From Alitibacter langaaensis DSM 22999 (GTDB lineage: Bacteria; Pseudomonadota; Gammaproteobacteria; Enterobacterales; Pasteurellaceae): a stretch of 64,000 bases of DNA. Made by a program: the position numbers and the translations under genes. Below are positions 1 to 64,000 of the stretch, one piece after another. Location of the stretch: NCBI RefSeq assembly GCF_003096995.1, contig NZ_QENU01000004.1, forward strand, positions 1 through 64,000, given 5' to 3'. Below the pieces are notes generated by a model. The model had not been told where the DNA came from and made no database searches. It saw only the letters and a program-made list of their open reading frames with translations. Each line of letters opens with the position of its first letter. The first letter of the stretch is position 1.

Positions 1-101
1 CCAAGTAAATCTGCAGCTGAGCGAGCCGTGACTTCTAGCACAAAAAATTCAAGTAATTTTCTCTGTATAGATTTCTTTAGTTTACAATGAGTTATATTCA
101 T
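1..101 (-). CDS. IS1016 family transposase, N-terminal 33 residues only
   Basis: Reading from an ATG at 99-101 gives MNITHCKLKKSIQRKLLEFF and then VLEVTARSAADLLG up to the window edge. I recognise this as the beginning of the IS1016 transposase (IS1595 group, DDE chemistry). The catalytic part is not in the window, so completeness cannot be judged. No Shine-Dalgarno sequence is evident; the upstream hairpin ends about 4 bases before the ATG. Confidence 0.8.
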   Translation of the reverse strand, partial: MNITHCKLKKSIQRKLLEFFVLEVTARSAADLL

Positions 102-140
102 TTTTGTAGATTAGCATAGTACCTAATCTACGTCAGCCCC
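1..140 (-). mobile_element. IS1016 end (IS1595 superfamily), partial at window edge
   Basis: The segment ends in GGGGCTGACGTAGATTAG (read on the minus strand from 140), which I recognise as an IS1016-type terminal repeat, and it encodes the start of an IS1016-type transposase. A 9-bp inverted repeat (GTAGATTAG at 106-114 with CTAATCTAC at 123-131) lies just upstream of the transposase start and may fold over the ribosome entry region. The element breaks into hsdS: the last base of the hsdS stop codon at 140-142 is the first base of the element. The other end and target duplication are outside the window. Confidence 0.8.
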
Positions 141-949
141 TAATTTTTTATTATAAAAACTAATTCTTTAAAGTTGGCACGATAAAGATTAGTATCTAGC
201 CGCCCTATACTCTCAATTTCTTTAATCGTAGGTAAACTAAATGAAAAAGTATTATCTTTTTGATTATCCAGTAATTCTTTTTCAATCAAGGCTAAAATTG
301 ATTGATGGCGTTCTTTAATCAATCGCTGTTTATTCACAATCGCTCGAGTTAAATTCTCTACAAATTGAATGACGTTATCGGTATTATCATTCGGCATAGG
401 AATTTTACAATCCAAAAACAAGGTTTTTGCGTGTCGAATAGTTGCTCCTTTGGGTACAATAAAATCTAACTGTTCACGAAAAATAGCGTGTTTCATCATG
501 GCAAGCAGATAATATTTATACCGCCTAACAGGTAGCTTATACAATGCTCCAGACAACATCACATTGGGATAGTCTTTATCCAAAATCACAATTTCGCCAA
601 TATTACTGTCTTTAGAGATAATCAAATCCCCAGCTTTTAAATTCATCTTAACAAAACTGCTTGGCATAATTGGTAATACTGTTTCAGGTGTGACCTCAGG
701 CAGGTAAGAATGGTTTTGCAATGCTTTGGTACGCAAAAAATAATGGCTAGATTGTCCGATATAATTCGCGGAACCCACCTCTACGCCTAAATCTTTACGA
801 GATAAATCATGAGTTAGAAAATCTTTTACCAATTTACAATTCTGATTAGCAATTTCAAATTTTTTATGTCGTGATGATGATAAGCTAAAATCACATTCTA
901 CAATATTGTTGTAGCTAATCATTTTGGGGGTATGTATATAATTGCTCAT
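140..949 (-). CDS. hsdS: Restriction specificity subunit HsdS, truncated by IS1016
   Basis: DNA-recognition subunit of a type I-like or BcgI-like restriction-modification enzyme. The 269 residues hold one target recognition domain (typical GDLIISKDSNIGEIVIL stretch near residues 107-123), then a helical spacer (about 190-225, VNKQRLIKERHQSILALIEK), then only the first ~35 residues of what should be a second recognition domain (RLDTNLYRANF). The frame ends at a TAG formed at the junction with the IS1016 end. Full HsdS proteins usually have about 380-450 residues, so roughly the C-terminal third is lost. The start lies 2 bases after the stop of the upstream nuclease-methylase, so they form one operon. 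A single-domain HsdS could still act as a dimer. Confidence 0.75.
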   Translation of the reverse strand: MSNYIHTPKMISYNNIVECDFSLSSSRHKKFEIANQNCKLVKDFLTHDLSRKDLGVEVGSANYIGQSSHYFLRTKALQNHSYLPEVTPETVLPIMPSSFVKMNLKAGDLIISKDSNIGEIVILDKDYPNVMLSGALYKLPVRRYKYYLLAMMKHAIFREQLDFIVPKGATIRHAKTLFLDCKIPMPNDNTDNVIQFVENLTRAIVNKQRLIKERHQSILALIEKELLDNQKDNTFSFSLPTIKEIESIGRLDTNLYRANFKELVFIIKN

Positions 950-951
950 GA

Positions 952-3438
952 TTATTTTGCCTTAATAAACATATTTTGTAATGCTTCTTCTTGCGATACA
1001 CACCACGCTTTAAAATCAGCAATCGTTTGGCTAAAATCTTCATCTAACAGCGGATTGCCTTCATCATCAATTTGTACCTCAAAGGTTTTATAATCAATCT
1101 TATACGTCGGCACAAACTGTTTAACACGCTTACTGGTTTTGACTTCATAGCCTACTTTTTTAATATCTTTTGCAAAGACTTGATAATTTTTCATTTTTAG
1201 CTTTTGGAGTTCATCAGCCGTTGGTTTATACGCCACGATAATAGACGTATTTACGCCTGTTTCGGCAAATACATTGGCTGGTAAATCAAAAATTGCCACA
1301 ATTCGCATTTTATCCATCAACCATTGACGAGCGATTTTATGGCTATCAATGCTGGCAATAGAATTGGACAACACAATCCCCATTCTTCCTCCATCTTCTA
1401 AAATACGGTAGGCATTTTCAAGAAACACCACGCCCAAATCAATTTTTTTGGCTTGTTTTTTGGATTTCTTGTTGTCGTCCGTTTCGTTATCATTGCCTTT
1501 ACTCCCATACAAATTCCACAATTCGTAACACTCAATCACGGCTTTATCTTTATCATCTTTTGGCGTAAAGGCACGGTCTTCACCAAATGGCGGATTGGTT
1601 AAAACCACATCAAATTTTTTGAGTTTATTTTTATCAGGGCGGTTATCCCAATTACCGTTTTGGTTCATAGAAGGCACAAGTTCTAAAATATTGCCTTTAT
1701 GGTCGAACTTTGATAATAGAGAACCGTAACCTGATTTAGCTTCAATAGTGGCATTGCCATCGCCATTTAACAGCATATTTAAGGTCGCCAGCATTACCAT
1801 TTGCTCGTCAATATCCATACCAAAAATATTGCCGTCATCTAGCTTACTATTTGAATTTACATAAGAAACTGATAAGAAGTCAGCAATACCTACTGTTGGG
1901 TCAATTACAGTTTCGCCATTTCTAGGATTAACAATTTTGACTAAGAAATCAATAAGCGGTAAGGGTGTTACAAATTGTGCGTTATTATCTTTTGCAAATG
2001 GTGTGGCAAACTTATAAAACACAAGTTGATAAAGGTCAGTTTTGTGTGACCGCACAAAAGAGTAGTTTTGAAATTGGGTAATAACTTCAATCAACACTTT
2101 GATGTGATTTTCGTTTTTGTCATCAAACGCATTATTTTCTAAAATACGAAAATACTCACCAGACGCCTTCTCTCGTAACTGATGAATACGACTTAAAAAT
2201 TGTTGTATATTATCATCGGCTAATGACTGATATTTTTTCTCATCAGGTGTGATATAAAAATCAAGATAATGGCTAGTATTTTTTTCGTTACGTTTTTCAT
2301 CAAAAATTTTTAAGGATAAAATCTGAATTAAAATTTCAAATCCACGTTGATTGGTTAAACCAACCTTATCCATAGTTCGCAAAATACTGCTCATTACATC
2401 GTTAATTTGCGTAGAATGTACGCCCGAAATAATATCCAAATCCCAAATGGTCTGTTTTGATAAATCTTTTTCTTTTTCATTTTCAATATCCAAGATAACA
2501 TCAAAATTTGGAATATTAAGATAAGGGTCTGGCAGATTTAAAGACAAATCTTTAGTTTTACTCTCATCACCTTTTGTATTGTACTCATCGCTAAATCGTA
2601 AAAATTTACCATTGTGTTTTTTAAATAAGTACAAACGCTCGGTATCATACAAAATACCCAAACAAAAGTTTTTGTTACTTTCTTTCATATAGGCTTTAAG
2701 CTGCTTATCCCATACATCAGAAATATTTTTGTTATCTTCTTTTTTAAACTCAATGGCGACTATCATGTGGTCTCGGAGCCATTCCAAGCTATCTAAATCA
2801 TTTTTAAGGTGATAATTTTGGTAGTGTATAAACCAGTCTTTATCATCAAAAATAACGGCATCAATTTTTAATGCTGTTGAAGATTTATTACCTTTAGGAA
2901 AATGGATTTCCGTACCAATATAATCTTTGGCTACCAATCCCGAATTGATAAGAGCATACAAAAATTGCCATTTGTAATATTGCTCATTTTTTGTTCCATT
3001 AGCTTTTTTGAAGTTTGATTTTGGCGTGGGATTTAAATGCTCTGTCAGAAATCCTTGATATTCAATATCTAAGTTACCATATTCATTATCAAAATCATTT
3101 TTTAATAATGAGAATGTCTGCTTATTGGCTGTTGGCTGTTGGCTGTTGGCTGTTGGTTGTTGGCTGTTGGCTGTTGGCTGTTGGCTGTTAGCTGTTAGCT
3201 GTTGGCTGTTGGCTGTTGGCTGTTGGCTGTTGGCTGTTGGCTGTTGGCTGTTGGCTGTTGGCTGTTGGCTGTTGGCTGTTGGCTGTTGGCTGTTGGCTGT
3301 TGGCTGTTGGCTGTTGGCTGTTGGCTGTTGGCTGTTGGCTGTTGGCTGTTGGCTGTTGGCTGTTGGCTGTTGGCTGTTGGCTGTTGGCTGTTGGCTGTTG
3401 GCTGTTGGCTGTTGGCTGTTGGCTGTTGGCTGTTTCAT
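952..3438 (-). CDS. Phase-variable fused restriction nuclease / N6-adenine DNA methyltransferase
   Basis: 828 residues. Residues 3-107 are about 15 copies of QPTANSQ, encoded by a 7-base repeat. Residues ~150-260 look like an HsdR_N/PD-(D/E)xK nuclease, with D193 (LKIDAVIF) and E230-x-K232 (IVAIEFKKE). Residues ~345-760 are an HsdM-type methylase: motif I at 513-520 is DPTVGIAD rather than the usual DPxCGxGG, and motif IV NPPF is at 615-618. No separate hsdR or helicase gene is visible, so nuclease and methylase sit in one chain with HsdS separate, as in BcgI. The ATG at 3436-3438 has AAGG 8 bases upstream. The frame is open (ON) as sequenced. Alternative: a methylase with a degenerate, inactive nuclease domain. 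Confidence 0.8.
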   Translation of the reverse strand: MKQPTANSQQPTANSQQPTANSQQPTANSQQPTANSQQPTANSQQPTANSQQPTANSQQPTANSQQPTANSQQPTANSQQLTANSQQPTANSQQPTANSQQPTANKQTFSLLKNDFDNEYGNLDIEYQGFLTEHLNPTPKSNFKKANGTKNEQYYKWQFLYALINSGLVAKDYIGTEIHFPKGNKSSTALKIDAVIFDDKDWFIHYQNYHLKNDLDSLEWLRDHMIVAIEFKKEDNKNISDVWDKQLKAYMKESNKNFCLGILYDTERLYLFKKHNGKFLRFSDEYNTKGDESKTKDLSLNLPDPYLNIPNFDVILDIENEKEKDLSKQTIWDLDIISGVHSTQINDVMSSILRTMDKVGLTNQRGFEILIQILSLKIFDEKRNEKNTSHYLDFYITPDEKKYQSLADDNIQQFLSRIHQLREKASGEYFRILENNAFDDKNENHIKVLIEVITQFQNYSFVRSHKTDLYQLVFYKFATPFAKDNNAQFVTPLPLIDFLVKIVNPRNGETVIDPTVGIADFLSVSYVNSNSKLDDGNIFGMDIDEQMVMLATLNMLLNGDGNATIEAKSGYGSLLSKFDHKGNILELVPSMNQNGNWDNRPDKNKLKKFDVVLTNPPFGEDRAFTPKDDKDKAVIECYELWNLYGSKGNDNETDDNKKSKKQAKKIDLGVVFLENAYRILEDGGRMGIVLSNSIASIDSHKIARQWLMDKMRIVAIFDLPANVFAETGVNTSIIVAYKPTADELQKLKMKNYQVFAKDIKKVGYEVKTSKRVKQFVPTYKIDYKTFEVQIDDEGNPLLDEDFSQTIADFKAWCVSQEEALQNMFIKAK
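3118..3432. repeat. Heptanucleotide tract, about 45 copies of TTGGCTG (coding strand AGCCAAC)
   Basis: The tract starts two codons after the ATG of the nuclease-methylase. As 7 is not a multiple of 3, each gain or loss of a unit shifts the downstream frame, the usual slipped-strand mechanism of phase variation in Haemophilus. About 33 copies nearest the start codon are perfect. Variants TTAGCTG (twice) and TTGGTTG (once) occur only at the far end, around 3150-3200. All three frames read the same heptapeptide without a stop, so frame matters only after the tract. The perfect copies from about 3203 to 3432 are the likely slipping part. Confidence 0.95.
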
Positions 3439-3464
3439 TTTTATGCCTTATTTTGAAAAGTCAA

Positions 3465-4546
3465 GTTGATTTACAAAGGAATAGCAGAACGTTTGGATAT
3501 ATCTGCTGACCTAATCGTACATATGGTTTTGCGAATATAATCGAGCAAAATCGTTTCTTTATTTGTCACAGTATCTTTGGCGAAATTCACAAAATTGTGA
3601 TACACCAAATAATTATTTAAGTATTTAGTGGCTACACCCTTGAAACGATGTACCAGCATGTTTTTCAGTCGGCTATGATAGCTGTTGATTGTTTGAATAT
3701 TGAACGTACCGACTGCACGTTTACCACGTGGAATACGGATATGGCTTAGATTCATATCCAGCGATAGCTTTTGATAAGGGCGCAACGAATCAGTAACAAA
3801 AACGGAATCTTTGGCAATTTTACCATTCAAAACTTTCTGCAAATCTCGCAATGAAGGCTTGCCGAGATTACTAATTCTAGCAATAGATAAGCCATTAAGG
3901 TTAATACCACAAGGAACGCAAACCTGTTCTTTAGAAATGCCACGTTTAGTCGCTCTCGTTCCTCGTTTGTGAGCGGGACGTGGCAGGTTAAAATTTTTGT
4001 GATTACCCTTGTAAGAAATGGTTGAATAAGTTTCATCAGCTTGGACAACACCATCTAACTCAACTTCATTCATCATGTTTTGAAGGGCATCTAAAATTTT
4101 GTGTCGCCATACAAAAGCGGTAGCCAGACTGATTCCACAAATTGCAGCGCATTTACGAAGTGGATATTTTTCAATCATGCAATGAATGTATTTCTCCCAA
4201 ACTTCAATGTCTTTTTGCGTACCATACAAAATAGTCCCTGTTTGCTCAACGAATGATTTCTTGCAATCACGACACAAATATCGTTGATTCCCACAATCTT
4301 TCCCATTTTTGACAAAATGTGTAGATTGGCAATGTGGGCAATTCGTAATTTTTCTCGGCTCAATGACTCTCTTAACCTGTTCTTTTGGGCTGACAGAAGT
4401 CAAAAAAGCCTGTTTATCTGTCTCGGATAAATTTTCAAAAAGTTGTTTTAAAATGTCTAATTCTTTCGTTATGCCCGACATGATAAAATCCCTTACAGTT
4501 CAATTAACTATAAGAGATTTTATCGAAATTTAGTGGGAATATCAAC
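3465..4546 (-). mobile_element. IS1595-family insertion sequence
   Basis: The element carries one transposase gene. Short matching ends can be seen: GTTGAT at 3465-3470 and its complement ATCAAC at 4541-4546, with weak similarity beyond. I find no matching target duplication (flanks are AAAGTCAA and GGATTATT), which suggests a rearrangement after insertion or slightly different true ends. It separates the nuclease-methylase from a DUF1524 fragment: the TGA that ends the fragment at 4542-4544 is made by the IS end. Its left end lies about 27 bases before the methylase ATG, so it must influence that promoter region. Confidence 0.65.
3471..4481 (-). CDS. IS1595 family transposase
   Basis: 336-residue DDE transposase. 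An N-terminal zinc ribbon (CPHC near residue 48, then CRDC near 70) precedes the catalytic core. Candidate catalytic positions are D in VVQADETYSTIS, D in DSVFVTDSLRPY and the N/H/R cluster in INSYHSRLKNML, as in the IS1595 group. The length is normal and the frame intact, so it may be active. It is only distantly similar to the two transposases at 43400-44440 and 51115-52239, although all have the same zinc ribbon plus DDE plan. Confidence 0.85.
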   Translation of the reverse strand: MSGITKELDILKQLFENLSETDKQAFLTSVSPKEQVKRVIEPRKITNCPHCQSTHFVKNGKDCGNQRYLCRDCKKSFVEQTGTILYGTQKDIEVWEKYIHCMIEKYPLRKCAAICGISLATAFVWRHKILDALQNMMNEVELDGVVQADETYSTISYKGNHKNFNLPRPAHKRGTRATKRGISKEQVCVPCGINLNGLSIARISNLGKPSLRDLQKVLNGKIAKDSVFVTDSLRPYQKLSLDMNLSHIRIPRGKRAVGTFNIQTINSYHSRLKNMLVHRFKGVATKYLNNYLVYHNFVNFAKDTVTNKETILLDYIRKTICTIRSADISKRSAIPL

Positions 4547-4835
4547 GGATTATTAAAACACAGCCATTTTCAACAACTTCAATAGTCCATTCACCTTCTT
4601 TTAAAACTTGACTAGTTAAAGCATAAGATGAAACATTCTCAATGCCTGTAAAATATTTCTCTTTCTTATCTTTAAAATCCCAATTTGAAGCTGAAGAATT
4701 ACGTCTTTTATTTAGAGGCACAAGATTAGCTAAACGATGTAACCACAATTGATGATTATCATCAGACCATAATTTCTGCCATTGGCTATTTTTGTCAAGT
4801 GTTTGAGGCAAAACATGCTCAATAGTAAGTAACAC
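4542..4835 (-). pseudogene. Fragment of a DUF1524/HNH (GmrSD-like) restriction protein
   Basis: Residues LLTIEHVLPQTLDKNSQW and the following LHRLANLVPLNKRRNSSASN match the C-terminal HNH-like DUF1524 domain of GmrSD/DUF262 proteins, where IEHVLPQ supplies the catalytic histidine. Only about 97 residues remain, from a GTG at 4833-4835. Three codons upstream lies an in-frame TAG (4845-4847), and no recognisable coding sequence for the large N-terminal part follows. The 3' end is cut by the IS1595 element, whose end supplies the stop codon. It is a remnant of a further restriction gene in this island and probably not functional. Confidence 0.7.
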
Positions 4836-4886
4836 ATTTCCGTCCTATCGATCGGGTATCCAATGCCATTTACTACAACTTGCGTA

Positions 4887-5945
4887 TTATGCTTTTAATG
4901 ATTGCATATCAATAACAAAGCGATATTTTACATCTGATTTAAGCATACGCTCATAGGCGTGGTTAATATCTTGAATATTGATCATTTCAACATCTGGCAC
5001 GATATTATGTTTACCACAGAAATCTAACATTTCTTGGGTTTCTTTGATTCCCCCAATATTTGAACCCGCAATTGAACGTCTGCCTAAAACAAGAGGAACC
5101 GTGGTAATACTTGGTTCAAGATCACCAATTAACCCCACAAGCACAAGCGTACCGCTGATTGCTAAGGTTGGTACATATGGTTTGAGATCGTGGGTATAAG
5201 GTACGGTGTCGATGATTAAATCAAAAGTATTTGCCACTGATGCCATTTGTTTTTCATCGGTTGAAATCACTACACGGCTAGCACCTAAGCGGAGTGCATC
5301 TTGTTCTTTGCCCGCTGAACGCGTGAAAAGTGTTACCTCTGCCCCTAACGCTACGGCAAGTTTGATCGCCATATGGCCTAATCCACCTAAACCAATAACG
5401 GCAACTTTTGAACCTTTGCCAATGTTCCAATGGTGTAATGGAGACCAAGTCGTAATACCTGCACAAAGTAATGGTGCAACCGCTTTTGTATCAAGATTTT
5501 CTGGCACGCTCAAAACAAAGCTTTCGGTAACCACAATTTTTTCGCTATAGCCGCCGAAAGTAGGTGTATTATCGCCATAACGGTCGGTATCACAATAAGT
5601 AAGTACTGCACCGTGATCACAGTATTGTTCTAACCCTTGTTCACAAGGATGGCAATGACGGCAACTATCGACAAGACAGCCAACCCCGACTAAATCGCCC
5701 ACTTTGAATTTGGTGACTTTATCACCAACACGGCTTACTCTGCCGACAATTTCGTGGCCTGGCACCACAGGGTAAATTGATGATTTCCAATCGTTACGAG
5801 CTTGGTGCAAATCTGAGTGGCATACACCACAATAGAGAATATCAATTTCCACATCATCTACACGTATATCACGGCGTTCAAAAGTATATGGAACAAGAGG
5901 CGATTTTGGATCTAAGGCGGCAAAGCCTTTTACTTTAAATGTCAT
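4887..5945 (-). CDS. Zinc-dependent NAD(P) alcohol dehydrogenase, YahK/CAD-like
   Basis: 352-residue medium-chain dehydrogenase that oxidises alcohols or reduces aldehydes with NADP(H). Visible features: catalytic zinc ligands C42 (CGVCHSD), H64 (GHE) and C161 (CAGITTW); structural zinc cysteines near 95, 98, 101 and 109; nucleotide loop GLGGLGH near 185. It matches the cinnamyl-alcohol-dehydrogenase-like aldehyde reductases (E. coli YahK). It appears to be a single-gene unit, with the restriction island abutting its 3' side. The start is preceded by AAAGGAAAATTT. The physiological substrate cannot be read from the sequence. Confidence 0.88.
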   Translation of the reverse strand: MTFKVKGFAALDPKSPLVPYTFERRDIRVDDVEIDILYCGVCHSDLHQARNDWKSSIYPVVPGHEIVGRVSRVGDKVTKFKVGDLVGVGCLVDSCRHCHPCEQGLEQYCDHGAVLTYCDTDRYGDNTPTFGGYSEKIVVTESFVLSVPENLDTKAVAPLLCAGITTWSPLHHWNIGKGSKVAVIGLGGLGHMAIKLAVALGAEVTLFTRSAGKEQDALRLGASRVVISTDEKQMASVANTFDLIIDTVPYTHDLKPYVPTLAISGTLVLVGLIGDLEPSITTVPLVLGRRSIAGSNIGGIKETQEMLDFCGKHNIVPDVEMINIQDINHAYERMLKSDVKYRFVIDMQSLKA

Positions 5946-6063
5946 AAATTTTCCTTTTTGGATATGTGAAAAGTGCGGTCAATTTTGCAAGAGAATTTGT
6001 AAAATTGGCGTTATCGAAGTCGTAGAAGAACAGGCTTGAACGGACAGATCACGATAAATCAAT

Positions 6064-6101
6064 GTTTCCTTTTTTGTGTATCAACACCCTAAAAAGGAAA
6101 C
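6064..6101. other. Perfect 11-bp inverted repeat in the gap upstream of the alcohol dehydrogenase
   Basis: GTTTCCTTTTT (6064-6074) pairs with AAAAAGGAAAC (6091-6101); inside the loop GTGT can pair with ACAC. It lies about 120 bases upstream of the dehydrogenase start in a stretch with no credible gene. It could be a hairpin in a leader or a remnant of a small element. An uptake core AAGTGCGGT is nearby at about 5970. Confidence 0.4.
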
Positions 6102-6226
6102 CACACCGCTTTATTTTAATCCTCTTATGATTAAATACAAGATAGATTGCAAATCTTATTTTCCTACACAATTCCTTCTACACGAGGGGCAGAATGATGA
6201 ATTGCCAATATTTCTCGCCAATAGGA

Positions 6227-6694
6227 TTAGTTCGCATTATTTGCTTTTAACGCCGTTTTATTGCTGATATAAATAAAATATAAGGCAATGGCTAAAGATA
6301 CGGCTGCCATAAGGCGAGTTGGCGAGAAAGAGAGCGATTGATTGCCAAATAAACCAAAATTATCAATCAGTAAACTCATTAAAATTTGCCCAAAAATCAC
6401 TGCCACTGTCCCCGTGGTTGTGCCGATTCGTTTCACCGCCAGCACCATCGCCAACAGATACGGCACGCCGAAAAACGCCCCCATTAGCTGCCATTTAGGC
6501 ACATTCATCAAGCCCATCTCACGGCTATGTTCAAAAAAGATAATGGAAAGCCCCGTAAGCAGTGTGCCTAAAAAGAAGGTTAAAAACGCAGTATAAAAAA
6601 CGCCTACCTGACTGCCTAATTTACCATTTACCGCCGATTGCACGCTAAGCATCGCACCGCCTAGCACCGCTAAAATTACCATTAACCAAGTCAT
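6227..6694 (-). CDS. DMT superfamily membrane protein, YdcZ/DUF606 type (second of pair)
   Basis: 155 residues with about five hydrophobic helices: an N-terminal segment MVILAVLGGAMLSVQSAVNG, a central GVFYTAFLTFFLGTLL, then two more, ending in ALYFIYISN. This is the usual size and pattern of YdcZ (DUF606) proteins, half-size drug/metabolite-type transporters often encoded as tandem pairs. A good AAGGAG lies 7 bases before the ATG. It follows the related gene at 6705-7136 by 10 bases, so the two probably form a heterodimer. Substrate unknown. Confidence 0.8.
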   Translation of the reverse strand: MTWLMVILAVLGGAMLSVQSAVNGKLGSQVGVFYTAFLTFFLGTLLTGLSIIFFEHSREMGLMNVPKWQLMGAFFGVPYLLAMVLAVKRIGTTTGTVAVIFGQILMSLLIDNFGLFGNQSLSFSPTRLMAAVSLAIALYFIYISNKTALKANNAN

Positions 6695-6704
6695 TTTATT
6701 CTCC

Positions 6705-7136
6705 TTAAATAATCATCAACATTAACGCGATAATAATAAAAAATAACGCGACAACTCTTTTCTTATCCACCTGCAAACGCGGCATACCAAACCAACCAAA
6801 ATGATCGATTAAAAGGCTTTTTGCCACCTGCCCGAACAGCACGCCGATCATCGCCATTGCGATACCAATTTTTGGGGTGATTAATGCCAAAATCACCACA
6901 TACATCGGCCCTAAAATACCGCCCGTAAGCGTCCAATTAGGCTGCGAAAGCAAAGATGGCACTTTGCGTGGTGCAAAAAAGAGCATCAGCAAAAACGTTA
7001 AAACCGTTCCCACAGAAAAAATGCTAAATGTCGCCCAAAGGTTCCCAACATTTTGCGATAATGCAGAGAGCAATCCTGCTTCCACCGATAGCCCCATTCC
7101 CGCCAAAATCACGATAATAATTAACAAAAAGTACAT
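6705..7136 (-). CDS. DMT superfamily membrane protein, YdcZ/DUF606 type (first of pair)
   Basis: 143 residues, very hydrophobic, with four to five predicted helices and the family-type GQVAKSLLIDHFGWFG segment, which matches GQILMSLLIDNFGLFG in its downstream partner. The two are clear paralogues and should form an antiparallel dimeric transporter. GAGG precedes the ATG. The LysR gene at 7236 is transcribed divergently from a 99-base shared region and is the likely regulator. Confidence 0.8.
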   Translation of the reverse strand: MYFLLIIIVILAGMGLSVEAGLLSALSQNVGNLWATFSIFSVGTVLTFLLMLFFAPRKVPSLLSQPNWTLTGGILGPMYVVILALITPKIGIAMAMIGVLFGQVAKSLLIDHFGWFGMPRLQVDKKRVVALFFIIIALMLMII

Positions 7137-7235
7137 ATTTACCTCTCAATATTCATTAGATGCCGCTATTTTAAGGTGTTCTTCTTTGCTTAAAAAGCGT
7201 ATAATCCTCAAAACACTTTTGCAAAATTCGCACAA

Positions 7236-8162
7236 ATGAACTCATCTATCAACCTTAATCAAATTAATATCAAGGCGTTGCGTTATTACGTGGACGTTTG
7301 CCATCAAAAAAGTTTTTCTGTTATAGCACGCAAAGAAAATGTTTCTGTTTCCGTGATTTCTCGCACTATTTCGCAATTGGAAGATGTGCTGGGTATCTCG
7401 CTACTTTATCGCAACACTCGCTCGGTGCTGCCTACCGAAGCTGGCGTGATTTTTCTGCAAACGGCACAAAAAATTTTAGAAATGTTGGATCGCTCATTAC
7501 AAGAGCTACACAACAACACAGAAGAAGTGCAAGGCTTGGTGCGAATCAACGCACCGCTGAGTTTTACCAGACACCATATAATGCCTTATCTTGCGGAATT
7601 AAAACTAAAATACCCCAAATTACAATTAGCATTAACCCAATCAGATACTTATATCGACCCGCATCAACAAGGCACTGATTTGATTTTCCGCATTGGCTCT
7701 TTAACTGATTCCACACTGCGTGCGAGGATACTAAGTGTGGTCAATTATGCGTTATTTTCCTCGCCCGATTATTTACGCACACACGGAACGCCCGTTGATT
7801 TAGATGATTTAAAAAGCCACGAACGCATTTTATTTAAAGGGCATTTAGGGGTTGAGACTTGGTTTGTACAGCAAGATGACAATTTACAACGCATTGATTT
7901 GCCTGTTTCTTTTACCGTGAATGATGGCGACAGCTTATTAGCGGCTGCAGAATCGAGTATGGGGATTGCGATGCTTCCCGACTGGTTGGCTTGTCAATCG
8001 GTGAAAAATGGCAAATTAATTCCGATTATGACAGATCACAAATGGTGCATTAGAGCAAAGCCCATTCATATTGCGATGATTTACCCCAATGTGCAGAATT
8101 TGCCTTGTAATGTGCGTGCCGTAATGGATTATTTTATTGAAAAATATCAAATTGGATGGTGA
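7236..8162 (+). CDS. LysR family transcriptional regulator
   Basis: 308 residues. The N-terminal winged helix-turn-helix (about 10-70) has the LysR pattern ALRYYVDVCHQKSFSVIARK, then SVSVISRTISQLEDVLGISL. The effector domain covers about 95-300. Divergence from the YdcZ-type transporter pair makes those genes the likely target. A TATAAT at 7200-7205 may be its -10 box; no strong Shine-Dalgarno is seen. The inducer is unknown. Confidence 0.85.
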   Translation: MNSSINLNQINIKALRYYVDVCHQKSFSVIARKENVSVSVISRTISQLEDVLGISLLYRNTRSVLPTEAGVIFLQTAQKILEMLDRSLQELHNNTEEVQGLVRINAPLSFTRHHIMPYLAELKLKYPKLQLALTQSDTYIDPHQQGTDLIFRIGSLTDSTLRARILSVVNYALFSSPDYLRTHGTPVDLDDLKSHERILFKGHLGVETWFVQQDDNLQRIDLPVSFTVNDGDSLLAAAESSMGIAMLPDWLACQSVKNGKLIPIMTDHKWCIRAKPIHIAMIYPNVQNLPCNVRAVMDYFIEKYQIGW

Positions 8163-8224
8163 GAAGTCGCCATTTTTGCATAAATAGCAAAATACTTTTC
8201 ACTTCTTTAGGCGGGGAATTAGGT

Positions 8225-8230
8225 TATAAT
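8225..8230 (+). promoter_or_regulatory. Candidate -10 box for mdaB
   Basis: A perfect TATAAT in the context GGTTATAATCG lies 32 bases before the mdaB ATG. No good -35 hexamer is present at 17 bases, so this rests on the -10 alone. Confidence 0.4.
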
Positions 8231-8261
8231 CGCCCTCCCTTTTAATATAGAGAAATCAGTT

Positions 8262-8849
8262 ATGAATATTTTATTACTTAATGGTGCGAAATCTTTCGGA
8301 CATTCGCAAGGGCAACTCAATACCACGTTGCATAATGAAGCCAAAACCGTTTTAACGGAACTAGGGCATTCAATTCAAGAAACGCAGATTGATGCAGGCT
8401 ACAATATTGAACAAGAAATTGAAAAATACCTTTGGGCAGATGCGGTGATTTACCAGATGCCAGCGTGGTGGATGGGCGAACCGTGGATCGTGAAAAAATA
8501 TATTGATGAAGTTTTCACCATTGGCCACGGCAAACTCTATCAAAGTGATGGTCGTCATCGCGTTAATCCAACGGAAGGCTATGGCACAGGTGGCTTACTA
8601 CAAGGGCGTAAACATATGCTTTCACTCACGTGGAATGCCCCTATTGAAGCCTTTACCCGTGAGGGCGATTTTTTCAATGCTGTTGGCGTGGACGGCGTGT
8701 ATCTGCACTTCCATAAAGCCAATGAATTTTTAGGAATGAGCCAGCTGCCAACCTTTATTTGTAATGATGTAATTAAATCGCCAGATGTGCCAACCTACTT
8801 AGCGAATTACCGCCAGCATTTAACGGATGTGTTTGGTGAGAATAGATAA
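8262..8849 (+). CDS. mdaB: NAD(P)H-dependent quinone oxidoreductase MdaB
   Basis: 195-residue flavodoxin-fold quinone reductase that uses FAD and NADPH to reduce quinones by two electrons, limiting redox cycling. The family signature MPAWWMGEPWIVKKYIDEVF (near residues 67-86) and the downstream GGLLQGRKHMLSLTWNAP are typical of MdaB, and the length matches (about 193). It is single-gene, with a bidirectional terminator between it and the convergent lptG. The substrate range in this organism is inferred from E. coli MdaB. Confidence 0.88.
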   Translation: MNILLLNGAKSFGHSQGQLNTTLHNEAKTVLTELGHSIQETQIDAGYNIEQEIEKYLWADAVIYQMPAWWMGEPWIVKKYIDEVFTIGHGKLYQSDGRHRVNPTEGYGTGGLLQGRKHMLSLTWNAPIEAFTREGDFFNAVGVDGVYLHFHKANEFLGMSQLPTFICNDVIKSPDVPTYLANYRQHLTDVFGENR

Positions 8850-8860
8850 TCTTTGATCTA

Positions 8861-8894
8861 ATAGTCTGCCTGAAAGCAATTTCAAGCAGACTAT
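8861..8894. terminator. Bidirectional terminator between mdaB and lptG
   Basis: ATAGTCTGC (8861-8869) pairs with GCAGACTAT (8886-8894), and an inner TGAAA/TTTCA extends the stem. It is followed by CATTTTAT and lies between two convergent stop codons. Confidence 0.6.
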
Positions 8895-8923
8895 CATTTT
8901 ATAAAATGAGATGAGAACCTTGA

Positions 8924-9991
8924 CTAATCACGTTTACGGCTGAGTAGCCACCAAGTAATTAATAGGAACATAATACTTGGCAATAATGCTCCGATTAATG
9001 GAGTGACGTTATACACCAAGGTTAAAGGTCCAAAAATTTCATTGACTACATAGAAGAAGAAGCCGAAACAAATACCTGTCACAATGCGCGCGCCAGCAGT
9101 TACACTGCGTAATGGTCCAAAAATGAAAGATAGCGCGAGCATCATCATCACGCCCACTGAAACAGGTTGTAATAATTTACGCCAGTAAGTGAGCTCAAAT
9201 TTTTTACTGTCCTGCCCTGTTTGTTTTAAGAAACTAATATAATCAGCCAACCCAGAAATTGAAAGCGAGGTTGGGCGCAATGATACAATCCCCAATTTAT
9301 CGGGAGTCAGGTTAGTTTTCCATTGTTGCGTCAGATAATTTTTTGTGTCGATTTTATCTGCTGAAATTTCTGAAACATTAAATTGCTTTAATGTCCAAGT
9401 GCCATTGGCATAATCGGCGCGACTAGCGTGGCTCACCTGTTGCAACTTGCGATCATCGGCAAAATGATAAATATAAACATCTCTCAGGCTCGCATCTTCA
9501 TTCACTTGTTTCACATATATAAAGTCGTTGCCATCTTTTGCCCATACACCATTTTTTACGGACATTAATGAACCGCCAGAAATGGCTTTAGTTCGCATAT
9601 CTCGTGCATATTGTTCCGTTTGCGGAATGCCCCACTCACCAATAACCATAGTGAGAAGCACTAATGGAATTGCCGTTTTCATCACAGCCAAGCCGATTTT
9701 TAAACGCGAAAAACCTGCAGACTGCATAACCACAAGTTCACTACGACTCGCAAGATTCCCCAAGGCAATCAATGCTCCAAGCAATGCCGCCATTGGGAAA
9801 AAGGTTTCAATATCTTTAGGCATAGTTAAGACTGTATAGGCAACGGCTTGCAAGGTGTCATAAGTGCCGCTCCCGACAGTACGAAATTGTTCAACAAATT
9901 TAATAATCGCAGACAATCCCACCAACACGAATAACGTGGCAAAGATTGTGCCTAAAATACTTTTCCCGATATAACGCTCAAGTGTATTCAT
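8924..9991 (-). CDS. lptG: LPS export ABC transporter permease LptG
   Basis: 355-residue inner-membrane permease of the LptB2FG complex, which extracts lipopolysaccharide (lipooligosaccharide here) from the inner membrane and feeds the LptC-A-D bridge. The start MNTLERYIGKSILGTIFATL, three N-terminal membrane helices, a periplasmic beta-jellyroll (about 130-265) and three C-terminal helices match the family. It follows lptF by 9 bases in the same orientation; order and the divergent pepA are as in other gammaproteobacteria. Essential in most Gram-negatives. Confidence 0.93.
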   Translation of the reverse strand: MNTLERYIGKSILGTIFATLFVLVGLSAIIKFVEQFRTVGSGTYDTLQAVAYTVLTMPKDIETFFPMAALLGALIALGNLASRSELVVMQSAGFSRLKIGLAVMKTAIPLVLLTMVIGEWGIPQTEQYARDMRTKAISGGSLMSVKNGVWAKDGNDFIYVKQVNEDASLRDVYIYHFADDRKLQQVSHASRADYANGTWTLKQFNVSEISADKIDTKNYLTQQWKTNLTPDKLGIVSLRPTSLSISGLADYISFLKQTGQDSKKFELTYWRKLLQPVSVGVMMMLALSFIFGPLRSVTAGARIVTGICFGFFFYVVNEIFGPLTLVYNVTPLIGALLPSIMFLLITWWLLSRKRD

Positions 9992-10000
9992 TTGCCGTCC

Positions 10001-11098
10001 TTATGCTGTTTTTTTGCTAAATAGATGACGAATTTTATACATAAATGCACTTTCCCAACTGTTCAATACAATGCCAATAATCAAAAACAACAGATTAACG
10101 AGTGGCATAAAAATACTCGCATCTAACTTGCCCACAGCCCCTGCTGATTTCAACGAGCTTTGCGCTAAGAAATAAATCAGATAAAGCAATAAAGCAGGCA
10201 AGACTTTAGCAAAACGCCCTTGACGAGGGTTTACTCGGCTAAGTGGCACCGCAATTAAAGCCATTAATGGCACCGCAACCACCAGCGCAATGCGCCAATG
10301 AAATTCCGCTTTCATTGCGGGTGTTTTGCCTTTTAATAATTCATTCACTGTGAGCATTTCCGCTTCTGAATTATTATCATTGACAGATTGATGGCCTAAA
10401 TAAGCCTGATATTCATCAAAATGGGTAATCCGAAAATCAGGTAATGCCGCAGTGCCTTCCACACGTTGGCTATTTTGTAAACTTAAAATTTGATCGCCAT
10501 TTGGCAACGATTTTAATTCACCTTTCTCAGCGGTCACCACCGACGGTTTCGCGTTTTTCGTTTCTTTCGTTTGGAAAAGATAAACGTCATTAATTTGATT
10601 ATTTTGGATATTGTTGATAAATAACACAAATTCGCTGTTATTGGACACAATAAACTGACCTGCCGAAAGCGCAGACATTCGCGGATTAGCTTTCGCGTCT
10701 TCGATGATTTCTGCTTGTTTTTTGATTGCCCAAGGGGATACCCACAATGCATTATAAGCAGCAAGGGCGGCTGTCAGAAATGACAATATTAACGCCACAC
10801 GCACTAAAATCCGCTGCCCCACACCACAAGCTCGCATCACAGTAATTTCACTTTCGGCATATAAACGCCCAAATGTCAGCAAAATGGCGATAAATAAACA
10901 AAGCGGCAACATCAGTTGCGCCATTGTTGGCATTCCTAGCCCAAGTAATGATATGACCAGATCCGCAGGCACTTTACCAGTTGACGCCGATCCCAATACG
11001 CGCACCAGTTGTTGACAGAAGAAAATCAGTAATAAAATAAACAAAATCGCGATCTGGCTTTTGAATACTTCTTTCGTTAAATATTTGGTTAAAATCAC
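10001..11098 (-). CDS. lptF: LPS export ABC transporter permease LptF
   Basis: 365-residue partner of LptG in LptB2FG. It starts [20 protein letters not shown], with the same six-helix plus periplasmic jellyroll plan; residues ~265-335 hold the [20 protein letters not shown] helix typical of LptF. It is the first gene of the lptF-lptG pair and is divergent from pepA with about 130 bases between starts. That region holds uptake cores near 11148 and 11170 and must contain both promoters. Confidence 0.93.
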
Positions 11099-11229
11099 GT
11101 TATCTCTTTTTTCACTTGCAATTTTTAGAAAATTCGTTCATTTTAGACCGCACTTTGAGCAAGTCTATGCGGTCAAATTCGGTCGCTTATGATAGCTTAT
11201 TTTCATTGATAAAGACAGTAGGAATAAAT

Positions 11230-12684
11230 ATGAAATATTCAGCAAATTTAACCGCACTTAATGGTGCAGAAGCCGTTTTTGTTGCCATTTTTGAAGAAGG
11301 CAAATTATCAGCCACCGCAGAAAAATTCGATCATCAGGGGGAAATCTCCGCATTAATCAAGTGCGGTGAAATTTCAGGAAAAATCGGGGAAACCGCCCTA
11401 CTCCGCCAAGGTTCGCAACGCATTTTATTAGTTGGTGCAGGCAAACAAGGTGAAATTAGCGAACGCCAATTCAAGCAAATTAATCAAAAAGCGTTCCAAG
11501 CCATTAAGGGCTCTGCGGCGAAAACTTTGGTGAATGCCTTAACGGATGTGCAAATTAAAGGGCGCGATCTGTATTGGGCAATCCGCTTTGCCGTAGAAAC
11601 CATTGATGCGGAAAATTATGTGTTTGATGCATTTAAAAGCAAAAAAGCTGACACCATAAAACTCGAAGAGATCATTTTCCCCGTAGAATCGGAAGAGGCT
11701 AATCGCGCCATTCAGCATGCAAGTGCGGTCGCTTTTGGGGTTAAATCTGCTCGCGATGTAGCCAATTGTCCGCCTAATGTGTGCAATCCCAAATATCTGG
11801 CCGAACAAGCCAAAACGCTTGCTAAACAGACCGCACTGATTAAAACCACCGTCTTAGGTGAAAAAGAAATGGCGGAATTAGGTATGCAGGCGTATTTAGG
11901 GGTGTCGCAAGGTGCTCAAAATGAAGCACAGCTTTCCGTTATGGAATATAAAAATCACCCAAATCCTGATGCAAAACCTATTGTTTTGGTGGGTAAAGGG
12001 CTCACCTTTGACGCAGGCGGTATTTCATTAAAACCTGCCGCGGACATGGATGAAATGAAATATGATATGTGCGGCGCCGCTTCGGTTTATGGCGTGATGA
12101 ATGCCCTTGCTCAATTGCAGCTGCCGCTAAATGTGATTGGTGTGATGGCGGGTTGTGAAAATCTACCTGATGGCAATGCTTACCGCCCAGGCGATATTCT
12201 CACCACGATGAACGGATTAACGGTGGAAGTGTTAAATACCGATGCCGAAGGGCGTTTGGTATTATGCGATACATTAACTTATGTAGAACGCTTTGAGCCT
12301 GAATGTGTGATTGATATTGCTACTTTGACAGGCGCTTGCGTGGTGGCATTAGGTCAACATAACAGCGGTTTAGTTTCGACCGATGATGAACTAGCCGCCC
12401 AATTGTTCCAAGCCTCGCAACAAACTCAAGATAAAGCATGGCGTTTGCCACTGAGTGAAGAATACCAAGAGCAACTAAAATCGCCATTTGCCGATCTCGC
12501 CAATATTGGTGGACGTTGGGGCGGCGCTATCACTGCTGGCGCATTTTTGTCGAATTTCACCAAAAAATACCGCTGGGCACATTTAGATATTGCTGGCACA
12601 GCGTGGCTACAAGGCGCAAACAAAGGCGCTACAGGACGCCCAGTAGGGTTATTAACCCAATTCTTGATCAATCAATGTCAATAA
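11230..12684 (+). CDS. pepA: Leucyl aminopeptidase PepA (M17)
   Basis: 484 residues from the ATG at 11230 (AGTAGGAATAAAT upstream). A longer in-frame extension exists upstream but lacks homology to the family start [12 protein letters not shown]. Two-metal aminopeptidase that removes N-terminal residues; in E. coli it also binds DNA. Seen: metal and active-site stretch [20 protein letters not shown] near residue 255-275 and the M17 signature [10 protein letters not shown] near 335. The length is usual for the family. Divergent from lptF. Confidence 0.93.
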
Positions 12685-12701
12685 CGGATTATCAATAACC
12701 C

Positions 12702-12727
12702 AAAGGGCACGCATTGTGCCCTTTTTA
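12702..12727 (+). terminator. Rho-independent terminator of pepA
   Basis: AAAGGGCAC (12702-12710) pairs with GTGCCCTTT (12716-12724), loop GCATT, followed by a T run. It begins 18 bases after the pepA stop. Confidence 0.9.
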
Positions 12728-12848
12728 TCATTTGGAAACCCATAACGGTATTCTCTACTCGCCAATCATTGCTAATAGAGAAAAAAACTGCCAAATCAGT
12801 CCATTACAATGATTATTATAGGCAAAGCATAATGGCTTATGCTTATTT

Positions 12849-13436
12849 TTAACTACAAAGTGCGGTCAAATTTTGACGAGTTTTTTCTTTTACTTCATCC
12901 AATATTCCTTGGCGTTGTTCATGAGTAATGCCATATAGGCTACCGAATATGCTGTGCTCAATGTCTGTTATGCCACAAAAGTTAAACAAACCATTTACTA
13001 AACACACATTTAATCCGTCAGCAAAGCCGTTATTTTGGTATTCCGTTTCATTGCTACCAATATTGATAAATTGTTGCATTTTCTTGCCGTGAATCAATCC
13101 AACAGAGCCATTTTCATCCGTTTTATAAGCGAAACCGTGCGTCAACACACGATCTAAATAACCTTTCAAAATCGCAGGAAAACCCATCCACCACAAGGGA
13201 TAAATCAAGGTGATAAGATCGGCATCACGAATATATTGCTGCTCTTGCAACACATCTGTCGCGAGCTCGCCGTTCAATTCTGTTAGATTTAAAACAGGGT
13301 TAAAATTCATTTGGTACAAATCGCGTACAATCGTTTTTGTCTGCTGCGGATCGCCCGCTTCGATTACCTTTTCCACCATTGCTTTTGTAAAACTGTTGGG
13401 GTTCGGGTGTGCAAAAATAATAAGATGATTTATCAT
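12849..13436 (-). CDS. NAD(P)H-dependent FMN oxidoreductase (flavodoxin_2 / YwrO-like)
   Basis: About 195 residues starting MINHLIIFAHPNPNSFTKAM. The chosen ATG at 13434-13436 has GGAA 9 bases upstream and places the flavin-binding HPNPNSFT loop at the usual N-terminal position; two ATGs further upstream (13451, 13445) are possible. The IYPLWWMGFPAILKGYLDRV segment is the family signature of NQO/KefF-type quinone reductases. Its partner quinone is unknown. Single gene; unrelated in detail to MdaB although it shares the fold. Confidence 0.82.
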   Translation of the reverse strand: MINHLIIFAHPNPNSFTKAMVEKVIEAGDPQQTKTIVRDLYQMNFNPVLNLTELNGELATDVLQEQQYIRDADLITLIYPLWWMGFPAILKGYLDRVLTHGFAYKTDENGSVGLIHGKKMQQFINIGSNETEYQNNGFADGLNVCLVNGLFNFCGITDIEHSIFGSLYGITHEQRQGILDEVKEKTRQNLTALCS

Positions 13437-13487
13437 TAAATTCATTTCCAATTAAGTAATACGGCTTTGTCAAATTAAAATAAGAAA

Positions 13488-13506
13488 GGGCGTAAATTAT
13501 ACGCCC
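13488..13506 (-). terminator. Terminator downstream of nfeD-like gene
   Basis: GGGCGTA (13488-13494) pairs with TACGCCC (13500-13506). On the minus strand it is followed by a T-rich run, 18 bases after the NfeD stop. Confidence 0.7.
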
Positions 13507-13523
13507 CTATTGTTCCTTTAAAA

Positions 13524-13973
13524 TTAGAGTACGTTTTTCACATTCAGAGTAATGCCCTGTACAGACTGCACTTGTATTGTATCGCCAATTTGAAGTCGTT
13601 CGCCTTTAATACGCCAAGTGGTATCGCCAAAACGTCCTCGCCCGATACCATTGGCACTCACTTCTTCAACAATACCTTTCGCGCCGATCATCGCATGATC
13701 TCGTTGATTGAGCGCTGTTTTTTGATCATCCAAATAATCACGATTTCGTTGATATTTCCACCAAATCAGGCTTAAGAATATTGCCAGAATCGCAAAAATA
13801 AAACTTAAGGTGCTGAAACTCAAGGCTGGAAATAATGCCATCAACCCTGCCACAACTAAAGCGGATAGCCCCCACCAGAGCAGGAAAATGCCCGGCACAA
13901 TAATTTCGGCAATTAATAAACCAAAACCTAGCATTAGCCAGTGCCATACATCCCATGTTGATAGCCATTCCAT
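13524..13973 (-). CDS. NfeD family membrane protein
   Basis: 149 residues: a hydrophobic N-terminal half with about four helices (WHWLMLGFGLLIAEIIVPGI and following) and a soluble C-terminal OB-fold-like domain (GAKGIVEEVSANGIGRGRFG near 98-117). This is the short NfeD1b type, normally encoded beside an SPFH protein, as here (9-base gap). The pair is thought to organise membrane microdomains; the exact role is unknown. Confidence 0.85.
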   Translation of the reverse strand: MEWLSTWDVWHWLMLGFGLLIAEIIVPGIFLLWWGLSALVVAGLMALFPALSFSTLSFIFAILAIFLSLIWWKYQRNRDYLDDQKTALNQRDHAMIGAKGIVEEVSANGIGRGRFGDTTWRIKGERLQIGDTIQVQSVQGITLNVKNVL

Positions 13974-13982
13974 AATCGCCCC

Positions 13983-14900
13983 TTATTTTTTCTCGCCTTT
14001 TAACAATTCTGCAATACCCGCGACAGAGCCAATTAAATTGCCCGCTTCTAATGGCATTAACACGACTTTGCTATTATTTGAACCACCAATATCTTTCAAC
14101 GCTTCCGTATATTTTTGCGCGATGAAATAATTAATGGCTTTGGTATCGCCGTTCGCAATGGCTTCTGAAACCATTTGCGTTGCTTTGGCTTCGGCTTCTG
14201 CCGCACGTTCACGCGCTTCAGCTTGCAAAATCGCTTCTTGTTTTTCCCCTTCCGCTTTGAGAATACGGGATTGTTTTTCCCCTTCTGCACGCAAAATTTG
14301 CGCTTGGCGAATCCCTTCTGCTTCTAAAATTTCTGCACGTTTATTACGCTCTGCTTTCATTTGCGCATTCATGGCTTCGCTTAATTCCCGTGGCGGACGC
14401 ACATCTCGAATTTCAATACGCGTCACTTTCACGCCCCAAGGGTTCGTGGCTTCATCCACAATGGCAAGCAAACGCCCGTTGATACTATCACGTTGAGATA
14501 GCATTTCATCAAGTTCCATCGCCCCAAGCACGGTACGAATATTGGTCATCACAAGGTTCACAATCGCTTGCTCTAAATGATTTACTTCATAAGCGGCACT
14601 GCGCGCATCAATCACTTGCACAAAGCAAACTGCATCAATCGCCACGTTGGCGTTATCTTTTGAGATCACTTCTTGCGATGGAATATCTAATACTTGCTCC
14701 ATCATATTGATCTTGCGACCCACACGATCAATAAAAGGCACCACAAAATTCAAGCCTGGGGTTAAGGTTTTGGTATAACGCCCAAAACGTTCAATCGTCC
14801 AATGATAGCCTTGCGGCACTGCTTTAATGGTGGAATACAAGACCACAAAAATCAGAATGACAAAAACGATGCCAATCGGAAAAGCATCAAATAAATCCAT
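13983..14900 (-). CDS. qmcA: SPFH/Band 7 (stomatin-like, QmcA) protein
   Basis: 305 residues: one N-terminal membrane helix (about 8-25, [19 protein letters not shown]), the SPFH domain (about 27-190, including [20 protein letters not shown] and [20 protein letters not shown]), then a long Ala/Glu/Arg-rich coiled coil (about 185-250) with repeats of ILRAEGEKQ. It forms large membrane-anchored oligomers in relatives (QmcA/HflK-like). Encoded just upstream of nfeD in one unit. Confidence 0.87.
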
Positions 14901-14949
14901 TTTATACTCCTTAATTTCGAAATCACGAAAACAGAAAAACTATAACAAA

Positions 14950-16395
14950 TTAGACCGCACTTTGTACATATTTATAGCCGCCATTTTCTGCAACAAATTC
15001 AAAAAGATGCGTAATACAATTCGGCGCGTCTTGGTCTTGATGAGAAACAAATAACAGCTGAGTTTCACTGTTGGCAACAAGCTGTTCAATAAAGCTTTTT
15101 ACCAACTTTCTGCTAATTCCATCTAACCCTTGTAGCGGTTCATCTAAAATTAATATCGGCGGATGTTTCACCATCGCCCTTGTTATCAGCAACAAACGCT
15201 GTTGCCCCCATGACAACGAACGAAACGGTTTATTCGCAAGTGCGGTCAAATTTAAGCGAGAAAGCCATTGCATTGCTTTAAGACGCAATGCGTCAGGCAC
15301 TTGCTGATAAACCCCAATGCTATCGAAAAACCCCGATAAAATCACATCTAGCGCAGAGCTATTCACACGATAATCCATATGCAGTTGGCTGCTGACATAA
15401 CCGATTTTTGATTTAATATCCCACACCGTTTCGCCACTGCCCCGCTGCTTGCCGAATAAGACAACATGGTTGCTAAATGCTTGCGGATGATCCCCTGTGA
15501 TCAACGACAGCAAAGTGGACTTGCCTGCGCCATTGGGGCCTTTAATCCACCAATGCTGCTTAGGTTCGACACGCCAAGAAAGTCGATCCAAAATCACTTT
15601 ATCGCCATAACGCACGGTAACATTTTCTAGCTCAAAGTGCGGTCGATTTTCGGGTAATTTTATTAACGGCGCGGCACTTTCAGGCAATGCCACATCGATT
15701 GCGTTTTCTGCATAACGAAGTTGCTGGAAAATGCTTTGGTTCTCAATTTGCTTGCGTTCGCCTTGCAAAATCAAGGTTAAATTATCCAATATGGCAATAT
15801 TTTTTGCTTCGTTTGGAATATCAGTAAAACGGTTTACAATTAAAACTAGCGCCATTTTTTGATTTAACAACGCCAATAGCTGCATCCAGTCTTGGACGGA
15901 TTGTTGATCTAGCCCTTCAAACGGTTCGTCTAAAATTAATAATTGGGGCTCGCTCACCAAGGCTTGCGCAAACAATACTTTGCGACTTTCCCCCGTGGAA
16001 AGCTGCATAAAAGGGCGATCGAGCAATTGGCTGATCTGCAAATAGTTGGCATATTGCTCACAAAGATCGTGGCGATCGGTACCGTTTAAAATAGTTTGTA
16101 GCGCTGTTTTGCCAAAATCATCTGGGCTCACGGTGTCATTATTACGATCGTTGAAGGTTTGCTCTAAAATTTTCTGTTGCTTTTCAAAAGAAAGCAAACT
16201 GATGTGGCGGAACTGATTATCATAGCTCCCCGAATAAGGCGCAAGACTGCCTTCCAACGCCATTGAAAATGCGGTTTTTCCACTTCCATTGCCGCCAATC
16301 ACCACCCAATAATCTTGCGCGTTGATCTCAAAGTGCGGTAGATCAAGAAAACGATTTTGATATAACTTAAATTTCCCATTCTCAATTTTTAACAT
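14950..16395 (-). CDS. modF: Duplicated ABC ATPase, ModF-like
   Basis: 481 residues with two ABC ATPase domains in one chain and no membrane part. First domain: Walker A GGNGSGKTAFS near 34-44, signature LSTGESRKV, Walker B LLILDEPFEGLD. Second domain: GPNGAGKSTLL near 288, signature LSWGQQRLL, LILDEPLQGLDG. This is the architecture and length of E. coli ModF (PhrA), linked to molybdate but with unproven function. No molybdate permease is adjacent. It should not be called an ABC-F translation factor, as the inter-domain linker is short. Confidence 0.75.
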   Translation of the reverse strand: MLKIENGKFKLYQNRFLDLPHFEINAQDYWVVIGGNGSGKTAFSMALEGSLAPYSGSYDNQFRHISLLSFEKQQKILEQTFNDRNNDTVSPDDFGKTALQTILNGTDRHDLCEQYANYLQISQLLDRPFMQLSTGESRKVLFAQALVSEPQLLILDEPFEGLDQQSVQDWMQLLALLNQKMALVLIVNRFTDIPNEAKNIAILDNLTLILQGERKQIENQSIFQQLRYAENAIDVALPESAAPLIKLPENRPHFELENVTVRYGDKVILDRLSWRVEPKQHWWIKGPNGAGKSTLLSLITGDHPQAFSNHVVLFGKQRGSGETVWDIKSKIGYVSSQLHMDYRVNSSALDVILSGFFDSIGVYQQVPDALRLKAMQWLSRLNLTALANKPFRSLSWGQQRLLLITRAMVKHPPILILDEPLQGLDGISRKLVKSFIEQLVANSETQLLFVSHQDQDAPNCITHLFEFVAENGGYKYVQSAV

Positions 16396-16416
16396 AATGA
16401 TTTCCTACATATAAAA

Positions 16417-16436
16417 AAAGCGGCAAAAGCCGCTTT
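16417..16436 (-). terminator. Terminator of sstT
   Basis: AAAGCGGC (16417-16424) pairs with GCCGCTTT (16429-16436), loop AAAA. Read on the minus strand it is followed by a run of T. It lies just beyond the sstT stop and before the modF start. Confidence 0.85.
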
Positions 16437-16451
16437 CTAATTTGGTTAAAG

Positions 16452-17696
16452 TTATCCGTTATTTTTATTTTCTTCTGCCATACACACTGCAGCAGTGAAT
16501 AATACGTCAGTTGATGAGTTGAGCGCGGTTTCCGCTGAATCTTGTAATACACCAATTACAAAACCAACAGCAATCACTTGCGCCGCCACTTCTGCTGAAA
16601 TACCAAACAAGCTACAAGCAAGCGGGATTAATAATAGCGAACCACCTGCCACACCTGATGCACCGCAAGCACAAATCGCTGACACAACGCTTAATAGAAT
16701 TGCTGTAGGAATTGAAACCACAACACCTAATGTTTGTACTGCAGCCAGCGTTAAAATAGTAATAGTAATTGCCGCACCCGCCATATTAATGGTTGCACCT
16801 AAAGGAATCGAAACGGAATAAGTTTCTTCATCTAAGTTTAGTTTTTTCGCTAAATCAATATTTACAGGGATATTAGCGGCAGAACTACGTGTAAAGAATG
16901 CAGTTAAACCACTCACACTAATACATTGCCACACTAAAGGATATGGGTTACGGCGAATTTTCCAATACACAATCATTGGATTTAGCACTAATGCCACAAA
17001 TAACATTGAACCGATTAGCACTAAAAGCAAATGACCATAATTCCAGAGCGCGCTTAAACCTTTATCGGCAAGGGTTGATGCTACTAAACCGAAAATACCA
17101 AACGGCGCTAAGCTAATCACTAAGTGAACCACTTTAGATACCGCTTCGGCGAAATCATTGAACACATTTTTTGTTGTGTCCGCTGCGTGACGTAATGTCA
17201 TCCCTAAGGCAATTGCCCAAGCCAAGATCCCGATGAAATTACTGGTTGCAAGAGCATCAACAGGGTTTGAGAAAATATTAGAAATAACAACGGTAAATAC
17301 ATCAGCAACGCTGCCTGGTGGCGAAATTGAATCCGCAGCTGTTGATAAAGGAATATGCATTGGGAAGGCAAAACTTGCAAATACTGCAATCACTGAAGCC
17401 CCGAAAGTGCCAAGAATATAAAGCAACACAATATCTTTCATATTGCTTTTGGTGCCAACACGTCTATTTGCAATGGCCGCAATTACCAGCACAAAAATCA
17501 AGATTGGTGCCACAGCACGCAAACCTTTTACAAATAAACTACCAAGAATGCCGACTTTTTCAGCTAGATTAAAGCCTAAAGTGGATTCTAAATTTGGGCT
17601 GATTAATGCAACAAGCACACCGAGGACTAAGCCAATGATGATACGTTTCACCAAGCTGCCGCGAAAAAATAAAGATAGAAAACGAGAAGTTGTCAT
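16452..17696 (-). CDS. sstT: Sodium:serine/threonine symporter SstT
   Basis: 414 residues from the ATG at 17694-17696; an in-frame ATG 24 bases further upstream would add eight residues not seen in the family. Na+-coupled uptake of serine and threonine (DAACS/GltS-like family). Typical features are the start [20 protein letters not shown], hydrophobic hairpins, a serine-rich [13 protein letters not shown] near residue 290 and [14 protein letters not shown] near 325, which correspond to the substrate and Na+ site. Monocistronic with its own terminator. Confidence 0.92.
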
Positions 17697-17843
17697 AATT
17701 AAGTCACTTAGGTTATGCAAGCGTTTGCCTGCGAGTTAAAAAAAGAGAATTTAAAGATAGCGGAAAATACATATAAAAGAAACATAAAATTATAAATTTC
17801 TTCGCCATATTAAAAAATTTCTAAAAAAAGATCGAAAAAACAG

Positions 17844-17873
17844 TTGACGATCTATTTTTAGATACAGTAATAT
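17844..17873 (+). promoter_or_regulatory. Sigma70-type promoter with internal inverted repeat, upstream of the UmuD-like gene
   Basis: TTGACG (17844-17849), 18-base spacer, TAATAT (17868-17873). The spacer contains a perfect inverted repeat ATCTA-TTTT-TAGAT (17850-17863), and ACAGCTGT (palindrome) follows the -10 box at 17874-17881. This placement is typical of a repressor operator. No canonical LexA box (CTG-N10-CAG) is present, so SOS control is not supported. The ATG of the regulated gene is about 75 bases downstream. Confidence 0.55.
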
Positions 17874-17949
17874 ACAGCTGTTTAAAAAACCAATATGACA
17901 AAAATATAGTATTTATCTAATTTTACAAAGAGAGAAATAGGAGCAGATT

Positions 17950-18414
17950 ATGCACTATATGAACACTAACTCAATGATCGCTAATGATTTTTCATATCAC
18001 CCAATGCCATTTTTTGATGATGGTATTGAGTCTAATTGCTCAATGGGATCAAATTATAGTCGTAAACTGGATCTAAATTTATACTGTATTAAAAATCCAA
18101 AACAAACTTGTTTTATTCGAGTGACTAATCCCGATATGCTCGCTTGGGGCATTGAACAAGGTGATATGCTTGTCGTAGAAAAACATGAGGAAATCTGCGA
18201 AGGTGATCTTGTGGTTATCGAAAATAATCACAAAATGGAAATTTATGAATTGATGACGCACCATAACAATGAATTTGTCTTTTTTGCGTTAAGTTCAAAA
18301 GCACCCAATATTAAAACCACTCATCTTGCACAACTCGATATTGTAGGCACAGTGACAAATACTATTCATCAAGTGAAACCGCGTGCCCAACGCCTGATGA
18401 AATTTGCTGCATAA
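17950..18414 (+). CDS. UmuD/LexA-like S24 fold protein lacking catalytic residues
   Basis: 154 residues. Residues ~50-145 align by eye with the S24 peptidase fold of UmuD: VTNPDMLAWGIEQGDMLVVE corresponds to the GDSMI...GDLLIVD region, and GDLVVIENNHKMEIYELM to the strand carrying the catalytic lysine. The nucleophile serine is replaced (NPDM in place of GDSM) and the lysine position is tyrosine, so self-cleavage is unlikely. No umuC or DNA-binding domain is attached. AGGAG lies 7 bases before the ATG. It may be a UmuD-like partner or decoy; function unknown. The promoter carries an apparent operator. Confidence 0.65.
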   Translation: MHYMNTNSMIANDFSYHPMPFFDDGIESNCSMGSNYSRKLDLNLYCIKNPKQTCFIRVTNPDMLAWGIEQGDMLVVEKHEEICEGDLVVIENNHKMEIYELMTHHNNEFVFFALSSKAPNIKTTHLAQLDIVGTVTNTIHQVKPRAQRLMKFAA

Positions 18415-18471
18415 TGTTAAAGCAAGAAAAGTAAGAAATGAAAGCCATAACGGCAGATATTTAATTAAAGC

Positions 18472-18513
18472 AAAAGTGCGGTCAAAAATTTCAATATTTT
18501 TGACCGCACTTTT
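18472..18513. terminator. Uptake-sequence inverted pair acting as bidirectional terminator
   Basis: Two uptake cores face each other with perfect 18-base arms (AAAAGTGCGGTCAAAAAT at 18472-18489 with its complement at 18496-18513) and a 6-base loop. It lies between convergent genes (UmuD-like and mepS). Confidence 0.85.
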
Positions 18514-18532
18514 AACTTGTTAAATATTCAGA

Positions 18533-19075
18533 TTATAAAATACGACGAGATTGCGTATAAGTTCTTGCCCAGTAGGCTTCATCCAATGAGCTAATTGTTA
18601 CACCTTGGCTTGAACTTGCATGCATAAATTTATTATTTCCCATATACACGCCAACATGTCGATTACCACGGAAGAACACTAAATCCCCTTGTCGTAATTG
18701 TTGTTTTTGAATGCGTTGACCTAAATAACGTTGTTCTGCTGTTGAGCGAGGTAAACTGATACCAAAAGCGGCGGCAAAGGTTTCTTGCATAAACGCTGAA
18801 CAATCAATACCGTTTGCACCAGTTCCCCCCATGCGATAACGTGTACCAGCCCATTGATTATAGACTTTTGCTAATTTCTGATAATCCGCTTTAGAAGTCG
18901 GGGAAACTGTAAATGATTGATAAGGACGGTTTGTTTTCAGGCTACCAATCAATGCCGTTAATTCTGCATCATTTTGTTCGTTAACCGAGGGATAACCTGC
19001 ATTTTGCTGTGTGGGTGCTGATGAACAAGCAGCTAAAAATAATACGCTTGCGACAGCAATAATCTTCTTAAACAT
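18533..19075 (-). CDS. mepS: NlpC/P60 peptidoglycan endopeptidase lipoprotein, MepS (Spr)-like
   Basis: 180 residues. Lipoprotein signal peptide MFKKIIAVASVLFLAAC with lipobox LAAC, so it is anchored to the outer membrane. The NlpC/P60 domain spans about 65-180, with catalytic Cys in GIDCSAFMQE, His in NRHVGVYMG and a further His in FMHASSSQG. It should cleave D-Ala-mDAP cross-links to let the wall expand. Length and layout match Spr/MepS. Single gene. Confidence 0.88.
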   Translation of the reverse strand: MFKKIIAVASVLFLAACSSAPTQQNAGYPSVNEQNDAELTALIGSLKTNRPYQSFTVSPTSKADYQKLAKVYNQWAGTRYRMGGTGANGIDCSAFMQETFAAAFGISLPRSTAEQRYLGQRIQKQQLRQGDLVFFRGNRHVGVYMGNNKFMHASSSQGVTISSLDEAYWARTYTQSRRIL

Positions 19076-19248
19076 AATAAATACAATCTAAAATAAGTAA
19101 ATCAACTAAACTTGCTAGACTTTACCAAAAAAAAACTGATAAGACTACCCTTAATTCGGTTTTTAATCATTTTTTGCGAGAAAAATCACATTTTTATGCA
19201 ATTTTAAAAGTATAAGCATATTTAAATGCATAATTATGCAAAAATAAA

Positions 19249-19283
19249 ACCGCACTTTTAATTCTATTTATCAAAAGTGCGGT
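19249..19283 (-). terminator. Uptake-sequence inverted pair downstream of lpdA
   Basis: ACCGCACTTTT (19249-19259) pairs with AAAAGTGCGGT (19273-19283). On the minus strand the stem is followed by TTTTATTTTT, 24 bases after the lpdA stop. End of the aceEF-lpdA operon. Confidence 0.8.
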
Positions 19284-19306
19284 CAAGTTTTATTAAATTT
19301 TATTGC

Positions 19307-20731
19307 TTATTTTTTCTTTGCTTTAGGATTTGGTAGATCAGTGACTGAACCTTCAAATACTTCCGCTGCTAAGCCAACAGATTCATGTAAAGTTGGATGC
19401 GCGTGAATGGTTAATGCGATATCTTCTGCATCACAACCCATTTCAATAGCAAGACCAATTTCGCCAAGTAATTCACCGGCATTCGTCCCGACAATTGCGC
19501 CACCTAAAATACGATGTGTGCTTTTATCAAAAATTAATTTCGTCATCCCATCTGCGCAGTCTGATGCAATCGCACGACCAGATGCTGCCCACGGGAACAT
19601 TGCCACTTCGTAGTTTAGATTTTCAGCTTTACATTCTTTCTCAGTTTTACCCACCCAAGCAACTTCAGGCTCAGTATAAGCAATAGAAGGAATCACTTTA
19701 GGATCAAAGTAGTGTTTTTTGCCTGCGATAACTTCTGCTGCCACATGACCTTCATGCACGCCTTTATGCGCAAGCATTGGTTGACCCACAATATCACCAA
19801 TCGCAAAAATGTGTGGAACATTGGTGCGCATTTGTTTATCTGTGCGGATAAAGCCACGTTCATCCACTTCTACGCCTGCTTTTTCAGCATCGATCAATTT
19901 ACCATTTGGCGTACGACCAATTGCGACTAACACAGCATCATAAACACGAGTTTCATTCGCCGCTTTGCCTTCCATTGATACGTGAATACCATCTTCTTTC
20001 GCTTCAACTGCTGTTACTTTTGTTTCGAGCAACAAGTTAAATTTGTTTTCGATACGTTTAGTGAAGATTTTCACGATGTCTTTGTCTGCCGCAGGAATCA
20101 CTTGATCAAACATTTCCACGACATCTATTTGTGAGCCTAATGAACTATACACAGTACCCATTTCTAAACCGATGATACCGCCGCCCATAACCAATAATTT
20201 TTTCGGTACTTCACGCAAGGCAAGTGCATCTGTTGAATCCCAAACACGCGGATCTTCATGTGGAATAAATGGCAATTGGATTGGGCGTGAACCCGCAGCA
20301 ATAATTGCGTTGTCGAATTTGATCGTTGTTGCATTGCCATCACGATCCGTGGCAACTAAAGTATGGCTGTCAGCAAATTTTGCTAAGCCTTCAACTACGT
20401 TCACTTTACGCATTTTAGCCATACCAGCTAAACCGCCAGTTAAACGGCTCACTACGCCATCTTTACCTGCACGAATTTTATCTAAATCAATCGTTGGCTC
20501 GCCAAAAACAACACCATGATGTTCAACGTGTCTTGCATCTTCAATCACTTTTGCTACATGCAATAAAGCTTTAGACGGAATACAACCAACGTTTAAACAC
20601 ACACCACCTAACGTTGAATAACGTTCAACTAATACAGTTTCTAAACCTAAGTCTGCGCAACGGAATGCAGCGGAATAACCCGCAGGACCCGCACCAAGCA
20701 CAACAACTTGTGTTTTAATTTCTTTACTCAT
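19307..20731 (-). CDS. lpdA: Dihydrolipoyl dehydrogenase (E3)
   Basis: 474-residue FAD disulfide reductase that reoxidises dihydrolipoamide on AceF and passes electrons to NAD+. Seen: FAD loop GAGPAGYSAAFRCADLG near 12-28, redox disulfide GGVCLNVGCIPSK near 42-54, second nucleotide loop GGGIIGLEMGTVYSSLG near 183, C-terminal HAHPTLHESVGLAAE with the catalytic His-Glu. Last gene of the pyruvate dehydrogenase operon; probably also shared with 2-oxoglutarate dehydrogenase, as in related species. Confidence 0.95.
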   Translation of the reverse strand: MSKEIKTQVVVLGAGPAGYSAAFRCADLGLETVLVERYSTLGGVCLNVGCIPSKALLHVAKVIEDARHVEHHGVVFGEPTIDLDKIRAGKDGVVSRLTGGLAGMAKMRKVNVVEGLAKFADSHTLVATDRDGNATTIKFDNAIIAAGSRPIQLPFIPHEDPRVWDSTDALALREVPKKLLVMGGGIIGLEMGTVYSSLGSQIDVVEMFDQVIPAADKDIVKIFTKRIENKFNLLLETKVTAVEAKEDGIHVSMEGKAANETRVYDAVLVAIGRTPNGKLIDAEKAGVEVDERGFIRTDKQMRTNVPHIFAIGDIVGQPMLAHKGVHEGHVAAEVIAGKKHYFDPKVIPSIAYTEPEVAWVGKTEKECKAENLNYEVAMFPWAASGRAIASDCADGMTKLIFDKSTHRILGGAIVGTNAGELLGEIGLAIEMGCDAEDIALTIHAHPTLHESVGLAAEVFEGSVTDLPNPKAKKK

Positions 20732-20751
20732 TTCTTTTCCTTATCAAAAAT

Positions 20752-20770
20752 GTGCGGATTTTGACCGCAC
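20752..20770 (-). terminator. Weak hairpin between aceF and lpdA, possible attenuator
   Basis: GTGCGG (20752-20757) pairs with CCGCAC (20765-20770), followed by ATTTTTG on the minus strand. The short stem suggests partial termination that would lower lpdA relative to aceEF, unless lpdA has its own promoter. Confidence 0.4.
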
Positions 20771-20784
20771 TTTTTTGCCTTTAC

Positions 20785-22668
20785 TTACATCGCTAAACGG
20801 CGTAAGTCTGATAATACACCATTAATAAAGCTAATGAAACGTGCACCATCTGCACCGTCAATAACACGGTGGTCAAATGACAATGACAATGGCAACATTA
20901 AGCGAGGTGCAAACTCTTTACCATTCCATACTGGCGCCATTTCAGATTTAGACACACCTAAAATCGCCACTTCTGGCGCATTCACGATTGGTGCGAAGTG
21001 CGTTGTACCAATACCGCCTAAACTTGAAATAGTGAAGCAGCCGCCTTGCATATCTGATGCAGTTAATTTGCCTTCACGCGCTTTTTTCGACACTTCCATT
21101 AATTCGCGTGAAAGTTCGATAATGCCTTTTTTGTTCACATCTTTAAACACAGGCACAACTAAACCGTTTGGCGTATCAACAGCCACACCGATATTGACGT
21201 ATTTTTTCAGCGTTAAGCGTTGACCATCTTCTGAAATTGAGCTGTTGAAACGTGGGTATGCTTCTAACGCTTTTGCTGCCGCTTTCATGATGAACACCAC
21301 TGGAGTGATTTTCACGCCTAATTTTTGTTTTTCCGCTAAGGCATTTTGCTCTTTGCGGAATTGTTCTAAATCGGTAATGTCGGCACGGTCGAAATGGGTT
21401 ACGTGTGGAATCATCACCCAGTTACGATGCAAGTTTGCACCGGAAATTTTGTTGATACGGGTTAATTCAACTTCTTCCACTTCACCAAATTTGCTGAAGT
21501 CCACTTTTGGCCATGGTAATAAACCAAGACCGGCACCGTTGGCAACGCCAGATGAAGCGGCACCGCTTTCAAGCGCTTGAAGTGCTTTTTTCACGTATTC
21601 TTGAACATCTTCTTTTAAGATACGACCTTTACGTCCAGTACCTTTTACTTTATCCAAGTTCACGCCAAATTCACGGGCTAAACGGCGCACAACTGGAGTT
21701 GCATGCGCATAACCATCACTTGCTTCTACGGCATCTTGATTCACAGGCGCTAAAGATTGGCTTTGCGCTGCTGGTGCTGAAGCTGATGTTGTGGTTGATT
21801 CTGGTGCAGATGCTGGCGCACTTGGTGCTGCCGCTGGTGCAGAACCTTGAACTTCAAAGCGCATAATTAATGAACCTGTTGACACTTTGTCGCCAGATTG
21901 AACAAGAATTTCTTTTACCACACCTGCAAATGGTGCTGGTACTTCCATTGAAGCTTTATCGCCTTCAACTGTAATCAATGATTGTTCTTCTGTAACTGTA
22001 TCACCAACTTTAACCATGATTTCTGTTACATTCACTTCATCGCCACCAATGTCTGGCACGTTGACATCTTTCACTGAAACAGAAGCTGTTGCTGGTGCTG
22101 ATGATTGTTCCGCAGCGGCTGACGCTGGAGCTGCGGAAGCTGTTTCAAATTTCATGATTAATTTGCCAGTCGATACTTTATCGCCCACAGCAATTAAAAT
22201 TTCTTTCACCACACCTGCGATAGGGGCTGGTACTTCCATTGAAGCTTTGTCGCCTTCCACATTAATAATGGACTGGTCAACTTCAACGCTGTCGCCCACT
22301 TTCACCATAATTTCAGTTACGTTCACTTCATCAGAACCGATGTCTGGCACGTTCACTTCAACGACAGCGCTCGCTGTAGGTTGAGTCTGAGCTGGCGCTG
22401 CTGTTTGCGCTGGTGCTTCAGCGGCTGGCGCAGAGCCTGCAGCTTCTAATACAAACATAGGTGAGCCCGTTGACACTTTGTCACCCACTTTTACTAAGAT
22501 TTCTTTCACCACACCTGCTTCTGGGCTTGGGACTTCCATTGACGCTTTATCACCTTCGACATTGATAATAGATTGGTCAACTTCGACGACATCCCCTACT
22601 TTTACCATTACTTCTGTTACGCTAACTTCATCGGCGCCGATGTCTGGTACATTAATTTGTTTTGACAT
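20785..22668 (-). CDS. aceF: Pyruvate dehydrogenase dihydrolipoyl acetyltransferase (E2)
   Basis: 627 residues from the ATG at 22668, chosen for AAGGA about 8 bases upstream and the family start [11 protein letters not shown]; a further ATG 9 bases upstream is possible. Three N-terminal lipoyl domains (about 1-75, 105-180, 205-285), each with the lipoyl lysine in [10 protein letters not shown], are joined by Ala/Pro-rich linkers. Then a subunit-binding domain ([20 protein letters not shown], near 330) and the catalytic domain ending with [12 protein letters not shown]. It forms the 24-mer core and transfers acetyl groups to CoA. Confidence 0.95.
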
Positions 22669-22687
22669 TTTTATCATCCTTCATAGA

Positions 22688-22775
22688 GTGGGCAGCTCGC
22701 CCACCATAAAATTTGCTGCGGCGGTCAATAAAACTTAAGCAAATTTGACCGCACTTTAGTGGGCAATAAGCCCAC
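22688..22775 (-). other. aceE-aceF intergenic hairpins (two GTGGGC/GCCCAC stems flanking uptake cores)
   Basis: Two similar small hairpins, GTGGGC-N5-GCCCAC at 22688-22704 and GTGGGC-N5-GCCCAC at 22759-22775, flank a pair of uptake-like cores (GCGGTCAA near 22720 and ACCGCACTT at 22749). The repeated stem suggests an RNA processing or stability structure between the two cistrons rather than a full terminator. Confidence 0.4.
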
Positions 22776-22782
22776 TCATTTA

Positions 22783-25440
22783 TTATGCGTGTAATGGATT
22801 AATACGATCCACATTCAAACCAAATTTTGCAATAGCATCTGCAACCACTTGATTTGTTACCGTACCTTCTTTCGCTAATTGTGATAATGCAGCAACCACA
22901 ATGTAACGTTCATCCACTTCAAAATGCTCACGTAGGTTCGCACGGCTGTCTGAACGACCAAAACCATCAGTACCTAACACATGGTAGTGTTTGCTTGGTA
23001 CGAATGCACGAATTTGATCGGCGTATGATTTCACATAGTCAGTTGCGGCAACCGTTGGTAGATCCGCAAGCACTTGTGCTACATACGGTGTGCGTGCTGC
23101 TTCGGTTGGATGTAATAAGTTCCAACGTGCACAATCATGGCCATCACGACCTAATTCATTAAATGATGGCGCACTAAATACATCCGCTGTTACACCATAA
23201 TCATTCGCTAAAATTTGCGCTGCTTCACGCACTAAACGCATGATTGAGCCAGAACCTAATAACTGAACACGACCTTTGCCTTTGCCTTCCACGGTTTCAA
23301 ATTTATATAAACCTTTACGGATGCCTTCTTCTGCGCCCGCTGGCATAGCTGGTTGGTCAGTGATTTCGTTCAAGGTTGTCATGTAATAGAACACGTTTTC
23401 TTGTTTTTCACCGTACATACGGTTAATACCGTCTTGCATGATAACTGCCACTTCAAAGGCGAATGATGGGTCATAAGTGACACAGTTCGGGATAACGCCT
23501 GCTTGAATATGGCTATGACCGTCTTCATGTTGTAATCCTTCACCATTCAATGTTGTACGACCTGAAGTACCGCCGACCATGAAACCTCGCGCTAATTGAT
23601 CGCCTGCAAGCCACATCATATCGCCCACACGTTGGAAACCAAACATTGAGTAATAGATGAAGAATGGGATCATTGGCAAGTTATTGACAGAGTAAGAAGT
23701 TGCCGCAGCTACCCAAGATGAGGTTGCCCCTAGCTCATTGATACCTTCTTGTAAAACTTGACCATCTGTTGCTTCACGATAGTAAGCCACTAATTCACGG
23801 TCTGAAGGCACATAGTTTTGTCCTTGTGGATTATAAATCCCGATTTGACGGAATAAACCTTCCATACCGAATGTACGCGCTTCGTCCGCAATAATTGGCA
23901 CGATATTTTTACCCATATTTTTATCTTTCAATAGGGTATTTAATACACGCACGAACGCCATGGTTGTTGAAATACCACGTGGCTGTTCATCTAACAACGC
24001 TTTAAATTCATCTAATGCTGGAACTTGGAATTCCGTTGTGAATTTAGGGTGGCGCGCTGGTAAATAACCATTTAATGCTTTACGACGACCGTGCATGTAA
24101 GCATATTCTTCGGAATCTTCAGCGAATTTAATGTATTCTAATTTTTCTACTTGCTCATCAGTTAATGACAATTGGAAATAATCACGGAAACCTTTAAGGC
24201 TTTCTAGTGACATTTTTTTAGATTGGTGAGCTGTATTTTTACTTTCCGCTTCTGGGATTTTATAGCCTTTCACTTGGTGCGCTAAAATCACAACAGGTTT
24301 ACCTGCATTCTGTGCTTTCGCATAAGCCGCGTATAATTTTTCGCTATCATGAGCACCGCGGCGTAACTCCCAAATTTCGTCATCAGTCATATCTGCCACT
24401 AACGCTGCAGTTTCTGGGTAACGACCGAAGAAGTGTTCACGAATATAAGCACCATCTTTTGATCTAAAGGTTAAATAATCCCCATCAACGGTTTCCATCA
24501 TTAACTGGCTTAATTTACCTGAGGTATCTTTCGCGAATAATTTATCCCATTCGCTACCCCATAATACTTTAATGACTTCCCAACCCGCACCAGTAAACAA
24601 GCCTTCAAGCTCTTGAATAATTTTACCGTTGCCATCTACTGGGCCATCTAAACGTTGTAAGTTACAGCTAATAGTGAAAATTAAGTTGTCTAATTTTTCA
24701 CGAGCGGCAAATGTTAATGCCCCTTTAGACTCAATTTCATCCATTTCGCCATCGCCAAGGAATGCATACACTTTTTGATCTTTGGTATCTTTCAAACCAC
24801 GGTTATCAAGATATTTTAAGAAACGCGCTTGATAAATCGCATTTACAGGGCCTAAACCCATTGATACCGTAGAGAATTGCCAGAATTCAGGCATTAATTT
24901 AGGGTGAGGATATGAAGATAAACCGTCTGCAAAGGCTTCTTGACGGAAATTATCCAATTGTTCTTCTGTTAAACGGCCTTCTAAGAAAGCACGAGCATAC
25001 ATACCTGGTGATGCATGGCCTTGGAAGAAAACTAAATCGCCGCCATTTTTTTCTGTTGCCGCTTTAAAGAAATGGTTAAAACACACTTCATACATTGTTG
25101 CTGCTGCTTGGTATGTAGATAAGTGACCACCGAGATCTAAATCTTTTTTCTGGCTACGCAATACCATTGCGATCGCATTCCAACGCGCAGCAGAACAGAT
25201 GCGCTCTTCAATTTTGTGATCACCAGGATAAGCAGGTTGTGCAGAAACTGGGATCGTATTGATATAAGGTGTTGTGATACCTGATGGCAATGAAACGCCA
25301 CCAACACGTGCTTTGCTCATTAACTCTTCAATAATAAATTTTGCACGTTCTACACCTTCTTCACGAATTAATGAATCAAGTGATTGTAACCAATCTTGGG
25401 TTTCGATTGGATCTACGTCATTTTTTAAAATTTCTGACAT
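22783..25440 (-). CDS. aceE: Pyruvate dehydrogenase E1 component, homodimeric type
   Basis: 885-residue thiamine-diphosphate enzyme that decarboxylates pyruvate and acetylates the lipoyl group of AceF. Length and sequence fit the single-chain gammaproteobacterial E1. Seen: ThDP motif GDGEMDEIESKGALTFAARE (near residue 230) and the conserved FQRVGDMMWLAGDQLARGF near 605. First gene of aceE-aceF-lpdA; no pdhR regulator lies upstream. AAAGGAAAG precedes the ATG. Confidence 0.96.
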   Translation of the reverse strand: MSEILKNDVDPIETQDWLQSLDSLIREEGVERAKFIIEELMSKARVGGVSLPSGITTPYINTIPVSAQPAYPGDHKIEERICSAARWNAIAMVLRSQKKDLDLGGHLSTYQAAATMYEVCFNHFFKAATEKNGGDLVFFQGHASPGMYARAFLEGRLTEEQLDNFRQEAFADGLSSYPHPKLMPEFWQFSTVSMGLGPVNAIYQARFLKYLDNRGLKDTKDQKVYAFLGDGEMDEIESKGALTFAAREKLDNLIFTISCNLQRLDGPVDGNGKIIQELEGLFTGAGWEVIKVLWGSEWDKLFAKDTSGKLSQLMMETVDGDYLTFRSKDGAYIREHFFGRYPETAALVADMTDDEIWELRRGAHDSEKLYAAYAKAQNAGKPVVILAHQVKGYKIPEAESKNTAHQSKKMSLESLKGFRDYFQLSLTDEQVEKLEYIKFAEDSEEYAYMHGRRKALNGYLPARHPKFTTEFQVPALDEFKALLDEQPRGISTTMAFVRVLNTLLKDKNMGKNIVPIIADEARTFGMEGLFRQIGIYNPQGQNYVPSDRELVAYYREATDGQVLQEGINELGATSSWVAAATSYSVNNLPMIPFFIYYSMFGFQRVGDMMWLAGDQLARGFMVGGTSGRTTLNGEGLQHEDGHSHIQAGVIPNCVTYDPSFAFEVAVIMQDGINRMYGEKQENVFYYMTTLNEITDQPAMPAGAEEGIRKGLYKFETVEGKGKGRVQLLGSGSIMRLVREAAQILANDYGVTADVFSAPSFNELGRDGHDCARWNLLHPTEAARTPYVAQVLADLPTVAATDYVKSYADQIRAFVPSKHYHVLGTDGFGRSDSRANLREHFEVDERYIVVAALSQLAKEGTVTNQVVADAIAKFGLNVDRINPLHA

Positions 25441-25841
25441 AGTTCTTTCCTTTTAGTAGATGAATGAAATGGCTTTTACAAGGAAAAGCCGCTAAAGTCC
25501 TAAATGAATAAATTCCTTTTGTTAATTTTTCACTTAACAAATTGTTGAAATTTTATAAAATTTTTTGAGTTAAAGATAGTAAATTTTACTTATTTTTAAC
25601 AATTAATTCACTTAACCACGCTGTTTTTGGCTAAATTTGTCAAATTTTGACCGCACTTATGCGCGCTTTTCATGATTTGATTTATTTCTACGACAGCCAA
25701 ATACCCCAAAAGTGCGGTCATTTTTGCGCAAGTTTTTGCCATTCAAGGCCATTCACTTTCTTAGCAAAGTGCGGACAGATTTTAACATATAAAAAAAGCG
25801 TGAATATTGATTCACGCTTTTTATTAGACGACTAACGCTAA
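25441..25841. other. Gene-free stretch: aceE promoter region
   Basis: No credible gene in 400 bases. It is very AT-rich next to aceE and contains an inverted repeat TTGTTAA-N8-TTAACAA at 25519-25540, a possible regulator site (ArcA-like TGTTAA elements are repeated). Two uptake cores occur at 25650-25658 and 25710-25718 plus one variant near 25767. The terminator of the neighbouring lipoprotein gene occupies 25793-25822. Confidence 0.5.
25793..25822. terminator. Terminator of the 25842-26315 lipoprotein gene
   Basis: AAAAAGCGTGAAT pairs with ATTCACGCTTTTT around an ATTG loop, with T runs on both strands. It lies 20 bases after the minus-strand stop codon. Confidence 0.85.
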
Positions 25842-26315
25842 TTATTTAGCCGCTTCGCCATATTTTTGATTTAATGATTTATCCAATTCATCTAAAGCTT
25901 TTGCAGAGCTTTGTAACTCATTCACTTGTGCTTGAAGTTTGGCTTTTTCTTCATCTGTTAAGGGTGTTGCTACAGCTCTTGCTGATTTAGACGCGATTTC
26001 TACAGATAATTTAAGTAGTGCTTCGCTTTTATCTTTAAGTTCTTTTACTTCTTTATTTTTTACATCAATTTTATCCAATGAAGCAATAATTTCTTTGGCA
26101 CCATCTTCATATTTTTTAATGATAGGCTCAACATCCGCTGGCGTTTTTGCTTGTGATAAAGCAGTTTGAAATTCGCTTAACATTTTTTGTTGAGCAGGTT
26201 GTTGCTGTTGATTCCAATCAACGATTTTTTTATAGTCTGCTTTTGGATTATCACCACAAGCAGTGATGGTAAATGCTAACGCTAAAGCAGCTACAAATTT
26301 GATAAATTTATTCAT
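25842..26315 (-). CDS. Predicted lipoprotein, coiled-coil, function unknown
   Basis: 157 residues: signal peptide MNKFIKFVAALALAFTITAC with a lipobox-like ITAC, then a charged helical body rich in Lys, Glu and Gln (KEVKELKDKSEALLKLSVEI, EEKAKLQAQVNELQSSAKAL) likely to form a coiled coil. I recognise it only as a Haemophilus-type small lipoprotein; no enzymatic motif is seen. It sits downstream of the NCS2 permease with a 30-base gap in the same orientation, so the two may be co-transcribed. Confidence 0.7.
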   Translation of the reverse strand: MNKFIKFVAALALAFTITACGDNPKADYKKIVDWNQQQQPAQQKMLSEFQTALSQAKTPADVEPIIKKYEDGAKEIIASLDKIDVKNKEVKELKDKSEALLKLSVEIASKSARAVATPLTDEEKAKLQAQVNELQSSAKALDELDKSLNQKYGEAAK

Positions 26316-26345
26316 AAGTTTTTCCTTATATTTAAGTAAGAGAGA

Positions 26346-27659
26346 TTAAATTGCCCAACCAAAGGCATAGAACGCAACTAATGCGATTGCGATTAGTACC
26401 GTTCCAAGGTTTAAGTTTTTCACATCGCCTGACACGATGCGACCGATGACTAATGTTGCGAAACCAAGCATAATGCCCGTGACAATATTAGCTGTTAATA
26501 CAATAAATACAGCACAAACTAAACCGCTTATTGCACCAACAAAATCATTAAAATCCAGCTTGCTTACATTACTTAACATCAGTAAACCAACGTACATTAA
26601 TGCTGGAGCTGTTGCATAGTTCGGCACCAGAGTAGCAAGGGGCTGAAAGAATAACATTAATAGGAAGCCAATGCCAACAACAATTGCAGTAATTCCCGTT
26701 TTTCCGCCTGCTGCTGTACCCGCTGCTGATTCAATATAAACTGCTGCAGGTGCAGTACCAAACACGCCAGACATTAAACTACTCACTGAATCTGATGTTA
26801 ACGCCTTGCCGCCATTGATAATTTGCCCATCTTTGTCTAACAAATTACCTTGCCCAGCAACTGCGCGAATTGTGCCTGTTGCGTCAAATACGGCGGTCAT
26901 CACTAAAGCGAAAACTACTGGTAAAATCGCAGGCTGTAATGCGCCTTGAATATCTAATGCCAAGAACAAGGATTGTTCACCAAATGTTGGCATTTTAAAG
27001 ACTTCGCCGCTAAATTTTACATTTGGATCAACGATTAAACCAATTATCGTGATCGCAATAATCACCCATAAAATTGCACCTTTAACTTGCAATTTTTCCA
27101 AGCCAATAATCAGCGCAAGACCGATTAACGACATTAATACAGGGAATGCAGTGAAATCGCCCAATGCCACTAATGTGCTTGTGCCGCTGGCTTTGACAAT
27201 ACCAACGCCTCCCGTAGCAATCAGCAACAAGAATAGCCCAATACCAATTCCTGTACCGTGAGCAATGCTCGCGGGTAAGTTACGCAAAATCCACGAACGG
27301 ATACCCGTTGCAGAAATTAACGTAAAGAATAACCCCATTAAGAACACAGCGCCTAAAGCAACAGGAATGCTCACTTGTTGCCCTAATACCAGACTAAATG
27401 CGGTGAAAGCCGTCAATGAGATCGCACATCCAATTGCCATCGGCGCGTTCGCCCATAAACCAATTAGGATCGATCCCAAACCAGAAACCAAACAAGTGGC
27501 AATAAAGACACTTTCCGCAGGAAACCCTGCTGTGCCCAGCATATTTGGCACCACAATAACGGAATAAACCATCGCTAAAAATGTCGTTAATCCAGCGATA
27601 ATTTCTTGGCGAACATTCGAGCCTCGCGCTGAAAGTTCAAAGGTTTTTTCTAAAGACAT
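26346..27659 (-). CDS. NCS2 family purine permease (AzgA-like)
   Basis: 437-residue membrane transporter with 12-14 helices, beginning [35 protein letters not shown]. The conserved [27 protein letters not shown] and [19 protein letters not shown] (near 304-322) are hallmarks of the adenine/hypoxanthine/guanine AzgA branch of NCS2. It should import a purine base with protons; the exact base cannot be read. Preceded by an AGGTAGCGT-type start region; no linked purine genes. Confidence 0.85.
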
Positions 27660-27737
27660 ACGCTACCTTTTCAAAGATCTAAAAATTTCGCGTATTTTAC
27701 CGAAAAGTTGCCAATAGTAAACGTTTTCGTCATAAAA

Positions 27738-27759
27738 AAGATCTGCAGATGCAGATCTT
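27738..27759 (-). terminator. Terminator of the glycine-zipper lipoprotein gene
   Basis: AAGATCTGC (27738-27746) pairs with GCAGATCTT (27751-27759), followed on the minus strand by TTTTTATG. It lies 18 bases past the stop codon at 27777. Confidence 0.8.
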
Positions 27760-27776
27760 ATAAAGAATGTTGACGA

Positions 27777-27980
27777 TTATTTGTTGATTTGGCTACCGAT
27801 TACACCACCCAACGCTGCACCACCTAAGGTTGCCCCTGTTGAATTGCCGAGTACATTACCCGCTACACCACCGATTGCAGCGCCAATAGCGGTATTTTTT
27901 TGTGTACGGCTCATATTGCTGCACGCAGCCACTGAACTAGCAATAAATACTAAGGTTAAGATTTTTGCGATACTTTTCAT
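27777..27980 (-). CDS. Small glycine-zipper lipoprotein (OsmB-like)
   Basis: 67 residues. Signal peptide MKSIAKILTLVFIASSVAAC with lipobox VAAC, then a glycine-zipper stretch (GAAIGGVAGNVLGNSTGATL and GGAALGGVIGSQ) that can form a membrane hairpin. This matches the OsmB/SlyB-like outer membrane lipoprotein type in size and composition. The function is unknown; osmotic or envelope stress roles are known for E. coli OsmB only. Confidence 0.8.
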   Translation of the reverse strand: MKSIAKILTLVFIASSVAACSNMSRTQKNTAIGAAIGGVAGNVLGNSTGATLGGAALGGVIGSQINK

Positions 27981-28091
27981 AAAAATAACTCCATTTTTCC
28001 AAGTTAATCAAAATTAAAAATCCGTGCTTAAGACAATGGAGAATACTGAAAGTTCGTAATTAAATTGTTCGCTATCATTTTTTTTTCATAC

Positions 28092-28129
28092 AAGTGCGGT
28101 CAAAAACAGTAAAATTTTTCACCGCACTT
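28092..28129. repeat. Facing pair of DNA uptake cores
   Basis: AAGTGCGGT (28092-28100) faces ACCGCACTT (28121-28129) between divergent genes. A terminator role is not expected here; it is more likely an uptake site that happens to be paired. Confidence 0.7.
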
Positions 28130-28185
28130 TGTACAATTGAGCTGCAATTTAGCGAGCTGATATTCGGGAAACAAATGAAAATCGC

Positions 28186-28214
28186 TTTTGCTCTAATCCT
28201 AAAGGATTTATACT
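28186..28214 (+). promoter_or_regulatory. Candidate galE promoter
   Basis: TATACT at 28209-28214, 17 bases after a weak TTTTGC (28186-28191). The galE ATG follows about 36 bases later. Confidence 0.35.
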
Positions 28215-28250
28215 AATGGCTTGGTAACCTCTATTCAAAAGGAAAAGATG

Positions 28251-29267
28251 ATGGCAATTTTAGTGACTGGTGGCGCTGGCTATATTGGTTCGCATACGCT
28301 TGTGGAATTATTAAATAATCACCGTGAGGTTGTGGTATTAGACAATTTATGCAATTCCTCCCCAAAATCCTTAGAGCGCGTAAAGCAAATCACGGGGAAA
28401 ACGGTAAAATTCTATGAAGGCGATATTTTAGATAATGCGCTATTGCAACGTATTTTCGCTGAAAATAAAATTGATGCGGTAATTCATTTTGCAGGATTAA
28501 AAGCCGTTGGCGAAAGCGTGCAAAAGCCGATTGAATATTATCGCAATAATGTCACGGGTTCCCTTAATCTTATTCAAGAAATGCGTAAAGCCGGCGTGTG
28601 GAACTTTATTTTTAGCTCATCTTCTACCGTGTATGGCAACCCTGAAGTCATTCCTGTTACAGAAGATTGCAAGGTGGGTGGCACAACAAATCCTTACGGC
28701 ACATCAAAATTAATGGTCGAACAAATTCTCACGGACATCGTCAAAGCGGTTCCTGAATTTAGCATTACCCTATTGCGTTATTTTAACCCTGTGGGCGCTC
28801 ATGAAAGTGGCTTGATCGGCGAAGATCCAAATGGTATTCCAAATAATTTAATGCCATATATTAGCCAAGTGGCAATTGGTAAACTCAAAGAATTATCTAT
28901 TTTTGGTAACGATTATGACACCGCAGACGGCACAGGGGTGCGTGATTATATCCATGTTGTCGATTTAGCTATTGGGCATGTTAAAGCCTTAAATCGCCAT
29001 GAAAATGACGGTGGTTTACATATTTATAATTTAGGAACAGGTGTGGGCTATTCCGTGTTGGATATGGTGAATGCATTTAATCGCGCAAATGGTATTGAAA
29101 TTCCGTATAAATTTGCTCCTCGCCGAGCAGGCGACATTGCTGTAAATTATGCCGATGCTTCGCGTGCAGCCAAGGAATTAGGCTGGAAAGCCGAACGTGG
29201 TCTGGAACAAATGATGAAAGACACATGGAATTGGCAAAAAAACAATCCGAAAGGTTATAAGGAATAA
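28251..29267 (+). CDS. galE: UDP-glucose 4-epimerase
   Basis: 338 residues from the second of two adjacent ATGs (AAGGA 7 bases upstream; starts [15 protein letters not shown]). Interconverts UDP-glucose and UDP-galactose, supplying galactose for lipooligosaccharide in Haemophilus. Seen: NAD-binding TGGAGYIG at residues 6-13, catalytic Ser/Tyr/Lys in [11 protein letters not shown] and [10 protein letters not shown], and [19 protein letters not shown] near 230. Length is usual. Followed by its own terminator, then ampG in the same direction. Confidence 0.95.
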
Positions 29268-29280
29268 TGTATTCTTCATC

Positions 29281-29307
29281 GGGGCGTCATCACGCCCCAT
29301 TTTTTTA
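29281..29307 (+). terminator. galE terminator
   Basis: GGGGCGT (29281-29287) pairs with ACGCCCC (29292-29298), loop CATC, followed by A and seven T. It is 14 bases after the galE stop. Confidence 0.92.
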
Positions 29308-29344
29308 CTAAGCTAGGTTTAGGCTATTACATTGCAACCCCATT

Positions 29345-30616
29345 ATGCTACAACAACGTTCAATCATTTCACAAATTTTCAGTAAGAATATGCTCCTTTG
29401 CCTGTACACTGGTTTCTGTTCAGGTTTGCCTTATTTTTTATGGGCGCAATTATTGCCCGCTTGGTTCACAAAATCAGGCTTAGACATCAAACTCATTGCG
29501 GGTTTCACCCTTACTTCGCTCCCCTACACATGGAAATTTCTGTGGGCGGCACTGCTCGACCGCTATGCTTTACCCTTTTTAGGCCGCCGTCGTGGTTGGA
29601 TTTTTGTGGTGCAAGTTTTACTGATCACCATTATGGCGTGCTATGGCTTGCTCGATCCACACCAAGATATTCTGATGATTGTGGGTATGTCGATTGCGCT
29701 CACGTTTTTATCCGCCACGCAAGATATCGTGATTGATGCCTATCGCCGAGAAATTCTCTCTGATGAAGAGTTAGGTTTAGGCAATTCTATTCATGTTTAT
29801 GCCTACCGCATTGCTGGGCTTATCCCAGGTGGGTTGTCGTTATTTTTAGCCGATCATTACGCTTGGCAAAGCGTCTTTCTCATTACGGCAAGCTTTTTGC
29901 TGCCTTGCCTATTTGTAACGTTTATTGCTCGCGAACCCAAATCTTTGCCTGTGGATCGCAACCAGCCTTTTTATATGGCATTCGTTGCGCCATTTAAGGA
30001 ATTTTTCCAGCGCAAAGGTATTGCAAGTGCGGTCGGTTTAATCGCATTTATTTTCTTATATAAGTTAGGGGATTCCCTTGCCACATCATTGCAAACGCCG
30101 TTTATTATGAGCATGGGCTACAGCCTTTCAGATATTGCCGCGGTTGTGAAGCTAACATCATTTTGGGCAAGCTTGGCGGGCGGTATTATTGGCGGGATTG
30201 CGATGATAAAAATTGGTGTCAACCGCGCCTTATGGCTTTTCGGTTTAGTGCAATTAATCACCATTTTAGGCTTTGCTTATCTCGCTAGCTTTGAGCATTT
30301 TGATACGGTTCAATTAGCCGAACTGATTAAATTAGGCATCGTCATTACTGGGGAATATCTCGGCGTGGGGCTTGGCACAGCAGCGTTTGTCGCATTTATG
30401 GCGCGAGAAACCAACCCGCTTTATACCGCAATGCAACTCGCTATTTTCACCAGCTTATCAGCACTGCCAAGCAAATTACTTGGTGCTTACACGGGGCACA
30501 TTGTCACCTGGCTGGGCTATTACCCATTCTTCTGGATCTGCTTTTTCTTAGCCATTCCAGGGATGATTTGTCTGATTTGGGTCGCGCCTTGGAATGAAAA
30601 ATCAAAAGAAAATTAG
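29345..30616 (+). CDS. ampG: Muropeptide MFS permease AmpG
   Basis: 423-residue major-facilitator permease that imports GlcNAc-anhydroMurNAc peptides for cell-wall recycling. Typical AmpG features: LCLYTGFCSGLPYFLWAQLL, WKFLWAALLDRYALPFLGRR (the loop 2 motif near residue 60-80), then SATQDIVIDAYRREIL near 128. Twelve or more hydrophobic segments are visible. Alone behind the galE terminator and followed by adk, as in other Haemophilus. No ampC-like beta-lactamase is nearby. Confidence 0.9.
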   Translation: MLQQRSIISQIFSKNMLLCLYTGFCSGLPYFLWAQLLPAWFTKSGLDIKLIAGFTLTSLPYTWKFLWAALLDRYALPFLGRRRGWIFVVQVLLITIMACYGLLDPHQDILMIVGMSIALTFLSATQDIVIDAYRREILSDEELGLGNSIHVYAYRIAGLIPGGLSLFLADHYAWQSVFLITASFLLPCLFVTFIAREPKSLPVDRNQPFYMAFVAPFKEFFQRKGIASAVGLIAFIFLYKLGDSLATSLQTPFIMSMGYSLSDIAAVVKLTSFWASLAGGIIGGIAMIKIGVNRALWLFGLVQLITILGFAYLASFEHFDTVQLAELIKLGIVITGEYLGVGLGTAAFVAFMARETNPLYTAMQLAIFTSLSALPSKLLGAYTGHIVTWLGYYPFFWICFFLAIPGMICLIWVAPWNEKSKEN

Positions 30617-30824
30617 GAATAAAAAATCGAAAGAAAAATCGCCAGCCTAAAACTGTGAGAATTTTGACCGCACTTTTGCCTGTTTCGGGCTGCATATATT
30701 CCATCACACAGTCCTTATCTTATGCGTGATGAATATACAAAATTGTTAAACACCACAAAGCAGAATTTGTTTTCAAGCTCATTGCCTTATGCATTAACTT
30801 TCCGCATTTTTTTGCATTCAGGGC

Positions 30825-31529
<705 letters not shown>

Positions 31530-31553
31530 TCCACATATTTAGTTAATCCATAC

Positions 31554-31593
31554 AAAAGTGCGGTCAAATTTTTCAAAATTTAACCGCACTTTT
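31554..31593. terminator. Uptake-sequence pair as terminator between adk and the siderophore SBP gene
   Basis: 18-base arms with one mismatch (AAAAGTGCGGTCAAATTT with AAATTTAACCGCACTTTT) and a 4-base loop, between convergent stop codons. Confidence 0.85.
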
Positions 31594-31638
31594 CTTATGT
31601 TAAAACCTTTGTTTTTCTATTATCTCACTTCGCTTGTT

Positions 31639-32541
31639 TTACTTCACTGCGGATTCCAGCTCAGTCACCATTTTATCCATAGATTCCAAGCCGCCAAAAG
31701 TTAAATACCAATTTTCCGCATTCAAATACACGATATGGTGATTTTTCGCTGCGTTAGTTTTATTGACGATTTCATTATTTAACACAGTTTGCGCATTATT
31801 GGCTTTATCAGTAATTGCCGCGGTGCGATCTACAACCAGCAAGTAATCAGGATTTTTCTCCGCAATGTATTCAAATCCAATGCTGTTGCCATGAGTTGAA
31901 CCGGTCAAGTTGGTATCAATAGGGGTAAAGCCGAAGTTTTGATACACCATAGCATAACGTGAATTTTGACCAAACGCACTGATACGGCTTTCGTTCACTA
32001 ATGTCATCAGCGCAGTTTTCCCTTTAGCTAAACTCGCTAGTGCAGAAATGCGTTTATCGAGCGCTGCTAATTTCTCTTTGGCTTGCGCTTCTTTATTGAA
32101 GATTTTTCCAATGGCTAAAATATTTTGTTGCAAGCTTGGATAATAATTTGTGTAATCATTTTCAATGTAAAACACTGGCGCAATTTCTTTTAAACGAGCA
32201 AGTGCTTTTTTCTGACGGGTGGAAGCAATAATTAAATCTGGTTTCACATCATTAATATTTTCAAACGCAGGCTCTGGTGCAGTGCCCATATTGGCATATT
32301 TTTCATCCTTAAATTCAGATAAATAAGCCGGTACTTTGCCTTTGATTGTGCCTACCACACGATCTTTCACGCCTAATTGACGCATAGTATCTAACGCCGC
32401 AAAATCAAGCACCGCAACACGTTGCGGATTTTCTGGCACCACTTGTTTGCCCGCAAAGTTTTCGACCGTAATGTCCGCTGCATTCGTATTAACAGCCCAA
32501 AGTGCGGTTAAAGTAACAGCTAAAATTGAACGTTTTTTCAT
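31639..32541 (-). CDS. Siderophore ABC transporter substrate-binding protein
   Basis: 300 residues. Signal peptide MKKRSILAVTLTALWAVNTNA, cleaved before ADITVENF, so it is a soluble periplasmic protein. It then follows the FatB/YclQ/CeuE/VctP pattern: PQRVAVLDFAALDTMRQLGV near 40-59, KPDLIIASTRQKKALARLKE, SIGFEYIAEKNPDYLLVVDR and the C-terminal YLTFGGLESMDKMV. It should bind a catecholate Fe(III)-siderophore or related chelate. Last gene of a four-gene operon with two permeases and an ATPase; the exact ligand is not readable. Confidence 0.85.
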   Translation of the reverse strand: MKKRSILAVTLTALWAVNTNAADITVENFAGKQVVPENPQRVAVLDFAALDTMRQLGVKDRVVGTIKGKVPAYLSEFKDEKYANMGTAPEPAFENINDVKPDLIIASTRQKKALARLKEIAPVFYIENDYTNYYPSLQQNILAIGKIFNKEAQAKEKLAALDKRISALASLAKGKTALMTLVNESRISAFGQNSRYAMVYQNFGFTPIDTNLTGSTHGNSIGFEYIAEKNPDYLLVVDRTAAITDKANNAQTVLNNEIVNKTNAAKNHHIVYLNAENWYLTFGGLESMDKMVTELESAVK

Positions 32542-32566
32542 TATGATTTTCTCCTGTTAATAAATT

Positions 32567-33331
32567 TTAGTTTCTAAAATAGGTCGCAATTTTATGTCCT
32601 GCAATTTCTTGAATAGGGATCGACATTTCATAAATATCTTCCAAAACATGGCTTTGCATAATTTCTTCAACACTGCCCTGCGCCACTAAATTGCCCTGTT
32701 TCATCGCCACAATATAATCGGAATAGCAAGAGGCAAAGTTAATATCATGAATTACGATCACCACGGTTTTATTCAGTTCGGTGACCAATTTACGCAACAC
32801 TTTCATGATTTGCACCGAATGTTTCATATCTAAATTATTAAGCGGCTCATCAAGCAAAATGTAATCCGTATCTTGAGCAAGAGTCATTGCGATGTAAGCC
32901 CGCTGACGTTGCCCCCCACTTAATTGGTCAATATAACGATGGCGAAATTCCTCTAAATCCATATAGCCAATCGCATTGTCAATAAAAGTGCGGTCAGTTT
33001 TCGTTAAATTTCCTTTAGAATAAGGAAAACGCCCAAACGCCACTAAATCTTCCACCGTTAAACGCAAATTAATATGGTTCGACTGCTTTAAAATAGAAAG
33101 CTGTTTCGCGATATCTGCGCTTTTTTGTTGAGAAAGTGGGCTGCCATTTAGCAACACTTCGCCATTATCCGCTGCAAGTAAACGGCTAATAATGGATAAT
33201 ACCGTGCTTTTCCCTGCGCCGTTTGGGCCGATAAACGATGTAATTTTCCCCTGTGGAATGGTTAAAGAAACCGAATTTACTACCGTTTTATCGCCGTATT
33301 TTTTCGTAATATCACAAATTTCTATTGCCAT
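32567..33331 (-). CDS. Siderophore ABC transporter ATP-binding protein
   Basis: 254-residue ABC ATPase of the FecE/YclP/VctC type. Walker A GPNGAGKSTVLS near 34-45, signature LSGGQRQRAYIAMTLAQ near 136-152, Walker B YILLDEPLNNLD near 157-168, switch His in VIVIHDINFAS. It powers import by the two adjacent permeases. Its start overlaps the end of the upstream permease gene by 10 bases, indicating coupled translation. Confidence 0.9.
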   Translation of the reverse strand: MAIEICDITKKYGDKTVVNSVSLTIPQGKITSFIGPNGAGKSTVLSIISRLLAADNGEVLLNGSPLSQQKSADIAKQLSILKQSNHINLRLTVEDLVAFGRFPYSKGNLTKTDRTFIDNAIGYMDLEEFRHRYIDQLSGGQRQRAYIAMTLAQDTDYILLDEPLNNLDMKHSVQIMKVLRKLVTELNKTVVIVIHDINFASCYSDYIVAMKQGNLVAQGSVEEIMQSHVLEDIYEMSIPIQEIAGHKIATYFRN

Positions 33332-34293
33332 TTTTTGCTCGTTCTTAACAGTAAATAAATAAAATACACGCCACCGACAAAATTAATGATAATGCTTAAG
33401 GTCGTGTTAAAAGTGAACACGCGTGCCACCAATGTTTGCCCTAAAATCAATGTCATCATCGAGATCAACATCGCGGCAGGGATTAAAATCTTGTGTTTAT
33501 AGGTTGGCATAAATTCAAAGGTTAAATTCATCACCAACAGCCCAAGAAAGGTTAATGGACCGACAAGTGCGGTCGCCACGGAAATTAAAATTGCCACAAT
33601 CACCAATAAAATTTTCGCCAGTGATTGATAAGGCACGCCAAGATTAATCGCTTGCTCACGCCCTAAAGCCAACACATCAAAATAACGCCAATAGCGCAAT
33701 GACCACAGCATTGTTGCCACTAGCATCACCAAAGCGAGCCAGAGAATATCTTGGTTTATGCGGTTGAAACTGGCGACACCAATATCTTGCGCTACTTGAA
33801 ATTCATTCGGATCGATCAGCACTTCCATAAAGGTTGTCATGCTTTGGAAAAAAGTGCCGAAAACGATGCCGACTAATAATAAAAAGAAAATATTTTGGCT
33901 TTCTCGGCGGAATAAAAAATAATAAAGCAACAAAGCAAAGCCAACCATAATGGACGTAGAAACAAGAAATAGTAATGTTTGGTTGACCGACATCAAGGTG
34001 GTGAAACCAAACATAAAGATAATCAGAGTTTGAATTAAGAGATAAAGCGAATCCAACCCTAAAATACTCGGCGTTAAAATACGATTATTGGCAATCACTT
34101 GGAAGATCATAGTCGCCAGCGCAATTGCCGCCCCAGTGACCGCAATGGCAATGAGATTCAACACTCGATGATGCAGAGCATATTCCCAACGATTCGGTAA
34201 TTGATAAAACAAAAATGCCACCACCGCAAACAAGACTAGCAAGCCTAAACTTGCTAATTTTTGACCGCACTTTGCACCAGATTGACTATTCAT
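33322..34293 (-). CDS. Siderophore ABC transporter permease (second subunit)
   Basis: 323 residues of the FecCD/BtuC permease family with eight to ten helices; conserved ATMIFQVIANNRILTPSILGLDSLY near residues 60-84 and GPLTFLGLLVMNL near 244-256 (coupling region) are visible. Pairs with the permease encoded just upstream (8-base overlap). Equivalent to YclO/CeuC/VctG. Confidence 0.87.
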   Translation of the reverse strand: MNSQSGAKCGQKLASLGLLVLFAVVAFLFYQLPNRWEYALHHRVLNLIAIAVTGAAIALATMIFQVIANNRILTPSILGLDSLYLLIQTLIIFMFGFTTLMSVNQTLLFLVSTSIMVGFALLLYYFLFRRESQNIFFLLLVGIVFGTFFQSMTTFMEVLIDPNEFQVAQDIGVASFNRINQDILWLALVMLVATMLWSLRYWRYFDVLALGREQAINLGVPYQSLAKILLVIVAILISVATALVGPLTFLGLLVMNLTFEFMPTYKHKILIPAAMLISMMTLILGQTLVARVFTFNTTLSIIINFVGGVYFIYLLLRTSKKWQ

Positions 34294-35239
34294 ATTGATA
34301 CCGCTTGAAAAGTAAAATCAAAAAAATCGCACTACCACATACCCCAACCACCGCATTAATCGCAATTTCATAGGGATAAATCACTACACGGCCTAAAATA
34401 TCACACAGCAACACAAATACCGCCCCGAGCAATGCCGTATGCGACAAAATTTTCTTCAAATTATCCCCTAAATATAAGGTGACTAAATTCGGAATAATCA
34501 AGCCTAAAAAAGGAATTACGCCAACCGAAATAATGATAATTGATGACACCGTTGCCACAATCGCAAGCCCGAGATAAAGCACTTGCGTATAATTCAGCCC
34601 TAAATTCGTGGCAAAATCCTGCCCCATTCCCACAATGGAAAAACGGTGTGCAAATAAATAGGCAAAAATAAGCGCGGGAATACTGAAGTATAAAAGCTCA
34701 TAACGCCCCGCCATCACCAAAGAAAAATCCCCTTGCAGCCAGCCCGAGAGATTTTGGATAAGATCTTCTTTATAGGCAATAAACATCGTAATCGAGCTGA
34801 TAATATTGCCAAACATAATCCCCACCAGCGGAACGAAAATGCTGTCCTTAAATTTTAGGCGAGAGAGAATCGTCATAAATAACAACGTGCCGATAAACGC
34901 CACCGCAATGGCTACCGTAGTTTTTGTTAATACTGAAGCTGTCGGCAAGAAAATCATCGTGAGCAAAATGCCTAAACGAGCGCTATCCATTGTGCCCGCC
35001 GTGGTTGGAGAAACAAAACGGTTACGGCTCAACTGCTGCATCACCAAACCACAAATGCTCAACGAAGCCCCAGCGATCAAAATGCTAATTAAACGTGGAA
35101 CACGGCTAATTAAGAAGATCTGCCATTGTTCAGGGTTGAAGTTAAGTAACCCACTGATATTTAAGGTGCTCACACCAATAAATAATGAAATGAAAGAAAG
35201 CAAGATCAATAAAAAAACTAAATAACGGCGCTTAAACAT
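34286..35239 (-). CDS. Siderophore ABC transporter permease (first subunit)
   Basis: 317 residues from the ATG at 35237-35239 (GAGGGTG immediately upstream, and MFKRRYLVFLL begins the first helix); an in-frame ATG at 35311 would add 24 residues and overlap the Fur box, so is less likely. FecCD family: SICGLVMQQLSRNRFVSPTTAG near 80-100 and VGVIPFLGLIIPNLVTLYLG near 243. First gene of the iron-chelate uptake operon permease-permease-ATPase-SBP. Confidence 0.85.
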   Translation of the reverse strand: MFKRRYLVFLLILLSFISLFIGVSTLNISGLLNFNPEQWQIFLISRVPRLISILIAGASLSICGLVMQQLSRNRFVSPTTAGTMDSARLGILLTMIFLPTASVLTKTTVAIAVAFIGTLLFMTILSRLKFKDSIFVPLVGIMFGNIISSITMFIAYKEDLIQNLSGWLQGDFSLVMAGRYELLYFSIPALIFAYLFAHRFSIVGMGQDFATNLGLNYTQVLYLGLAIVATVSSIIIISVGVIPFLGLIIPNLVTLYLGDNLKKILSHTALLGAVFVLLCDILGRVVIYPYEIAINAVVGVCGSAIFLILLFKRYQYE

Positions 35240-35259
35240 CACCCTCAATACCGATAAAG

Positions 35260-35278
35260 TAAAATGATAACAATTCTT
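35260..35278 (-). promoter_or_regulatory. Candidate Fur box before the siderophore transporter operon
   Basis: TAAAATGATAACAATTCTT (plus strand) matches 13 of 19 positions of the Fur consensus GATAATGATAATCATTATC by my own alignment. It lies 20-40 bases upstream of the first permease start, where it would cover the promoter. Iron-dependent repression is the expected outcome. Confidence 0.6.
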
Positions 35279-35479
35279 AATATAGAATATCATCCTAAAA
35301 ATTTTGCGCAATAAAAAAGTGCAGTAAAAATTAAAGCATTTTTGACCGCACTTAGGTTAGCTTGTTGATATTGCTATTTTGCTCACTCAAACATCATAAC
35401 AATTACATTGCCACTGCAATTTTCCCATCGGGTTTTGACCCGTATTATTGAGTTCTTAGAGCAATAAATATTAACTGAA

Positions 35480-36229
35480 TTACCAAGGTTGTGTTGTTGG
35501 GCCCAAAGTAAATTCACTCACATTGGTGTCATCTGGCTGGCTTAATGCAAATGCGACTACATTTGCCACACGTTCTGCCGGAATTTCATAGGCATCGTAT
35601 AACTGACGGTAAGCTGTCGATGTTGCTTCATCAGTGATATTAGAGACTAATTCTGATTGTACCGCCGCTGGATAAATAGTCGCTGTACGAATGTTAGTGC
35701 CAGCTTGTGCGGATTCCATACGCAAAGCTTCCATAATGGCTTTCACCGCCCATTTGGTACCACAATACACCGCACAACCTGGATAGACTTTTAAACCTGC
35801 CACAGAAGACACGCTTAAAATATGACCTGATTTTTGTTCGTTGAAAGTCGGTAATACGGCAGCGATACCATTCAACACGCCTTTGATATTTACCTCCACC
35901 ATCGCATTCCAATTTTCTGTTTCAAGCGCAGAAAGCGGTGAATTTGGCATTAAACCTGCATTGAGAAAAATTGCATCGAGTTTACCAAAGGCGGATTTGG
36001 CTAGCTCAACCAGCATAGCATTATCTTCAGGTTTAGTTACATCAGTAACACGATAAACCGCTTCGCCACCTTGTGCTTTGATATTATTTACAATTTCCTG
36101 TAATTTAGCCTCACGACGCGCACCAAGTACAAGTTTTGCGCCTTCTTCTGCCAATTTATACGCTGTTGCTTCGCCAATACCACTTGATGCTCCCGTGATA
36201 ATCACGACTTTATTTTTAATGTTATCCAT
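35480..36229 (-). CDS. SDR family oxidoreductase
   Basis: About 248 residues from the ATG at 36227-36229 (AAAGGA 8 bases upstream; starts MDNIKNKVVIITGASSGIGE). Classical short-chain dehydrogenase: cofactor loop TGASSGIG at 12-19, ARR after beta-2 suggesting NADP, NAG at about 90, catalytic Ser (SVSSVAG), and Tyr-x-x-x-Lys in YCGTK. It resembles YdfG/clavulanate-type SDRs of unknown substrate. Single gene next to the CMD-cupin gene. Confidence 0.87.
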   Translation of the reverse strand: MDNIKNKVVIITGASSGIGEATAYKLAEEGAKLVLGARREAKLQEIVNNIKAQGGEAVYRVTDVTKPEDNAMLVELAKSAFGKLDAIFLNAGLMPNSPLSALETENWNAMVEVNIKGVLNGIAAVLPTFNEQKSGHILSVSSVAGLKVYPGCAVYCGTKWAVKAIMEALRMESAQAGTNIRTATIYPAAVQSELVSNITDEATSTAYRQLYDAYEIPAERVANVVAFALSQPDDTNVSEFTLGPTTQPW

Positions 36230-36428
36230 TGTGTTTTCCTTTTGTTTTGTAGCTAATGACCATAAGCTTACACTTGTCATTTACGCATAACAATGACATA
36301 AATCCGAATTAATTATTAAGCAAATCCGAATAATCTTTTTATATTTAGGTCAGCTATTTCTCTCTATTTTGCTGAGAAAGCTCAATTGTGGCTAATTTTC
36401 TGCTCTAACACATAAAACAAGAGAAAGA

Positions 36429-37388
36429 TTACAATTTGTTATATTCTTCGTCTGAAACTGCTTCTAACCATTCGTTACTGGTATTTTCTCCGTCCACTTC
36501 TACGGCTAAATGTTGAAACCAGCTGTCTTTAGCGGCGCCGTGCCAATGTTTTACGTTGGCTGGAATGTTCACTACATCGCCTGCTTTGAGTGCTTGTGCA
36601 GGTTTGCCCCATTCTTGATAATAGCCTCGTCCTGCTGTCACAATAAGCAGCTGACCGCCGCCTTTGCTTGCATGATGAATATGCCAATTGTTGCGAACGG
36701 TGGGTTCAAACGTCACGTTATAGATTTTCACTTGCTCGGTCGAAATTGGGGCAAGATAGCTTTTGCCTGTAAAATATTGAGCATAAGCATCATTTGATTG
36801 ACCAAGCGGGAATTGGCTCAATGTTGGCGGAAGTATGGCTTTAATTTCAGCAATTTGCGCATCCGTCACGCCATTATGCTTACTAATGCCAATATGCGCA
36901 TTAAGTTGGCTTTCTGCGCCTGCAAGCTGGCTAAGGGCTGCCACAGTCACGATTTCGCGTTCTTGCCATGTTAATAAATCGCTAGCAAAAATATCGCCAA
37001 ATAAATGCGCTTTTAAATAGCGATCGATATCGGGCGAAAGCGCGGTTAAATTCACAGTTTGTCCGACTAAATCGGTTTGTGTTTGCGTGCCTTGTTGAAG
37101 AATATCAGTATCGGCTGCAAGTGCGGTCGGTTCTCGTCCAATTTCTGTTTTTACGCCTTTTTCTTGTCGCTCGTTCACGGTTTCCATCAACGCATTTAAC
37201 GCATTTAAACTGCGCGGAAAGCCCGTATAAGCATAAAGTTGCACCATCACATCTTTAATTTCATTCACGGTTAATCCGTTATCTAACGCCTGATCGGTGG
37301 CAATTTTTAAGTTTTCGATATCGCCTTTAGCGGTTAAAGCGCCAATTTTGGCAAGTGAATATTGTCGAGTGGAAAGATTCATTTGCAT
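36429..37388 (-). CDS. Carboxymuconolactone decarboxylase-like / cupin fusion protein
   Basis: 319 residues in three parts: a CMD (AhpD-like) domain at about 1-80 (GLTVNEIKDVMVQLYAYTGFPRSLNAL), a second CMD domain at about 120-190 (LTWQEREIVTVAALSQLAGAESQLNAHIG), and a cupin at about 215-305 (NNWHIHHASKGGGQLLIV, then HWHGAAKDSWFQHLAVEV) with metal-binding histidines. Neither CMD domain shows the CxxC of active AhpD peroxidases. Such fusions are common but of unknown activity. Divergent from the LysR gene at 37655, its likely regulator. Start choice: M1 or M3. Confidence 0.82.
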   Translation of the reverse strand: MQMNLSTRQYSLAKIGALTAKGDIENLKIATDQALDNGLTVNEIKDVMVQLYAYTGFPRSLNALNALMETVNERQEKGVKTEIGREPTALAADTDILQQGTQTQTDLVGQTVNLTALSPDIDRYLKAHLFGDIFASDLLTWQEREIVTVAALSQLAGAESQLNAHIGISKHNGVTDAQIAEIKAILPPTLSQFPLGQSNDAYAQYFTGKSYLAPISTEQVKIYNVTFEPTVRNNWHIHHASKGGGQLLIVTAGRGYYQEWGKPAQALKAGDVVNIPANVKHWHGAAKDSWFQHLAVEVDGENTSNEWLEAVSDEEYNKL

Positions 37389-37606
37389 TGCTCCTTGTGC
37401 TGTCTGTTGTGTTGCAGGTTTTGTGTCAGTGGCAAAAACGTCTCTGGCAAGGCAAAAAGTGCGGTCAAAATTTGAAGGGTTTTGGTTAGCGGTGTCATTT
37501 GTTCGCTAACCATATAAGTAGAAACAATTATATATTATAGAACCTTGTTTATGTGATGATAATAACGAAAAAACGAATTCTCTATTAGGTAGAATCAAAC
37601 AATCAG

Positions 37607-37624
37607 TATATGATAACGCATATA
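37607..37624. promoter_or_regulatory. Inverted repeat TATATG-N6-CATATA, LysR-type operator candidate
   Basis: A perfect 6-base dyad lies 30 bases before the LysR gene start in the region shared with the divergent CMD-cupin gene, the usual position for a LysR autoregulatory site. Confidence 0.45.
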
Positions 37625-37654
37625 AAAATTAATAAATTTGATGAGAAAAATACT

Positions 37655-38551
37655 ATGCACAGTTCAATTTATGGCTATTTGACTATATTTCATACAATTG
37701 TCGCTGAAGGCTCTATCGCAGGAGCGGCGCGTAAATTACAAATGGCATCGCCTTCAATTAGCCAATCCCTCAAGCTCTTGGAACAGCACGTGGGCTTGCC
37801 GCTATTCAACCGCACGACGCGGAAAATGGAATTAACCGAAGCGGGTTATCGTTTGGCGGAATCCACTCGTGATGCATTGCAATCCTTAGCCGTTGCCGTA
37901 GAAACGGTGCAAGATCTCAGCAACACGCCCAAAGGCATCGTCAGAATTACCGTTCCCCAAGTGGCATATTGGTTGTTAATCGAGCCCCGCTTAGGCGAAT
38001 TTTCCGAACGTTTTCCCGATATTCAATTAGAAATTTCGATTAATGACGGCATTGTCGATATTTTAAAAGAGCGGTTTGATTTGGGGATCCGCTTTGGTGA
38101 TAAAGTCGAAGAAAATATGGTCGCCAAAAAACTCACCGCGCCGCTCCGTTTGGGAATATATGCGTCTAAGGCTTATCAAGCAAAATTCGGGCTGCCTAAA
38201 AAAATTGAAGATCTGCAACAACATCGTTTAATTGGCTTTCGTTTTACCACCTCTAATCGCATTTTCCCATTAACCTTACTCAAAGACGGCGAAGAAATTT
38301 CAGTGGATATGAAAATGCCAATGATGGCGAACAGTTTATCGGTTGTCAAATCTGCGATAAAACAAGGGGTTGGCATTGGGCATCATTTTGAGCCATTAAT
38401 CGCCAGCTATGAAGATAAATCCGAATTTTCACCCGTGCTAGAAAAACATTGGAAAACCTTCGGCACGCTTTATCTCTATTATATGCAGCATAACCAAAAA
38501 GCAGGGCGAATACGCGCTGTGATTGACTTTCTTACCGAGCCCCAAGCTTAA
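37655..38551 (+). CDS. LysR family transcriptional regulator
   Basis: 298 residues from the ATG at 37655 (MHSSIYGYLTIFHTIVAEGS). An upstream in-frame ATG (37610) overlaps the dyad and is not preferred. The N-terminal winged helix GSIAGAARKLQMASPSISQSLKLLEQHVG is followed by the NRTTRKMELTEAG hallmark and an effector domain. It is of the DsdC/PcaQ-like 'NRTTRK' subgroup, often controlling a divergent oxidoreductase; here the CMD-cupin gene and perhaps the SDR. Confidence 0.87.
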   Translation: MHSSIYGYLTIFHTIVAEGSIAGAARKLQMASPSISQSLKLLEQHVGLPLFNRTTRKMELTEAGYRLAESTRDALQSLAVAVETVQDLSNTPKGIVRITVPQVAYWLLIEPRLGEFSERFPDIQLEISINDGIVDILKERFDLGIRFGDKVEENMVAKKLTAPLRLGIYASKAYQAKFGLPKKIEDLQQHRLIGFRFTTSNRIFPLTLLKDGEEISVDMKMPMMANSLSVVKSAIKQGVGIGHHFEPLIASYEDKSEFSPVLEKHWKTFGTLYLYYMQHNQKAGRIRAVIDFLTEPQA

Positions 38552-38559
38552 AACAATAT

Positions 38560-38590
38560 AGACCGTCTTTAAACTAGGCGGTCTTTTTTA
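38560..38590 (+). terminator. Terminator of the LysR gene at 37655
   Basis: AGACCGTC and GGCGGTCT form an imperfect stem followed by TTTTTT, 10 bases after the stop codon. Confidence 0.75.
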
Positions 38591-38880
38591 TTTCAAAGGT
38601 AACATTCTGAGCATTTCAGGCTTTAGGTTAAGATAAAAAAATCCTGTTTTTTTGACCGCACTTTTATCGAAAATAAGCCCATTAAACTTTTCATTTATGG
38701 AAATATGGATTTTAAATTCGCATATTGTTGCAAATATTCTCTGCTTTCAGATTTATCTCACCACTAAAATTACGCTCTTTGGCTGGTTCGTAATAACGTC
38801 CGTTGCCGTCATTGATGACTACCGTAGCGTAATGCTAATAATGCTTTTTCATCGCATTTTTTAGATATTGTTATTAAAAA

Positions 38881-38910
38881 AGGAGATAAATACTACCGCA
38901 CTTATCTCCT
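38881..38910 (-). terminator. Terminator of the sugar dehydrogenase pseudogene
   Basis: AGGAGATAA (38881-38889) pairs with TTATCTCCT (38902-38910). On the minus strand it is followed by TTTTTTAAT, 21 bases after the stop. Confidence 0.75.
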
Positions 38911-38931
38911 ATGCTCTAAATAATTAAGCCG

Positions 38932-40293
38932 TTATTTTACTTCAAATACTAAGATTGAACCTGGGTTGGCTAATTGATCGGTAACTTTACCATCAAGCCC
39001 CATTACATTACCCGCCACATCAGTTGCCACATAGATTTTTTTCGTATCTGGGTTAATTACAGCTTTACGATAACGGTTATTTGAGTGGAAGTAAGTTTTT
39101 ACATCACCACGAATATTCGTGCCATCAGCATTTAATGGTAAAACGTAAAGTTGGCCATTTTTCAATGATGTCACCACTAATGAGTTATCCCACGTTTTGA
39201 GCGAACCTTCTTTTGGATAGTAGGTTACGCTACCTGGGGCAATGGTTGGCCAGCAGATATAAGCCATTTCACCGCAAGTTGCATCACTGAAAGAATAATT
39301 TTTGCTAACGGTATAGAATGATTTTACTGGTGCTTCAAAATCTTTATGGTGCCAATCGGTTTCTTTTTCGCCTTTCACGTCAGTTGGCATACCTTCTTTT
39401 GGACGCACTTTTGATGTTGAATAATTGACATACTCGTAAGCTTGGTTATCTTGATAACCTGCAACGTGTGGCCAACCGTAGTTTTTACCCGCTTTTAAAA
39501 TATTCACTTCGTCATCACTTGATGGACCTTGCTCGCTTGAATACAAAGTATTGCCAACAAACACTAACCCTTGTGGATTACGGTGCCCATAAGTAAATAA
39601 ATGGCTTTTCACCCCGTTGATAACAGGGTTATCCGCAGGAATAGAACCGTCGGCATTTAAACGCAATGATGAACCAACATAGGCAGAGAAATCGCCTTTA
39701 GCAATTTCCGCCTTCGTTGGGGTGCGTTGCGCTTCGTTTTCTTTATATAAATTTTTACCTTGGTTATGCCCCATATCACCAATGGTGTAGTACAGTTTTT
39801 CATCTGGGCCGAAAATTAAACGCCCTGCATTATGGTCATTTGAGGCAGGCAAGCGGTCTAAAATTGCGGTTTCTTTGCCTAATTTTTGTGCTTGTTCGTC
39901 ATATTCAAAACGAACGATTTTTGCCAACTCTTTTTCCCCATCTTTATAGGTATACGCCGCATAAACATAGTTTTTGCTATTTGGTTTTAAAAAGTCTGGT
40001 GCTAATGCAAGCCCTAACAAACCTTCGTGTTGTGGGCCGATGAACACGTTGTCCAATGTAATTAGCGTATGTTTTTCACCCGTTTCTGGATTAATACGAT
40101 CAATACTTTTTCCTTGGCGTTCAGTAACCCATAAAAAATTATCTGGCCCCCACAACATTTCCCAAGGCGCATTTAAGTTAGTGGTTAATACTTTGCTTGA
40201 GAACTGGGGTTCAAGTTGAACGCTTTATTCTGTTTGTGCATTCGCTGCAGCCGTAAATGCTAATAAGCCTAATGCGATTAATGATTTTTTCAT
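38932..40293 (-). pseudogene. PQQ-dependent sugar dehydrogenase-like (YliI/Asd) gene with in-frame nonsense codon
   Basis: The true start is an ATG at 40291-40293 encoding the signal peptide MKKSLIALGLLAFTAAANAQ. Codon 23 is TAA (40225-40227); after it the same frame continues with SVQLEPQFSSKVLTTNLNAP and about 430 more open codons to 38932. The body has beta-propeller features of soluble aldose dehydrogenases (GPQHEGLLGLALAPDF, ASNDHNAGRLIFGPDEKLY, FTYGHRNPQGL, EQGPSSDDEVNIL). The internal ATG at 40156-40158 could restart translation but without a signal peptide, so a periplasmic enzyme would not be made. A sequencing error cannot be excluded. Confidence 0.85.
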
Positions 40294-40424
40294 TGTCTTT
40301 CCTTTTTTAAAAAATTAAGGGATTTTCTAGCTATTTTCCAGCTAGTTATGGGTGTTTTACCATTCATAACAATGATAAAACTACCCCATTGTAATATAGA
40401 CAGAAATTTCCGCCTATCATATTT

Positions 40425-41138
40425 TTAAACTGTTTCTACCAACACTAATTCCGCATCTTCAACCGCCGTTACACGCACACTGCTTTCGCCGTGAATTGCT
40501 GCTCCATCGCCTTTTTCAATGCGAATGCCGTTGATTTCTACTGTGCCTTTAGCTGGCACAAGGTAACCGTAATGGTCGGCGTTATCAAAATGATATTCCA
40601 CGCATTCACTAGCTTTAATTGTTGCACCAACAACACGAGCATCCGTGCGGATTGGTAATGCATTTTCTGCTGCATCGTTGGCAAAACCACTCGCTAAGAT
40701 AACGAATTTGTTTGAGCGTTCATCTTTCGGAAAAGGTTTTGTTCCCCAAGACGGTTTGTCCGCGGCATTGGCGTGGGTTGGCAAAATCCAAATTTGGAAA
40801 ATTTTCGTTGCTTCGTCTTCAAGATTATATTCTGAGTGGTAAATTCCTGACCCTGCAGACATCACTTGCACATCGCCAACCACTGTTCGCCCTTGGTTCC
40901 CTAAACTATCTCGGTGAGTGATTGCACCTTGGCGAACATAGGTTACGATTTCCATTTCTTTGTGTGGGTGAGTATCAAAACCTGCTTGGGCGGCGATAGT
41001 GTCATCATTCCATACTCGTAAATTCCCCCAGTGCATACGGTTGCGATCGTAATAACCAGCAAATGAGAAATGGTGTTTTGCATCTAACCAACCGTGATTA
41101 GCAGCACCTAATTGTGAAAAAGGGCGACGTTCGATCAT
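40425..41138 (-). CDS. Pirin family protein (YhhW-like quercetinase/bicupin)
   Basis: 237 residues. Pirin N-terminal domain with the metal-site histidines in FDTHPHKEMEIVTYVRQG (near 56-73) and HSEYN near 101, and a second cupin-like half at about 150-237 (EYHFDNADHYGYLVPAKGTV). E. coli YhhW has quercetinase activity in vitro; the physiological role is unknown. Divergent from the LysR gene at 41298, which probably controls it. Confidence 0.88.
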   Translation of the reverse strand: MIERRPFSQLGAANHGWLDAKHHFSFAGYYDRNRMHWGNLRVWNDDTIAAQAGFDTHPHKEMEIVTYVRQGAITHRDSLGNQGRTVVGDVQVMSAGSGIYHSEYNLEDEATKIFQIWILPTHANAADKPSWGTKPFPKDERSNKFVILASGFANDAAENALPIRTDARVVGATIKASECVEYHFDNADHYGYLVPAKGTVEINGIRIEKGDGAAIHGESSVRVTAVEDAELVLVETV

Positions 41139-41254
41139 TTTTGTATCTCCAAAATTTGTTAATGAATAGAATGAAGCAGAAAATGCTTTTTCGTTCTCTC
41201 TATTCGGTATGGGTGCAGTATAGTGAAAAGTTATTTGATAAAAAATAGAAAATA

Positions 41255-41273
41255 TGGAATATTATTTATTCCA
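41255..41273. promoter_or_regulatory. Palindrome TGGAATA-N5-TATTCCA between pirin and LysR genes
   Basis: Perfect 7-base dyad in the 159-base divergent region, 25 bases before the LysR start. It fits a LysR-type binding site that would control both the pirin gene and its regulator. Confidence 0.55.
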
Positions 41274-41297
41274 AAATAACGATGATAAGAGATTAAT

Positions 41298-42203
41298 ATG
41301 AGTGGATTACCCGATTTAGAAGCCTGGGCGATTTTCGCCAAAATTGTTGAAACTGGCTCGTTTTCACAAACCGCCCGAGAATTAATGCTGTCGCAAGCGA
41401 CCGTATCCAAGGCAATCACTCGTTTAGAAGAGCGAATGAAAATTACCTTATTTCACCGCACTTCACGCAAAATGACCTTAACCGACAGCGGAATGGCAGC
41501 GATTGGCTTGGCAGAAAAGCTATTACAAACGGGCGAGTTGCTTGAAATTGAAATTGGCGAACAAGCTAACCACCACCGAGGCAACATCCGCTTCACTGTT
41601 CCAATGTCTTTTGGCTTGCTCCAAATCGCCCCATTACTCCCCGAATTTATGCAGCGCTATCCCGAAATTCATTTAGAAATGAATTTAAGTGATGAAGAGG
41701 AAGACCTAATCAACAGTCGTTATGATTTTGCTTTACGCATTACCGACCCCAAAAGCTCAAGCCTCATAGCTAGAAAATTATGCGATGTACCCATTTTATT
41801 AGTCGGTTCGCCCTCTTATTTTGAACGTTATGGCAAACCTGAACACCCACGAGAACTTGTTCACCACAAAGCCTTATCATATAGCAACGCTAAAAACCAC
41901 TTAAATTGGAAATTTACCCACCCCGAACAAGGCGAATATATCCAACCCATAGTCCCCATTATGTTAGCTAATAATGCCGAAGCTTTTACTCCCACACTGC
42001 TTGCCGGGATCGGCATCGCATTACAACCTGAATTTATGGTGCATAACGAATTGCAAAACGGCACTTTAACCACAGCACTTGATGACTGGGAAACCTCATC
42101 ACTCGGATTGTACGCCTTAACCCCGCCCCACAGAAACCGACCGCAAAGGGTTAAATTGTTGATGGAATTTTTGAGAGCTAAATTAAAAGGGGAAGAAGTT
42201 TAG
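41298..42203 (+). CDS. LysR family transcriptional regulator
   Basis: 301 residues starting MSGLPDLEAWAIFAKIVETGSFSQTA. Winged helix at about 5-65 with RELMLSQATVSKAITRLEER, then HRTSRKMTLTDSG and an effector domain with LLVGSPSYFERYGKP. Divergent from the pirin gene. It is the last chromosomal gene before the 10.1-kb transposon. AAGAGA precedes the ATG. Confidence 0.87.
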   Translation: MSGLPDLEAWAIFAKIVETGSFSQTARELMLSQATVSKAITRLEERMKITLFHRTSRKMTLTDSGMAAIGLAEKLLQTGELLEIEIGEQANHHRGNIRFTVPMSFGLLQIAPLLPEFMQRYPEIHLEMNLSDEEEDLINSRYDFALRITDPKSSSLIARKLCDVPILLVGSPSYFERYGKPEHPRELVHHKALSYSNAKNHLNWKFTHPEQGEYIQPIVPIMLANNAEAFTPTLLAGIGIALQPEFMVHNELQNGTLTTALDDWETSSLGLYALTPPHRNRPQRVKLLMEFLRAKLKGEEV

Positions 42204-42302
42204 AAAATCATTTAGTCCATTAAGAGAATAGAGATTCCATTATTCGTGGTGTAAATCGCTTTCAATGGTTTTAATGGAAAAAGTGGTTTCGGTTAATTTT
42301 AA

Positions 42303-42331
42303 GGCTTTGTGTATTTGCTACCGCAATACCG
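42303..42331. repeat. Degenerate copy of the transposon right end, outside the left end
   Basis: GGCTTTGTGTATTTGCTACC and the following GCAATACCG resemble the right terminus of the transposon (GGTTTTGTGCAACTGCTAC then ATAATACCG at 52450-52476), in the same orientation. About two bases separate it from the target duplication. It looks like the decayed end of an older related element next to which the present one inserted. Confidence 0.65.
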
Positions 42332-42332
42332 A

Positions 42333-42340
42333 AAAACTTG
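42333..42340. repeat. Target site duplication, left copy (AAAACTTG)
   Basis: Eight bases identical to 52477-52484, directly abutting the left terminal repeat. Eight-base duplications are normal for IS1595-family elements. Confidence 0.9.
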
Positions 42341-42365
42341 CGGTATTATGTAGCAGTTGCACAAA
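42341..42365. repeat. Left terminal inverted repeat of the 10.1-kb transposon
   Basis: Begins CGGTATTATGTAGCAGTTGC and is the exact reverse complement of 52452-52476 over 25 bases; similarity stops beyond. Confidence 0.95.
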
Positions 42366-42387
42366 GATTTCGTCCGCTTGATAAATT

Positions 42388-42427
42388 AAAATCCTGATAA
42401 ACCATTCTACTTTATCAGGATTTTTTT
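42388..42427 (+). terminator. Terminator-shaped hairpin ending at the start codon of the 42428 gene
   Basis: AAAATCCTGATAAA (42388-42401) and TTTATCAGGATTTT (42411-42424) are perfect 14-base arms; a run of seven T (42421-42427) ends at the ATG. The only Shine-Dalgarno-like AGGA (42417-42420) is inside the stem. It would stop incoming transcription and hide the ribosome site in read-through RNA, a known way for transposons to avoid activation by neighbours. Confidence 0.8.
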
Positions 42428-42973
42428 ATGAGTAAAGCAAAAGAAAAACGCAGAGCCATTTGTTATGACTATCTCAGTGATGAGATAGAAGCCCTTAATC
42501 GTCAAAATGTAGAGCTTAAAGCCCAATTATCTGAAAACAAGAAGATAATCTACGCCCTAAAACAGACCATTGTTTACCTAGAATCAAAACAAAACTTGTT
42601 TGGCTTAGAAAGTCCTACTGTTGATATTTTGTATGATAACATTATGTACCCTTTCAAACGTAATTATATGCAGTTATTAGGGGAAGTGTTAAGGGAAAAT
42701 CAAACACGGTGGCTGACAATAGATTTCATCTTAGATAAGATGTTAGAAAAGGATGGGGTAAAAGTAAGGCTTGATTTTCCGCATCATAGCTTTCACACCC
42801 GTTTATACTATGCTTTACGCAAATTACATCAACGGGGATTAGTTTTTCGTGAAGGGGATGACGATGTGCCAGAATCGGTATTAAATCAACTTGTGGAAGA
42901 TGATTGGAAGAAAACAAACGAGTCTCGTTGGTTAATCAATATGGGGGCATATAAAGTTACGATGGACGCTTAA
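42428..42973 (+). CDS. Unknown IS-associated protein: coiled coil plus winged helix
   Basis: 181 residues, not recognised. Residues 15-58 are a heptad-rich coiled coil (SDEIEALNRQNVELKAQLSE and following). Residues ~75-175 look like a winged helix: FKRNYMQLLGEVLRENQTRW, then SFHTRLYYALRKLHQRGLVF with a basic wing. The protein encoded convergently at 42957-43400 has the same plan, so they may be distant paralogues. Stop codons overlap by 17 bases. Position between a transposon end and a transposase suggests a passenger or accessory gene, perhaps DNA-binding at the ends. Its ribosome site is buried in a hairpin. Confidence 0.6.
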   Translation: MSKAKEKRRAICYDYLSDEIEALNRQNVELKAQLSENKKIIYALKQTIVYLESKQNLFGLESPTVDILYDNIMYPFKRNYMQLLGEVLRENQTRWLTIDFILDKMLEKDGVKVRLDFPHHSFHTRLYYALRKLHQRGLVFREGDDDVPESVLNQLVEDDWKKTNESRWLINMGAYKVTMDA

Positions 42974-43400
42974 ACTTCCAACGGACATGAATTGTTGTGC
43001 GTTGCTCTCGCTCTACCATGCCTTTATCTAACCAATGCTTTAATGCGCCTCGTACCGATACAGTATGCCCTTCCGTGAAAGCCGATTCAGGTTGGTTATC
43101 GGCTTTTAATAGCAGAAAGGTGAGTTCAGTGACACCAAAATAACGATTCGGCTCGGCTTTTAGTATGCTGAGCAAGGTTGTCCGCAGTTTGAGCTTAAAA
43201 CGAGGTTTATGCGTACGATAAGAGTATAATTTTGTATTATGTTCCTCTAAACGGGATTTGGCTTGCATAATGTCAATGGCTTGATGAAGTGTTGCAATCT
43301 TTTCATCCACCAAAATTAAGTGTTGTAATACTTGTTTTCGTTCTCGTTGTAACTCGGTCAGTTTTTTCTCAATTTGGTTTAAATACACTTGTTTTGCCAT
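42957..43400 (-). CDS. Unknown IS-associated protein, translationally coupled to transposase
   Basis: 147 residues. Coiled coil at about 5-52 (LNQIEKKLTELQRERKQVLQ and following) and a winged-helix-like C-terminal part at about 68-145 (RTTLLSILKAEPNRYFGVTE, VSVRGALKHWLDKGMVEREQ), ending with a basic strand. The ATG overlaps the transposase stop as TAATG, so its synthesis is coupled to transposase translation, which points to a role in transposition or its control. Same architecture as the convergent 181-residue protein. Not recognised as a named family. Confidence 0.65.
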   Translation of the reverse strand: MAKQVYLNQIEKKLTELQRERKQVLQHLILVDEKIATLHQAIDIMQAKSRLEEHNTKLYSYRTHKPRFKLKLRTTLLSILKAEPNRYFGVTELTFLLLKADNQPESAFTEGHTVSVRGALKHWLDKGMVEREQRTTIHVRWKFKRPS

Positions 43401-44440
43401 TAGTGAAAAATCACCTCTTGATATGCAGTTTCACGTTGCCAATAATGGTTCCATTCGGTTTCATTGTGTGTGGTAAGGCACTTTTCTAAAATGTCACGGA
43501 ACTGTGAACCATTTGATACCCGACGATTATCTTCACGGTAAGCCACTTCATTTGCATAGTTGAGCAAATAGGCGTTGCTCATCTTATGCATTTGTCCGTA
43601 GTACATCCGTTTGAATCGGGCAAAATAACTTTCCGCCTGATTGTTTGTTACCCCTAAATCACTACTGTATTCTTCTTTGTGATTTACCGTGCATAAATCG
43701 TAAAATGGCATAAGCACATCATACGCATGACTTTCATCGGTATTGATACGTGTGCCTCGCTCAACAAATTTGTCCGCAAAGCGTTTGACTGTCGATTGTG
43801 TTTCCCCGAACGTAACAGCAACCTGCGTACTTTTTGCCCCACGATATAATGGATTTTTCGCTTTTTCTTCTGCGGTATAATGCTCACGAGCAACTAAAAT
43901 ACAACGTTTTTCGGGATTTTGATTTTCCTTTAAACGGTAATCTATACGGTCAATCTTCTTATTTGCTTTGCGAGGTGCGGGGTGAATATATGTGCCATCT
44001 ATATCGACTTCGCCTGAAAAGGTGGCAAATTCTCGTTGCTCAAGTAAGGCTTTACGAATCTTATGTAACAATACATAAGCACTTTTATACTCAATATTTA
44101 AATCCCGTGCCATTTGTAACGCAGAAACCCCTTTAACTGCATTTACAAATAAAGCGATGGCATATAAGTAGGTTTGGATAAGCAGTTTGTGATTTGCAAA
44201 GATTGTGCCAGATGTTACCGAAAAGGTATGCCGACAACTATTCACTTTACAACGCCACTGCTTGCGAGAGGCAATAAAATAGGCTTGATGACGACAACCA
44301 CATTTCGGACAGGTCACGACTGTTTCACTTCCCCATCTTAGCTCGCACAACAATGAAAACGCCTTATCATCAGATAGCGTAGCTATCTTGATAGGCGAAA
44401 GCGTGCGGGCTTTGTTAGAAAGAAGAAAATGTTGTGCCAT
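43400..44440 (-). CDS. IS1595 family transposase (left end of transposon)
   Basis: 346 residues: zinc ribbon CPKCGCRHQAYF with a second Cys pair in WRCKVNSCRHTF (near 44-70), helix-turn-helix region FVNAVKGVSALQMARDLNIEY, and DDE-type core with GEVDIDGTYI (near 142), RINTDESHAY (near 232) and NQAESYFARFKRMY (near 268). Length and motifs fit a complete member of the group related to ISPna2/IS1016. A coupled small gene follows it. The inner end beyond its start (44441-44500) shows no terminal repeat, so this IS copy appears to lack one end. Confidence 0.85.
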   Translation of the reverse strand: MAQHFLLSNKARTLSPIKIATLSDDKAFSLLCELRWGSETVVTCPKCGCRHQAYFIASRKQWRCKVNSCRHTFSVTSGTIFANHKLLIQTYLYAIALFVNAVKGVSALQMARDLNIEYKSAYVLLHKIRKALLEQREFATFSGEVDIDGTYIHPAPRKANKKIDRIDYRLKENQNPEKRCILVAREHYTAEEKAKNPLYRGAKSTQVAVTFGETQSTVKRFADKFVERGTRINTDESHAYDVLMPFYDLCTVNHKEEYSSDLGVTNNQAESYFARFKRMYYGQMHKMSNAYLLNYANEVAYREDNRRVSNGSQFRDILEKCLTTHNETEWNHYWQRETAYQEVIFH

Positions 44441-44499
44441 ATAAATGGTTTTACCTAAAAAGATGTTTCTGATAATATGTATTAAAATTATCCAAATGA

Positions 44500-44796
44500 A
44501 TAATTTTACAAATCAAAGATTTTGCAGAACGCTGTGATATCCCTTATCGCTCAATGTACAACTATGTACGTAGTGAGCGAGAACCTAATTTAGAAGCTCT
44601 TTCTAAAATGAGCAAAACTTTTAATGTCGATCTAAATTGGTTGATTTTGGGAGAAGGAGAAATACTGAAAGGTATATCAAAAGAATCATTTTCAGCCGAA
44701 GAAAATCAACTAATCACTCATTATCGCTTAATGCCTAATCTTGTACAAAAAACAATGAAAACAGCGTTTAAGGCGATTTCAACTGAAAAATTTTAG
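44500..44796 (+). pseudogene. XRE/Cro-type helix-turn-helix regulator, 5'-truncated
   Basis: An open frame beginning right after a TGA (44497-44499) reads LQIKDFAERCDIPYRSMYNY and then VRSEREPNLEALSKMSKTFN and VDLNWLILGEGE, the second half of a phage-repressor-like HTH. The first helix and the original start codon are missing; the first in-frame ATG (44554) falls inside the recognition helix and has no Shine-Dalgarno. The break at about 44500-44510 probably marks where the left IS joined. The gene ends 12 bases before mod, so the intact form may once have regulated the restriction system. Confidence 0.7.
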
Positions 44797-44808
44797 AGAA
44801 TTTTTATT

Positions 44809-45297
44809 ATGAGCCAAAATAAACTTCTATCTACTTTAAAAACTGCTCTGCATTCTTGCAACGGTATTTGGGCTAATGATGACAAAACAGAATTAGCATT
44901 TAATTTACTACTAGATAAATTGGAAAAGCACGATGTAGAGACAATGGCAGCACTGTTAAGTAACTCAGATTTAAAACGCCATTTTTTTACCGAGATCGCT
45001 GGGGCGTTAGTATTTAAGAAAGCTGATTTTCAATTTTTCTTGTCACAAAACAAAATCAGCCACTCATACACCCGATACAAGAACCGTATAGGTTTAACAG
45101 ATGGCAGTCGTTTCTTAAAAGACAGTACTGATATAGTGTTGGATTTTCCGTTTAAAGATTGTGTGTTAAACGGTGGACAGAGTTCAGAAGAAGGTGATGA
45201 GACTTATTTTGAATGCAATAAGGACGCTCAGCTCAGCTCAGCTCAGCTCAGCTCAGCTCAGCTCAGCTCAGCTCAGCTCAGCTCAATTGTACACTAA
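44809..45297 (+). CDS. mod: Type III methyltransferase Mod, 5' part (current reading frame, OFF)
   Basis: Starts ATG with no strong Shine-Dalgarno (GAATTTTTATT upstream), 12 bases after the XRE remnant. Residues 1-140 (MSQNKLLSTLKTALHSCNGI and AGALVFKKADFQFFLSQNKI) match the N-terminus of Haemophilus Mod proteins. The frame then enters 12 GCTCA repeats (AQLSS repeats) and stops at TAA 45295-45297, 162 residues in total. The methylase body lies in another frame. With 10 or 13 repeats (loss of two or gain of one) the frames join into a full Mod of about 720 residues. Confidence 0.85.
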   Translation: MSQNKLLSTLKTALHSCNGIWANDDKTELAFNLLLDKLEKHDVETMAALLSNSDLKRHFFTEIAGALVFKKADFQFFLSQNKISHSYTRYKNRIGLTDGSRFLKDSTDIVLDFPFKDCVLNGGQSSEEGDETYFECNKDAQLSSAQLSSAQLSSAQLSSIVH

Positions 45298-46981
45298 AAA
45301 ATCCCGCAAACGTCAAGAAATTTTCTTTAATCAAGTTTTAGCTTTTGATGAAATCGACCGCTTACTCGATCCGAAAGCCCTTTCAAATTTCTCTCGCTAT
45401 AATCAAAACGGCAAACAGCCTGTTGGTACACTTAAACGCCATTCAGACGGCACACTTGCTGAAAATCTAATTATTAAAGGCAACAATTTAGTGGCTTTGC
45501 ATACTCTTCTTGCTACGAAGTTTAAAGAGAGAGTGAAATTGATTTATATTGATCCGCCCTACAATACAGGCAACGACAGCTTTAAATATAACGATAAATT
45601 TAACCATTCCACTTGGTTGACTTTTATGAAAAATCGGCTAGAAATCGCACGGGAATTGTTGGCTGATGATGGCGTGATTTTTGTGCAATGTGATGATAAT
45701 GAGCAGGCTTACTTAAAGGTTTTGATGGATGAAGTTTTTAGGCGTGAAAATTTTATTAATATTGTAACAGTAAAAACTAAAATCGGGGGAGTATCTGGAA
45801 GTTCGGAAGGAAAAAGTTTAAGAGATGCAACCGAATTTTTACTTTTATCTTCAAAAGATAAATTCAAACTACAACTTAATCCTGTATTTCAAAAAACAGA
45901 AATTAGTGAATATGTAGAAGATTATAAAAGCACAGGCAAAAGCTGGAAATATACACAAGTATTAGTTGAACTAGGGGAAAAATTTTTATTAGAAGAACAA
46001 GATGATTTTAAATATTATCATTATCCAAACTCTAAAAGTGTATCAATAGCAAAATATTGTGCTGAAAATAATTTATCTGAAAATGATGTTTATAATAGCA
46101 TTTCCAATAAGGTTTATAGAACAACGAACGCCCAATCTAGTATTAGAACAAAAATAATAGAAGATTTAAAAGACATTAAAGATGGTATAGTCAGTATTGA
46201 ATATACACCAAAGAAAGGAAAGAACAAAGGTCAGGTTACAGAAGTCTTTTATAATGGTTTTAATAAAGATATGTTTATGTTCCTATCTGATATGTTGTTT
46301 TTTGAAAATAAAAAATTTTTCTACCTTCAAAAAATAAATACTCTTTGGGAAGACATCCAATACAACAATTTAAATAAAGAAGGCGACTATATTGATTTTA
46401 CCAATGGCAAAAAGCCAGAACAATTAATAAAACGCATTATTGAACTAGCCACAAATGAAAATGACATCATCCTAGACTTCCATCTTGGTAGCGGGACAAC
46501 CGCTGCTGTAGCACACAAAATGAATCGCCAATATATCGGCATTGAGCAAATGGATTATATTGAAACCCTTGCAGTGGAACGTTTGAAAAAAGTTATTGAT
46601 GGTGAACAGAGTGGTATTTCTAAAGCAGCCAATTGGCAAGGAGGTGGCGAGTTTGTTTATTTTGAACTGGCAGCGTTTAACGAGAAAGCCAAAGATTTAA
46701 TCTTAGCTTGTGAAGATTTTGACAGCTTAAAAACCTTGTTTAACGAGCTTTGCAGTCGCTATTTTTTAAAATATACATTAAGCATCAAAGAATTTGCCGA
46801 CATTATGCAAGAAGCGGAGTTTCAAGCCTTATCGCTTGATGAACAAAAACAGATGATGTTAGAAATGTTGGATTTAAACCAACTTTATGTAAATGTTAGC
46901 GATATGGAAGATAGTCAATTTGATGACGTGTTATCTGACGAAGACAAGAATTTAACCCTGCAGTTTTACGGAGAGCAATAA
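45173..46981 (+). CDS. mod: Type III methyltransferase Mod, main 3' part (out of frame with start)
   Basis: Holds the catalytic body: DPPY motif IV at residues 127-130 of this frame (LIYIDPPYNTGNDSF), a central target-recognition region (about 190-400) and AdoMet motif I DFHLGSGTTAAVAHKMNRQY near 435, the beta-class order. It adds a methyl group to adenine and works with Res. In the sequenced state it is reachable only from a GTG at 45173 without Shine-Dalgarno, so expression is expected to be OFF. The stop overlaps the res ATG by one base. Coordinates give the open frame, not a proven start. Confidence 0.88.
   Translation: MDRVQKKVMRLILNAIRTLSSAQLSSAQLSSAQLSSAQLYTKKSRKRQEIFFNQVLAFDEIDRLLDPKALSNFSRYNQNGKQPVGTLKRHSDGTLAENLIIKGNNLVALHTLLATKFKERVKLIYIDPPYNTGNDSFKYNDKFNHSTWLTFMKNRLEIARELLADDGVIFVQCDDNEQAYLKVLMDEVFRRENFINIVTVKTKIGGVSGSSEGKSLRDATEFLLLSSKDKFKLQLNPVFQKTEISEYVEDYKSTGKSWKYTQVLVELGEKFLLEEQDDFKYYHYPNSKSVSIAKYCAENNLSENDVYNSISNKVYRTTNAQSSIRTKIIEDLKDIKDGIVSIEYTPKKGKNKGQVTEVFYNGFNKDMFMFLSDMLFFENKKFFYLQKINTLWEDIQYNNLNKEGDYIDFTNGKKPEQLIKRIIELATNENDIILDFHLGSGTTAAVAHKMNRQYIGIEQMDYIETLAVERLKKVIDGEQSGISKAANWQGGGEFVYFELAAFNEKAKDLILACEDFDSLKTLFNELCSRYFLKYTLSIKEFADIMQEAEFQALSLDEQKQMMLEMLDLNQLYVNVSDMEDSQFDDVLSDEDKNLTLQFYGEQ
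45226..45285. repeat. 12 perfect copies of GCTCA in mod (phase-variation tract)
   Basis: Sixty bases of uninterrupted pentanucleotide repeat. Five is not a multiple of three, so slippage moves the downstream frame. Frame arithmetic: the mod start is in frame 1, the body in frame 2; joining needs repeat numbers of 10 or 13 (or others differing by 3). Confidence 0.97.
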
Positions 46982-49710
46982 TGGAAAAGACCTTATTTAA
47001 TGTGATTAAAAACGAACGTAAAGCGGTTAAAAAATACAAACCTGAATTATTGGAAATACCTGAATTTGTGTCTAATAACTTAAAATTTAATTTTTTTGAC
47101 TGGCAAAAAGCCGCTCTTGAAAACTTTTTGATTTTTGACCGCACTTCAGAGCTAGACGATTTCCCTGATTTAAAAAATAAGCCAACGCATTTGTTGTTTC
47201 ATATGGCAACAGGTGCAGGTAAAACGATGATGATGGCAGCCTTAATGCTATATTACTATGAAAAAGGCTATCGTCATTTTCTATTTTTTGTGAATCAAAA
47301 TAATATTGTAGATAAAACAGAAAACAATTTTGTGGACTCATCGCACCACAAATTTTTGTTTACACCAAAGATTTTGCAGGGCGACAAAGTCATTCCAATA
47401 AAAAAAGTGGAAACGTTTAGCGAATTTTCAGACGGTATTGAAATTAAATTTACCACCATTCAAAAATTGTATAATGACATTCATATAGAGCGTGAGAACC
47501 AAACCACGTTAGCAGACTTGCATAAGCTTAATATCGTAATGTTAGGTGATGAAGCACACCACTTAAATGCTCAAACCAAAAAAGGCAAACAAAACACGCT
47601 AGATTGGGAAGTGGAATTAAGTGGCAAAGCAAGTTCAGAAGAAATTGAACGTAGAGGTTGGGAACATATGGTATTGGAGTTGCTACTCAATAAAAACGGT
47701 AATACAAGCAAAAATGTGTTACTAGAATTTACTGCAACTTTACCTGAAAATGATGACGTAGCGAAAAAATATGCCGACAAAATTATCGCTAAATTTACTT
47801 TAAAAGAATTTTTACAAGCAGGCTATACCAAACAAATTAACCTTGTTTCATCAAAATTGGTAAAAAAAGAGCGTGTCTTTCATGCTTTATTATTTGCTTG
47901 GTATCGCTATCAAATTGCGATTCAATACGGTATTGCCAATTTCAAGCCTGTTATGCTATTTCGTAGTAAAACCATTGATGATTCTTGGGCGGATTATCAA
48001 ACATTTTTGCAATGGACGGAAAGTGCAAATGGTCAAGATTTTGATTTTTTAACGACATTAACGCAAAACTTAAATGATGGCGGTACAGAAAACGAACAAG
48101 GTAAAACTCGTACAGAGCAAGTCTTGCTGTTTATGCGTGAGCATAATTTGACGATGTCGCATTTAGCGAATTGGGTAAAGGAAAATTATCAACCACATAA
48201 TGTAATTATTACTAACTCGCAAACTAACAAAAGTAAAAGCGAAAAAACCGATGTGGATACAGAAAAACTTTTAAATAATTTAGAAGCTGCGGATAATCCG
48301 ATTCGAGCGATTTTTACTGTTGAACGTTTAACGGAAGGTTGGGACGTGTTGAATTTGTTTGATATTGTTCGTTTGTATGAAGGACAAAATGGAGGTGGTT
48401 CAAATAAAAAGACAGGTAAAACAGCAGCCGCAACGGTATCAGAAAAGCAGCTAATCGGACGTGGTGTTCGATATTTCCCGTTTGTTTTTGAAGATAAATT
48501 GCCAAATAAACGCAAGTTTGACGGCGTAGAGCACGAACTAAAAATCTTGGAAGAGCTGTTTTATTATACCTTTGATGAGCAATCTCGCTATATTTCCGAA
48601 CTGAAAGCTGAATTGCGAAAAGACGGCTATATCCCTGAAGATACGGATAGAATTAAGGTGCGTTTTGCGATTAAGCCTGAACTGGCACAGAACGAAAGTT
48701 TTAAAAATCTATTAATTTGGTCGAATAAAAAAGTGCCGAATCCAAATGCCAAAGCCAATAATGCAGATAGTTTAAGGGCATTAAATCAACCTTTAAGCAT
48801 TACGGTTCACAGTAATGGATTGTTACAAGAAACACAGTTTAATACTGATGAACTGAATCAGTTAGGTATGGAAAACAATCACTCAAAAACCTTAACTATT
48901 GGCGAGATTGAACAACATATTTTTGATAAAGCTATTCATATTAAAGGTAAAAATAGCAATTCGTTGTTCCATTTTGACCGCTTGCAAGAAAAACTAGACA
49001 TTAAAAGTCGCCGAGAGTTGCAAACGGATTTGATGCAAGATTGGAAAGTGGAGTTTTTGGGATTGGACAACAATCTTACCATCTCGCCATATGAAAAATT
49101 AAAGGCTTGTTTGATAGCACTAGATACTGCAGAACAGCATTTAAAACAAAGTGATACGCCATTTATAGGCACAAAAGAATTTACAGCAAAGACCTTGTGG
49201 GAAATTTTTGGACAACCTAAAGAAAAATGGGTCAGTAAAGATACAGTTAAAACTGAAGTAGCAAAACCTGAATGGTATGCTGTGGATAATTTTGCAGGCA
49301 CGGATTTGGAAGCGAGCCTAGTTCAATTTGTGAAAGAAAGAATGGGAAATTGGGAGAGTAAATACGATTTCCATCTATTACGAAATGAAGAAGTATTAAA
49401 ATTAAGCAATTTTGATAATGGTGAGGGTTTTATGCCTGATTTTATTTTATTACTCAAAGATAAGACAAGAACAACGCTAAACAACATCAATGCTTGTTTG
49501 CATTATCAAATTTTCATTGAACCAAAAGGTGCACATTTAACAGAAAAAGACCAATGGAAAGAGAATTTTCTGCAAGCTATCACGGCAGAGTATGGTAAAG
49601 ATAAACTTATCCAAAAAGATACCCCTTATTATAGGCTAATTGGCTTACCATTTTACACAGAGAAGTCTTCTGATTTTATAGATAAATTTAATGGAATTTA
49701 TGTGGAATAA
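46981..49710 (+). CDS. res: Type III restriction enzyme Res subunit
   Basis: 909 residues: superfamily 2 helicase/ATPase with Walker A GAGKT at 78-82 and DEAH at 190-193, and a C-terminal PD-(D/E)xK nuclease with P819-D820 and E847-P-K849. It translocates on DNA with Mod and cuts 25-27 bases from an unmethylated site in family members. The ATG overlaps the mod stop (TAATG). It needs Mod for site recognition, so it is harmless when Mod is OFF. The only uptake core in the transposon (about 47140) lies in this gene. Confidence 0.93.
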   Translation: MEKTLFNVIKNERKAVKKYKPELLEIPEFVSNNLKFNFFDWQKAALENFLIFDRTSELDDFPDLKNKPTHLLFHMATGAGKTMMMAALMLYYYEKGYRHFLFFVNQNNIVDKTENNFVDSSHHKFLFTPKILQGDKVIPIKKVETFSEFSDGIEIKFTTIQKLYNDIHIERENQTTLADLHKLNIVMLGDEAHHLNAQTKKGKQNTLDWEVELSGKASSEEIERRGWEHMVLELLLNKNGNTSKNVLLEFTATLPENDDVAKKYADKIIAKFTLKEFLQAGYTKQINLVSSKLVKKERVFHALLFAWYRYQIAIQYGIANFKPVMLFRSKTIDDSWADYQTFLQWTESANGQDFDFLTTLTQNLNDGGTENEQGKTRTEQVLLFMREHNLTMSHLANWVKENYQPHNVIITNSQTNKSKSEKTDVDTEKLLNNLEAADNPIRAIFTVERLTEGWDVLNLFDIVRLYEGQNGGGSNKKTGKTAAATVSEKQLIGRGVRYFPFVFEDKLPNKRKFDGVEHELKILEELFYYTFDEQSRYISELKAELRKDGYIPEDTDRIKVRFAIKPELAQNESFKNLLIWSNKKVPNPNAKANNADSLRALNQPLSITVHSNGLLQETQFNTDELNQLGMENNHSKTLTIGEIEQHIFDKAIHIKGKNSNSLFHFDRLQEKLDIKSRRELQTDLMQDWKVEFLGLDNNLTISPYEKLKACLIALDTAEQHLKQSDTPFIGTKEFTAKTLWEIFGQPKEKWVSKDTVKTEVAKPEWYAVDNFAGTDLEASLVQFVKERMGNWESKYDFHLLRNEEVLKLSNFDNGEGFMPDFILLLKDKTRTTLNNINACLHYQIFIEPKGAHLTEKDQWKENFLQAITAEYGKDKLIQKDTPYYRLIGLPFYTEKSSDFIDKFNGIYVE

Positions 49711-49919
49711 ATTATATTAATGCCATTAATCATTGATGAACATCTACAATTTGCCAATGAACCATTTATTTATATTTAGCCTAGCTTCTTTCAAAGAAAC
49801 ACAGCGAACCATATAGGCATAGAACCCTTTTATTAAGGCTCTATGTTGGGTTTGTAACTCATTTATTAAAATCCACGCATTTCTTGTGGCAGTACGGTAT
49901 TCAAGGCAAAACGCTTTGA

Positions 49920-49948
49920 GCCGACCTGAAAATTCAGGTGGGCGATTT
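49920..49948 (+). terminator. Probable terminator downstream of res
   Basis: GCC-G-ACCTGAA pairs with TTCAGGT-G-GGC around a two-base loop, followed by GATTTTTTAT. It is 210 bases beyond the res stop. Confidence 0.65.
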
Positions 49949-50205
49949 TTTATGTCTGGCGTTTAGCTTTGAGTGCCTTGTGCATACAAGAAAGATTTAC
50001 TGCTCATTACTTTCAGACAAATCCAAAAGCCATCCCTTAAAGATATTTTGCTGTTTAAAATAAAAGCAAACAAAACAATAACACTTTTCAATATTCCGCT
50101 ATTTTCCTTTCAAATAAGATTTATATATCAGAAAGTTAGAAAATATTTCCAACATTTAGTTAAAATAACTTGACAAATATTTGAATTTTAGATTGAAAAT
50201 ATCGC

Positions 50206-50234
50206 TTGACAAAGCCCCTAATAATTAATACCAT
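50206..50234 (+). promoter_or_regulatory. Strong sigma70-type promoter for the candidate small RNA
   Basis: TTGACA (50206-50211), exact 17-base spacer, TACCAT (50229-50234). The predicted start is about 50241, just before the hairpin. Confidence 0.6.
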
Positions 50235-50240
50235 TTTTGC

Positions 50241-50328
50241 CACAGAGAATAGTCCCTTCATTATGACTTTTGTTTTTAAGCCTAAAAAGGTTTTTAAATC
50301 AAGAGTGCTAATGAAGGGACTTTTTTTA
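50241..50328 (+). ncRNA. Candidate small structured RNA, about 85-90 nt
   Basis: Perfect 13-base stem AGTCCCTTCATTA (50251-50263) with TAATGAAGGGACT (50309-50321), directly followed by seven T. An inner hairpin AAGCCT-AAAA-AGGTTT (50278-50293) sits in the loop. With the promoter just upstream this is a complete transcription unit for a short RNA; alternatively it is a leader/attenuator for the ORF at 50418. I do not recognise the RNA. It could be a regulator, an antitoxin RNA or an element-specific leader. Confidence 0.55.
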
Positions 50329-50417
50329 TTTTCATCTTTATTGTTTCTTTCGTATAGCACTATAACTCTGAATTAATTTTTTATTTTTAACTAAATAACT
50401 ACACTAAGGAAATAGCA

Positions 50418-50837
50418 ATGAAAGACAGACTAACTTATCTTATAAATAGACGTTATCCTATCTATTACTTTTTGCATGATGAATATGATGAGTATAGTGA
50501 CGATGCAATAAGAATCCTTCATGGTAAAGCACCGTTAAATGGTGCTATTGATCTAAGTTTATTTGAGGATGATGAACTTGACTGGAATGAAGGTGCAAAG
50601 AAAGAAGCGCAAAGGAAACAAGATGAATATGATAGATGGATGAGCTATTATGAGAACAATCCTTTTCATTGTGATGTAAAAGAGATACCCACCTATTCTC
50701 AAGAATACGCTCTTTATCAAGCCCAAAGTCTTATTGAGAGCACGAACGAATATTGCAAATTTTTTTGTGGAGCACCAGAGAGCGCACTTATAACTCGTTT
50801 TCAAATAGAATGTATGAAAGAAGATACGCAACATTAG
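50418..50837 (+). CDS. Acidic hypothetical protein in the restriction transposon
   Basis: 139 residues, unrecognised. AAGGAAATAGCA precedes the ATG, so translation is likely. No signal peptide or membrane helix. The first two thirds are rich in Asp, Glu and Tyr (FLHDEYDEYSDDAIRI, FEDDELDWNEGAKKEAQRKQ, DEYDRWMSYYENN) with a predicted charged helix at about 55-80; the C-terminal third is neutral with three Cys (KFFCGAPES). It lies 90 bases after the small-RNA hairpin, in the same direction. A DNA-mimic or restriction-related role is only a guess. Confidence 0.6.
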   Translation: MKDRLTYLINRRYPIYYFLHDEYDEYSDDAIRILHGKAPLNGAIDLSLFEDDELDWNEGAKKEAQRKQDEYDRWMSYYENNPFHCDVKEIPTYSQEYALYQAQSLIESTNEYCKFFCGAPESALITRFQIECMKEDTQH

Positions 50838-51114
50838 CGTAATCTAAGACAAAATATAATTTAGGATGGATAAAGCTAATAATATATTTTGTCATGACAA
50901 GATGAATACCACTTTAAATTTTATATAAGCTAAAAATAGCTTATCCAATACTTTATCCACTGATGGCAAGTTACTTTAAAGAGCCAATATTACTTGGGTA
51001 TTCAAAGCATTATGCGACACGTTTAAGCCAATTTAGGTTATCTAAATGGGAGGTTTTGAGTGTCTGCGATACGGTTATTTGCTTTGAAACCCTTGTGATA
51101 ACAAGGAACACTTT

Positions 51115-52239
51115 ATGGCTCAACATTACTTACTTTCATCCCAATCCAAACTGCTTTCAATTAAACAAATTTGTCGTTTAACCGACGAACAAGCCTTTCA
51201 GATGTTAAAAGCCCATCGTTGGGGTAATCCTGATGATATCAATGATGTTTGTTGCCCGTTTTGCGGCATACGCCACCATGCTTATTTTCTTCAATCTCGC
51301 AAACGTTGGACGTGTAAACATTGCAAACGAAATTTCTATATTACGACGAACACGGCATTTGCTTTTCATAAATTGCCCTTAGTCGATATTCTGTTAGCTA
51401 TTTCGCTCTTTGTGAATGAAGTCAAAGGGATTTCGGCAATAACAATGAGTCGCCATTTGAATGTGAACTATAAGACCGCTTTTGTCCTCTGCCATAAATT
51501 GCGTGAAGCCCTATTCAAAACTCGTGATTTAACGCCCTTACAAGGTGAAATTCACGAAGATGGGACGTTAATTAACTATAAGTTACGCAAAGCAAATTTT
51601 AAAAAGAATCAACATAAACAACGAGATAAAAAGACAAATTATCCTAAATTGAGACCAACTAAACGTGTCATTATCAGCCTAAATCAACGGGCATCTAATG
51701 ATGAAACATTGTGGGGTTCAAATCGCACCATCGTGGCAATGGACTATACTGAAAATGCCAAAACAATTTTGGCATTAAATCACCAATTCGTGAAACAAGG
51801 TAGCGATATTATGTGTGATGAAAATGGGGCGTATTATGACTTAGATTTTCATTACTCACGTTGGAGTGTTAATCACGATTTATGTTACAGTGCAAAAGGC
51901 ATCAATAACAATCTCGCTGAATCCTTTAATGCCCGCTTTCGAGATTTACATCGTGGTGTACATCACAAATGCGATAACAAATACGCCCTACATTATGCCA
52001 ATCAAGCGGCGTTTATGTCAGACAATCGTCAAAAGTCTAATGGCGAACTGTTTAGTGATATTCTCAAACGTTGCTTATGGGTGTTGCCATTAAGGGAATG
52101 GGTGGGTTATTGGCAAGGAAATCATCGAACGCAAGAGCTTATTGGCATGACCGCATTTAGCCCTGAAGAAATTTCTCAAAGCTATTTTAAAGCATTAAAC
52201 GAACGTATGGCTTACGAAGAACGTTTACTTGCTGCGTAG
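51115..52239 (+). CDS. IS1595 family transposase (right end of transposon)
   Basis: 374 residues with the same plan as the left transposase and the same opening (MAQHYLLS versus MAQHFLLS), but clearly divergent. Zinc ribbon CPFCGIRHHAYF and CKHCKRNF (near 47-75), HTH-like FVNEVKGISAITMSRHLNVNY, core with GEIHEDGTLI (near 143), DIMCDENGAYY (near 233) and NNLAESFNARFRDLH (near 264). The linker at about 150-175 is longer and Lys-rich. AAGGA lies 6-7 bases before the ATG. No inner terminal repeat is seen upstream, so it may depend on the outer ends of the compound element. Confidence 0.85.
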   Translation: MAQHYLLSSQSKLLSIKQICRLTDEQAFQMLKAHRWGNPDDINDVCCPFCGIRHHAYFLQSRKRWTCKHCKRNFYITTNTAFAFHKLPLVDILLAISLFVNEVKGISAITMSRHLNVNYKTAFVLCHKLREALFKTRDLTPLQGEIHEDGTLINYKLRKANFKKNQHKQRDKKTNYPKLRPTKRVIISLNQRASNDETLWGSNRTIVAMDYTENAKTILALNHQFVKQGSDIMCDENGAYYDLDFHYSRWSVNHDLCYSAKGINNNLAESFNARFRDLHRGVHHKCDNKYALHYANQAAFMSDNRQKSNGELFSDILKRCLWVLPLREWVGYWQGNHRTQELIGMTAFSPEEISQSYFKALNERMAYEERLLAA

Positions 52240-52381
52240 TTCATCACGGGCATTTTTCATTAAATAGAACAAAATGCATTTGAAAAGCTTACCTGAAACA
52301 AGGTGGAGCGGGTTGGCTACGCTTGTAATAAGGAAATGTTGTGTAATCAGTGAGAAAATCGGCTAGAATTAGGTCAAAGAA

Positions 52382-52415
52382 ATGCTCTTAACCCTGTTTT
52401 TGACGTTAAGAGCAT
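52382..52415 (-). terminator. Hairpin just inside the right end of the transposon
   Basis: ATGCTCTTAAC (52382-52392) pairs perfectly with GTTAAGAGCAT (52405-52415); read inward (minus strand) it is followed by TTCTTTG. It mirrors the hairpin inside the left end and may shield the element from outside transcription. The T run is poor, so termination is uncertain. Confidence 0.5.
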
Positions 52416-52451
52416 CGTAAATTTTATTGCGGTTAAGATTGCGTTTTGGGT

Positions 52452-52476
52452 TTTGTGCAACTGCTACATAATACCG
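52452..52476. repeat. Right terminal inverted repeat of the 10.1-kb transposon
   Basis: Starts TTTGTGCAACTGCTAC and ends ATAATACCG; exact complement of 42341-42365. Confidence 0.95.
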
Positions 52477-52484
52477 AAAACTTG
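52477..52484. repeat. Target site duplication, right copy (AAAACTTG)
   Basis: Identical to 42333-42340 and directly abutting the right terminal repeat. Confidence 0.9.
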
Positions 52485-52583
52485 TAAAAATTTAACCGCA
52501 CTTTTCTTGTATTCCCTGCTCACTTCTAAAATTTTAATGTTCAGCGTACAATATCAATAAATTGCATTATTAAGGACAGAAAT

Positions 52584-53549
52584 ATGAAAATTGGTTTAGT
52601 TGGCACAGGCATGATCGTGAACGATTTATTGCACACGCTCAATAAAACAGGGGTGGAAGCCATCAGCATTTGGGGGCGAAATGTAGCCAAAGCAAAGGAA
52701 ATTGCAACACAATTTCATATTCCAACCGTCTTTGAACGCTATGAAGATTTATTGGCTAGCGAGTTTGACACTATTTATATTGGTCTGCCGAATCACTTGC
52801 ATTTCCAGTTTGCGAAACAAGCATTGGAAGCAGGCAAACACGTGATTATGGAAAAACCATTCACGCCCACCATGGCAGAATTTCAAAGCTTACGCACGCT
52901 CGCTAAAAATCAGGGCGTGATGCTTATCGAAGCAGTCACCACCCATTATTTACCTGCCTATCAACAACTTAAAACAGAATTATCCCATTTAGGCGACATC
53001 AAAATCGTCAGTTTAAATTATAGCCAATATTCTTCTCGCTATGATCGTTTCAAAAATGGCGATATTGCCCCTGCGTTCGATCCTAAACAGGCTGGCGGTG
53101 CGCTAATGGATCTTAATGTTTACAATCTCAACTTTGCAGTGGGCTTATTTGGCGAGCCAAAATCTTATATTTATGCGCCGAACATTGAGCGTAATATTGA
53201 TACCAGCGGTGTTTTGTTGCTCAATTATGGTCATTTCCAAGCCGTTTGTATTGGCGCAAAAGACTGCCAAGCACCCGTGATGCTTTCCATTCAAGGCACC
53301 AAAGGAAACATCACGATCCCAATGCCTGCCAACGTGATGAACGTCTATCAAGTGAATGATAACAAAGGCAACAGCGAACAACATGAATTTGAAAACCGCC
53401 ATAGAATGTTCTACGAATTCAAAGAATTCGTACGCATTATTGACGGAAAAGATCACGAAACTGCCGAAAAAATGCTCGATATTAGCGAAATTGTCTGTGA
53501 AACGCTCGAAAGCGCAAGAATGCAAGCGGGGATAAGGTTTGATGTGTAA
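52584..53549 (+). CDS. Gfo/Idh/MocA family oxidoreductase
   Basis: 321 residues. N-terminal Rossmann fold MKIGLVGTGMIVNDLLHTL with SIWGRN after beta-2, the HVIMEKPFTPT motif near residues 90-100 (Lys of EKP is catalytic), and a C-terminal substrate domain with AGGALMDLNVYNLNFAVGLFG. NAD(P)-dependent sugar or cyclitol dehydrogenases share this plan; the substrate is unknown. AAGGACAGAAAT precedes the ATG. Before insertion of the transposon its neighbour was the pirin-associated LysR gene. Confidence 0.87.
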   Translation: MKIGLVGTGMIVNDLLHTLNKTGVEAISIWGRNVAKAKEIATQFHIPTVFERYEDLLASEFDTIYIGLPNHLHFQFAKQALEAGKHVIMEKPFTPTMAEFQSLRTLAKNQGVMLIEAVTTHYLPAYQQLKTELSHLGDIKIVSLNYSQYSSRYDRFKNGDIAPAFDPKQAGGALMDLNVYNLNFAVGLFGEPKSYIYAPNIERNIDTSGVLLLNYGHFQAVCIGAKDCQAPVMLSIQGTKGNITIPMPANVMNVYQVNDNKGNSEQHEFENRHRMFYEFKEFVRIIDGKDHETAEKMLDISEIVCETLESARMQAGIRFDV

Positions 53550-53683
53550 ATGAATGGTTAATTGTCTGGATTTCAGTTGCTTTGGCTGTTGATTATAATC
53601 TCAAAGTTATTCATCTCATCAATCACAAAATTGCCTATTGTTAAATAGTGGAAATTGCCTGTCTAACGATGATTTATAAAATA

Positions 53684-53707
53684 AAACCACCTTAAATAAG
53701 GTGGTTT
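53684..53707. terminator. Terminator of the Old Yellow Enzyme gene
   Basis: AAACCACCTT (53684-53693) pairs with AAGGTGGTTT (53698-53707), loop AAAT; T-rich on both strands. It lies 10 bases after the minus-strand stop. Confidence 0.8.
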
Positions 53708-53716
53708 AGTTTTTGA

Positions 53717-54859
53717 TTATATATCTAAAATATTAGACTTTTGCCCTTTTAACGGTGGAAGCCAAGCCTGCGTGCCGCTCATTGTAGAGTCCCATAATAA
53801 ATCAGGAAATCCATAGTGATCTGCTTGATCAGGATCCACTGAGCGCTGAATGTTATTCTCTTCACCATTTAAAATACGTGTCGCAATATCTGGATTCACC
53901 ATGACAGTTTTTCCTAATGCGATAAATTCAGCCCAACCCGTATTAAATGCTGCTAAAATTTCATCTGGCGTATAAAGATTTCCCACACCGATTAGTGGCA
54001 ATTTTCCACCAATACGCTCATGCACAAGTTGTAAACGATGTGCATTTGTGTCTGCACCGCGACGAGCTTTTTTATAAAAATCCCATAATGAAATATGAAG
54101 ATATTGCAATGATTTTTCTTTTAGCGCATCAATAAGTGCAAAAGTATCTTCCATCGTAATGCCTAATTCTTCAGGTTCTTCAGGCGAAAAGCGATAGCCT
54201 ACAATAAAATCATTAGCATTATGTTTTGCTTTTGCTGATAGCACCGCATCAACTACGGCAAGTGGAAAACGCATACGATTTTCACGTGATCCACCCCATT
54301 CATCAGTACGACGATTTGAATGACCAGAATAGAACTGCTGAATCAAATAGTTATTTGCACCATGAATTTCAACACCATCAAAGCCAGCTTGAATTGCCAA
54401 ATCAGTCGCATGACCAAATGCAGCGATTAATGACCGCACTTCAGCCGCTGTCGCTTCGCGAGTACCAGTTGCTTCATCAGCACTTGCCGAGATTTTATCT
54501 TTACCATTAAGCAATTCTGTAATTGCTTGCTTACCACCATGGTGAATTTGCAAAATAGCTTTTGCTCCCTGTGCCTTAATAATGTTTGCCGTTTCTTTTA
54601 ATGAAGGCAATTGCGATGCATGAATGACTTCAGGTTGACCGTAAAAGGCTTTTCCCCCATCTTGCACGAGCGTTGCAGCAAGAATAAACATTCCCATATC
54701 ATTTGCTCGATTGCCAATAAAACAGCGTTCTTGCTCTCCTAACGTGCCATCTTCATTAGAGCCCAAATGAGTCATTGGTGCCACTACCAAACGATTTTTA
54801 ATCTTCACACCATTATTTCAAGTATAGTCTTGAAATAATGGTAAAAATTTTGAATTCAT
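53717..54859 (-). pseudogene. NADH:flavin oxidoreductase (Old Yellow Enzyme family) with early TGA
   Basis: From the ATG at 54857-54859 the frame reads MNSKFLPLFQDYT, then TGA (54818-54820), then NNGVKIKNRLVVAPMTHLGS with no shift. The missing codon is expected to be Leu (YTLNNGVKIKNR in the family), so a single T-to-G or similar change explains the stop. The rest is a complete TIM barrel: HGANNYLIQQFYSGHSNRRTDEWGG with the catalytic His/Asn, and FMN-binding GVGNLYTPDEIL. Translation could restart at a GTG (54806-54808), losing 17 residues that include the first strand. Sequencing error remains possible. Confidence 0.82.
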
Positions 54860-55289
54860 AATAGTTTTCCTTTTTTAAATTAACCCTGTAAGTATAGCAT
54901 TTATATCAGCATATTTTCTTAAAAAATTCTCTCAATTAAAAATTTGAAGAATATTGACCGCACTTTAAATACAGGTGCAAGAAAATTTCTCTCCCATTTT
55001 AATAGTTCTCAAATAGTTAAAATAAATCTAATTTAACTTTGTCGCTTGACAAAAAATTTTCAATATCGTAGCATAAAAAACGATTCAGTCTGGTAGTTAT
55101 GCTACATTTCAATCGAGTGAATTCTCACTATCTTATATTATCCTTTTCTTAATAGGATAATGTTCAGAAATCCCCTGTCTTGTAGGGTGTCAATAAATAA
55201 ATTTCTTTTTACACGGTACTTTCATCATTCTAAATTTTAGAAAACAAAAGAAAGTGCGGTCTTATTTTAGCTAAAAAATGGAGCATAAG
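54860..55289. other. Gene-free stretch: betT leader region
   Basis: About 420 bases without a gene. Contains an uptake core at about 54957-54965, a TTGACA-17-TAGCAT promoter (55046-55074) with a dyad over its -10 box, a hairpin ATTATCCT/AGGATAAT near 55137-55161, and another uptake core at about 55253-55261. Confidence 0.5.
55046..55105 (+). promoter_or_regulatory. Candidate betT promoter with dyad overlapping the -10 box
   Basis: TTGACA (55046-55051), 17-base spacer, TAGCAT (55069-55074). GTAGCATAA (55068-55076) is repeated inverted as TTATGCTAC (55097-55105). The dyad covers the -10 box and the start region, so it could be an operator or a 5' hairpin in the RNA. About 185-215 bases upstream of the betT start, so the leader would be long. 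Confidence 0.45.
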
Positions 55290-57338
55290 ATGAGTTTTAT
55301 CCAAGAACTTCGTGCATCAAGCACGTTAAAAGCCCCGATTTTTGTGCCTACGGTGGCTTTTGTCGCTTTCATAGCGTTTTTTTGTTTGTTTTTTCCTGAT
55401 CAGGCGCAAAACACTTTAAATGCAGTGAAACAAGTTCTCTTTACGAACTTCAGTTGGTTCTACATTCTGGCTGGAGCAATTTTTTTCCTATTTCTGATGT
55501 TTTTGTGTGTCAGTTCACTAGGTAGCATTCGCCTTGGTGCAGACACCGATGAGCCCGAGTATTCCTTTATGTCTTGGATAGCAATGCTCTTTGCTGCTGG
55601 TATGGGGATCGGGTTGATGTACTTCGGGGTTGCAGAGCCGTTCTCGCATTATTTAAACCCAGTGCATGAAAACCTAAACGAATCGGAACGTATAAAAGAT
55701 GCATTGATGACCAGCTTTTATCACTGGGGGATTCACGCTTGGGCAATTTATGCTGTTATTGCATTAGCATTAGCCTATTTTGGTTTTCGTTATAAATTAC
55801 CGCTTACCGTGCGTTCAGGCTTTTATCCCTTATTAAAAAATCGCATTTCAGGTTTTTGGGGCAACTTAATTGATGTTATCGCATTATGTAGCACAATCTT
55901 CGGTTTAACCACTACCTTAGGCTATGGTGCGATGCAGGTTAACGCAGGTTTTAAATTCCTTGGTGTATTAGATAGTAGCAGTTTTGGCGTATTAGCGATT
56001 ATCGTCATTGTCGCAATGACTATTTCTGTTGCCTCTGCGATTTCAGGTGTAGGTAGAGGTGTAAAAATACTGAGCGAAATCAACCTTGTAATCGCAGGTT
56101 TATTATTACTCTTTGTTATTATAGCTGGCCCTACTCTATTACTCTTTTCTGAATTAACAGAAAACCTCGGTTATTATTTTAGTTCACTTTTAGAGATTAG
56201 TTTCCGTACCTTTGCTTATGAAGCAGACAAACAAGGCTGGTTAAGCAGTTGGACTGTCGTTTATTGGGCATGGTGGGCTTCTTGGGCGCCGTTCGTGGGC
56301 TTGTTTATTGCGCGAATTTCTAAAGGGCGTACCATCCGCGAATTTATTTTAGGCGTGTTATTTATCCCATCACTCTTTAACATTTTATGGATGACGAGTT
56401 TTGGTAGCTCAGCAATTTGGGTCGATCAACAAACAGGCGGTGCATTAACGGCAATCAGCAGCAACACAGAAGCCTTATTATTTGGTTTATTTGATCAATT
56501 ACCATTTAGTACGCTGACCTCAACCGCTGCGGTAGTGATTATTTCAATTTTCTTTATAACATCTGCCGACTCAGGTATTTTTGTGTTAAATAATATCGCC
56601 TCACAAGGCTCAGAAAAATCACCGAAATGGCAAAGCATACTTTGGGGTGCATTGCTTGCTGTACTCGGTTTATCACTATTATATTCAGGTGGTTTAGCCT
56701 CGTTACAAACTATGACCTTAATTATCGCCTTACCGTTTATGGCAATTATGATCGTGCTTTGTTTCGGTTTATGGAAAGGCTTAATGGTTGACAGCCAATA
56801 CTCTAACAAAAAATTCACGCAAGGCAGTGGTAACTGGAGTGGAGATAATTGGAAAGAACGTTTGGAAAAAATCGTCAATCCAACCAACCACAAAGATATT
56901 CGCCAATTCTTATTAAAAACAGCCCGTCCAGCGTTTAAAGAATTAGTCGAAGAATTTGAAGAACACGGTTTAATTGCGCAAATGCGATTTATTGACGGGA
57001 AAAATCCAAAAATCGAATTTGAAGTGGTGAAAGAAAACCTGCGCAACTTCTTATATGGTATTGAATGTCAATCACGCGAATTATCTGAATTAGTGGTGGA
57101 AGACAGCAATGTGCCGAATATCGATGAAAGCAAGATCTACGAACCGATCACCTATTTCTTCGATGGTCGCAATGGTTATGATGTGCAATATATGACCAAA
57201 GACGAGCTGATTGCCGATGTGTTAAAACAATATGAGCGTTTTATGAACTTGGCGATGGACGAAAACCACACGCTAATGACGGCTGATGTAGAAAATATGA
57301 CAGACAGCGTTGAACCCAAAAACGAAAGCGCGTTATAA
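55290..57338 (+). CDS. betT: BCCT family betaine/choline/carnitine transporter
   Basis: About 682 residues from the ATG at 55290, with GGAG 9 bases upstream; an in-frame ATG at 55278 overlaps that ribosome site and is less likely. Twelve helices, with the family box VYWAWWASWAPFVGLFIARI then SKGRTIREF near 315-345, and a long cytoplasmic C-terminal tail (about 510-680) as in BetT, which uses it for osmotic activation. Likely choline uptake driven by protons. No bet oxidation genes follow, so in Haemophilus the choline may serve lipooligosaccharide phosphocholine (inference). Confidence 0.9.
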   Translation: MSFIQELRASSTLKAPIFVPTVAFVAFIAFFCLFFPDQAQNTLNAVKQVLFTNFSWFYILAGAIFFLFLMFLCVSSLGSIRLGADTDEPEYSFMSWIAMLFAAGMGIGLMYFGVAEPFSHYLNPVHENLNESERIKDALMTSFYHWGIHAWAIYAVIALALAYFGFRYKLPLTVRSGFYPLLKNRISGFWGNLIDVIALCSTIFGLTTTLGYGAMQVNAGFKFLGVLDSSSFGVLAIIVIVAMTISVASAISGVGRGVKILSEINLVIAGLLLLFVIIAGPTLLLFSELTENLGYYFSSLLEISFRTFAYEADKQGWLSSWTVVYWAWWASWAPFVGLFIARISKGRTIREFILGVLFIPSLFNILWMTSFGSSAIWVDQQTGGALTAISSNTEALLFGLFDQLPFSTLTSTAAVVIISIFFITSADSGIFVLNNIASQGSEKSPKWQSILWGALLAVLGLSLLYSGGLASLQTMTLIIALPFMAIMIVLCFGLWKGLMVDSQYSNKKFTQGSGNWSGDNWKERLEKIVNPTNHKDIRQFLLKTARPAFKELVEEFEEHGLIAQMRFIDGKNPKIEFEVVKENLRNFLYGIECQSRELSELVVEDSNVPNIDESKIYEPITYFFDGRNGYDVQYMTKDELIADVLKQYERFMNLAMDENHTLMTADVENMTDSVEPKNESAL

Positions 57339-57400
57339 ATCTTTGCGCATTGGCATAAATAAGTAGGCGCTTGCGTTCATCTATGTCCGTCTGCGCCCAT

Positions 57401-57442
57401 AAATCAGGCTTGTTGTATTGATTACACGAGCCTGATTTTTTC
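57401..57442 (+). terminator. betT terminator
   Basis: AAATCAGGCT (57401-57410) pairs with AGCCTGATTT (57429-57438), followed by T's. Confidence 0.8.
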
Positions 57443-57586
57443 CTATTTGCTTGGCGATTTATCTCGCTTATCTAAAAAACTTGCGCAATTTCGACCGTAC
57501 TTTTATTCCTTATTAAGAATGAACTGGCATTTTAAACTCAATTTGTTTATTATTATGAATAATCTTTTTTGACAAAAAGGGATAAT

Positions 57587-58468
57587 ATGCATTTTTTAGA
57601 TGATATGGCATTGTTTGTTGAAGTCGTAAAAGCGAGGAGCTTTACGAAAGCGGCGGATAACTTAGACATCCCGAAATCCACACTTTCAGTGCGGATACAC
57701 AAATTAGAAGATGCGATTGGGCTAAAGTTATTAAACCGAACGACACGCAAAGTTGAAGTCACTGAAGTGGGTCAGCTTTATTATGAAAAAGCGATAAATA
57801 TTATCGAAGAAGCGCATTTAGCGCATATTCAGCTCACGGAGATGATTGCAAATCCGCAAGGCGTGCTAAAAGTGCTTGTGCCTGTTGATTTTGCGATACA
57901 TATTATCGCCCCTATTTTGGCTGAATTTAGTGAGCGTTATCCGCATATTCAACTTGAATTTGACCTTATGCCGCGCAAAGTGGAACAGGTTGGTGAACAT
58001 TTTGATATTGCGCTGTGTCATGAACGCCCGCAAGACAGCACCTTAGTAGCGCATCATTTGAGTGCATTTTCGGGGGGGATTTACGCCTCAGCACGCTATT
58101 TACAGCAATATGGCGAGCCGAAAAACTTAAATGATTTAACCAAGCATGAATGCATTCGTTTTCACACCGAGTTCAACCATGAATGGCATCTGATGAAAGG
58201 CAAGGAACAGCAACGCATTTCGGTGCTTGGGCAATATCATTCTAATAGTATGGAAATGTCATTAACGCTGGCAGCCCAAGGGTTAGGCCTTGCAATTCTG
58301 CCCGAAATTATGGCTCAACACGCCGTTGAAAAAGGGCAGATTAAACGTATTTTGCCCCAATGGCATACGGCTGAAATGAATATTTATGCGATCACGGCAA
58401 CTCGCATTTTACCCCGCAAAACTCAAGTCTTTCTTGAACTATTGCAGGAAAAATTGAAAGCTGGCTAA
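57587..58468 (+). CDS. LysR family transcriptional regulator
   Basis: 293 residues from the ATG at 57587 (AAAGGGATAAT upstream); an upstream alternative adds six residues. HTH with MALFVEVVKARSFTKAADNL and DIPKSTLSVRIHKLEDAIG, hallmark LNRTTRKVEVTEVG, effector domain to the C-terminus. It sits between betT and nhaA, all on the plus strand; targets are not obvious. Similar in type to the LysR proteins at 37655 and 41298 but clearly distinct. Confidence 0.87.
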   Translation: MHFLDDMALFVEVVKARSFTKAADNLDIPKSTLSVRIHKLEDAIGLKLLNRTTRKVEVTEVGQLYYEKAINIIEEAHLAHIQLTEMIANPQGVLKVLVPVDFAIHIIAPILAEFSERYPHIQLEFDLMPRKVEQVGEHFDIALCHERPQDSTLVAHHLSAFSGGIYASARYLQQYGEPKNLNDLTKHECIRFHTEFNHEWHLMKGKEQQRISVLGQYHSNSMEMSLTLAAQGLGLAILPEIMAQHAVEKGQIKRILPQWHTAEMNIYAITATRILPRKTQVFLELLQEKLKAG

Positions 58469-58569
58469 TTGCTAAAACAGTTTTCCACGCTAAATTATGC
58501 AAAAACTTAATGAATTTTGACCGCACTTAACGCGTTGATCTTTTTGATTATTTTAGGAGTATTTATCTT

Positions 58570-59733
58570 ATGGACTTTTTACAACGTTTTTTTAAGATGG
58601 AATCGGCGAGCGGTATTTTGCTCTTCGCCTTTGCCATTTTAGCGATGATTTTCGCGAATACAGGCTTGCAATCCACCTATTTTGATTTTCTTGATATTCC
58701 AGTGACCGTGCAATTTGGATCCTTTGTGATTAATAAAACCTTTATCCATTGGATTAACGATGGGTTTATGGCGGTCTTTTTCGTGCTTGTGGGTATGGAA
58801 GTAAAACGGGAAATGTTTGAAGGCTCATTATCCAGCTATCAAAAAGCGATTTTCCCTGCAGTTGCCGCTATCGGCGGTATGCTCATCCCAGCCGCAGTTT
58901 ATTGGCTAATCACCAAAGATCACCCAGAACTCGCCAACGGTTGGGCAATTCCAATGGCAACGGATATTGCCTTTGCACTGGGGATTGTGGCGTTATTAAG
59001 TAAACAAGTGCCGCCTGCGCTAAAAGTATTCTTGCTCGCCTTAGCGATTATTGATGACTTGGGCGCAATCGTTGTTATCGCGCTTTTCTTCTCAACAGAC
59101 TTAAGTATGCAAGCCTTAACGATTGCGGCAGTTGCCGTTGTAGGCTTATTCATCTTAAATCGCTTCAAAGTGAGCAATATCAGCGCCTATATCATTATTG
59201 GTCTTGTGCTATGGGCTTCCGTATTGAAATCTGGCGTGCACGCCACACTTGCTGGTGTGATTATCGGCTTCAGCATTCCATTAAAAGATAAAAACGGCGA
59301 AAGCCCGTTACATAAAGCAGAACACGCGCTTGAGCCTTGGTGCTCTTACTTCATTTTGCCTTTATTTGCCTTTGGTAACGCAGGGGTTGTATTAGGCAAC
59401 ATCAGCAGCGATCAACTGTTCTCTGCTCTGCCTTTAGGTATCGCCCTTGGCTTGTTAATTGGTAAACCTGTGGGCGTGTTTGGCTTAAGCTATCTTTCCG
59501 TTAAATTAGGAATGGCAAAATTGCCTGACGGCGTTAACTTTAAACAAGTGCTTGCTATCGCGATGTTATGTGGTATTGGTTTTACTATGTCTATGTTCTT
59601 GGCGGGGCTTGCCTTCATCAGCGAATCAAATAGTATGATGAGTACTTTATCGCGACTCGGTATTTTGCTCGGCTCATGTCTTTCAGCCTTGTTAGGTTAT
59701 GTGCTATTACGTTCTTCAACGAAAAAATCATAA
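58570..59733 (+). CDS. nhaA: Na+/H+ antiporter NhaA
   Basis: 387 residues. Exchanges sodium out for protons in at alkaline pH. Start [41 protein letters not shown] near residue 55-80; the ion-binding pair Asp-Asp in [17 protein letters not shown] near 160-175; Lys in the [13 protein letters not shown] helix near 297. Length is typical. TTAGGAGTATTTATCTT precedes the ATG. Preceded by an uptake core (about 58519). Confidence 0.93.
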
Positions 59734-59837
59734 CTTTAGAAAAAATCCTAATTTTTGACCGCACTTAGCGGGATAAATCATAAGATTGGGATTTCATTTC
59801 AAACACAAAATTGATGCTTTGTAAGCGTTAAACACAA

Positions 59838-59872
59838 AGTGCGGTTAAAAACGAAAAAATTTTAACCGCACT
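59838..59872. terminator. Uptake-core inverted pair between nhaA and thiE
   Basis: AGTGCGGTTAAAA (59838-59850) pairs perfectly with TTTTAACCGCACT (59860-59872), between convergent genes. Confidence 0.75.
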
Positions 59873-59885
59873 AAAAATATGTGGA

Positions 59886-60566
59886 CTAAGGCGCTATTCG
59901 CTTTTTCTTCCCTGCTAAGATTTGAATGGTCTCCGCAAGATGTTGGGACTGGGTAATCGCAGAAATCACCGCAACACCATCCGCCCCTTGTTCCCTTAAA
60001 ATATAGGCATTGCTTTCATTGATACCACCTATCGCCACCAGCGGTTTTTCAACGCCTAAGGCTTTTAATTCCCCCACAAAAGAAACACCCAACGCGGGTG
60101 AATGATCGGCTTTGGAATGGGTTGGGAAAATAGGCCCTACGCCAAGATAATCAATATTTGCATCATCTTTCGCTGCCAAAACATCCGCCAAATTATTGGT
60201 GGATAAACCCAAAATAAATTTATGCTGGGCTTGCGCTAAAATCTCTGACACCGCCATATCACTCTGCCCAACATGAATGCCGTCCGCCCCAATTTCTAGG
60301 GCGAGTGGCACGTTATCATTCATAATAAACGGCACTTGATATTGCCGACACAAGGCAAGGCATTGTATTGCCAGCTGTTTTTGTTTTTCAGACGCATACT
60401 CCAACGAATGTTCCCCTTTATCACGAAATTGAAAACAAGTGATTCCCGCTTGTAAGGCTTGCTCTAAAATTCGTAATAAATTTGCCGAAGGCTCACCCGC
60501 CAAATGCAAACAATCTTGTGTTCCTGCCACAAAATAGACAGATAACATTTGTCGGATATTATTCAT
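59886..60566 (-). CDS. thiE: Thiamine-phosphate synthase
   Basis: 226 residues from the ATG at 60564-60566, which overlaps the thiD stop (GATGAATAA); an upstream in-frame start inside thiD is unlikely. Joins HMP-PP and HET-P to thiamine phosphate. Visible: FQFRDKGEHS (near 45), NDNVPLALEIGADGIHVGQSD (near 82-102), LGVGPIFPTHSKADHSPALG with the pyrophosphate-binding loop (near 140), and VAIGGINESN near 178. Last gene of thiMDE. Confidence 0.93.
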   Translation of the reverse strand: MNNIRQMLSVYFVAGTQDCLHLAGEPSANLLRILEQALQAGITCFQFRDKGEHSLEYASEKQKQLAIQCLALCRQYQVPFIMNDNVPLALEIGADGIHVGQSDMAVSEILAQAQHKFILGLSTNNLADVLAAKDDANIDYLGVGPIFPTHSKADHSPALGVSFVGELKALGVEKPLVAIGGINESNAYILREQGADGVAVISAITQSQHLAETIQILAGKKKRIAP

Positions 60567-61365
60567 CTTGATATGCCCAATGATTGGTCGGCCCATGCCC
60601 ATGGCCGAGATTTAACGGATGGCTGATTGCGGCGGTAATAAAGGCTTTAGCGGTGTGAATCGCCTGCTCCACAGAATGCCCTTTCGCCAATTCTGCCGTG
60701 ATACAAGCCGAAAACGTGCAGCCCGTGCCATGGGTATGTTGCGTTGGGAAACGTGGGCTTGATAGGGTAAATTTCTCTGTTGGAGTAAAAATCCAATCCA
60801 AACAGACCGCACTTTGCGAGTTTTGGCTATGTCCACCTTTGATTACAACAGTTTCCGCGCCCATTTCTTGCAATAAGCGCGCCGCCTTTTCTGCACTGGC
60901 TTCGTCAATAATTTTAATCCCTGTTAAAGCTTCCGCTTCAGGCAGATTTGGGGTGATCACTTTGGCTTGCGGCACAATATATTGTTTTAATGCGGCGACT
61001 GCGTGATTTGGCAGCAATGGTGCGCCGCCTTTGGCGATCATCACAGGATCTAACACAATTTGCGGCAACTGATGTTGCTGTAAACAATCTGCCACAGTTT
61101 CAATAATATCCACATCGCCTAACATTCCAATTTTCACCGCTGAAAGCGAGAAATCTTCGGCGACTGCTTTGATTTGCGCTCGAATCGTTGCTAATGACAC
61201 GGGGTAAATATCAAACACCCCTAAGGTGTTCTGCGCAGTGACAGCGGTAATTGCAACAGTGCCAAAGACATTACGCATTTGAAAGGTTTTTAAATCTGCT
61301 TGGATACCTGCTCCACCGCCACTGTCGGAACCCGCAATGGTCAATGCTTGAGGGATGTTATGCAT
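60559..61365 (-). CDS. thiD: Hydroxymethylpyrimidine (phosphate) kinase
   Basis: 268-residue ribokinase-fold enzyme that phosphorylates HMP twice to HMP-PP. ALTIAGSDSGGGAGIQADLK near residues 7-26 is the family signature; VLDPVMIAKGGAPLL near 108 and THGTGCTFSACITAELAKG near 211-229 hold the anion hole and catalytic Asp/Cys region. The start overlaps the end of thiM by 8 bases. Middle gene of a salvage operon; thiC is not present here. Confidence 0.95.
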   Translation of the reverse strand: MHNIPQALTIAGSDSGGGAGIQADLKTFQMRNVFGTVAITAVTAQNTLGVFDIYPVSLATIRAQIKAVAEDFSLSAVKIGMLGDVDIIETVADCLQQHQLPQIVLDPVMIAKGGAPLLPNHAVAALKQYIVPQAKVITPNLPEAEALTGIKIIDEASAEKAARLLQEMGAETVVIKGGHSQNSQSAVCLDWIFTPTEKFTLSSPRFPTQHTHGTGCTFSACITAELAKGHSVEQAIHTAKAFITAAISHPLNLGHGHGPTNHWAYQDE

Positions 61366-62167
61366 TATTGTTCTCCTTATTTAGTTTCAAAAGTGCGGTC
61401 AAATTTTCACAAGAAATTTCAGCTAACTGATTCAAAAACGCAGTGGCAAAAGATCCCACCTGTGTGCTGAGATTTTGTGCAGCTATTTCCCCTGCTAGCG
61501 CATAAACCGTGCAGGCTTCAACCACGGCGTTTAAATTATCTTGTTTATCCACCACGCCTAAAAATGCGGCGATCACCGCGCCCAATAAGCAGCCAGAACC
61601 CGTTATTTTCGGGAATAATGGCGTGCCATTGGCTATTTGTATGACGTTTTTTCCATCGCTGAGATAATCAATTTCCCCACTGACTGCCACAATGCATTGG
61701 TATTTTTGAGCGGCAGTGCGAGCAATCTCGCCGAGATTGGCTTCTCCTTGCCCAGCATCAACGCCCTTGCCTTGCCAATCCACGTTCGCTAAAAACGCAA
61801 TTTCTGCGGCATTGCCTCGAATCGCTGTAAATTGAATTTCGCTCAAGAGTTGCGAAGTTACTTGGCGGCGATATGCCGTTGCCCCTGCGCCAACAGGATC
61901 TAAAACCACGGGAATGCCTTGCTGATTAGCGGCTTTTCCTGCAATCAACATCGCGTCAACATCTGATTTATTGAGCGTGCCAATATTGATTAACAAGGCT
62001 TGCCCAAAGGTTTGGATTTCCGCCACTTCTTGTGGCGAAGTGGACATAAAAGGTGAGGCGCCTAAAGCAAGTAAACCATTTGCGGAAAAATTCGCCACCA
62101 CAATATTCGTCATGCAATGCACTAATGGGTTGCGCTCTCGCACTAAATTTAAGTATTTGAATTGCAT
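61358..62167 (-). CDS. thiM: Hydroxyethylthiazole kinase
   Basis: 269 residues. Phosphorylates the salvaged thiazole HET for ThiE. ERNPLVHCMTNIVVANFSAN near residues 11-30 and GALGASPFMS-type segment (LLALGASPFMSTSPQEV) are typical; VVLDPVGAGATAYRR near 95-109 and KITGSGCLLGAVIAAFLGV near 190-208 hold the ATP/anion site. First gene after the TPP riboswitch; translation of thiD is coupled to it. Confidence 0.95.
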   Translation of the reverse strand: MQFKYLNLVRERNPLVHCMTNIVVANFSANGLLALGASPFMSTSPQEVAEIQTFGQALLINIGTLNKSDVDAMLIAGKAANQQGIPVVLDPVGAGATAYRRQVTSQLLSEIQFTAIRGNAAEIAFLANVDWQGKGVDAGQGEANLGEIARTAAQKYQCIVAVSGEIDYLSDGKNVIQIANGTPLFPKITGSGCLLGAVIAAFLGVVDKQDNLNAVVEACTVYALAGEIAAQNLSTQVGSFATAFLNQLAEISCENLTALLKLNKENNNA

Positions 62168-62233
62168 AGAGTTTCCTAATAACTAGATAGAAAAGATACG
62201 CAATAAATGGTCGAAAGGAGAATAAAGAAAGGA

Positions 62234-62310
62234 TTAGTTCCCTACGCCAGTATTAGCTGTATCAGGTTTTACGGGTATGTTCTCAGCCGCTTCGCAGCAC
62301 CCCGACTAAC
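62234..62310 (-). promoter_or_regulatory. TPP riboswitch (THI element) controlling thiMDE
   Basis: Read on the minus strand: GGGGTGCTGCGAAGCGGCTG, AGAACATACCCG, then AACCTGATACAG, CTAATACTGGCGTAGGGAAC. The CUGAGA, ACCYG, GAACCUGAU-like and CUGGCGUAGGGAA blocks of the TPP aptamer are all present and in order. It lies about 70 bases before thiM; thiamine pyrophosphate binding is expected to shut off translation or transcription of the operon. Confidence 0.95.
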
Positions 62311-62380
62311 GCTGACTAGTCTAAATTCTTTTTGCCTCAGAAACAAAGAAAAAACAGAAAAATTGTGAACTCTGTCACAA

Positions 62381-62420
62381 AAAAGTGCGGTCAAAATTTT
62401 CATTATTTTTAACCGCACTT
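62381..62420. repeat. Facing pair of DNA uptake cores between mepM and thi operon
   Basis: AAAAGTGCGG... (62381) faces ...AACCGCACTT (62420) in the mepM-thiM gap. It may serve as a second terminator downstream of mepM. Confidence 0.65.
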
Positions 62421-62455
62421 CGTTCAATCATATTCGTGCCATCGTAAAAGAAACA

Positions 62456-62484
62456 AAGGCTGTTTATCTTTCATAAACAGCCTT
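62456..62484 (-). terminator. mepM terminator
   Basis: AAGGCTGTTTAT (62456-62467) pairs perfectly with ATAAACAGCCTT (62473-62484), loop CTTTC, followed on the minus strand by TGTTTCTTTT, starting 5 bases after the stop. Confidence 0.88.
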
Positions 62485-62488
62485 GAGT

Positions 62489-63958
62489 TTAAAATTTCAA
62501 TTGACGTTCCACTGAACGTGCTTTGGTAATAAAACGACGGCGTTCATCTTCACGCATTGCATTGCTTGTGCCCGGCAATTTGACCGTCATTGGGTTGACT
62601 GGGCGACCATTAATATGGAATTCATAATGCAAATGCGCCCCTGTCGAAATGCCTGTGTTGCCCGAAAGCGCAATACGTTCACCACGTTTCACGGTTTGCC
62701 CTGCACGGACCAAAGGCTTACTTAAATGCATATAAACCGTTTGATATTCACGCCCATGGCGCAACACGACATAACGCCCTGCACCACCAGATTGATAGGC
62801 GACTTTTTCCACTACGCCATCTGCAGGCGCAATCACTGGCGTTCCAATTGGCAAAGCAAAATCCACGCCATTATGTGGGCGAACGCGCCCTGTGACTGGA
62901 TGACGGCGTTTCGGATTAAACGGCGAAGAAATACGCGCTTGGCGCTGAATTGGGAAACGTGCAAAACCTTTGCCTAAGGTTTCACCTTGGCGGTTATAAT
63001 AGCGTCCATTTTCAGCTTGAATTGCATAATAACTCTTGCCTAGGTTTTTAATGTGAATTGCTTCAACATTACCTTGCCCTGTGAGTTTGTTGTCTAAATA
63101 TTCACGCGAAACCAAAATAGCGAAAGCATCACCTTTTTTCAGTTTATTCATACTAAATTGCCACTGAAGTGCGCTGGTTAATTGACTAATTTGGCGGCTA
63201 TCCAAACCAAGGTTTTTCAAAGCAGCATGGAATGATGTGTCCACTGTGCCTTTTAGCACCTCTTTCTTCCAGATACTTTTTTTCTCGACAATTTGGCGTG
63301 CGAATTTACCGTCAGATTTACGCTCGTATATGCGCTCTTCTTTTTCTGACACTAACCAGTTTAAATATTCAAGATCATTTTCGTTATCTAAGATCCAATA
63401 CATTTGCTGCCCAGGTCTCAAGTTTTTCAACTCTGGGTAGCTCGCAATTAAATTTTTACTGGTTTCATCTTCTAACCCCGACAATTCCAGCACATCTTTC
63501 AATGTATCACCACGCACAATCGTGTGACTAAATTGATCGGTGATGCGCTTAGCCTGAGTCGCGGCATCAATAAGGTCGTCCACCGCAGCTTGCGCATCTT
63601 TCGGCAAGGGTTCACTGGTATTAAGATCATCGGGATCGATGGTGATAGACTCTGACTCATCGTCTTTCCCCGTGAGTTCATCATCATAAGAGGTGGCATC
63701 ATCGCTGTTTTTCTGTGCGATTGTATCGCCACCGACAGCCTGATCTGAGCCGCTGGTAATTTGAGCTGGCGTGGCCTCTTCTTGCAAAGGCTGATACGCC
63801 GCGCTTTCAGTTGTTTTTTCAGGCTTCTGCTCAACCGTATCTTTTAAACTTAATAAACCGCCCAAACAAATACAGATAAGCGCAAAAAAGAAAATCAGCG
63901 CTTTAATCCGTGATTTTCTTTTCCGTCTTTCTCGGGCAAGTTTAACGTGTTGAGCCAA
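62489..63958 (-). CDS. mepM: M23 peptidoglycan DD-metalloendopeptidase, MepM (YebA)-like
   Basis: 489 residues. Basic N-terminus ([13 protein letters not shown]), one membrane anchor (about 20-40, [16 protein letters not shown]), an acidic disordered linker (about 45-130), an OapA/LysM-like wall-binding part (about 140-200, [18 protein letters not shown]), and the LytM catalytic domain (about 335-470) with zinc ligands in [16 protein letters not shown] and [12 protein letters not shown]. It cleaves D-Ala-mDAP cross-links during wall growth. Longer linker than E. coli MepM (440). Start with no strong Shine-Dalgarno seen before the window edge region. Confidence 0.9.
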
Positions 63959-64000
63959 GGGGAAATGCCTACCTAAAAAATATCAAAAATTTATCTGTGG

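What the first reader, a model, noticed from the sequence alone, without database searches (positions are those of the whole stretch)
42333..52484. Intact 10.1-kb IS1595-type transposon that moved a whole type III restriction-modification system
The sequence shows perfect 25-base inverted termini and an exact 8-base duplication (AAAACTTG) around mod-res and companion genes. IS1595-family elements are known to carry passenger genes, but a unit with two different transposases, a phase-variable type III system and a small RNA locus is unusual. The clean duplication implies that the entire unit transposed, perhaps recently, which would explain spread of type III systems to new loci in Haemophilus.
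Basis: partly seen in the sequence, partly recalled or inferred. Interest (0 to 1): 0.82.

Follow-up and report, generated by a model that had tools for sequence, protein, structure and literature searches.

The report
Restriction-gene transposons that insert into terminators
The 10-kb unit is a real transposon and one of a widespread family in Haemophilus relatives: elements with two transposases that mostly carry swappable restriction-modification genes and tend to insert inside the hairpin terminators these bacteria build from their DNA-uptake signals.

Summary
In detail: perfect 25-bp inverted ends (42341-42365, 52452-52476), 8-bp duplication AAAACTTG, two IS1595-type transposases and a type III mod-res operon. 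No Rfam family supports the "small RNA". It is not a one-off. The end (up to 3 mismatches) occurs in 95 of 140 Pasteurellaceae genomes (reversed control 0). Of 39 fetched units with both flanks, 30 have perfect 8-bp duplications (28 distinct). Core layout: ORFA, ORFB (coiled coil plus winged helix), TnpA, cargo, TnpB. Of 32 units with a transposase frame or fragment, 25 carry restriction-modification genes. The window's type III cassette is 94-95% identical (except the middle of mod) to one in a different backbone, while its own backbone holds type II cargo in Actinobacillus indolicus: cassettes are exchanged. Unexpected is the target: 21 of 27 intergenic insertions are centred within 6 nt of the strongest nearby hairpin (3.0 expected), often 18-20 nt from an uptake-signal core facing the element (100 ends against 10 in the opposite orientation). 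Relatives of two other hosts show the uninterrupted hairpin. The window's own empty site was not found; its target is degenerate. Which protein chooses the target is inferred, not shown.

The parts
42277..42300 (+). degenerate left arm of the target terminator (uptake-signal-like sequence with extra bases)
   Evidence: reading: resembles the reverse complement of the right arm; inference
42306..42331 (+). decayed end of a related small (MITE-type) element, one base before the left duplication
   Evidence: besides the unit's own ends the only match with up to 4 edits to the MITE-type end in 64 kb
42333..42340 (+). left copy of the 8-bp target duplication AAAACTTG
42341..42365 (+). left terminal inverted repeat (25 bp)
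42388..42424 (.). subterminal hairpin just before the ORFA start (probable terminator)
   Evidence: hairpins at the corresponding places of both ends in the 20 of 40 units tested
42428..42973 (+). ORFA, 181 aa, coiled coil + winged helix (predicted), paralogue of ORFB
42957..43400 (-). ORFB, 147 aa, coiled coil + winged helix (predicted); marker gene of the family
43400..44440 (-). TnpA, 346 aa IS1595-type DDE transposase
44554..44796 (+). HTH regulator fragment, N-terminal part missing
44809..46981 (+). mod, type III methyltransferase, split into two frames at the repeat tract
45226..45285 (+). GCTCA x12 tract in mod (x11 in the L055 relative)
46981..49710 (+). res, type III restriction subunit, 909 aa
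49713..50046 (+). non-coding stretch at the right edge of the cargo, shared in part with L055, L063 and L071
   Evidence: no Rfam match
50418..50837 (+). 139-aa ORF of the right module, also in L066 and L073
51115..52239 (+). TnpB, 374 aa IS1595-type DDE transposase, separate clade from TnpA
52382..52415 (.). right subterminal hairpin
52452..52476 (-). right terminal inverted repeat (25 bp)
52477..52484 (+). right copy of the 8-bp target duplication AAAACTTG
52495..52503 (-). DNA uptake signal core (ACCGCACTT), 18 nt outside the right end: right arm of the target terminator

Best explanation
The unit is one member of a Pasteurellaceae transposon family. Identical 25-bp ends are acted on by a pair of IS1595-type DDE transposases (TnpA and TnpB), helped by two paralogous coiled-coil/winged-helix proteins (ORFA, ORFB). 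It inserts as a whole with an 8-bp staggered cut, preferentially into the loop of intergenic terminator hairpins that these bacteria build from inverted DNA uptake signal sequences, often 18-20 bp from one arm. Hairpins just inside both ends probably replace the terminator that is split. The middle is a cargo slot between TnpA and TnpB, most often holding restriction-modification genes, exchanged between backbones by recombination; this copy holds a type III system with a repeat-interrupted mod gene. Shown: ends, duplications, empty alleles of two other members, conserved core, conserved acidic residues in both transposases, cassette mosaicism, target register. Inferred: that both transposases are needed, that ORFA/ORFB choose the target or shape the complex, that the end hairpins terminate transcription, that the position beside uptake signals helps spread by natural transformation.
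For: Ends in 95 of 140 genomes at up to 3 mismatches, reversed control 0. Of 40 fetched units 39 have both flanks: 30 with 8/8 duplications (28 distinct), 33 with at least 7/8. 17 of 40 keep two transposases of at least 330 aa plus ORFA and ORFB; 14 of the 16 of these with both flanks have 8/8 duplications. Zinc-ribbon cysteines and D148, D235, E270 invariant in 20 aligned transposases of ten units (that these are the DDE residues is my assignment); TnpA and TnpB two clades at 100/100. Searching named genomes with ORFB alone gave 41 loci; an end lies beyond ORFB on the ORFA side in 39, and the other two run off their contigs (many of these are the same units as mine). Empty alleles: 5 of 9 genomes for L068, 6 of 10 for L079. 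Hairpin at target: mean score 14.3 against 5.5-6.7 at 22 control offsets; strongest hairpin within about 150 nt centred within 6 nt of the duplication centre in 21 of 33 sites (1.4 expected); 21 of 27 intergenic ones against 3.0 expected within the gaps. Uptake-signal cores: 100 outward rows against 10 inward among 210 exact ends; 66 of 100 at 18-20 nt. MITE-type ends 38 against 6 (total of such ends not counted). Mosaicism.
Against: Six of 33 sites lie inside mechanical ORFs of at least 100 aa, and 12 of 33 lack a centred hairpin. About half of the exact ends (110 of 210) have no outward core in the tested spacing. In the window's own genome only the C2 unit sits in a clean uptake-signal hairpin; the window site has one good arm, and by eye the C5 and C21/C8 ends show none. 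The window's empty allele was not found. 7 of 32 transposase-bearing units carry no recognised restriction gene. In the type I-like units only methylase and specificity genes were recognised. TnpA, TnpB, ORFA or ORFB is short, broken or missing in many copies. No experiment shows that both transposases, or ORFA/ORFB, are needed.
Confidence: 0.82

Rival explanations
1. A single ordinary IS1595-type transposon with passenger genes that happened to carry a type III system and inserted at random.
For: DDE_Tnp_IS1595 domains and 8-bp duplication; passenger genes in this IS family are recalled knowledge.
Against: Same two-transposase core with many cargos across the family; target far from random; cargo and backbone with different closest relatives.
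Confidence: 0.06
2. Composite transposon: two independent IS1595 elements happen to flank the cargo.
For: One transposase gene near each end.
Against: No inner ends: in the window's stretch only the two outer 25-mers match at up to 3 mismatches. The two transposases are about 40-44% identical and fall in two separate clades, whereas flanking IS copies should be near-identical. Where ORFB abuts a transposase frame it is the TnpA type in 33 of 41 named loci; in 6 a short or broken frame scores best with the TnpB profile, in 2 none is held.
Confidence: 0.03
3. Insertion is nearly random; copies beside uptake signals or terminators survive best or spread best by natural transformation, so the pattern is selection after insertion.
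For: Uptake cores are rare inside units (19 in 328.5 kb) and commoner in flanks (32 in 79.9 kb), so units in such places could gain uptake. Of 26 intergenic sites with both neighbours known, 15 lie between convergent frames and none between divergent ones.
Against: The spacing (66 of 100 at 18-20 nt) and the excess over a uniform draw inside the same intergenic gaps (21 against 3.0) are hard to get from selection on neighbourhood alone.
Confidence: 0.12
4. The target is any strong DNA hairpin or AT-rich loop; uptake signals are incidental because they form many terminators here.
For: L063 sits in the loop of a terminator hairpin without an uptake core.
Against: L012, L052, L057, L070 and L081 keep a core-like sequence at 18-21 nt on one side without a centred hairpin. 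The present data cannot separate sequence from structure fully.
Confidence: 0.3

Closest known systems
IS1595 family (ISXO2-like; Siguier et al. 2009, seen only as a citation) and its Pasteurellaceae members IS1016, ISApl4 (PMC12561309, passages read)
   Same: Transposase zinc-ribbon + DDE domains (domain names from Pfam); 8-bp duplications, A/T-rich targets
   Different: ISApl4 is 712 bp with one 654-bp transposase gene and 14-bp ends GGGGCTGTACTAGA, in genes and non-coding DNA. Here: 25-bp ends CGGTATTATG..., two transposases, ORFA/ORFB, cargo slot, terminator targets
IS elements that use extragenic palindromes (REP) as targets (stated in PMC2817692, passages read; ISPpu10 and Tobes & Pareja 2006 as cited there)
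   Same: Insertion into dispersed extragenic palindromes
   Different: Those are described as ISs and the palindromes are REPs; here large cargo transposons and uptake-signal terminators
Restriction-modification genes on composite transposons or linked to IS (PMC3031569, passages read; Furuta et al. 2010, Rochepeau et al. 1997, as cited there)
   Same: Restriction systems inside transposon-like units
   Different: Those rely on flanking IS copies; here one dedicated transposon family with a common slot
Phase-variable type III mod genes (phasevarions) of Haemophilus and Neisseria (recalled; titles cited in PMC6211672, passages read)
   Same: Type III mod with a simple repeat in the coding frame
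   Different: The repeat is GCTCA and the operon sits in a mobile unit; a regulon effect is untested
Tn7 (recalled)
   Same: Analogy only: several proteins, insertion at a safe place at fixed distance from a recognised sequence
   Different: No TnsA/C/D relatives among the Pfam hits of the window's nine proteins

Membership tests
IS1595 superfamily transposon | Transposase with ISXO2-like DDE domain and IS1595 zinc ribbon | tested here: met
   PF12762 and PF12760 above cut-off in both transposases; acidic residues invariant in 20 sequences
IS1595 superfamily transposon | 8-bp target duplication | tested here: met
   30 of 39 units 8/8; single copy AAAAAATT in five empty alleles of L068
IS1595 superfamily transposon | One transposase gene (usual plan, recalled) | tested here: not met
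   two transposases in separate clades
IS1595 superfamily transposon | End consensus of a named ISfinder subgroup | not testable with these tools
   ISfinder not held; ends differ from ISApl4
Composite transposon | Two complete IS copies, each with its own pair of ends | tested here: not met
   only the two outer ends at up to 3 mismatches in the window's stretch
Type III restriction-modification system | mod (N6/N4 MTase + type III N-terminal domain) followed by res (ResIII) | tested here: met
   PF12564, PF01555, PF04851
Phase-variable mod (phasevarion) | Simple repeat inside mod that changes frame with copy number | tested here: met
   GCTCA x12 here, x11 in L055, frame interrupted at the tract in both
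Phase-variable mod (phasevarion) | Switching alters expression of a regulon | not testable with these tools
   needs methylome and RNA data
Tn7-like transposon | TnsA/TnsB/TnsC set with TnsD/TniQ | tested here: not met
   no such Pfam match among the nine window proteins; core genes of other units were not scanned with Pfam apart from one HTH and one 161-aa ORF of L008

The most novel reading that the evidence does not exclude
A transposon family with a heteromeric two-transposase machine whose paired coiled-coil/winged-helix proteins read uptake-signal terminators and place the element one register away. A swappable defence cassette is thereby parked, harmlessly, between two DNA-uptake signals, and can then travel by natural transformation: a transposon adapted to a competent host family.
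Probability: 0.35. Interest if true: 0.92.

Novelty: new variant of a known kind. Interest (0 to 1): 0.8.

Why it matters
Restriction-modification systems in Haemophilus and its relatives differ from strain to strain; how they move is a long-standing question (recalled). Here is one dedicated vehicle, whose ends occur in 95 of 140 species genomes, with a common slot used by several restriction types. If the target choice is real, a transposon makes use of the host's DNA-uptake signals and avoids harm by splitting terminators it can replace. Every step (two transposases, ORFA/ORFB, target register) can be tested with small plasmids in a laboratory strain. The 25-bp end is also a search key that delimits such cassettes exactly.

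Tried and rejected
Small RNA: Rfam at gathering threshold finds nothing in the unit. Composite transposon: rejected, no inner ends. Plasmid spread: no ORFB match in 72,556 plasmid records; TnpB finds only distant relatives below 60% identity in 170 records. Viral spread: one exact end in the viral collection (L127), not followed. Wider spread: ORFB profile in 369 genomes of the class gave 2 matches, the own genome and one more of its family; a weak match with stop codons in Psittacicella (L125). Empty site of the window unit: not found. Orientation of the element relative to the nearer hairpin arm: no link seen by eye; not pursued. Fold searches of ORFB and ORFA gave only generic winged-helix-type matches, none at E <= 0.001. 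Papers: ten searches (capped lists, titles and abstract beginnings seen) showed nothing I recognised as describing this family or IS insertion into uptake-signal terminators; Siguier 2009 and Furuta 2010 are not held, so prior description in subscription journals or ISfinder is possible.

A first fuzzy search for the decayed MITE-type end skipped it for a technical reason and was repeated properly. Counts were rechecked.
Full report
WHAT WAS CLAIMED AND WHAT IS THERE. The ends at 42341-42365 and 52452-52476 are identical over 25 bases, and AAAACTTG flanks them at 42333-42340 and 52477-52484. Inside lie, in order: ORFA (181 aa, plus), ORFB (147 aa, minus), TnpA (346 aa, minus), a helix-turn-helix gene fragment, mod, res, a 139-aa ORF, and TnpB (374 aa, plus). 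Both transposases match PF12760 and PF12762; mod and res match type III families. The mod gene holds GCTCA x12 and is split into two frames there; its close relative in unit L055 holds x11 and is also interrupted. The 'small RNA' has no Rfam match. The HTH gene lacks the N-terminal part that L055 has.

A FAMILY, NOT A CURIOSITY. The window's genome has seven exact copies of the end. A second complete 8.1-kb unit on C2 has duplication AAATTTTT and a methylase that clusters with type IIG proteins of other units. A pair on C21 and C8 has the same outer 8 bases (TTTTTTTA), and its 95 bases inside each contig edge are identical to the C2 unit; its interior is not assembled. A unit on C5 runs off the contig and holds an EcoRV-like endonuclease (PF09233) and a D12 methyltransferase (PF02086). 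In 140 Pasteurellaceae genomes, 95 have the end at up to 3 mismatches (34 of 43 genera; reversed pattern 0), and 75 have it exactly, 210 ends in all. I fetched 40 candidate units: two from the own genome and 38 from places listed, chosen by eye for opposed ends 1.5-14 kb apart. L061 and L062, with one end only, were dropped; genomes G081-G139 were not looked at unit by unit. So this is not a random sample. Thirty-nine have both flanks: 30 have 8/8 duplications (28 distinct), 33 at least 7/8.

CORE. ORFA and ORFB are paralogues: each profile finds both. Thirty-two of 40 units have at least one transposase frame or fragment; 17 have two of at least 330 aa plus ORFA and ORFB. Zinc-ribbon cysteines and D148, D235, E270 are invariant in 20 aligned transposases from ten units (their role as the DDE triad is my assignment). 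TnpA and TnpB split into two clades with 100/100 support, so the pair is old. The sub-branches of the two trees do not agree (for example L056 against L059 and L063), which suggests exchange between halves. ORFB is predicted as a long helix plus a winged helix (mean pLDDT 80.7), ORFA likewise with lower confidence (73.6). Fold searches gave only generic winged-helix-type matches, none at E <= 0.001. A scan of named genomes with ORFB alone, through one peptide pattern, found 41 loci; 37 bear names that I know as Pasteurellaceae. An end lies beyond ORFB on the ORFA side in 39 of 41 and the other two run off the contig (L093, L123); 23 of 41 show both ends. Many of these loci are the same units as mine under their names, for instance L066 is Actinobacillus indolicus 46K2C. 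'Pseudomonas stutzeri NCTC11607' (two loci) and a 'Streptococcus' MAG are probably mislabelled or contaminated; the fourth exception is Psittacicella. In 369 genomes of the class, only the own genome and one family member matched.

CARGO. Of 198 cargo frames of at least 100 aa in 105 clusters, 40 were scanned with PADLOC. Twenty proteins, mostly unassigned cargo, were scanned with Pfam. Carrying labels over to clusters, 25 of 32 transposase-bearing units, and 12 of the 17 intact ones, hold restriction-modification genes of type I-like, II, IIG or III kinds. In the type I-like units (L049, L052, L054, L056, L081) I recognised methylase and specificity genes but no type I restriction subunit. 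Not restriction: YadA-like adhesins in L060, L063 and L065, with a glycosyltransferase-like gene in L060 and L063; a DUF4013 gene in L080 (its cluster also in L082); and in 3.3-kb units without transposase an MbnB/TglH-type RiPP gene with DUF2063 (scanned in L050; same clusters in L051, L053, L078). L050, L051 and L078 are 97-99.7% alike over long stretches yet have different duplications: recent movement of a non-autonomous form.

CASSETTES ARE EXCHANGED. The window unit matches L066 at 95.4% over its left 2.1 kb and 94.4% over its right 2.3 kb, but L066 holds type II genes between. The window's HTH-mod-res cargo matches L055 at 93.7% (unit 2166-3305) and 94.9% (4068-7672). The middle of mod (3306-4067), where type III enzymes usually carry the target-recognition part (recalled), has no match at the threshold used, and no match covers the left module of L055 (at least 150 nt and 80%). 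So transposition moves the unit, and recombination in shared sequence swaps the cargo, perhaps even the recognition part of mod.

TARGET. Flanks of the units showed inverted uptake-signal cores (AAGTGCGGT or ACAAGCGGT dialect, names recalled) around the insertion. Test 1: joining flanks of the 33 units with at least 7/8 duplications, the mean hairpin score at the duplication is 14.3 against 5.5-6.7 at 22 shifted positions; the strongest hairpin within about 150 nt is centred within 6 nt of it in 21 of 33 (1.4 expected). Test 2, restricting to intergenic gaps between mechanical ORFs of at least 100 aa: 27 of 33 are intergenic and 21 of these hit, against 3.0 expected if uniform within each gap; of 26 with both neighbours known, 15 are between convergent frames, 11 co-directional, 0 divergent. 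Test 3, all genomes: of 210 exact ends, 100 are followed outward within 5-30 nt by the core facing the element, in 52 genomes; with the core turned round, 10 in 8 genomes. Five of those 10 also appear in the first list, and 8 of 10 lie at 11-12 nt; in four of these a complete inverted pair follows, so the element lies just outside the hairpin. Spacing of the 100: 36 at 18, 19 at 19, 11 at 20, 15 at 9, 19 elsewhere. In the fetched units, 30 of 39 have an outward core on at least one side, 17 on both, and 2 an inward one. MITE-type ends: 38 outward against 6 inward, 5 of the 6 also in the first list. Rows from related genomes are not independent, so the P values are only a guide. Test 4, empty alleles: for L068, 5 of 9 congeneric genomes read straight through the hairpin, with a few base differences and one copy of AAAAAATT; 4 diverge earlier. 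For L079, 6 of 10 read through an uninterrupted hairpin, the target bases themselves differing; 2 align through without a hairpin, 2 stop or do not reach. Both ends of the 20 units tested carry their own hairpin at about nt 45-99 (scores 11-19.5 against about 7-8 for shuffled sequence). Uptake cores are rare inside units (19 in 328.5 kb) compared with flanks beyond 60 nt (32 in 79.9 kb).

AGAINST. Six of 33 sites are inside open frames and 12 of 33 lack a centred hairpin. The window's own site has only one clear arm (18 nt, right); the left side holds a decayed MITE-type end at 42306-42331 and a degenerate arm, so an earlier insertion probably used the same spot. By eye, C5 and C21/C8 ends show no uptake hairpin. 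L063 has a hairpin without the core, while L012, L052, L057, L070 and L081 have a core-like sequence at 18-21 nt without a centred hairpin: sequence and structure are not separated.

MECHANISM. Most likely: TnpA and TnpB act together on the 25-bp ends; ORFA/ORFB, DNA-binding by predicted fold, help to choose the target or hold the complex; an 8-bp staggered cut in the loop splits the terminator; the subterminal hairpins take over termination. The duplications show the 8-bp cut; the roles of the four proteins and of the hairpins are inference. ISs that use extragenic palindromes as targets are known (PMC2817692, passages read), as are restriction genes on IS-flanked units (PMC3031569, passages read). 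The combination found here did not appear in my ten paper searches.

NOVELTY. The transposase domain is of a known superfamily, so I call it a new variant of a known kind. The two-transposase plan, the accessory pair and the uptake-signal terminator target set it apart from the IS1595-type elements I could read about (ISApl4, PMC12561309; IS1016 in PMC3339403; passages read in both).

Noticed in passing
3125-3434: TTGGCTG repeated about 44 times (98% matches): a very long 7-base tract, perhaps in a phase-variable gene
   Followed up: no
62222-62314 (minus): TPP riboswitch (RF00059, 73.7 bits)
   Followed up: no
42306-42331: Decayed MITE-type end one base from the left duplication: an earlier insertion probably used the same target
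   Followed up: partly
45646-46407 (unit 3306-4067): Middle of mod has no match in the otherwise 94-95% identical L055 cassette: possible swap of the recognition part
   Followed up: no
L116 (9677-base contig of a MAG): The contig begins and ends at the two element ends, as if the element were assembled alone at high depth (many copies, or excised forms)
   Followed up: no
L047, unit positions 323-2251: A RloB-like gene and an AbiLi/AriA-like ATPase gene (PARIS-like pair, name recalled) sit between the end and ORFB, outside the usual cargo slot
   Followed up: no
rows such as G045:C1:3092: A minority of ends lie 11-12 nt outside a complete uptake-signal hairpin instead of in its loop: a possible second register
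   Followed up: no
L050, L051, L053, L078: Similar 3.3-kb units without transposase carrying MbnB/TglH-type RiPP genes, at different sites in four genomes
   Followed up: partly
49713-50046: Non-coding stretch at the right edge of the cargo, shared in part with L055, L063 and L071: possible recombination boundary for cassette exchange
   Followed up: no
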